In this document: positions 1-20,154 of the stretch, piece after piece | Position numbering within the stretch: position 1 is the stretch's first letter | Layout: every line of letters begins with the position of its first letter | Source of the DNA: a virus | IMG/VR virus record: IMGVR_UViG_3300050821_005220 | Span: 1-20,154 of that record | Reading direction: 5' to 3' (one strand) | DNA length: 20,154 nt | Made by a program: the position numbers and the translations under genes | Notes under the pieces: generated by a model | Databases searched by the model: none | What the model saw: only the letters and a program-made list of their open reading frames with translations | What the model was told of the DNA's origin: nothing

Positions 1-1
1 T

Positions 2-709
2 CAGACCCAGGCGGCTCCGCAATGGACCGATGACCAGTGGGAGGCCGAAGGGTTGAAGCGTGGGATGTCGGGACAGGCTTATAAGGCTGTTGCAGAAACG
101 GCGGCGGGGATAGCTGAGTATACCGCTAAGCCTCTGCGTGAGGCCACCGAGGAAGCGCGTCGAGAGGCGAAGGAAGCACGGGCAGAGACAGCGCGAATCA
201 AGGCCAGCAAGGGAATCGAAAATATTGAATCAGACTTCTACGAAAAGAATGCTGCCCTCCGCGCTCATAAAAAGACGATAAACGAATTCCTTGATACATA
301 CCCGGACAAGGATAGCGTTACTGGCGAGGCGTTACAAAAGCGTCTGGCCCTTGCTTCGGATTTTGTTAAGGGGAGAGTAAAGGAGACTATGAGAACTTCA
401 CGCCCTGGTCAGTCCGGTAGCTCGCGCTTCGAAAGTGCAGAGCGCGAAGAAAACGATAATCGCGACCCTATGGATATTCCAGAATTCGATCCCAAGGGAA
501 CCGGAGGTAATCTCGGGGCCGTCCATCTGATGTCTCAGGTCAACGCCAGTTTCGGTCAAGAGCTTCGCCATGATGATTCTATTAAGGTTTGGAAGGAATC
601 CCTTGACGAAGAGGGTCGCGGAGTTTCTATAAGCAGCGCGGAAGATGTTGCTTGGGCCAATCGTATGCGCTCGCGTAACTTTGTCGGCGGGAAACGATCC
701 GAGGAATAA
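2..709 (+). CDS. Scaffold-like coiled-coil protein, 5' end outside window
   Basis: The reading frame is open from base 2 to the TAA at 707-709 (235 codons visible), so the true start is probably upstream. A TTG at 53 with GGAGG seven bases before it is a possible internal or alternative start. The protein is hydrophilic and highly charged. An Ala/Glu/Arg-rich stretch just after the TTG looks like a long coiled coil, followed by a disordered segment rich in Asp, Asn and Gly. There are no cysteines and no membrane segment. Position upstream of the capsid genes, composition and helical character fit a head scaffolding protein, which holds the procapsid together and leaves before DNA packaging. 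This is inferred from context; no catalytic motif or clear family signature is visible. The next gene's ATG follows this stop directly, implying co-translation. Confidence 0.6.
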   Translation, partial: QTQAAPQWTDDQWEAEGLKRGMSGQAYKAVAETAAGIAEYTAKPLREATEEARREAKEARAETARIKASKGIENIESDFYEKNAALRAHKKTINEFLDTYPDKDSVTGEALQKRLALASDFVKGRVKETMRTSRPGQSGSSRFESAEREENDNRDPMDIPEFDPKGTGGNLGAVHLMSQVNASFGQELRHDDSIKVWKESLDEEGRGVSISSAEDVAWANRMRSRNFVGGKRSEE

Positions 710-1156
710 ATGGAACGCGGGAGCAACGAACTTCAGAAAGCTTTTTGGCGGGCAGATAATCCCAATGCGGAACTGCCCGATACCGACTTTTGGCCGACTG
801 AATCTCGCGGAGATGGTAAAGTAAGAAAAAATAATGCGCGGACTGGTGCGGCTCAGGGAAAATCATCTCTCATCCGAAAGGCTCCATGTCGACTTTGTGG
901 TTGGCTTAATGATTTGACGGCAATAGACCACAGTGGTGGGAGTCTCGATGGAGAAGGGGCTGGCGGTTCTATCACAACGGCCACGGCTTCCGTTACGTTA
1001 CTTAACGGAACTGTTCATACAGAAAATTATGGAACGCAGGCGTTAAGAAAAAATTCCGGTTGCGCTCTCTGTTTTTCAAAGAATAGTACGAGTCTTCGTA
1101 TCGACGTACAAACTTACGTCAATCCGTGGGACAGAATTCAGCCTCTCGGATTTTAA
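710..1156 (+). CDS. Small phage zinc-ribbon protein (two CxxC knuckles)
   Basis: A 148-residue protein whose ATG abuts the preceding TAA. Two CxxC knuckles, C60-C63 (CRLCG) and C118-C121 (CALC), are separated by about 55 residues. Between them lies a Gly-rich segment (SGGSLDGEGAGG), and a KNS motif follows the second knuckle. This CxxC...CxxC layout with a Gly-rich middle fits a structural zinc ribbon seen in small proteins near phage head genes. The knuckles probably bind one Zn(II). The N-terminal 55 residues are polar and probably disordered. There is no signal peptide, so these cysteines should be metal ligands in the cytoplasm rather than disulfides. Role unknown: a minor head protein, a nucleic-acid-binding accessory factor or a regulator are possible. 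A strong promoter begins four bases after the stop. Confidence 0.6.
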   Translation: MERGSNELQKAFWRADNPNAELPDTDFWPTESRGDGKVRKNNARTGAAQGKSSLIRKAPCRLCGWLNDLTAIDHSGGSLDGEGAGGSITTATASVTLLNGTVHTENYGTQALRKNSGCALCFSKNSTSLRIDVQTYVNPWDRIQPLGF

Positions 1157-1159
1157 TAC

Positions 1160-1188
1160 TTGACACAATGCGCGTTGTCGTTTATACT
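1160..1188 (+). promoter_or_regulatory. Sigma70-type promoter for the capsid genes
   Basis: TTGACA at 1160-1165 matches the -35 consensus perfectly. A 17-base spacer is followed by TATACT at 1183-1188, one mismatch from TATAAT. The predicted start is near 1195, about 60 bases before the ATG at 1256. It directly follows the stop of the zinc-ribbon gene and would boost expression of the capsid-associated and major capsid genes. The spacer holds an imperfect palindrome at 1165-1178. The transcript would begin with a leader element repeated near 2107 and 11962. Confidence 0.8.
1165..1178. promoter_or_regulatory. Possible operator palindrome between -35 and -10
   Basis: ACAATGCGCGTTGT forms an imperfect dyad (arms ACAA/TTGT around a CG-rich centre, 12 of 14 positions symmetric). 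It sits between the -35 and -10 of the capsid promoter, where a repressor could block RNA polymerase. No second copy was noticed in the window, so this could be chance. Confidence 0.25.
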
Positions 1189-1194
1189 TAAATA

Positions 1195-1230
1195 GTCGCC
1201 GTCGTTCCCACCTAGAATCCCAACAAAGCC
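1195..1230 (+). repeat. Leader element copy A (5'UTR of capsid transcript)
   Basis: First of three related intergenic elements. It begins at the predicted transcription start, with GTCGCCGTCGTT followed by the core CCTAGAATCCCAACAAAGC (1211-1229). The 23 bases at 1207-1229 match copy C (11977-11999) at all but one position. A strong ribosome binding site (TAGGAGA) lies between the element and the ATG at 1256. Possible roles are a shared 5'UTR that sets mRNA stability or processing, a regulator binding site, or a promoter for a phage-encoded RNA polymerase. Confidence 0.7.
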
Positions 1231-1255
1231 AGCGCAATACGTTTAGGAGATTACC

Positions 1256-2095
1256 ATGGCGACACAGGGACCTTCGACTTACGTTGTTAATTACGCGGAC
1301 ATGCGCGCGATCCGTTTTCCGGTCAGCGGCGCTGGTTCTAATATTCCGGTCGGTACTCTCCTGATGCCTGGTGTTACGGGCGGAACTAATGATGGGGTTT
1401 TGATTCCCATTACTGCGACCAACAATGACGACGTTGTCGGAGTTCTGACCGAATTACATAATTTTTCTTTGAGCGGTGACGCTACTACGGCGACTCTCGT
1501 CCAATGGTTTCCTGTTGCTGGATTCGCTGGGGCTTCTTATATTCTTGGCTCCGCGATATCTCCGACTTCTATCAGCTATCCTTCGCATCCGGTCGATCTT
1601 GTCGATACGGCGACTATTATCAAGGTTGATTACAGCCTTTCTTCTACTGTCGCTGTCGCTTCGGCGGCAGGTGCGACTATCACGATCACGAGCTTCGAAG
1701 CTAACTTTGATAGCGGCTTCTCTTACGTTAATGCCGGTACCGGGATTGGTCAGCTTAATTTCGTGGCCTCTTCTTCTTCGGGTTCTATGGTTCTTACGAC
1801 TTCTCCCACTACGGCCTATGACAACACGAGCAAGTTGACCAAGATTCTTCCTCTGTTCTACAAGACGCCAGTTTGGAAGGTCAATACGACGACTGTCCCT
1901 ACTGTTCTTGACAGCACGGCGGCGGCTGGAACTGGTAAGGGTACGGTACTGGCGAACTTCCTTTCTACTAACGGTCTTTCCGTTCAGCTTGATCCTAAGA
2001 TTCACAATCAGACCAACAATCTTAACTCGGTTAGTTCTTTGGCGTTCTATTCGTATATCGCCCTGAATGATACTGCCTTGCATCCTCAAGACTAG
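1256..2095 (+). CDS. Capsid-associated (decoration-like) structural protein
   Basis: A 279-residue protein with a strong upstream AGGAGA. It is rich in Ser, Thr, Val and Ala with alternating beta-type hydrophobicity, contains no cysteines, and has no signal peptide or membrane segment. It lies directly before the major capsid gene and behind the strongest promoter in the window. Codon use is strongly biased to pyrimidine-ending codons (TCT, CTT, GTT, ACT), as expected for an abundant protein. These points suggest a capsid decoration or head fibre protein, a common occupant of this position in tailed-phage head operons. No specific family was recognised, and a major tail or spike protein cannot be excluded. 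The codon bias creates long artificial open frames on the opposite strand. Confidence 0.6.
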   Translation: MATQGPSTYVVNYADMRAIRFPVSGAGSNIPVGTLLMPGVTGGTNDGVLIPITATNNDDVVGVLTELHNFSLSGDATTATLVQWFPVAGFAGASYILGSAISPTSISYPSHPVDLVDTATIIKVDYSLSSTVAVASAAGATITITSFEANFDSGFSYVNAGTGIGQLNFVASSSSGSMVLTTSPTTAYDNTSKLTKILPLFYKTPVWKVNTTTVPTVLDSTAAAGTGKGTVLANFLSTNGLSVQLDPKIHNQTNNLNSVSSLAFYSYIALNDTALHPQD

Positions 2096-2106
2096 CAGCC
2101 GTTGAC

Positions 2107-2145
2107 GTTGCCGCCGTTGTAAACAGCCAGAATCCCAGCAGGGCC
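2107..2145 (+). repeat. Leader element copy B (upstream of major capsid gene)
   Basis: GTTGCCGCCGTTG followed by CCAGAATCCCAGCAGGGCC is a diverged second copy of the leader element at 1195 and 11962. Unlike those two, no convincing -10 box lies just upstream. This copy may therefore be an RNA processing or protein-binding site, or a promoter for a different polymerase, rather than the 5' end of a sigma70 transcript. It lies in the 106-base gap before the major capsid gene and is followed by a perfect hairpin. Confidence 0.5.
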
Positions 2146-2152
2146 AGGGCAG

Positions 2153-2169
2153 CGGTTCCAAAGGAACCG
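2153..2169 (+). promoter_or_regulatory. Perfect 7-bp hairpin upstream of major capsid gene
   Basis: CGGTTCC-AAA-GGAACCG is a perfect inverted repeat with a three-base loop. The following bases (TCAAGATTT) lack a proper U tract, so it is a weak candidate for an intrinsic terminator. TTGACG at 2102-2107 can also pair with CGTCAA at 2168-2173, giving a competing fold. It ends about 20 bases before the AAGGGAG ribosome binding site of the capsid gene. A stabilising or processing hairpin for the capsid mRNA is the most likely role. Confidence 0.5.
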
Positions 2170-2201
2170 TCAAGATTTAAACTGCCGCAAGGGAGCTAGT
2201 T

Positions 2202-3095
2202 ATGGCTGTAGTCAACTCGGGCCAGTGGCCCAGCGTCACGCAAAAGGACCTTTCTCTCCTATTCGTTGACCAATATCGGGGCTGGCCTTCGATGCTCCCT
2301 TTGCTCTATCGATTCAAGATGGCAGAGCAGGGTACCGAATACGATCTTGAGGTGGCGGACTTCCCCGCTGTCCAGCTTTTCACCGGCTCGATTCCGTTCG
2401 TGCCGATCCAGGAAGGCTACAAGAAGTCTGTCCAAGAGACCCAGTATGCTCTAGGTCTTGTGGTCACGCGGCAACTTCTCCGCAACGATCTGTATGGCGC
2501 GGTTCGCGAGTCGGTTCGCACGATGGCCGATTCCTTCCGTCAGCTTCGCGAGTCGCAGGGCGCTTTCCCGTTCGTTAACGCCTTCAACGGATCGTTTACG
2601 ACTGGCGACGGCCTGAGCCTCTGTAACTCGGCCCATACGAACGCGAACGGAGGGGCGAACTTCTCTAATACGGGAAGCCTTGCCTTCTCCGCTCCGAATA
2701 TCCAGGCCAACCGCCTGCTTATGAAGGCGTTCCCGTCAAACGCCGGTAACGTCATTTCCAACGTTCCCGACATGCTCCTTGTTCCGATGGGACTTGAAGA
2801 CGTGGCTTATGAAGTCTTGGAGAGCATGGGCAAGGTCGATACGGCTCTAAATAACAGGAATTACAGTGAAGGGCGATATAAATTGGTGGTTTGGGATAAC
2901 TTCCTTACGTCTTCGACGAACTGGTTCTTGATCAACAGCCAGCGTATGCAGCGCGAGCTTATTTTCCGGGAATGGGAGAAGACTTCTTTCATGCGCTCGG
3001 GCGAGTTCGATACTTTGGCGACGAAATGGGCCGGTTACACGAGTTTCGGTATTAGCTCGGTTGAGCCGCGCTGGATTTATGGTTCGAGCAACTAA
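2202..3095 (+). CDS. Major capsid protein, HK97 fold
   Basis: A 297-residue protein that forms the icosahedral shell. Supporting features are an N-terminal helical arm; a P-domain helix region with the pattern VTRQLLRNDLYGAVRES; the motif GDGLSLCNSAH near residues 134-146, which matches the DG..LF...H loop common in Mu-gpT-like and related capsid proteins; and a C-terminal beta region ending in a Trp/Tyr-rich tail. Length is typical for proteins without a fused scaffold or protease domain. It has one cysteine and no signal peptide, fitting cytoplasmic assembly. The ATG has a good ribosome binding site (AAGGGAGC). The scaffold-like gene at the left edge and the small gene at 3126 fit a standard head cassette. 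Portal and terminase genes would be expected upstream of the window. Confidence 0.85.
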   Translation: MAVVNSGQWPSVTQKDLSLLFVDQYRGWPSMLPLLYRFKMAEQGTEYDLEVADFPAVQLFTGSIPFVPIQEGYKKSVQETQYALGLVVTRQLLRNDLYGAVRESVRTMADSFRQLRESQGAFPFVNAFNGSFTTGDGLSLCNSAHTNANGGANFSNTGSLAFSAPNIQANRLLMKAFPSNAGNVISNVPDMLLVPMGLEDVAYEVLESMGKVDTALNNRNYSEGRYKLVVWDNFLTSSTNWFLINSQRMQRELIFREWEKTSFMRSGEFDTLATKWAGYTSFGISSVEPRWIYGSSN

Positions 3096-3125
3096 ATCAA
3101 AAAGACAAATCAACTAGAGAGGAAC

Positions 3126-3665
3126 ATGGCTAATAACCCCAACTTGATCGTTAAGTCCGGCGAGCCGCAACCTGTAAAGCGCGTCTTGAGCGTTCGTGAA
3201 CGCGAGTCTTTACAGAAGGCGGCGTCCATCTATGGATACGCCAATCAGGCGAGCGATAATTATATCCCTGGCTCGCAGGGCGCGGCTCCGGTAAATGTTC
3301 CTTGGTTGAATGTCAACCGCCCCAGGCTTAATGAGCAGCAACGTCAGGTTATGAAGGTTCTAGAGGATGGTACGCCAGAACCGGTGCATGGCGAGGAAAA
3401 GGATAAGCTCGCCAAGAGGGCTGATATCCTGAAGTCTCAGTTTGAGGAATTTTTGCAGACGCGCGAGGAATGCCACGTCGTTAAGCGTGATAATCCGGCG
3501 TTCTTCTCGGCCCTGGATAAGGCCAAGAAGTGGTCTACCAAGCAAGAGAAACTTGGGGGAAGGACTCCTGAGGAAGTGGCCCAGGAGTACCGCTACATCA
3601 TGCGGCGCTTAGAGCCCGAGGACGAGAACGCCGATTCGTTGGACCGGCTGCGTAAGCAGCGTTAA
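3126..3665 (+). CDS. Capsid-adjacent conserved phage protein
   Basis: A 179-residue, highly charged, mostly helical protein with one cysteine and no signal peptide or membrane segment. AGAGAGGAAC gives a good ribosome binding site. The C-terminal half has the pattern of a small family often next to podovirus capsid genes: a helix beginning KLAKRADILKSQFEEFL, a middle segment with conserved Trp, then YRYIMRRLEPEDENADSLDRLR near the C-terminus. The family's function is not established to my knowledge. A head-completion or packaging-related role is plausible from position. It is the last cytoplasmic-type gene before the block of exported proteins. Confidence 0.55.
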   Translation: MANNPNLIVKSGEPQPVKRVLSVRERESLQKAASIYGYANQASDNYIPGSQGAAPVNVPWLNVNRPRLNEQQRQVMKVLEDGTPEPVHGEEKDKLAKRADILKSQFEEFLQTREECHVVKRDNPAFFSALDKAKKWSTKQEKLGGRTPEEVAQEYRYIMRRLEPEDENADSLDRLRKQR

Positions 3666-3687
3666 AAGCGTAGAGGGAGGATTTCGC

Positions 3688-4161
3688 ATGAAGAAGGCTG
3701 TCAATTTTGTCGCCCTCGTCGCTGTTTCTTTAGTTCTTGTGGCCCAATACAGCAGCTTTGTCCAAGCTCGTCTAATCGGTACTAACCCGCTTGGTGTTAA
3801 CGCTGACGTTTGGTGTACTGGTGGTCGTATTCGCGGCAACACAACGCTATCGGATATGGAAATGTGTCAAGATGCGTCCAACAATCTTGTCCCGACGACT
3901 ACTCTTAGGGGTAGCATCGGCCTTTCTACTGAGGCGTGGGTTTCCGTTAATGCTTCCCAAATTATCCCGACGGATACGTCCTCTAGTCGCCTACATCTTC
4001 CCGTGATCAGCACGACTACGGGAATTACCCTTGCGGTTACTCAGGGCGATCTATACGCGATGCAGGATGCTAGTGGGAAGATTTATACAACTTGCTTCGC
4101 TAGCGGTACTGTTACCAATGGCCTAGTTCTTTCTTCGGCTCCTGCGACGGCTTGCCGGTAG
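3688..4161 (+). CDS. Exported small protein with signal peptide, unknown function
   Basis: A 157-residue protein with a textbook Sec signal peptide: lysines at 2-3, a hydrophobic core at about 4-19, and a likely cleavage after FVQA at residue 27. The mature part is about 130 residues, beta-rich, with four cysteines. The gene has one of the strongest ribosome binding sites in the window (AGGGAGG, seven bases before ATG), so it is probably abundant. It opens a run of six consecutive signal-peptide genes. No family was recognised. A small tail, fibre-base or surface-decoration protein is possible from context. The cysteine number is consistent with two disulfides in an oxidising compartment. Confidence 0.6.
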   Translation: MKKAVNFVALVAVSLVLVAQYSSFVQARLIGTNPLGVNADVWCTGGRIRGNTTLSDMEMCQDASNNLVPTTTLRGSIGLSTEAWVSVNASQIIPTDTSSSRLHLPVISTTTGITLAVTQGDLYAMQDASGKIYTTCFASGTVTNGLVLSSAPATACR

Positions 4162-4170
4162 TAATAGAAA

Positions 4171-4644
4171 ATGAAAATGCCTAACGCTAGACGGCTAGGG
4201 TTATATTTCTCCTTAGTCGTCATTGCGGGCGTGGTGGTCCTATCTCCACGATTCGCCAACGCATTAGGTACGAAGGAATGGCAAGACATCAGAACTTATC
4301 GAAGCGAGGGGCGCGGGATTCTTCCATTCAATGTTAGCTGTAGCTCAACAGCGTGGACTGTTGTTCAATCCTCAGATGCCATACGTCGGTCTATCTTGAT
4401 GGAGTCCATCCCGGAAAACACCTTGAATGTTTGTATATCCACTTTAACGCTAATTGGCGATCCGTGCGGACAAGGAACTCCTGGAATAAAACTAACTAAT
4501 GGATCATCCCTTACCGATTATACGACCATTCAATGGAACTGCCGTGCCGTTCCTTCGGCAACGCTAAGCTCTAGCACAGTGAGCGGTTATTCAACGCGCG
4601 ATAAAGGCGATTTTGGGGCCATCTATGCGCCTAGCCTTCAGTAG
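4171..4644 (+). CDS. Exported small protein with signal peptide, unknown function
   Basis: A 157-residue protein starting nine bases after the previous stop. The N-terminus has a basic region (K2, R7, R8), a hydrophobic core at about 11-24 and a probable cleavage after FANA at residue 31. The mature region is Ser/Thr-rich with four cysteines and a pattern suggesting one beta-sandwich domain. It resembles the preceding gene in size, signal peptide and cysteine number, although no clear alignment is visible; the two could be distant paralogues. The ribosome binding site is weak, so translation may depend on coupling. The last 20 bases overlap the start of the tail fibre gene. No family recognised. 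Confidence 0.55.
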   Translation: MKMPNARRLGLYFSLVVIAGVVVLSPRFANALGTKEWQDIRTYRSEGRGILPFNVSCSSTAWTVVQSSDAIRRSILMESIPENTLNVCISTLTLIGDPCGQGTPGIKLTNGSSLTDYTTIQWNCRAVPSATLSSSTVSGYSTRDKGDFGAIYAPSLQ

Positions 4645-6487
4645 TGCTGTTGCTGTAATATTCCTGGCCGCTAATGCGATTGCCGGGGACCTGAGACCGG
4701 CCAATACTAGTAGCGGTGGCGGGGGCGGCGGCGGTGCTCCCACTGGGCCAGCCGGTGGCTCTCTGGCTGGATCATATCCAAATCCAACATTAAATCCAGT
4801 CAATACCGATCTTTCTACTGTTACCATTATCCAAAATAGTGCTGGAATAATTACCTACCCGAACGCCCCATTGCAGATTTTTGGAAATGCCAATGGATAT
4901 TTACAATCTGTTCTTCAAAATCTTTCAAATGGGACGTCTGCCTCCGGTGATCAAGTCATAACCGACGATCTTGGAGGCGACACTTCATTTTATTTAAATT
5001 TGGGAATCAACAGTTCAAAATTTAGCCAATCTGGATTCTCGGCGCAAAAATCTTCTGACGGATACGTTGTTACGTCTGATTCAAACTTGCATTTGTGGGC
5101 CGATACGAATGGAGCCCTTAACGGTGGAATTGGACATGTTATCGTTGGGTCTAGCATCCCCAACAGCGGAAATACAGCCCTTGATATATCTTCTACCGGA
5201 TTCGTTGTTTCTCCCCCTGCGACTTTCAATTCCTCTGTGACTTTTAATTCCAATGTCGGCGTAGGAGCTAGCAATGGCTCTGCATTTACTCTCAAGGTTT
5301 CTTCTGGCGGGGCTATTTTTGACGGCTACACCACGCAGAACTTCCAAGTCGGACAAAGCAGCTTTATCATCGTCGCGGCCAGCGGCAATACCGGCATTGG
5401 CACCGCCACGCCTCAGCTTACGCTCGATGTCAACGGCGGGGCTCAATTCGGCTCGGGAGTAAATAAAAGCACGTTCACGAGTACCGGACAATTACAACTT
5501 GTTAGTGGTTCGACAGTGACGGTCCCCGGAAACGTGTATTACAGCACGTCTCCGACCTCAAATATTCCAGCAGCTATATTCAAGAGTGCTGGAAGCGTGG
5601 CATTTGGTTCTGATCCGGGAGTTTGTGCCGGAACTGTTTTCGTCGGGCAAGGAGCCTTTAGACAACCCAATGCTGGCTGTAGCTCAACGACGAATCCACT
5701 TGTTGTACATACAAGCGGCGGCGGCGCTATCACCATCACCGACAACTCTAACGCCAGAGAAAACAACTTTGGAACTGATGCCAACGCAGCATACAATGGA
5801 CCAAACGTTGGCTCCATACCAAATGAGATGCGCTGGGGCACAAACAATGTAGGTCTACGACTTGGTAGCACCAATGGCGGCGTTTTCATCGGCAGCACGC
5901 ATACTGACCCCACGGCAACGCTCGTTGTTCGATCTACCGGGGCCACGGCTGGAACTGCGGTGATTGACCTTCAGTCCAGCAGCAATGCGTCCTTGTTCAA
6001 CATAACCAATTCTAGCTTCGCTACCCTAAACGCATCCCTGAACGTGACCGGCAGCACATTCGCGGCGCAGTTCACCCCCAACCTCAGCTCCTTCACCGCG
6101 ACCGGCGCCCTCAGCGGAACCTTCACCAACACCGCATTAGGACCCTGCATCGCTGGCTCCACGATCACGTTGAGCGTTCTCTCCGGAAACTCCCTAATCA
6201 TGACCTCGCTGCATGGAACAATCAGCGTAGCCAGCCTGGCGGCGGTCATCGGAGTGGGCCTCATTGTCGACGGAGGATTCGTTGACGGAGAGACCAACTC
6301 CAAGGGTCTTACCGCCCCCCAGGAGCCCGTCTCTACCGATGGAACGAACGTGAGTTTTAGCGAGGTTCTATCTGGCCTACCGGTTGGCAGTCATAACATC
6401 TGCTTATCTCCGTTCGTGAGCGCCAACACCGGAACCATCGATTCGACGAACTCGGTCATGAAGCTGCAAGCCTATACGCTACCGTGA
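4625..6487 (+). CDS. Tail fibre-like protein with signal peptide
   Basis: A 620-residue protein. I prefer the ATG at 4625 because it puts a clean signal peptide at the N-terminus (MRLAFSSAVAVIFLAANAIA, cleavage about residue 20); a TTG at 4613 is possible. A seven-glycine linker (31-37) is followed by GPAGGSLAGSYPNPTLNP, a motif common near the N-terminus of phage fibres. The middle has repeated beta segments such as TFNSSVTFNS and GIGTATPQLTLDVNGG near residues 255-275, typical of trimeric fibre shafts. The C-terminal 130 residues form a separate beta domain with VDGGFVDG and VGSHNICL, resembling the C-terminus of the protein at 17321. The mature part has four cysteines. Expected role is host-receptor binding. 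Base composition changes near 6030, suggesting an exchanged tip. Confidence 0.7.
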   Translation: MRLAFSSAVAVIFLAANAIAGDLRPANTSSGGGGGGGAPTGPAGGSLAGSYPNPTLNPVNTDLSTVTIIQNSAGIITYPNAPLQIFGNANGYLQSVLQNLSNGTSASGDQVITDDLGGDTSFYLNLGINSSKFSQSGFSAQKSSDGYVVTSDSNLHLWADTNGALNGGIGHVIVGSSIPNSGNTALDISSTGFVVSPPATFNSSVTFNSNVGVGASNGSAFTLKVSSGGAIFDGYTTQNFQVGQSSFIIVAASGNTGIGTATPQLTLDVNGGAQFGSGVNKSTFTSTGQLQLVSGSTVTVPGNVYYSTSPTSNIPAAIFKSAGSVAFGSDPGVCAGTVFVGQGAFRQPNAGCSSTTNPLVVHTSGGGAITITDNSNARENNFGTDANAAYNGPNVGSIPNEMRWGTNNVGLRLGSTNGGVFIGSTHTDPTATLVVRSTGATAGTAVIDLQSSSNASLFNITNSSFATLNASLNVTGSTFAAQFTPNLSSFTATGALSGTFTNTALGPCIAGSTITLSVLSGNSLIMTSLHGTISVASLAAVIGVGLIVDGGFVDGETNSKGLTAPQEPVSTDGTNVSFSEVLSGLPVGSHNICLSPFVSANTGTIDSTNSVMKLQAYTLP

Positions 6488-6499
6488 CACCACGATTAG

Positions 6500-8422
6500 A
6501 TGAAAAAAACAGCCGCAATAGCGATATTGTGGGCCATGTCGTCATCGCCTAGTTTCGCTTCCGATCCTCTCGGAGCGCAGTTCCTTCCGGCCTATAGTGC
6601 CACTTGCGGAACGAGCTACATATGGATGACTGATTCCCTGCAAAAGGTCCGACAGGATTCCGGTTCTCCTGGAACTGTTTGCGGAATGACTATAAATGCT
6701 TTCCCGAATGAAATTACAGATATTCAGGTTCATATGCAAGCCCCGGCAGGAGGTATTCCAAGCTTCAAGGTCGATCTAGGTAGCATAACTAACTCTCAAA
6801 CTGGGACGGTCATATCGTCAACAACATTTGACATTATTACCTATCGAGAATCGTACATGAACGTCTCTACTAAAACATGTACTCAAGCGACCTGCTATAA
6901 CGCGACTGGACTTTATCCGGACGCTCTAATCCCGACAATTGATCCTTATTGGAAGCAGACAACGAATGCTTTTCCATTTTCTGTAAAAGCTAGTAGCAAT
7001 CAAAGTGCATGGATTGATATTCATATTCCAACTTCGGCCCCATCCGGGTATTATTTTGGAACCATAGTAGTTTCTAGTGCTTCTACAGTATTGGCCAATC
7101 TTCCATTGGTTGTGGGCGTTTGGCAATGGCCTAGCGGGATGGCTACTCCATATATGCCATCGACCGCAACGCTAAGAACGATCATACCTACCGGCTATGC
7201 CGCTCTCTGCATCCCTCAGTACGGTGGTCCGACGAATAAAGGCTGCGCCGCATATACAAATGCCGCTTTCGATGACGATGGAGCCGGTCTGACTATGTTG
7301 GATGCTTTGACTTTCGGCTTAGACCATCGCGTTACGATCTTTATCCCTTACCCCCCTATTAGCAGCGGATTCGGTGCTTTTGAAACGAGATGGGAACCTG
7401 TGCTTAAAGGAACGCAAACAAGAACGCCTCAAATATTGCCGGGAGCTAGACCTACTACTACCCAATCGCAATTTGGAAGTTATAATGTCACCTCAGCTTC
7501 AAATTGGACCACAGAAGCCTCTAATCGTGGGTGGAATTATAACTCGTCAATGCCATTCGACTATACCTGCGACGAACCGCCAAACGGATGCTCCTACTCG
7601 CAATTTATCGCGAGCGCCACAACGATGCACTCCGCTTCGCCGCAGATGGCTACGCTCATAACTTCAGAGCTAAATCTATTAAACCTAAATGGAGCGCAAA
7701 GTTCCGTCGATATCATCACGCCTATAATGAATGCTCTTGATCCCATCGGCGGCACACTACAACGTCCTATTTATGACGTTTGGAAGGCCACGCATACTGG
7801 CCCAACCGCGCAAATTTTTACCTACATCGATTGCGTCCAAACTGGAACATGCTCCAACGGAACAACTGGAACAGATCAGTCCAAGACGTGGCCCAATCGT
7901 GATATTGATGGATTACCAGTGGCAAATAGGGCTACCGAGTGGCTAGAATCATATCGTTTAAAAACAGATGGGGAACTTTATTTTACTTCCACATATTGTC
8001 TTACGCAAGCTCCCGGGGCCTGTGGTCTTGCCGGGTCTACGGATTCATGGAAAAGCGTTTACTATTCGGGAGGATGGGGCGACGGGACGATCATGTACCC
8101 AGGAACCACGGCCCAGGTTGCCGTTTCTACACCTATTTGGATTCCGTCTATGCGTCTGAAATATATGCGCGATGGTGTCCAAGACTTTGAATATTTGAAT
8201 GCAGCAAATACTAATGGCCTGAGCGCAACGGCAACGGCACAATCTCAAGTATGGATTACAAGTTCGACGATGTTTAATATCGACCCCGCGAACAATGGAA
8301 TTTATACCGGCACTATCAATTCTGCCAGAACTGCATTAGGGAATGCCATTCATGCTTTAAGCTTTCCAGCGGCGGCGGTGCCAAGAGCAACGGGTACAGT
8401 TTATTTTATGAGGAATCAGTAA
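6500..8422 (+). CDS. GH123/DUF4091-like exported glycoside hydrolase
   Basis: A 640-residue protein with a signal peptide (MKKTAAIAIL..., cleavage after SFA at residue 20). Three parts match the GH123/DUF4091 family: an N-terminal beta domain with LYPDALIP near 138 and SAWIDIHIPTSAPSGYYFGTI near 165-187; a barrel-like region with DEP at Asp358-Glu359-Pro360, where GH123 enzymes have a catalytic Asp-Glu pair acting by substrate-assisted hydrolysis; and a C-terminal region with GWGDGTIMYPG and MRLKYMRDGVQDFEYLNA ending near 568. Known GH123 enzymes remove beta-linked N-acetylgalactosamine. Here the natural role is probably degradation of a host surface glycan by the virion or a released enzyme. 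There are 12 cysteines, many in close pairs. Its place between fibre and adaptor genes supports a virion-associated depolymerase. Substrate is unproven. Confidence 0.65.
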   Translation: MKKTAAIAILWAMSSSPSFASDPLGAQFLPAYSATCGTSYIWMTDSLQKVRQDSGSPGTVCGMTINAFPNEITDIQVHMQAPAGGIPSFKVDLGSITNSQTGTVISSTTFDIITYRESYMNVSTKTCTQATCYNATGLYPDALIPTIDPYWKQTTNAFPFSVKASSNQSAWIDIHIPTSAPSGYYFGTIVVSSASTVLANLPLVVGVWQWPSGMATPYMPSTATLRTIIPTGYAALCIPQYGGPTNKGCAAYTNAAFDDDGAGLTMLDALTFGLDHRVTIFIPYPPISSGFGAFETRWEPVLKGTQTRTPQILPGARPTTTQSQFGSYNVTSASNWTTEASNRGWNYNSSMPFDYTCDEPPNGCSYSQFIASATTMHSASPQMATLITSELNLLNLNGAQSSVDIITPIMNALDPIGGTLQRPIYDVWKATHTGPTAQIFTYIDCVQTGTCSNGTTGTDQSKTWPNRDIDGLPVANRATEWLESYRLKTDGELYFTSTYCLTQAPGACGLAGSTDSWKSVYYSGGWGDGTIMYPGTTAQVAVSTPIWIPSMRLKYMRDGVQDFEYLNAANTNGLSATATAQSQVWITSSTMFNIDPANNGIYTGTINSARTALGNAIHALSFPAAAVPRATGTVYFMRNQ

Positions 8423-9126
8423 TGAAAAAGTCAATTATTTCTATTTCCCTATTTTTTATTTCAGTTTCGTCACTTGCCCAAGTCACTCTTTCAGGTCTTG
8501 AAACGGAAGCAAGGACACTCGCGCTGGATGGAAGCAGCGCCGCTCGACAGCGTTTTACAAACTCGCAGATCGATACTTGGCTGAATGAGGGGCAGAGGGA
8601 AGCCATAATTCAGACGCGCTGCTTAAGACAATCTTTGATATTCAATCTCGTTCCTGGTACAACTTTCTATTCTTTGCCGTCTAATTATCTGGCTATGGAG
8701 CGCGTTACTGTTGGATCAAAATATATTCAGGAGCTAAGTCCTGGCGGCTTAGATGGTCGTTCGAGGGGATGGGAGTCGGCAAGCGGATATCCGACTTATT
8801 ATTGGGTCAATTTCTCAAGCCCGACTCTGCTTGGATTCGCTCCCTGGCCAGCCACAGCCACGGATACCGACACAGTCAAGGCCGAATTCGACATCCAAAC
8901 GACGGACATGGTCAATTCAACCGATAACCCATTCCGTGGGGTTGTAAAAATGAACGATTACGGACACGCTTTGGCCTATTATGCTGCCGCAATTATGTCT
9001 CAGATTCAAGGCATACAACCGCGCTCGGATTTATTTCAGAAAATGTATGCAACAACTATCGCTGGAATGATGAAACGATGTCTTGAACGGCCTAATTATC
9101 TTCCATCGGCTACGGGAACTCCATAA
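8422..9126 (+). CDS. Head-tail adaptor-like protein with signal peptide
   Basis: A 234-residue protein whose ATG overlaps the previous stop by one base, with GAGGA upstream. After a signal peptide (MKKSIISISLFFISVSSLA, residue 19) the sequence has the layout of podovirus adaptors that sit under the portal: a helix with RFTNSQIDTWLNEGQREAII, a beta segment with VPGTTFYSLPSNYLAMERV, a central loop, WVNFSSPTLLGFAPWP, and a C-terminal helical region. The combination of ..N.GQRE.. and ..GT..Y.LP.. is the main evidence. It directly precedes the nozzle-like gene, the usual order. The mature protein has two cysteines (C67 and C220). A signal peptide on an adaptor is very unusual, since adaptors dock on the portal of cytoplasmic heads. 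Confidence 0.6.
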   Translation: MKKSIISISLFFISVSSLAQVTLSGLETEARTLALDGSSAARQRFTNSQIDTWLNEGQREAIIQTRCLRQSLIFNLVPGTTFYSLPSNYLAMERVTVGSKYIQELSPGGLDGRSRGWESASGYPTYYWVNFSSPTLLGFAPWPATATDTDTVKAEFDIQTTDMVNSTDNPFRGVVKMNDYGHALAYYAAAIMSQIQGIQPRSDLFQKMYATTIAGMMKRCLERPNYLPSATGTP

Positions 9127-9129
9127 ATT

Positions 9130-11940
9130 ATGTATCAACGTATCCTAATTAATGTCAAATTAGGATGTGCTTTGTTATTTCTTATTACGTTAGCCAATGC
9201 TGAGAACCCCTCCCCATATATAACGCTCGACCACTTTGAAAAATGCGGATTCATAAGCCGTTTCTCGCCAAATAAAATTGATCCAGAATGCTTCCAGCAG
9301 ATTAACAACGCCTACCTTGACCAAGATTATTCAATTCTTCGTCGGAATGGCTATGCCCCGTACAATTCAACGCCATGTACTGGTTCGCAACCTATTCGCG
9401 GAATGTGGTCTTTCTTCGGAACGGATGGAAGTCAATATCTTATCATGCAGTCGTCGCAATCCATGTTTTCAAGCAAGGGCGACGGACTTTGCACCCCTAT
9501 TACTGGCCTCAATAATCTTTCCCCAACGGCGCAGATGTCTTGCGTCCAAACCCTCGGATATCTTTGGTGTACGGACGGAATCGACACGCCATTCCGGACC
9601 AATGTCACGTCTACCGATACTGTTTCCCAGGCCCCTCTGGGAAAATATATCGGAGCATTCAGAAACCGGGTTTTGATGGGAAGTGTCAGCGGTACTCTCA
9701 CCAATGTTTATTTGTCCGGTGAGCTTAACGGGCTTGATTGGACCCTCCCGACGGTCAGCTATTCTACTTCTCCGGCAATCCTTCGAATAAACGGAATCAA
9801 CGATGGTCTTTCGATATCCTGCATGATGGGAGAGTTCCAGAACAACTACTATATCGGAAGGAATTATGACCTCTATGCCCTGGCTGGATACGATCTTCGG
9901 GACTTTGCTATTCGTAAAGTTTCCGAGCAAATTGGATGTATGGATAACAACAGCGTACAAGAGGTTAATAATTCTCTAAATTGGCTTTCTCATCGCGGAG
10001 TAGAAAGTCTATCTGGAACTCAAATTACTTGGATGAGTTACCCAATCGACCCGACGATTAAGACGATCATAACGGCGGCGGGAAATTCTCAGTCTCAATT
10101 ATTTACGACACAGGCAGACTGGCAGAATGGCAATTTGACAGCCTCTGGGGCTGGGGCTCCCATGTCGGCAACAATAAGTCCTGGCGATGTTGTCCCGTCT
10201 TCTTGGTCGGTTATTGAGAATTCCGGCGCTCAATGGTCACTGGGAACATTGACCAATGTTTCTACATCAGCCACATCTATATCTCTTTCCATAGCCACAA
10301 ATAATGTATCTGGAGGGACATTCCCTCCCGGTAATTCTGATTGGATATGTAATAATAATGCGCCAACTCTTAATGCATGTTCTACGGGAATAAATGCACC
10401 GCTTTCCGGTTTTTCTTCTGGCGGTTATCTTTGTGCTGAAAATTCAGATACCGGAGTCCTGACTATACTAGGAGTAGATAGCGGGAATAACACTCTTTTT
10501 ACAACAAATGTAGAGCCATTATCGGTTACAACGGTAACAATAAATATTGTGAATTTGAGCACGCCTACTGTGTACCTTAAATTTTTTATATCTGATGGTG
10601 CCAATACTGTTAGTCTAAAACAATCAGCACCAACAACAAATGGATTCAACTATTCAGTAATAGTTTCATCTACCTGGAGCAAATCATGTAATGGTTGCGC
10701 CGCGATTGGATCAGGCCCTGCATCGTGTAGTGTTTGGGAGTTTACTAACGCTCTTATATCCTCATATTCCGCAACTGGCGTATTCACATCAACGTCCTAC
10801 ACTACTTCATTGAGTACGCCAACCTGGGGAGATTTTTTAGTATCGCAAACCACTTCTTCTTCATTGGCCGCGACATTTACTACACAGGTTTCTAGTGATG
10901 GAATAACTTTTGATTCGGCTCTTGTTCCAGCTATTGGGCAAAAGATAACTTCGGCGCAAAAGAAATTCATTAAATATACGGCGTCTCTTTCTACGACGAT
11001 ATCGACCAGGACACCGACAATAACGAGTGTCGGTCTTGCGGCAGAAACAACCGGTTATTATATAACGCCATGCGTAACAGCTACTGGAAATACAGCCTGG
11101 GGCGTGCTGGCCGTAAATGGTGTCACGAATGGCGGCTCATTTACTTTTTCAATGAGTACAAGTGCCATTTCTTGCGCTCAGGTAATCGATCCGAAAAACG
11201 CGAATTGGACTACGGTAGCGGCGAACTCAATCCCGAGCATAACGGATTCTAGTTATACCGCTGTTCGTGTCTTGTTCGGTATCGATGTGGCGACTCAGGT
11301 TCCAACGCTCAACGATATAACGGTTCAATGGAACGCAGGCGCGTCAAGGCCTCCCGTGGCAAGCGCGAACTATCAGAATCGCTACTATATGTTCTATACC
11401 ACTTCGACAGCGGCAGGAGCAGCGAATGATCACGCCGTAGTCTTAGACCAAAATCAAAAATGGGTTTTGTTTGATGATCAGAGGGCCGCGAGCGCCGATC
11501 TTTATTTAAATTCCCTCTATATCGGAGACTCGCAGGCAACCGGAACAGCCTACTTGTTCGATAGCGGAAGCTCTGACAACAATGGTTCATACAATTTTTC
11601 CTTCACTACGCCGGACTTGGATGGGGGAGACCCGGTCAGTCCTAAGCAGTTTTCTAGTGTCTACATGTTCATTGGCGCTCCGAGCGTTACTACGCAAGGA
11701 AGTACGCTTTCGTGCAATTACACCATCAACGGTTCGACGGTTTCATATAGTCTTGGAAGTGTATCTCTAAATGAAGCACCCGAGCAGAGCGGCTATTTCG
11801 TCGCCGAACTTCCATTCCCAGTCAACCAACCAGTTACGGCAAACTGGATAAATCTTTCGTGTTCGAACAATGGTAACGTGGGGCCGATAAGAATATACGG
11901 CATTCGCATGACTTACCGTCCCAACGTCTGGCCGGAATAG
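9130..11940 (+). CDS. Tail nozzle-like beta-propeller protein with signal peptide
   Basis: A 936-residue protein with a signal peptide (core 9-20, cleavage after LANA at residue 24). The first third resembles podovirus nozzle/stabilisation proteins (P22 gp10 and T7 gp12 type): GMWSFFGTDGSQYLIM, then NRVLMGSVSGTLTNVYLSG with ..LDW near 178-204, and EQIGCMDNNSV followed by LSHRGVESLSG. The C-terminus resumes propeller-like features (KWVLFDDQ near 777, SLYIGDSQATGTAYLFDSG, then SFTTPDLDGGDPVSPKQFSSV). A region of about 430 residues between them looks like inserted beta-sandwich domains and is more AT-rich. The mature protein has 18 cysteines. Role: distal tail tube closing the channel and joining fibres. 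The family normally has no signal peptide. Its start lacks a clear ribosome binding site, suggesting coupling. Confidence 0.65.
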   Translation: MYQRILINVKLGCALLFLITLANAENPSPYITLDHFEKCGFISRFSPNKIDPECFQQINNAYLDQDYSILRRNGYAPYNSTPCTGSQPIRGMWSFFGTDGSQYLIMQSSQSMFSSKGDGLCTPITGLNNLSPTAQMSCVQTLGYLWCTDGIDTPFRTNVTSTDTVSQAPLGKYIGAFRNRVLMGSVSGTLTNVYLSGELNGLDWTLPTVSYSTSPAILRINGINDGLSISCMMGEFQNNYYIGRNYDLYALAGYDLRDFAIRKVSEQIGCMDNNSVQEVNNSLNWLSHRGVESLSGTQITWMSYPIDPTIKTIITAAGNSQSQLFTTQADWQNGNLTASGAGAPMSATISPGDVVPSSWSVIENSGAQWSLGTLTNVSTSATSISLSIATNNVSGGTFPPGNSDWICNNNAPTLNACSTGINAPLSGFSSGGYLCAENSDTGVLTILGVDSGNNTLFTTNVEPLSVTTVTINIVNLSTPTVYLKFFISDGANTVSLKQSAPTTNGFNYSVIVSSTWSKSCNGCAAIGSGPASCSVWEFTNALISSYSATGVFTSTSYTTSLSTPTWGDFLVSQTTSSSLAATFTTQVSSDGITFDSALVPAIGQKITSAQKKFIKYTASLSTTISTRTPTITSVGLAAETTGYYITPCVTATGNTAWGVLAVNGVTNGGSFTFSMSTSAISCAQVIDPKNANWTTVAANSIPSITDSSYTAVRVLFGIDVATQVPTLNDITVQWNAGASRPPVASANYQNRYYMFYTTSTAAGAANDHAVVLDQNQKWVLFDDQRAASADLYLNSLYIGDSQATGTAYLFDSGSSDNNGSYNFSFTTPDLDGGDPVSPKQFSSVYMFIGAPSVTTQGSTLSCNYTINGSTVSYSLGSVSLNEAPEQSGYFVAELPFPVNQPVTANWINLSCSNNGNVGPIRIYGIRMTYRPNVWPE

Positions 11941-11948
11941 GTCTCATC

Positions 11949-11957
11949 TGATATACT
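11949..11957 (+). promoter_or_regulatory. Extended -10 promoter for ejection-protein genes
   Basis: TGATATACT: the TG at 11949-11950 one base before TATACT at 11952-11957 is an extended -10 element, which can work without a good -35. The -35 position (11929-11934, TGGCCG) is poor. The -10 hexamer is identical to that of the capsid promoter, and the next 40 bases are homologous to its leader. Predicted start is near 11964. It would give the ejection-protein genes their own transcript. Confidence 0.65.
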
Positions 11958-11961
11958 TATA

Positions 11962-11999
11962 GTTGCCGCTGTTTCACCCACCTAGAATCCCAGCAAAGC
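11962..11999 (+). repeat. Leader element copy C (5'UTR of ejection-protein transcript)
   Basis: GTTGCCGCTGTTT then the core CCTAGAATCCCAGCAAAGC (11981-11999). It matches copy A in sequence, order and distance from the -10 box. A frame open from a TTG at 11963 would translate through this element. Because the element is non-coding in the other two places, the downstream ATG at 12026 with GGGAGA is the better gene start. Confidence 0.7.
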
Positions 12000-12025
12000 G
12001 TCTTGCCAATCCGTGGGAGAACTCT

Positions 12026-12697
12026 ATGCCTGTTTCGGCAACAGCGATGACGCCTACTCAATTTTCAGGAATGCAAGGCCCTGGTGCATCGGGAATGCTT
12101 CCTTCCTTCAACCTTCCGACGGTGGGTGGTCAAACTACCGATCCCAACTCCATACCTCTCAATCAGCAAGGCGTCATGCAGATGCTTTCCCAGTCTCCGG
12201 GGAGCTTAACATCTACGCTTGGTCCTCTTTTGCAACAGATTTTCGGTCAACAGAACGGGATCATGCAGGGTCTTTTCCAACAGCAGGGGAATCAGGGCGC
12301 GGCTCAGGCTCAGTCCGACGCGCAGGCTCGCGGCCTTACCGGATCATCCATCGAGGGCGCGAACATGGGCCAGGCCCGCGCATCAGCGAATCAAGGATAC
12401 GACCAGTATCTATCCCAGGCTCTCAATCAACTTGTCTCGCAGTATTCCGGCGCGGCCCAATTCGATATTGGAAATCAGAATCAATACAACCAAAACCTCG
12501 CCCAGGGCGCGGGTCAGGCTTACGCGCAGAACGTACAGCAGCAGCAATTCCAGCAGCAGCTACAGGCTGGATTGCAAGCAGCGGGGCAGAATTCAAACTC
12601 TCAAATGATGGCTGGAATTTTTGGCGGCGGCGGCTCCGCTCTAGGTGGTCTATTCCAGGGGGCAGGTGCGGCTGGCGGTTTCGGTAAATTTTTCTAG
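12026..12697 (+). CDS. Probable DNA-ejection protein 1, Gln/Ala/Gly-rich
   Basis: A 223-residue protein. I chose the ATG at 12026 because GGGAGA lies just upstream and the longer alternative from TTG 11963 runs through a conserved non-coding leader. The sequence is rich in Gln, Ala, Gly and Ser with no cysteines, and helical QAQSDAQARG and YDQYLSQALNQLVSQY segments followed by a Gly-rich C-terminus (IFGGGGSALGGLFQGAGAAGG). Its position after the nozzle gene, first of three consecutive cysteine-free proteins, matches the ejection-protein (pilot, internal virion) cassette of P22-like podoviruses. Such proteins leave the capsid ahead of the DNA and form a conduit across the envelope. The Gly-rich C-terminus could be membrane-active. 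No direct homology is claimed. Confidence 0.55.
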   Translation: MPVSATAMTPTQFSGMQGPGASGMLPSFNLPTVGGQTTDPNSIPLNQQGVMQMLSQSPGSLTSTLGPLLQQIFGQQNGIMQGLFQQQGNQGAAQAQSDAQARGLTGSSIEGANMGQARASANQGYDQYLSQALNQLVSQYSGAAQFDIGNQNQYNQNLAQGAGQAYAQNVQQQQFQQQLQAGLQAAGQNSNSQMMAGIFGGGGSALGGLFQGAGAAGGFGKFF

Positions 12698-12706
12698 GAA
12701 TAATCT

Positions 12707-13912
12707 ATGCCTGATTTCTTGCCATCATTACAGCTTCCTCAGGGTATGGCCGAAGCTTTAATCCGTCTTAAAAGCGAGGCGGGGGCCCCGTGGGCGCAAT
12801 TGGCGCAGGGCTTGGGCCAGACTGCTGGTGGAACAGCCCAGGTATTGGGGCAGCAGCAGCAGCAGCGAGCAGCCATTGGACGCCAAAGCCTTACGCCAGA
12901 GCAAATAAACGCCCTCATGACTCAGGCCACGGGAAGCAATATGGCTTCGCGCGGCTCTGGTCAAGCATCTGTTCAAATCGGACAGAATCCGATTAATCGG
13001 CAGACATTCCCGAATGGCGTTCAGCCACAGGGGCAAGAACTTTTGCAGAAGGTTCTGGCGGCGCGTGAAGCAACAGCGAGAGCCATGGGAGTTCAGGGAT
13101 TAAAGAACGAAGGGACGGCAGAAAAAGACCATACAGAAGCGACTGACGAGATGTTAAAGAACTATCCCAAAATAAAACAAATGGGATTCGAGGCTGGGGA
13201 TATGGTCCCCAATCGTTTTCTGCAAGATCAGGAAAAGCCTGCTTCGGCATCGGCGCAGAACCAACTTACTCCCGAGGAAGACGCGGCTTTAGTAAAAGCA
13301 TCCCTAAGAGAAAAAGACCCTATCCCAAATTCTCTAATTAAGAGTCGTGGGGCGGGCGCTAAAATCCTGGCTCAGTCTCTTTTGAAAGACCCGAATTATA
13401 CTCCCCAGAAATCAGAAATTGACCTAGCCGCAGGAAAGGCGGGGACTTCGGCGGCAGCTAAATTAGAATCGGCTGGACCGCCTCAAGTATTGGCTCGCTA
13501 TGCCAACTCCACCAAGGAAGTTTTAAAAGTTCTTCAGCAGCAATCGGCAGAATACCCGCGATTTGGAGAACAGTTCCTTAATGCTCCATACAATAAATTA
13601 AAAGAGCAGAGTTCTCCCGAAGCTCTTAAATTTAAACAAAGCATTGCTGACGTTCGCGGACATATAGCCGCAGTATTGGCAAAGGGGTATGCTCCACAGC
13701 GCGAGCAGATTGAGGAGGCGCAGAGGTACATTCCTGACACTATTACTCCGAAGCAATTGACAGAGGATATCCCATTCCTAAACAAACTGATTGATATTCA
13801 AGTTCGGGGCATGATGACGGCTGTTAAACCTGGGGATTCTGCATCAAAAGACCCGTCCAGCATGACTGACGCCGAACTAGCCGAAGCTGCAAAGAAATGG
13901 AAGCCTAAATAA
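12707..13912 (+). CDS. Probable DNA-ejection protein 2 (internal virion protein)
   Basis: A 401-residue, cysteine-free, mostly helical protein. The ribosome binding site AGGA is embedded in the previous gene's stop (TAGGA), coupling the two. The N-terminal 100 residues are Gln/Ala-rich with a run of five Gln. The C-terminal half, from about residue 240, is predicted helical: a segment on the pattern KSLIPQ..LARYANSTKEVLKVL is followed by a region containing FLNAPYNKL, a conserved stretch IADVRGHIAAVLAKGYAP, and a helix ending in IDIQVRGMMTAV. That layout recalls a family of phage structural proteins found next to tail genes in uncultured podoviruses. It probably resides inside the capsid and is ejected with the genome. 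Its stop overlaps the next ATG (TAATG). Confidence 0.55.
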   Translation: MPDFLPSLQLPQGMAEALIRLKSEAGAPWAQLAQGLGQTAGGTAQVLGQQQQQRAAIGRQSLTPEQINALMTQATGSNMASRGSGQASVQIGQNPINRQTFPNGVQPQGQELLQKVLAAREATARAMGVQGLKNEGTAEKDHTEATDEMLKNYPKIKQMGFEAGDMVPNRFLQDQEKPASASAQNQLTPEEDAALVKASLREKDPIPNSLIKSRGAGAKILAQSLLKDPNYTPQKSEIDLAAGKAGTSAAAKLESAGPPQVLARYANSTKEVLKVLQQQSAEYPRFGEQFLNAPYNKLKEQSSPEALKFKQSIADVRGHIAAVLAKGYAPQREQIEEAQRYIPDTITPKQLTEDIPFLNKLIDIQVRGMMTAVKPGDSASKDPSSMTDAELAEAAKKWKPK

Positions 13913-15954
13913 TGGCAGAAGAAAATCCCTATCTCGCAGAAATACAAAAACGTTCCCATGGCTCTAATCCATATGCGGCAGAATTGCAGAAGAGACAGTT
14001 ATCCAGCGGATTAAAGCCTACATCCATGTCCCAAGGCTCTCTTATTCCTCATGACGCATCGCTGACGGAAGCCCCCCCCATGACGCGGATGATGATGTCG
14101 CTTCCAAAACCAATTGAAGGCGCGGTTGATAATCTAGGAAAAATAGCCGGAGTGGCCGACGAGTTTGGGGGAAATCCCTATGGCGTGGAAACCGAGCTTC
14201 CCAAGGCCGCTATTGGGCTATCCATGCGCGAATCGCCTACGGCAATGTCCATGAACCTGGGAGGGAGGCAGGTCCCATTAACTGCGGCAGAAGTTACTAA
14301 GTCTCCCGTATATTCGGCCATCGAATATTTAATGTCTAAAATCCCTTTTTCATCAGGGAAAATGAATCAGTTTAACGATGTCCGCAATGCCGCCCTTGGG
14401 GAGTATCGGGATTCCATTCTTGCATCTTCCGGCAAGAAATCGGAGATGGAAACAGCGGGGGCGCAGGCCAAAGAAACAATCCAATCATTCCTCGACAAAA
14501 AGAACGCTAAAAGAGTTGCCGATCTATCAGAAAAACGAGGTTCAATTCTTCCATCGGGGATAGAACCCCCAATTGAGGCAGGCCAAGGATTGCAGGATAA
14601 GGTTGCGGCGGCAAAAGAATCGGCCAGGAAGGAATCATCTTCTCTCTACCTTGAAGCCGCCAAAAACATGCCGGATCAATTAAAGGTTTTCCCAGCCGAT
14701 CAATTGCGGGCAAAGGCTAAAGAGATTTTAGAAACAAAGGGCGGCTCCCCCAGTACGATTCCGTCCAATGTGGAGTCGCACTTGAAAGAAATACTCAATT
14801 CTCCCCAGGGTCTAAGCTGGGACAAAATGCACTCTTTGCAGTCTGATTATGGCGGTTTAGCGCAAAAAGAAAAGATCGCAGGAAAAGGATTCCAGAGCCC
14901 CGAGGGTGCTGTTTGGAATGACCTTAAACGTGCGGCCCGTGGCGATATGGAGAAAGCGGCCAATCGAGTCGGCGGGGAATTCCTAGAGAAATACAATTTC
15001 GCAAAATCATTTTATAAAGACTATCGCACGAATTTCGATAATGATGCGATTAGAAAATTCATTCGCGCCAAGCCGGATCAGGTTTTTGACTCTTTCATTC
15101 GCCGAGGCTCCATAGACGATATAAACAAATTGAGCAAGATAATAAGCCCGCAGGATATGGAACCAATGCGGAAATTAATGATTCAGGATATCGTCGGAGG
15201 GGCCAAAGACGCGGTTCCATCTTCTACGGAGATTGCCAGGAAGCTCGATCAGTATAAGTACAAGATGGGCGCGGTGCTTAAGCCGGAGCAAATAGCCCAG
15301 GTAAAAAAGTTTGCTAAGACCGGCGATCTTCCACAATTTGTACAAAGCGAACTAGAAAAGAATATAGCAGCTATTGCTAAAAGAACGCCTACGGCAATAA
15401 GCGATGCGGTCATGCGCGGCGATCCTACAATTTCTAGGACTATAAAAAAGATTGTTGGGGAAAGAGGGTGGCAACCGTATCGAAGAGAATTCATGGAAAA
15501 GATTATAGGTGAGTCTGGCGCCGACCTTCTTACGTCAAATAAGATGTCAAAAACCATGTCTAGTATTCCTCCCGAATTCAGAAGGCTTTTCGTTTCGGAC
15601 GCTGATGTTAAGGGTATGGAACAAGTAATAGACGCGAAGAAAAAGTTTGAAACAGCTACAGCATCATTTGGGAACGCAAGCGGGACGGCTAAAAATATAA
15701 TTTTTTGGGAGATGGGCAAGGCTGTTTTTACGAATCCGACTACGGGAGTACCAATGATCCTGTTTCCGGGCCAGATGGCAAAATTCTACTTATCACCCGT
15801 TGGCCGAAGGCTACTAATCGACGGACTTACGGCCACAGAGGTTAATGCGGCGCAGAGGTTCGCCAGAATGAGCGCATATGCCTTGAATGCTAAGCGCGAA
15901 TATCACGATGAGGAACGCATAAGGCTTGGTCTTAAACCGGATTTCATGAAATGA
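13912..15954 (+). CDS. Probable DNA-ejection protein 3 (large internal virion protein)
   Basis: A 680-residue cysteine-free protein and the largest of the three ejection-type genes. It starts with a short tandem motif, NPYLAEIQKR then NPYAAELQKR, spaced 13 residues apart. The remainder is helical and charged. A central region (GAVWNDLKRAARGDMEKAA, then EKYNFAKSFYKDYRTNFDN and IRKFIRAKPDQVFDSFI) follows a pattern common in large ejection proteins of uncultured podoviruses. A moderately hydrophobic segment near the C-terminus (IFWEMGKAVF through GVPMILFPGQ) could contact membrane. No transglycosylase or protease motif was seen. Expected role is to help carry DNA across the cell envelope. The stop TGA overlaps the ATG of a 29-codon gene by four bases. 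Confidence 0.55.
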   Translation: MAEENPYLAEIQKRSHGSNPYAAELQKRQLSSGLKPTSMSQGSLIPHDASLTEAPPMTRMMMSLPKPIEGAVDNLGKIAGVADEFGGNPYGVETELPKAAIGLSMRESPTAMSMNLGGRQVPLTAAEVTKSPVYSAIEYLMSKIPFSSGKMNQFNDVRNAALGEYRDSILASSGKKSEMETAGAQAKETIQSFLDKKNAKRVADLSEKRGSILPSGIEPPIEAGQGLQDKVAAAKESARKESSSLYLEAAKNMPDQLKVFPADQLRAKAKEILETKGGSPSTIPSNVESHLKEILNSPQGLSWDKMHSLQSDYGGLAQKEKIAGKGFQSPEGAVWNDLKRAARGDMEKAANRVGGEFLEKYNFAKSFYKDYRTNFDNDAIRKFIRAKPDQVFDSFIRRGSIDDINKLSKIISPQDMEPMRKLMIQDIVGGAKDAVPSSTEIARKLDQYKYKMGAVLKPEQIAQVKKFAKTGDLPQFVQSELEKNIAAIAKRTPTAISDAVMRGDPTISRTIKKIVGERGWQPYRREFMEKIIGESGADLLTSNKMSKTMSSIPPEFRRLFVSDADVKGMEQVIDAKKKFETATASFGNASGTAKNIIFWEMGKAVFTNPTTGVPMILFPGQMAKFYLSPVGRRLLIDGLTATEVNAAQRFARMSAYALNAKREYHDEERIRLGLKPDFMK

Positions 15955-16040
15955 CCTGTCCCCGCCCCATAGACCGTCCATCAATTGAAATCGAAGACGA
16001 GGACGAAGGCTATTTGCATGATGATGGGCAGGATGACTAG
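15951..16040 (+). CDS. Possible 29-residue acidic peptide gene
   Basis: A 29-codon frame that exactly fills the space between two larger genes. Its ATG overlaps the preceding stop in an ATGA arrangement, and its TAG is followed at once by the GTG of the ATP-grasp gene. Eleven of 29 residues are Asp or Glu, concentrated in EIEDEDEG and DDGQDD; there is one Cys (residue 3) and two Arg. No independent ribosome binding site is obvious. Translation would depend on coupling, and the frame could simply be a coupling device for the next gene. A more interesting option is that it is a substrate or partner of the adjacent ATP-grasp enzyme. Peptide identity is not established. Confidence 0.4.
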   Translation: MTCPRPIDRPSIEIEDEDEGYLHDDGQDD

Positions 16041-17324
16041 GTGAAGATCGCATACCTGAGCCACAATGGCGACTCCTTGGATATCGCCTTTCGGATGGCC
16101 CTTGATAACAACAAGGTCACTGTCTTCGTCGAAGACCCGCAAGATGCCGATAATTTCGATGGTCTGATTCCGAAGGCTAAGACCTGGCAAGAGGCCGTAA
16201 ACGGGAAAGACTTGCTTGTTTTCGACGATAACAAGATGAGTCCGACGATTTGGAATTCTTGCCATAAGAGTATTCCCTGCTTCGGGGGCTCTCCGTTTGG
16301 CGCACGACTAGAAAAAGATCGTGCATTCGCGCATTCCCTGATGTCTCAGGCTGGAATACCGACGATAGAGTCAATCAGCTTTAAGACACTGAAAGAAGTA
16401 ATCCCCCACCTGAAAACTCATAAGGTGCCGCACGTCATAAAGCCTCAAGGCAAGCAGGTAAAGTCCCATCATCTGATTGTCGGCAAGGACCCCGAAAACT
16501 CAGACGCGATTTCTCAGGTAGAGCGATTGATTGAGCAGGGCCTAATCGTCGAAGCGGTCGAGGTCGAGGAAAAGAAAAACGGCGTCGAAACCGGGCTATC
16601 CATTTTCTTTAACGGGATGGAGCGCGTTGGCCCCGTCAATGTCAATTTTGAGCATAAGCGATCCCACGATGGAGAACGGGGCTTCCTTACTGGCGAAATG
16701 GGAACACTCATTAAGTATTGCGAGGACCCGGACCTCCCACTTTACAAAGATACGTTAGAAAAGATGATTCCCATTCTTAGGGCCTACGATTATCGGGGCC
16801 AAATCGACCTGAATATGATCGTGAACGATGACGGGGCCTTCCCGTTAGAATTTACGCCACGTCCCGGTAAACCATCCATTTTCATTGAAGATGAAGTCCA
16901 CATTACGCCATGGGGCGAGCTGATGCATGGATGTGCTACTGGTAAGAATATTAATTTCCAGTGCCATTACGACTGGGCGATAGGTGTCCAGCTCTGCGCC
17001 TTCGGTTTCCCATTTCGAGAACAGGCCGAATGCTCCAAGGGTCTTGTTATTGACGGGCTCGATGAGCATACGTTAGATCATCTACACCCGATTGAGGCAA
17101 AGCTAAATAAGAATGGGAAATTTGTCGTCGATTCCGGCGTCGGCGAGATTCTGTGTGCTACTGGCCGTGGCGACACAATTGACCGTGCTAAAATCGAAGC
17201 GTATCGCAATCTTGGGCGCGTAACGGTTCCGAACAGCTTTTATCGACACGATATAAGCGATAAGATTTCGGCTTACGAACTAGACCGTCTAAACATCCTC
17301 CCGCTCGAAGAATCGGTCGCATGA
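16041..17324 (+). CDS. PurD-like ATP-grasp ligase with altered substrate sites
   Basis: A 427-residue protein starting at GTG, with AGGA upstream. Its order and several motifs follow phosphoribosylamine-glycine ligase (PurD): GARLEKDRAFAHSLMSQAGIPT near 87-108; VIKP with likely ATP-binding Lys134; EHKRSHDGERG at 204-214 and TGEMGT at 217-222, compared with DHKR..DGD.G.NTGGMG in PurD; a metal-binding EFT at 270-272 where PurD has EFN; and a C-terminal domain with RGDTIDRAKIEAY and FYRHDIS. The glycine-rich N-terminal GGREHA-type loop and the RFGDPE motif of true PurD are replaced (NGDSLDIAF; RPGKPS). The fold and ATP use are likely retained, but purine synthesis is doubtful. An amide ligase acting on a peptide, virion protein or other metabolite is more likely. 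It has no signal peptide. Confidence 0.7.
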   Translation: MKIAYLSHNGDSLDIAFRMALDNNKVTVFVEDPQDADNFDGLIPKAKTWQEAVNGKDLLVFDDNKMSPTIWNSCHKSIPCFGGSPFGARLEKDRAFAHSLMSQAGIPTIESISFKTLKEVIPHLKTHKVPHVIKPQGKQVKSHHLIVGKDPENSDAISQVERLIEQGLIVEAVEVEEKKNGVETGLSIFFNGMERVGPVNVNFEHKRSHDGERGFLTGEMGTLIKYCEDPDLPLYKDTLEKMIPILRAYDYRGQIDLNMIVNDDGAFPLEFTPRPGKPSIFIEDEVHITPWGELMHGCATGKNINFQCHYDWAIGVQLCAFGFPFREQAECSKGLVIDGLDEHTLDHLHPIEAKLNKNGKFVVDSGVGEILCATGRGDTIDRAKIEAYRNLGRVTVPNSFYRHDISDKISAYELDRLNILPLEESVA

Positions 17325-18088
17325 AAATGGCAATCCTGGCTATGCTTCTAGCTCAGGCGGCCCACGCGGATACGCCAGCGCCATACTATCCGCGTCAGTT
17401 TAATACCGGACAGTCAATGGGCGCAATAAACGAGAACCTGCTTGATGTGACAGGACGCAACAAAGATAACTTGGTCCCTATTGTCGGAGATCAAGCCTGC
17501 GCTCCTGGTCAGGCATTGACCGGTGCAACTCAAAAAGGAGGTTATATTTTTGGCGGTTCTTGCACAACGATTGACGGTTCAACCAATACTGTTTTTAACT
17601 CGTCTGTTACTTTTAATGGTGGGGTTTTTGGAACGATAATGCCGTCCTCGTTTACCTTTGTAAAACCTGGGACTTTGGTTAACCATTCGCCCGGAGGATT
17701 CGGCGATGTTGCCATAGCCACTGTGACGTTAACGACCAATGGCGGTCATGATTTGGAAATTGTTGTTTCAGGTAGCGCGGGAGTCGCTGCGGATACTACG
17801 GCGAATGTGCTATGGGGAGTCCTTGTTGATGGGGTCTTCGCATTTGGTCTTACAAGCGTGAATCCTGCTCAGAATTGCGCCACGGGATCGAACTCCGTTT
17901 GGGGTAACTGTTCGGGAACGTATACAATACAAGCAGGTAATGCCCCACTAGCTGGCGTCCACAATTTCGCTTTAGTTATTTGGGACCCCCATTCCGCTTC
18001 AACAATAACTTATCCAGCAAGTGGCGTAGCTTATAATGGGGGAACACCCGCTGGAAAATTGGGATTTAGAGTGACAGAGAGACGTTGA
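17321..18088 (+). CDS. Exported fibre-tip-like protein with signal peptide
   Basis: A 255-residue protein whose ATG overlaps the previous stop (ATGA). It has a short signal peptide (MKMAILAMLLAQAAHA, residue 16). The middle contains FNSSVTFNGGVFG, closely resembling the FNSSVTFNSNVGVG segment of the tail fibre at 4625. The C-terminal 130 residues form a compact beta domain with GVLVDGVFAFGLTS and LAGVHNFALVIWD, matching the fibre's VDGGFVDGET and VGSHNICL. It therefore looks like a small fibre or tip built on the same receptor-binding domain. The mature protein has four cysteines. Its separation from the main tail block by the ejection genes suggests duplication or an accessory, exchangeable receptor-binding protein. 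Confidence 0.6.
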   Translation: MKMAILAMLLAQAAHADTPAPYYPRQFNTGQSMGAINENLLDVTGRNKDNLVPIVGDQACAPGQALTGATQKGGYIFGGSCTTIDGSTNTVFNSSVTFNGGVFGTIMPSSFTFVKPGTLVNHSPGGFGDVAIATVTLTTNGGHDLEIVVSGSAGVAADTTANVLWGVLVDGVFAFGLTSVNPAQNCATGSNSVWGNCSGTYTIQAGNAPLAGVHNFALVIWDPHSASTITYPASGVAYNGGTPAGKLGFRVTERR

Positions 18089-18117
18089 TAAAAAACATGC
18101 TCAGGAGGAAAACTACA

Positions 18118-18594
18118 ATGAAATACTGGTTACTTGGGATTGCGCTTATTTGTTTTGCAACATCGGCAAATGCTACTCCGTATTTCCGTCTCTTGGATAT
18201 TTCCCATCCGCAGCCCGTCCTAGGAGCCTTGATCGATCCTTCGGCGCCCGGGAATACTGAGGCGGCCAGCTTGATTCCCATCCTCACGCATAGTCCAAAG
18301 GATGGCTGTTTACTTCCAAGCGTTGTTTGCGAGGAATGGACGCCTCTTGCACTTGGGGCGAGCATGAATGCGGGGAAGATTACTCTTGACGTAGCTCCGC
18401 TTGCCAACGTTCTTCCATGGTTTCAAAAGGCAGCTATAGCCGTTACCCCTGCGAAATGGCAAGGCCTTATCGGTGTACTGAGTCCGTCACAAGATAAGAG
18501 CGTGACATTTTCTGCTGGTCCAGTCTGGCAGTATCGACAACTGACCAATAAAGGTTATTTCCGTGTTTTCACTGGCCTTGCTCTGCATTTCTAG
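18118..18594 (+). CDS. Exported protein with outer-membrane-like C-terminus
   Basis: A 158-residue protein. I chose the ATG at 18118 because AGGAGG lies nine bases upstream (18103-18108) and a signal peptide follows (MKYWLLGIALICFATSANA, residue 19); an earlier in-frame start at 18085 would bury the signal. The mature part has two cysteines eight residues apart (CLLPSVVC). The C-terminus alternates polar and hydrophobic residues and ends in Phe (YFRVFTGLALHF), as in the final strand of outer-membrane beta barrels recognised by the Bam complex. At about 139 mature residues it could make a small barrel or a periplasmic protein. Possible roles are modification of the host surface, superinfection exclusion or a virion part. 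No family recognised. Confidence 0.5.
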   Translation: MKYWLLGIALICFATSANATPYFRLLDISHPQPVLGALIDPSAPGNTEAASLIPILTHSPKDGCLLPSVVCEEWTPLALGASMNAGKITLDVAPLANVLPWFQKAAIAVTPAKWQGLIGVLSPSQDKSVTFSAGPVWQYRQLTNKGYFRVFTGLALHF

Positions 18595-18603
18595 GAATAA
18601 TTC

Positions 18604-18855
18604 GTGGGCCTCGAAGACAAGCTAGACCAAGAAATAAAGGAAGCCTCGGAATTCCGGGGTGAAATGCGTCAGTATGCCAAGAATACGACGGCATACATCG
18701 GCGCGGTCAGCGACAATCTAAAGGCTCATATTGACGATCATAAGCAAGACTCAAAAGAAGAAAAGAAGGCCGGGCGCGAGTGGGTTGGAATTGTTGCCCC
18801 GCTCATTATCGGAGTCGGAACACTTTGCATAGAATTATTCATGCACAAAAAATGA
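18604..18855 (+). CDS. Holin-like tail-anchored membrane protein
   Basis: An 83-residue protein beginning with GTG; the ribosome binding site AGGA overlaps the previous TAG stop. Residues 1-58 are charged and helical, probably a coiled coil. Residues 60-80 (WVGIVAPLIIGVGTLCIELFM) form a single membrane segment, followed by HKK. A soluble coiled coil with one C-terminal membrane anchor is the plan of XhlA-type lysis proteins and some holins. Its stop overlaps the amidase ATG (ATGA), as in many holin-endolysin pairs. The role would be to permeabilise or anchor at the inner membrane at the end of infection. A spanin or tail-anchored regulator is possible. Confidence 0.55.
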   Translation: MGLEDKLDQEIKEASEFRGEMRQYAKNTTAYIGAVSDNLKAHIDDHKQDSKEEKKAGREWVGIVAPLIIGVGTLCIELFMHKK

Positions 18856-19337
18856 CGATGACGATAAGACCTACTAGCACTTGGTTTCCAAGTCCGAATT
18901 ACCGCACGGGACGATCAAAGCCGATTACTTGCGTTGTAATTCACGCTACAGCCACGGCGGCGATTGAGAGTCCGCGCGACTGGCTTTCCAATCCCGCTTC
19001 AAAAGTATCGGCTCATTATCTGATAGGAACAGATGGCGCTATATACCACATGGTCCATGAATCAGACACAGCATGGCATGCCGGAGAGTCGGAATGGCGC
19101 GGAGAAAAGAATGTAAATGACTTCGGTATCGGTATTGAGCTTGTCAATTCCAATGACGGCAAGATGGCCTATCCAGAAGCGCAGTTGATATCATGCGCAG
19201 CCCTTGTCAAGGATATTTGCTCTGATTACAAGATAGAATTTGAAAATGTGATAGGACATCTAGATATAGCCCCCGGTCGCAAGACCGACCCGGCAGGATT
19301 CCCATGGGACGATTTCCGGGCTCGATTGAATGTCTGA
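18852..19337 (+). CDS. Endolysin, N-acetylmuramoyl-L-alanine amidase (Amidase_2)
   Basis: A 161-residue protein starting at the ATG that overlaps the upstream stop. It is a zinc amidase of the AmpD/Amidase_2/PGRP family, which cuts the bond between muramic acid and L-Ala in peptidoglycan. Visible signatures are VVIHATAT with zinc ligand His31; SAHYLIGTDGAIYHMV; DTAWHAGES; GIGIELVNS; and GHLDIAPGRKTDPAGFPW with zinc ligands His136 and Asp146 and the catalytic Lys144. It is a single catalytic domain with no binding domain and no signal peptide, so it needs a holin to reach the wall. The length is typical of small endolysins of phages infecting diderm hosts. Confidence 0.9.
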   Translation: MTMTIRPTSTWFPSPNYRTGRSKPITCVVIHATATAAIESPRDWLSNPASKVSAHYLIGTDGAIYHMVHESDTAWHAGESEWRGEKNVNDFGIGIELVNSNDGKMAYPEAQLISCAALVKDICSDYKIEFENVIGHLDIAPGRKTDPAGFPWDDFRARLNV

Positions 19338-19470
19338 CCTTACGAAGCGCGAAAAAGTTCTCACAATCGGTATATTTGTTGTGGCTGTTTTGGCGTATGC
19401 GGCTGGCCTCGTTTCTGTTGACAAAAATATCAATCATGAAACACCGCATAGTTTGGATGGCAATAACTAG
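19330..19470 (+). CDS. Small single-span membrane protein in lysis region
   Basis: A 46-residue frame whose ATG overlaps the amidase end by eight bases. The N-terminus is charged (SDLTKREK), followed by a clear membrane segment (LTIGIFVVAVLAYAAGLVSV, residues 11-30) and a short polar tail. Position directly after the endolysin and the membrane span suggest a lysis accessory protein such as a small holin, antiholin or i-spanin; no heptad periplasmic domain of a classical spanin is present. No separate ribosome binding site is obvious, so translation is probably coupled. Confidence 0.5.
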   Translation: MSDLTKREKVLTIGIFVVAVLAYAAGLVSVDKNINHETPHSLDGNN

Positions 19471-19606
19471 AGCGAATTGCGAGTGCGGGGAGAAGTTCGA
19501 GATTGCCTCGGACGACGCCACGGAACTTTCAGACTCGCAGGCTCAAGATATTTTGTTAGACCGTCATACGCAGCATGTTCGTAGAAAGGAAAAGAAGGGG
19601 GGATAA
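19436..19606 (+). CDS. Small CxC...HxxH putative zinc protein
   Basis: A 56-residue frame overlapping the 46-residue gene in another phase. The possible metal ligands are C15 and C17 (CECGEKF) and H44 and H47 (HTQH), with a basic C-terminus (RRKEKKGG). Phages encode many such short zinc-finger-like proteins of unknown role. ATG 19436 is the first in-frame start that makes a small protein; ATG 19457 is an alternative that keeps all four ligands. Its stop overlaps the next ATG by one base (TAATG), which supports translation of this frame. Confidence 0.45.
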   Translation: MKHRIVWMAITRANCECGEKFEIASDDATELSDSQAQDILLDRHTQHVRRKEKKGG

Positions 19607-19866
19607 TGGGGAACATAATCGCAAATTGGGCCGTGGCACATCAGGGATTAATAGAAGGAATGGCGTTAGGGTGGAGCGCGGCCCATATACCATGGATTGT
19701 TTTGCAAGCGTTCCATGTCGCAATGAAAATCCCTTGGCTCAGGGCGCAGGTCGTCTCTAATCCGAAACAGGCTAAGGCAATTGTGGATAATATCGCCGCA
19801 GAACTTGACAAAGATATTGACGCGGAAGCTGCTACTGTTCCTGTTCCATCCAGTGTAAAGCCTTAG
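19606..19866 (+). CDS. Small late protein of unknown function
   Basis: An 86-residue protein with a strong ribosome binding site (AAGGGGGGA) and a start overlapping the previous stop. Residues 4-50 are fairly hydrophobic and aromatic (IIANWAVAHQGLIEGMALGW, then HIPWIVLQAFHV), and a charged helix (QAKAIVDNIAAELDKDIDAE) and a Pro/Val tail follow. It may associate with membrane, and a holin-type role is conceivable given the lysis neighbours, but no clean membrane segment or family is recognised. It is the last gene of this transcription unit; a promoter and terminator follow. Confidence 0.5.
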   Translation: MGNIIANWAVAHQGLIEGMALGWSAAHIPWIVLQAFHVAMKIPWLRAQVVSNPKQAKAIVDNIAAELDKDIDAEAATVPVPSSVKP

Positions 19867-19880
19867 CCAAAAATAACATC

Positions 19881-19909
19881 TTGACATTAAACTAGAACAT
19901 ATTTACAAT
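19881..19909 (+). promoter_or_regulatory. Sigma70-type promoter upstream of repeat-protein gene
   Basis: TTGACA at 19881-19886, 17-base spacer, TACAAT at 19904-19909 (one mismatch from TATAAT). Predicted start is near 19916. An intrinsic terminator lies only about 20-50 bases downstream, so transcripts should be short unless they read through. An inverted repeat (19909-19928) overlaps the predicted start. Confidence 0.75.
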
Positions 19910-19928
19910 GTCCGCATGGATACGGACA
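19909..19928. promoter_or_regulatory. Inverted repeat over predicted start (operator or 5' hairpin)
   Basis: TGTCCG and CGGACA are perfect inverted arms separated by eight bases. On DNA this could be a repressor operator overlapping the transcription start. On RNA it could form only in part, because the predicted start lies inside the first arm. Confidence 0.35.
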
Positions 19929-19966
19929 AAGAGAACGCCGGGGCAGTTGACCGGCGTTTTTATTTT
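19916..19966 (+). ncRNA. Candidate short terminated transcript (about 50 nt)
   Basis: A strong promoter followed at once by an intrinsic terminator would give an RNA of about 50 bases. It could be a small phage RNA or an attenuated leader for the gene at 19984. A leaderless 18-codon frame from ATG 19916 also crosses the terminator, but I see no support for its translation. Confidence 0.35.
19934..19966 (+). terminator. Intrinsic terminator
   Basis: AACGCCGG (19934-19941) pairs with CCGGCGTT (19951-19958) around a nine-base loop, followed by a T-rich tract to 19966. The GC-rich stem and T-tract are a strong rho-independent terminator. It would end late transcripts arriving from the lysis region and also truncate transcripts from the promoter at 19881. 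Confidence 0.85.
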
Positions 19967-19983
19967 AGATAACGAGGATAAAA

Positions 19984-20154
19984 AATGAACTCAAATACTT
20001 TTGAAGGCAACCTAACCGCAAAGCCAGGCGAGGTTTACCAGTATGTAAAAGTTACCGGCTACATCTCCGCGCCCAGCGGCAAGATCGAGCGCGGAGCCTT
20101 CCCAAAACTGACCAGCAATGGTGGCTACATCTCCGCGCCCAGCATCGAGCGCGG
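19984..20154 (+). CDS. Repeat-containing protein, 3' end outside window
   Basis: ATG at 19984 with GAGG upstream; the frame is open to the window edge (57 codons). The unit GYISAPS..IERG occurs twice, 22 residues apart, with FPKLTSNG between. This resembles phage and metagenomic proteins built of short repeats (..FPKLTSVGG.L..), which fold as solenoids. At the DNA level the 21 bases at 20057-20077 recur exactly at 20123-20143, and the window ends as the second copy ends. The function is unknown; only the first repeats are visible. Confidence 0.55.
20057..20154 (+). repeat. In-frame 66-base tandem repeat
   Basis: A 21-base block (20057-20077) and the following ATCGAGCGCGG (20084-20094) recur at 20123-20143 and 20144-20154, the second copy lacking six bases between the blocks. 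The identical DNA, not just protein, indicates recent duplication or recombination, or an assembly end within a repeat. Confidence 0.7.

Follow-up and report, generated by a model that had tools for sequence, protein, structure and literature searches.

Why would a short-tailed phage place signal peptides on the proteins of its tail? In the textbook account, tail completion is a cytoplasmic step that seals the packaged head. The locus considered here, a 20,154-base IMG/VR virus fragment (the window) in which 20 genes were scored, was predicted to depart from this account, because eight of its genes, including those for a head-tail adaptor and a nozzle, appeared to start with Sec-type leaders. 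The leader genes and the scaffold-like, capsid, ejection-like and endolysin genes are on the plus strand. The first part of the gene order is scaffold-like protein (53), small four-cysteine protein (710), small protein (1256), capsid (2202) and small protein (3126). The second part comprises six genes with signal peptides (3688-11940), three ejection-like genes (11963-15954) and an ATP-grasp gene (16041), and two more signal-peptide genes (17321 and 18118) precede the lysis region.

N-termini were evaluated with a rule score combining n-region charge, hydrophobic core and cleavage site. For calibration it was applied to 136 E. coli K-12 proteins; those that reached 5.5 were all exported proteins, lipoproteins or proteins of the inner membrane (ybhI, nhaA, hokC). 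Leaders are present at all eight of the predicted starts (3688, 4171, 4625, 6500, 8422, 9130, 17321 and 18118), with scores of 5.7-7.6, and the run of six consecutive leader genes (3688-11940) is as originally described; the remaining 12 genes gave no score or 0.16. Every one of the eight N-termini shows the Sec/SPase I pattern: a basic n-region, a hydrophobic core free of charges and a site of A-x-A type. The chance per N-terminus is about 1-2.6% (0.9% of random internal stretches reach 5.5, and 2.6% of shuffled versions of the eight N-termini). Five reference phages have a structural module of this kind, and none of their 82 module ORFs scores 5.0 or more, compared with 8 of 20 in the window (Fisher 6e-7). 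A chance origin of the leaders is ruled out by the shuffled and random-stretch rates together with the zero count in the reference phages.

The first two genes of the run encode small tail-module proteins of 157 aa each that are predicted to be exported. The first (3688..4161; signal peptide 3688-3768, MKKAVNFVALVAVSLVLVAQYSSFVQA/RL, score 6.8) has an SD motif (AGGGAGGA) upstream and a homologue in L002, the nearest relative (ORF 7857-8984). The second (4171..4644; signal peptide 4171-4263, ..SPRFANA/LG, score 7.5) has its homologue at L002 8996-9439. They are followed by a predicted exported tail-fibre-like protein of 620 aa (4625..6487; signal peptide 4625-4678, MRLAFSSAVAVIFLAANA/IA, score 7.6), which has a Gly-rich start and repeats as read from the sequence, and by a predicted exported protein of 640 aa (6500..8422; signal peptide 6500-6559, MKKTAAIAILWAMSSSPSFA/SD, score 5.7). 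The latter has a weak match to the GH123 N-domain (PF22680, 24.1 bits, under the cut-off of 27), from which a tail spike that binds or cuts glycans is a possibility. Near the other end of the window are a predicted exported tail-fibre-like protein of 255 aa (17321..18088; signal peptide 17321-17368, MKMAILAMLLAQAAHA/DT, score 7.4), similar by eye to a 510-aa signal-peptide protein at L012 2381-3913, and a predicted exported protein of 158 aa (18118..18594; signal peptide 18118-18174, MKYWLLGIALICFATSANA/TP, score 7.6; SD AGGAGG) that is homologous to L002 9447-9887. This last protein ends in Phe (..FTGLALHF), which resembles the terminal Phe of outer-membrane barrels. Its L002 homologue lies between capsid and adaptor, and the window copy lies near the endolysin.

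The fifth gene of the run (8422..9126, 234 aa; signal peptide 8422-8478, MKKSIISISLFFISVSSLA/QV) was called a head-tail adaptor, and both family and fold agree. The protein matches Pfam PF24175 (SU10_adaptor) with 69.7 bits against a cut-off of 27 (E 5.9e-19, residues 22-214), so that the match begins directly past the leader. In an AF2 model (pLDDT 85), residues 1-20 are at about 54 and most of the remainder is high, and the top PDB match is the SU10 adaptor 7z47_B (Foldseek E 3.9e-9, TM ~0.64). In the window and its relatives the gene follows that for the capsid and precedes that for the nozzle within a portal-MCP-adaptor-nozzle module, and the L002 portal belongs to the SU10_portal family (E 2.3e-9). 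PF24175 proteins usually start at the mature N-terminus, which is not a defining feature of the family, and the clade adaptors depart from this leaderless state by carrying a leader of about 16-32 residues ahead of the domain. When the clade adaptor profile is aligned to the GP4 adaptor, profile position 23 falls on chain residue 4; the cultured homologue thus begins at the predicted mature start.

The adjacent gene (9130..11940, 936 aa; signal peptide 9130-9201, MYQRILINVKLGCALLFLITLANA/EN, score 7.6) encodes the protein thought to be a beta-propeller tail nozzle, an assignment that structure comparison upholds. Its AF2 model is of moderate confidence (pLDDT 70, leader below 50), and the top PDB matches in Foldseek are the podophage nozzles of Pa223, A4, VP1 and SU10, P22 gp10 and T7 gp12. 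The E values run from 1.8e-15 downward, with a partial fit (TM 0.2-0.46) of this moderate-confidence model. A sequence search of the PDB gave no match at E 1. The SU10 and T7 nozzles are themselves without detectable similarity to one another (PMC9509320).

Leaders are absent, by the same score, from the proteins for which the original prediction had noted none. These are the scaffold-like charged protein (53..709), whose role is assigned from position and composition only, the major capsid protein (2202..3095; PF25209, E 4.4e-11) and the three ejection-like proteins (11963, 12707 and 13912, spanning 11963..15954). Relatives have a similar, nearly Cys-free ejection-like trio after the nozzle region. 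The endolysin (18855..19337; Amidase_2, PF01510, E 1.6e-34) also has no signal peptide. Two other genes are of interest in their own right. A PurD/GARS-like ATP-grasp protein (16041-17324; GARS_A E 1.9e-13) sits amid the tail-fibre genes; Pfam confirms such a gene at L012 1134-2384, and look-alikes in a similar place were noted by eye at L016 327-1673, L017 16714-17928 and L140 2703-3881. The small four-Cys protein (710-1156) precedes the capsid gene in most clade members.

We then asked how widely the leaders occur, using about 100 loci from fragmentary viral contigs that were scanned for the capsid, the adaptor and the capsid subclade. As had been proposed, related metagenomic phages carry the same kind of N-termini. 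Adaptors from 21 non-redundant IMG/VR phages, 46% to ~25% identical to that of the window, have signal-peptide-like N-termini, and most of these leaders score above 5. A few weaker ones score 3.8-5, with G or S at -1, and the leader of the L087 adaptor has no basic residue. A probable frameshift within a run of T obscures the L055 adaptor start (~11690-11790), and the L023 nozzle start is also ambiguous. None of the 13 related adaptors outside the clade (e.g., MATITVSSLLTR...) has a leader; they begin at the mature start. In a tree of the mature adaptor domain, one branch (81/89, one change) separates sequences with signal peptides from those without. Similarly, 20 nozzles in the clade have signal-peptide-like N-termini (a few of them weak or ambiguous), whereas 15 related nozzles are leaderless. 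The capsid has a leader in 0 of the 85 loci with a capsid match. The leader stretches have diverged (25-27% mean identity) but keep the n/h/c pattern, A/G/S-x-A-type sites recur, and in the clade alignments a few residues separate the cleavage site from the start of the conserved domain; two of the alignments (A4 and A5) are too diverse for a pattern scan. Judged from these sequences, the leaders are conserved as a property, not as a sequence, across the 21 divergent phages.

Longer contigs (G004, G009 and G012) encode more fibre-like proteins with leaders past the ejection proteins, and replication genes almost never have them. The predicted exported set thus corresponds to the tail exterior, with adaptor, nozzle and fibres, and excludes portal, capsid, scaffold and ejection proteins. 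In phages with a related capsid, the second gene past the capsid encodes a ~460-aa protein with a hydrophobic start (..LALYWRTMDYYYLIDDIV; L060 11533-12918, L061 9061-10419 and L063 10280-11680), and post-capsid genes there are mostly leaderless. GroES-like (Cpn10) genes were found in G008, G011 and G013 above the cut-off and in G012 below it, and in 0 of 7 other contigs searched. A search for a close cultured phage by adaptor, nozzle, portal or capsid returned none.

Cysteine content offers a second line of evidence. Exported bacterial proteins prefer even numbers of cysteines (PMC7678975). The mature parts of the eight leader proteins of the window contain, in gene order, 4, 4, 4, 12, 2, 18, 4 and 2. 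Across the window's subclade the count is even in 25 of 26 Cys-bearing leader proteins, compared with 29 even and 25 odd among proteins without leaders, although the rows are related proteins and the resulting p-value is optimistic. Subclade II breaks the parity (6 even, 16 odd). Cysteine columns are gained or lost two at a time. The nozzle pairs are 62/77, 388/397 and 1069/1108 for one subclade and 528/559 with 1101/1123 for the other, and the adaptors of the window's subclade have the pair C67/C220. In the AF2 model of the window nozzle, C138 and C147 face each other on predicted hairpin strands (137-141 and 144-148). Density compared over all genes with and without signal peptides gave a mixed picture, and nozzle-only and parity tests were used instead; clade nozzles have 1.35 cysteines per 100 residues versus 0.76 in related leaderless nozzles (p 0.01). 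Even, co-varying cysteines would be an independent sign, for the window's subclade, of export to an oxidising compartment.

Taken together, the locus probably represents a clade of short-tailed phages with two-compartment morphogenesis, in which heads are cytoplasmic, tail parts are exported and the two are joined at lysis. In this scheme, capsid, portal, scaffold, ejection proteins and DNA would form the head in the cytoplasm, and adaptor, nozzle and fibres or spikes would be made as pre-proteins and exported by host Sec. Host signal peptidase I would cleave the leaders, and the tail parts would fold with disulfides outside the cytoplasm (for a diderm host, in the periplasm). Large holin lesions at the close of infection would let DNA-filled heads meet the ready tail parts, and adaptor and nozzle would then bind the portal. 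The fuller version, with disulfide-bonded tails waiting outside the inner membrane, joining at holin opening and no complete virion before lysis, we regard as somewhat better than an even bet.

The steps of this scheme differ in strength. Export of the tail set is well supported by the predicted leaders, with actual export and cleavage inferred. The original prediction of a tail built outside the cytoplasm and joined to heads when the membrane opens thus stands for export, through leaders, starts and cysteines; its second half is our own reading as well, and the place and time of joining are the most speculative part of the proposal. No phage-encoded SPase I was found in 11 contigs searched, so the host enzyme would serve, and since the endolysin has no leader, release should need a canonical holin. 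The holes made by the lambda holin have a mean size of 340 nm (PMC10865782), wide enough for heads to reach tail parts. The periplasm is a plausible site of tail building and presumes a diderm host; disulfides could instead form after release. MCP scans of genome contigs for a host returned only one Gammaproteobacteria MAG with a relative (L078), whose nozzle is leaderless, and 369 genomes of its class gave distant capsid matches only. In known podophages the packaged head is sealed by adaptor and nozzle. On the proposed route packaged heads would have to retain their DNA up to the time of lysis; a protein that seals them was not identified.

This last demand would be avoided if heads used their portal to dock at the inner membrane and were joined there to the exported tail ahead of lysis, through a site or pore that gives portal and adaptor access to each other. 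The same export data fit such docking, and no unsealed, filled heads would await lysis. A membrane-pore or docking protein was not recognised in the module, but most module genes of the window have no known domain and the absence is therefore weak evidence. We consider pre-lysis docking unlikely, though worth keeping in mind.

The N-termini might also be uncleaved membrane anchors, holding tail assembly at the inner membrane. Hydrophobic N-termini can act in this way and some of the cores are strong, with a mean hydropathy over 19 residues as high as 2.1, but three of the eight are too weak (0.89, 0.96 and 1.41). The recurrence of A/G/S-x-A-type sites, with the conserved domain starting just after them, argues against retention, and the domain of a tethered adaptor would still be across the membrane from the portal. 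Anchoring is thus a doubtful explanation and a weaker one than export.

Another reading holds that the exported copies have a separate task, such as receptor blocking or superinfection exclusion, and that the virion is built from cytoplasmic copies translated from internal starts. Export of phage proteins to the periplasm does occur, T4 Spackle gp61.3 being an example (PMC7650644). However, in the adaptors of the window, L002, L004, L005, L006 and L071 there is no in-frame ATG, GTG or TTG from residue 8 to about 25 residues past the cleavage site, and several clade nozzles likewise lack an in-frame start behind the leader. In those genes the leader must be translated, which places the true starts upstream of the hydrophobic segment as predicted, and a leaderless second form from an internal start is impossible. 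A dual-start decoy model is rejected for these genes, and a second copy of adaptor or nozzle was not seen in the clade loci searched, leaving this reading very improbable. The missing internal starts, with the clade-wide alignments, also rule out the explanation that the starts were wrongly called.

Alternatively, the virion could keep the hydrophobic N-termini and use them during infection, for instance to insert into the host membrane; tail proteins do contact membranes on ejection. The segment occurs, however, on proteins unrelated in fold and size, small ones and fibres included, its cleavage motif is conserved, and related adaptors and nozzles outside the clade do without it, so that this role, too, is weaker than export and hardly to be expected. 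The least credible explanation of all is an artefact, whether from miscalled starts, from hydrophobicity arising by chance or from contamination, for although the score is rule-based and a few start codons are ambiguous, the leaders are conserved clade-wide in independent metagenome contigs and the controls gave 0 of 82.

If two-compartment assembly is correct, head and tail assembly would be split in space and virion completion would be tied to the timing of lysis. It would explain the disulfide-type cysteine pattern, and tail proteins could be produced in and purified from the periplasm. It would also raise the questions of how plugless filled heads retain DNA and which host envelope favours an export route. 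For annotation, signal peptides on phage structural genes should not be taken for host contamination.

The tails of P22 (gp4/gp10) and T7 (gp11/gp12) assemble on the portal in the cytoplasm. The comparison with them that had been suggested holds for the nozzle, whose model resembles P22 gp10 and T7 gp12 by fold, and weakly for the adaptor, which bears a faint resemblance to T7 gp11. The closer likeness is to the SU10-type machine (Kuravirus SU10: portal PF23899, adaptor gp11 PF24175, nozzle gp17), with which the window shares adaptor fold and family, nozzle fold class and the podophage order portal-scaffold-MCP-adaptor-nozzle, and to whose portal family the L002 portal belongs. The window clade differs in that its adaptor, nozzle and fibres bear signal peptides, and to our knowledge export has not been described for any SU10-type member. 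The nearest precedent for the leader is T4 Spackle, whose 22-residue signal has been shown experimentally to be cleaved in the periplasm (PMC7650644); it shares a Sec-type leader, but is an inhibitor of the gp5 lysozyme and not a structural tail part. Filamentous phages have coat proteins, M13 g3p among them, with signal sequences that are inserted by Sec/YidC (PMC8310372), but they are extruded as filaments without lysis and have no icosahedral head, portal or tail. In the open-licence literature searched, we found no report of a tailed phage with signal peptides on tail structural proteins, in keeping with the original statement, which knew of no described phage of this sort. The tail machine of these phages is therefore of a known kind, and the export of its parts is what is new.
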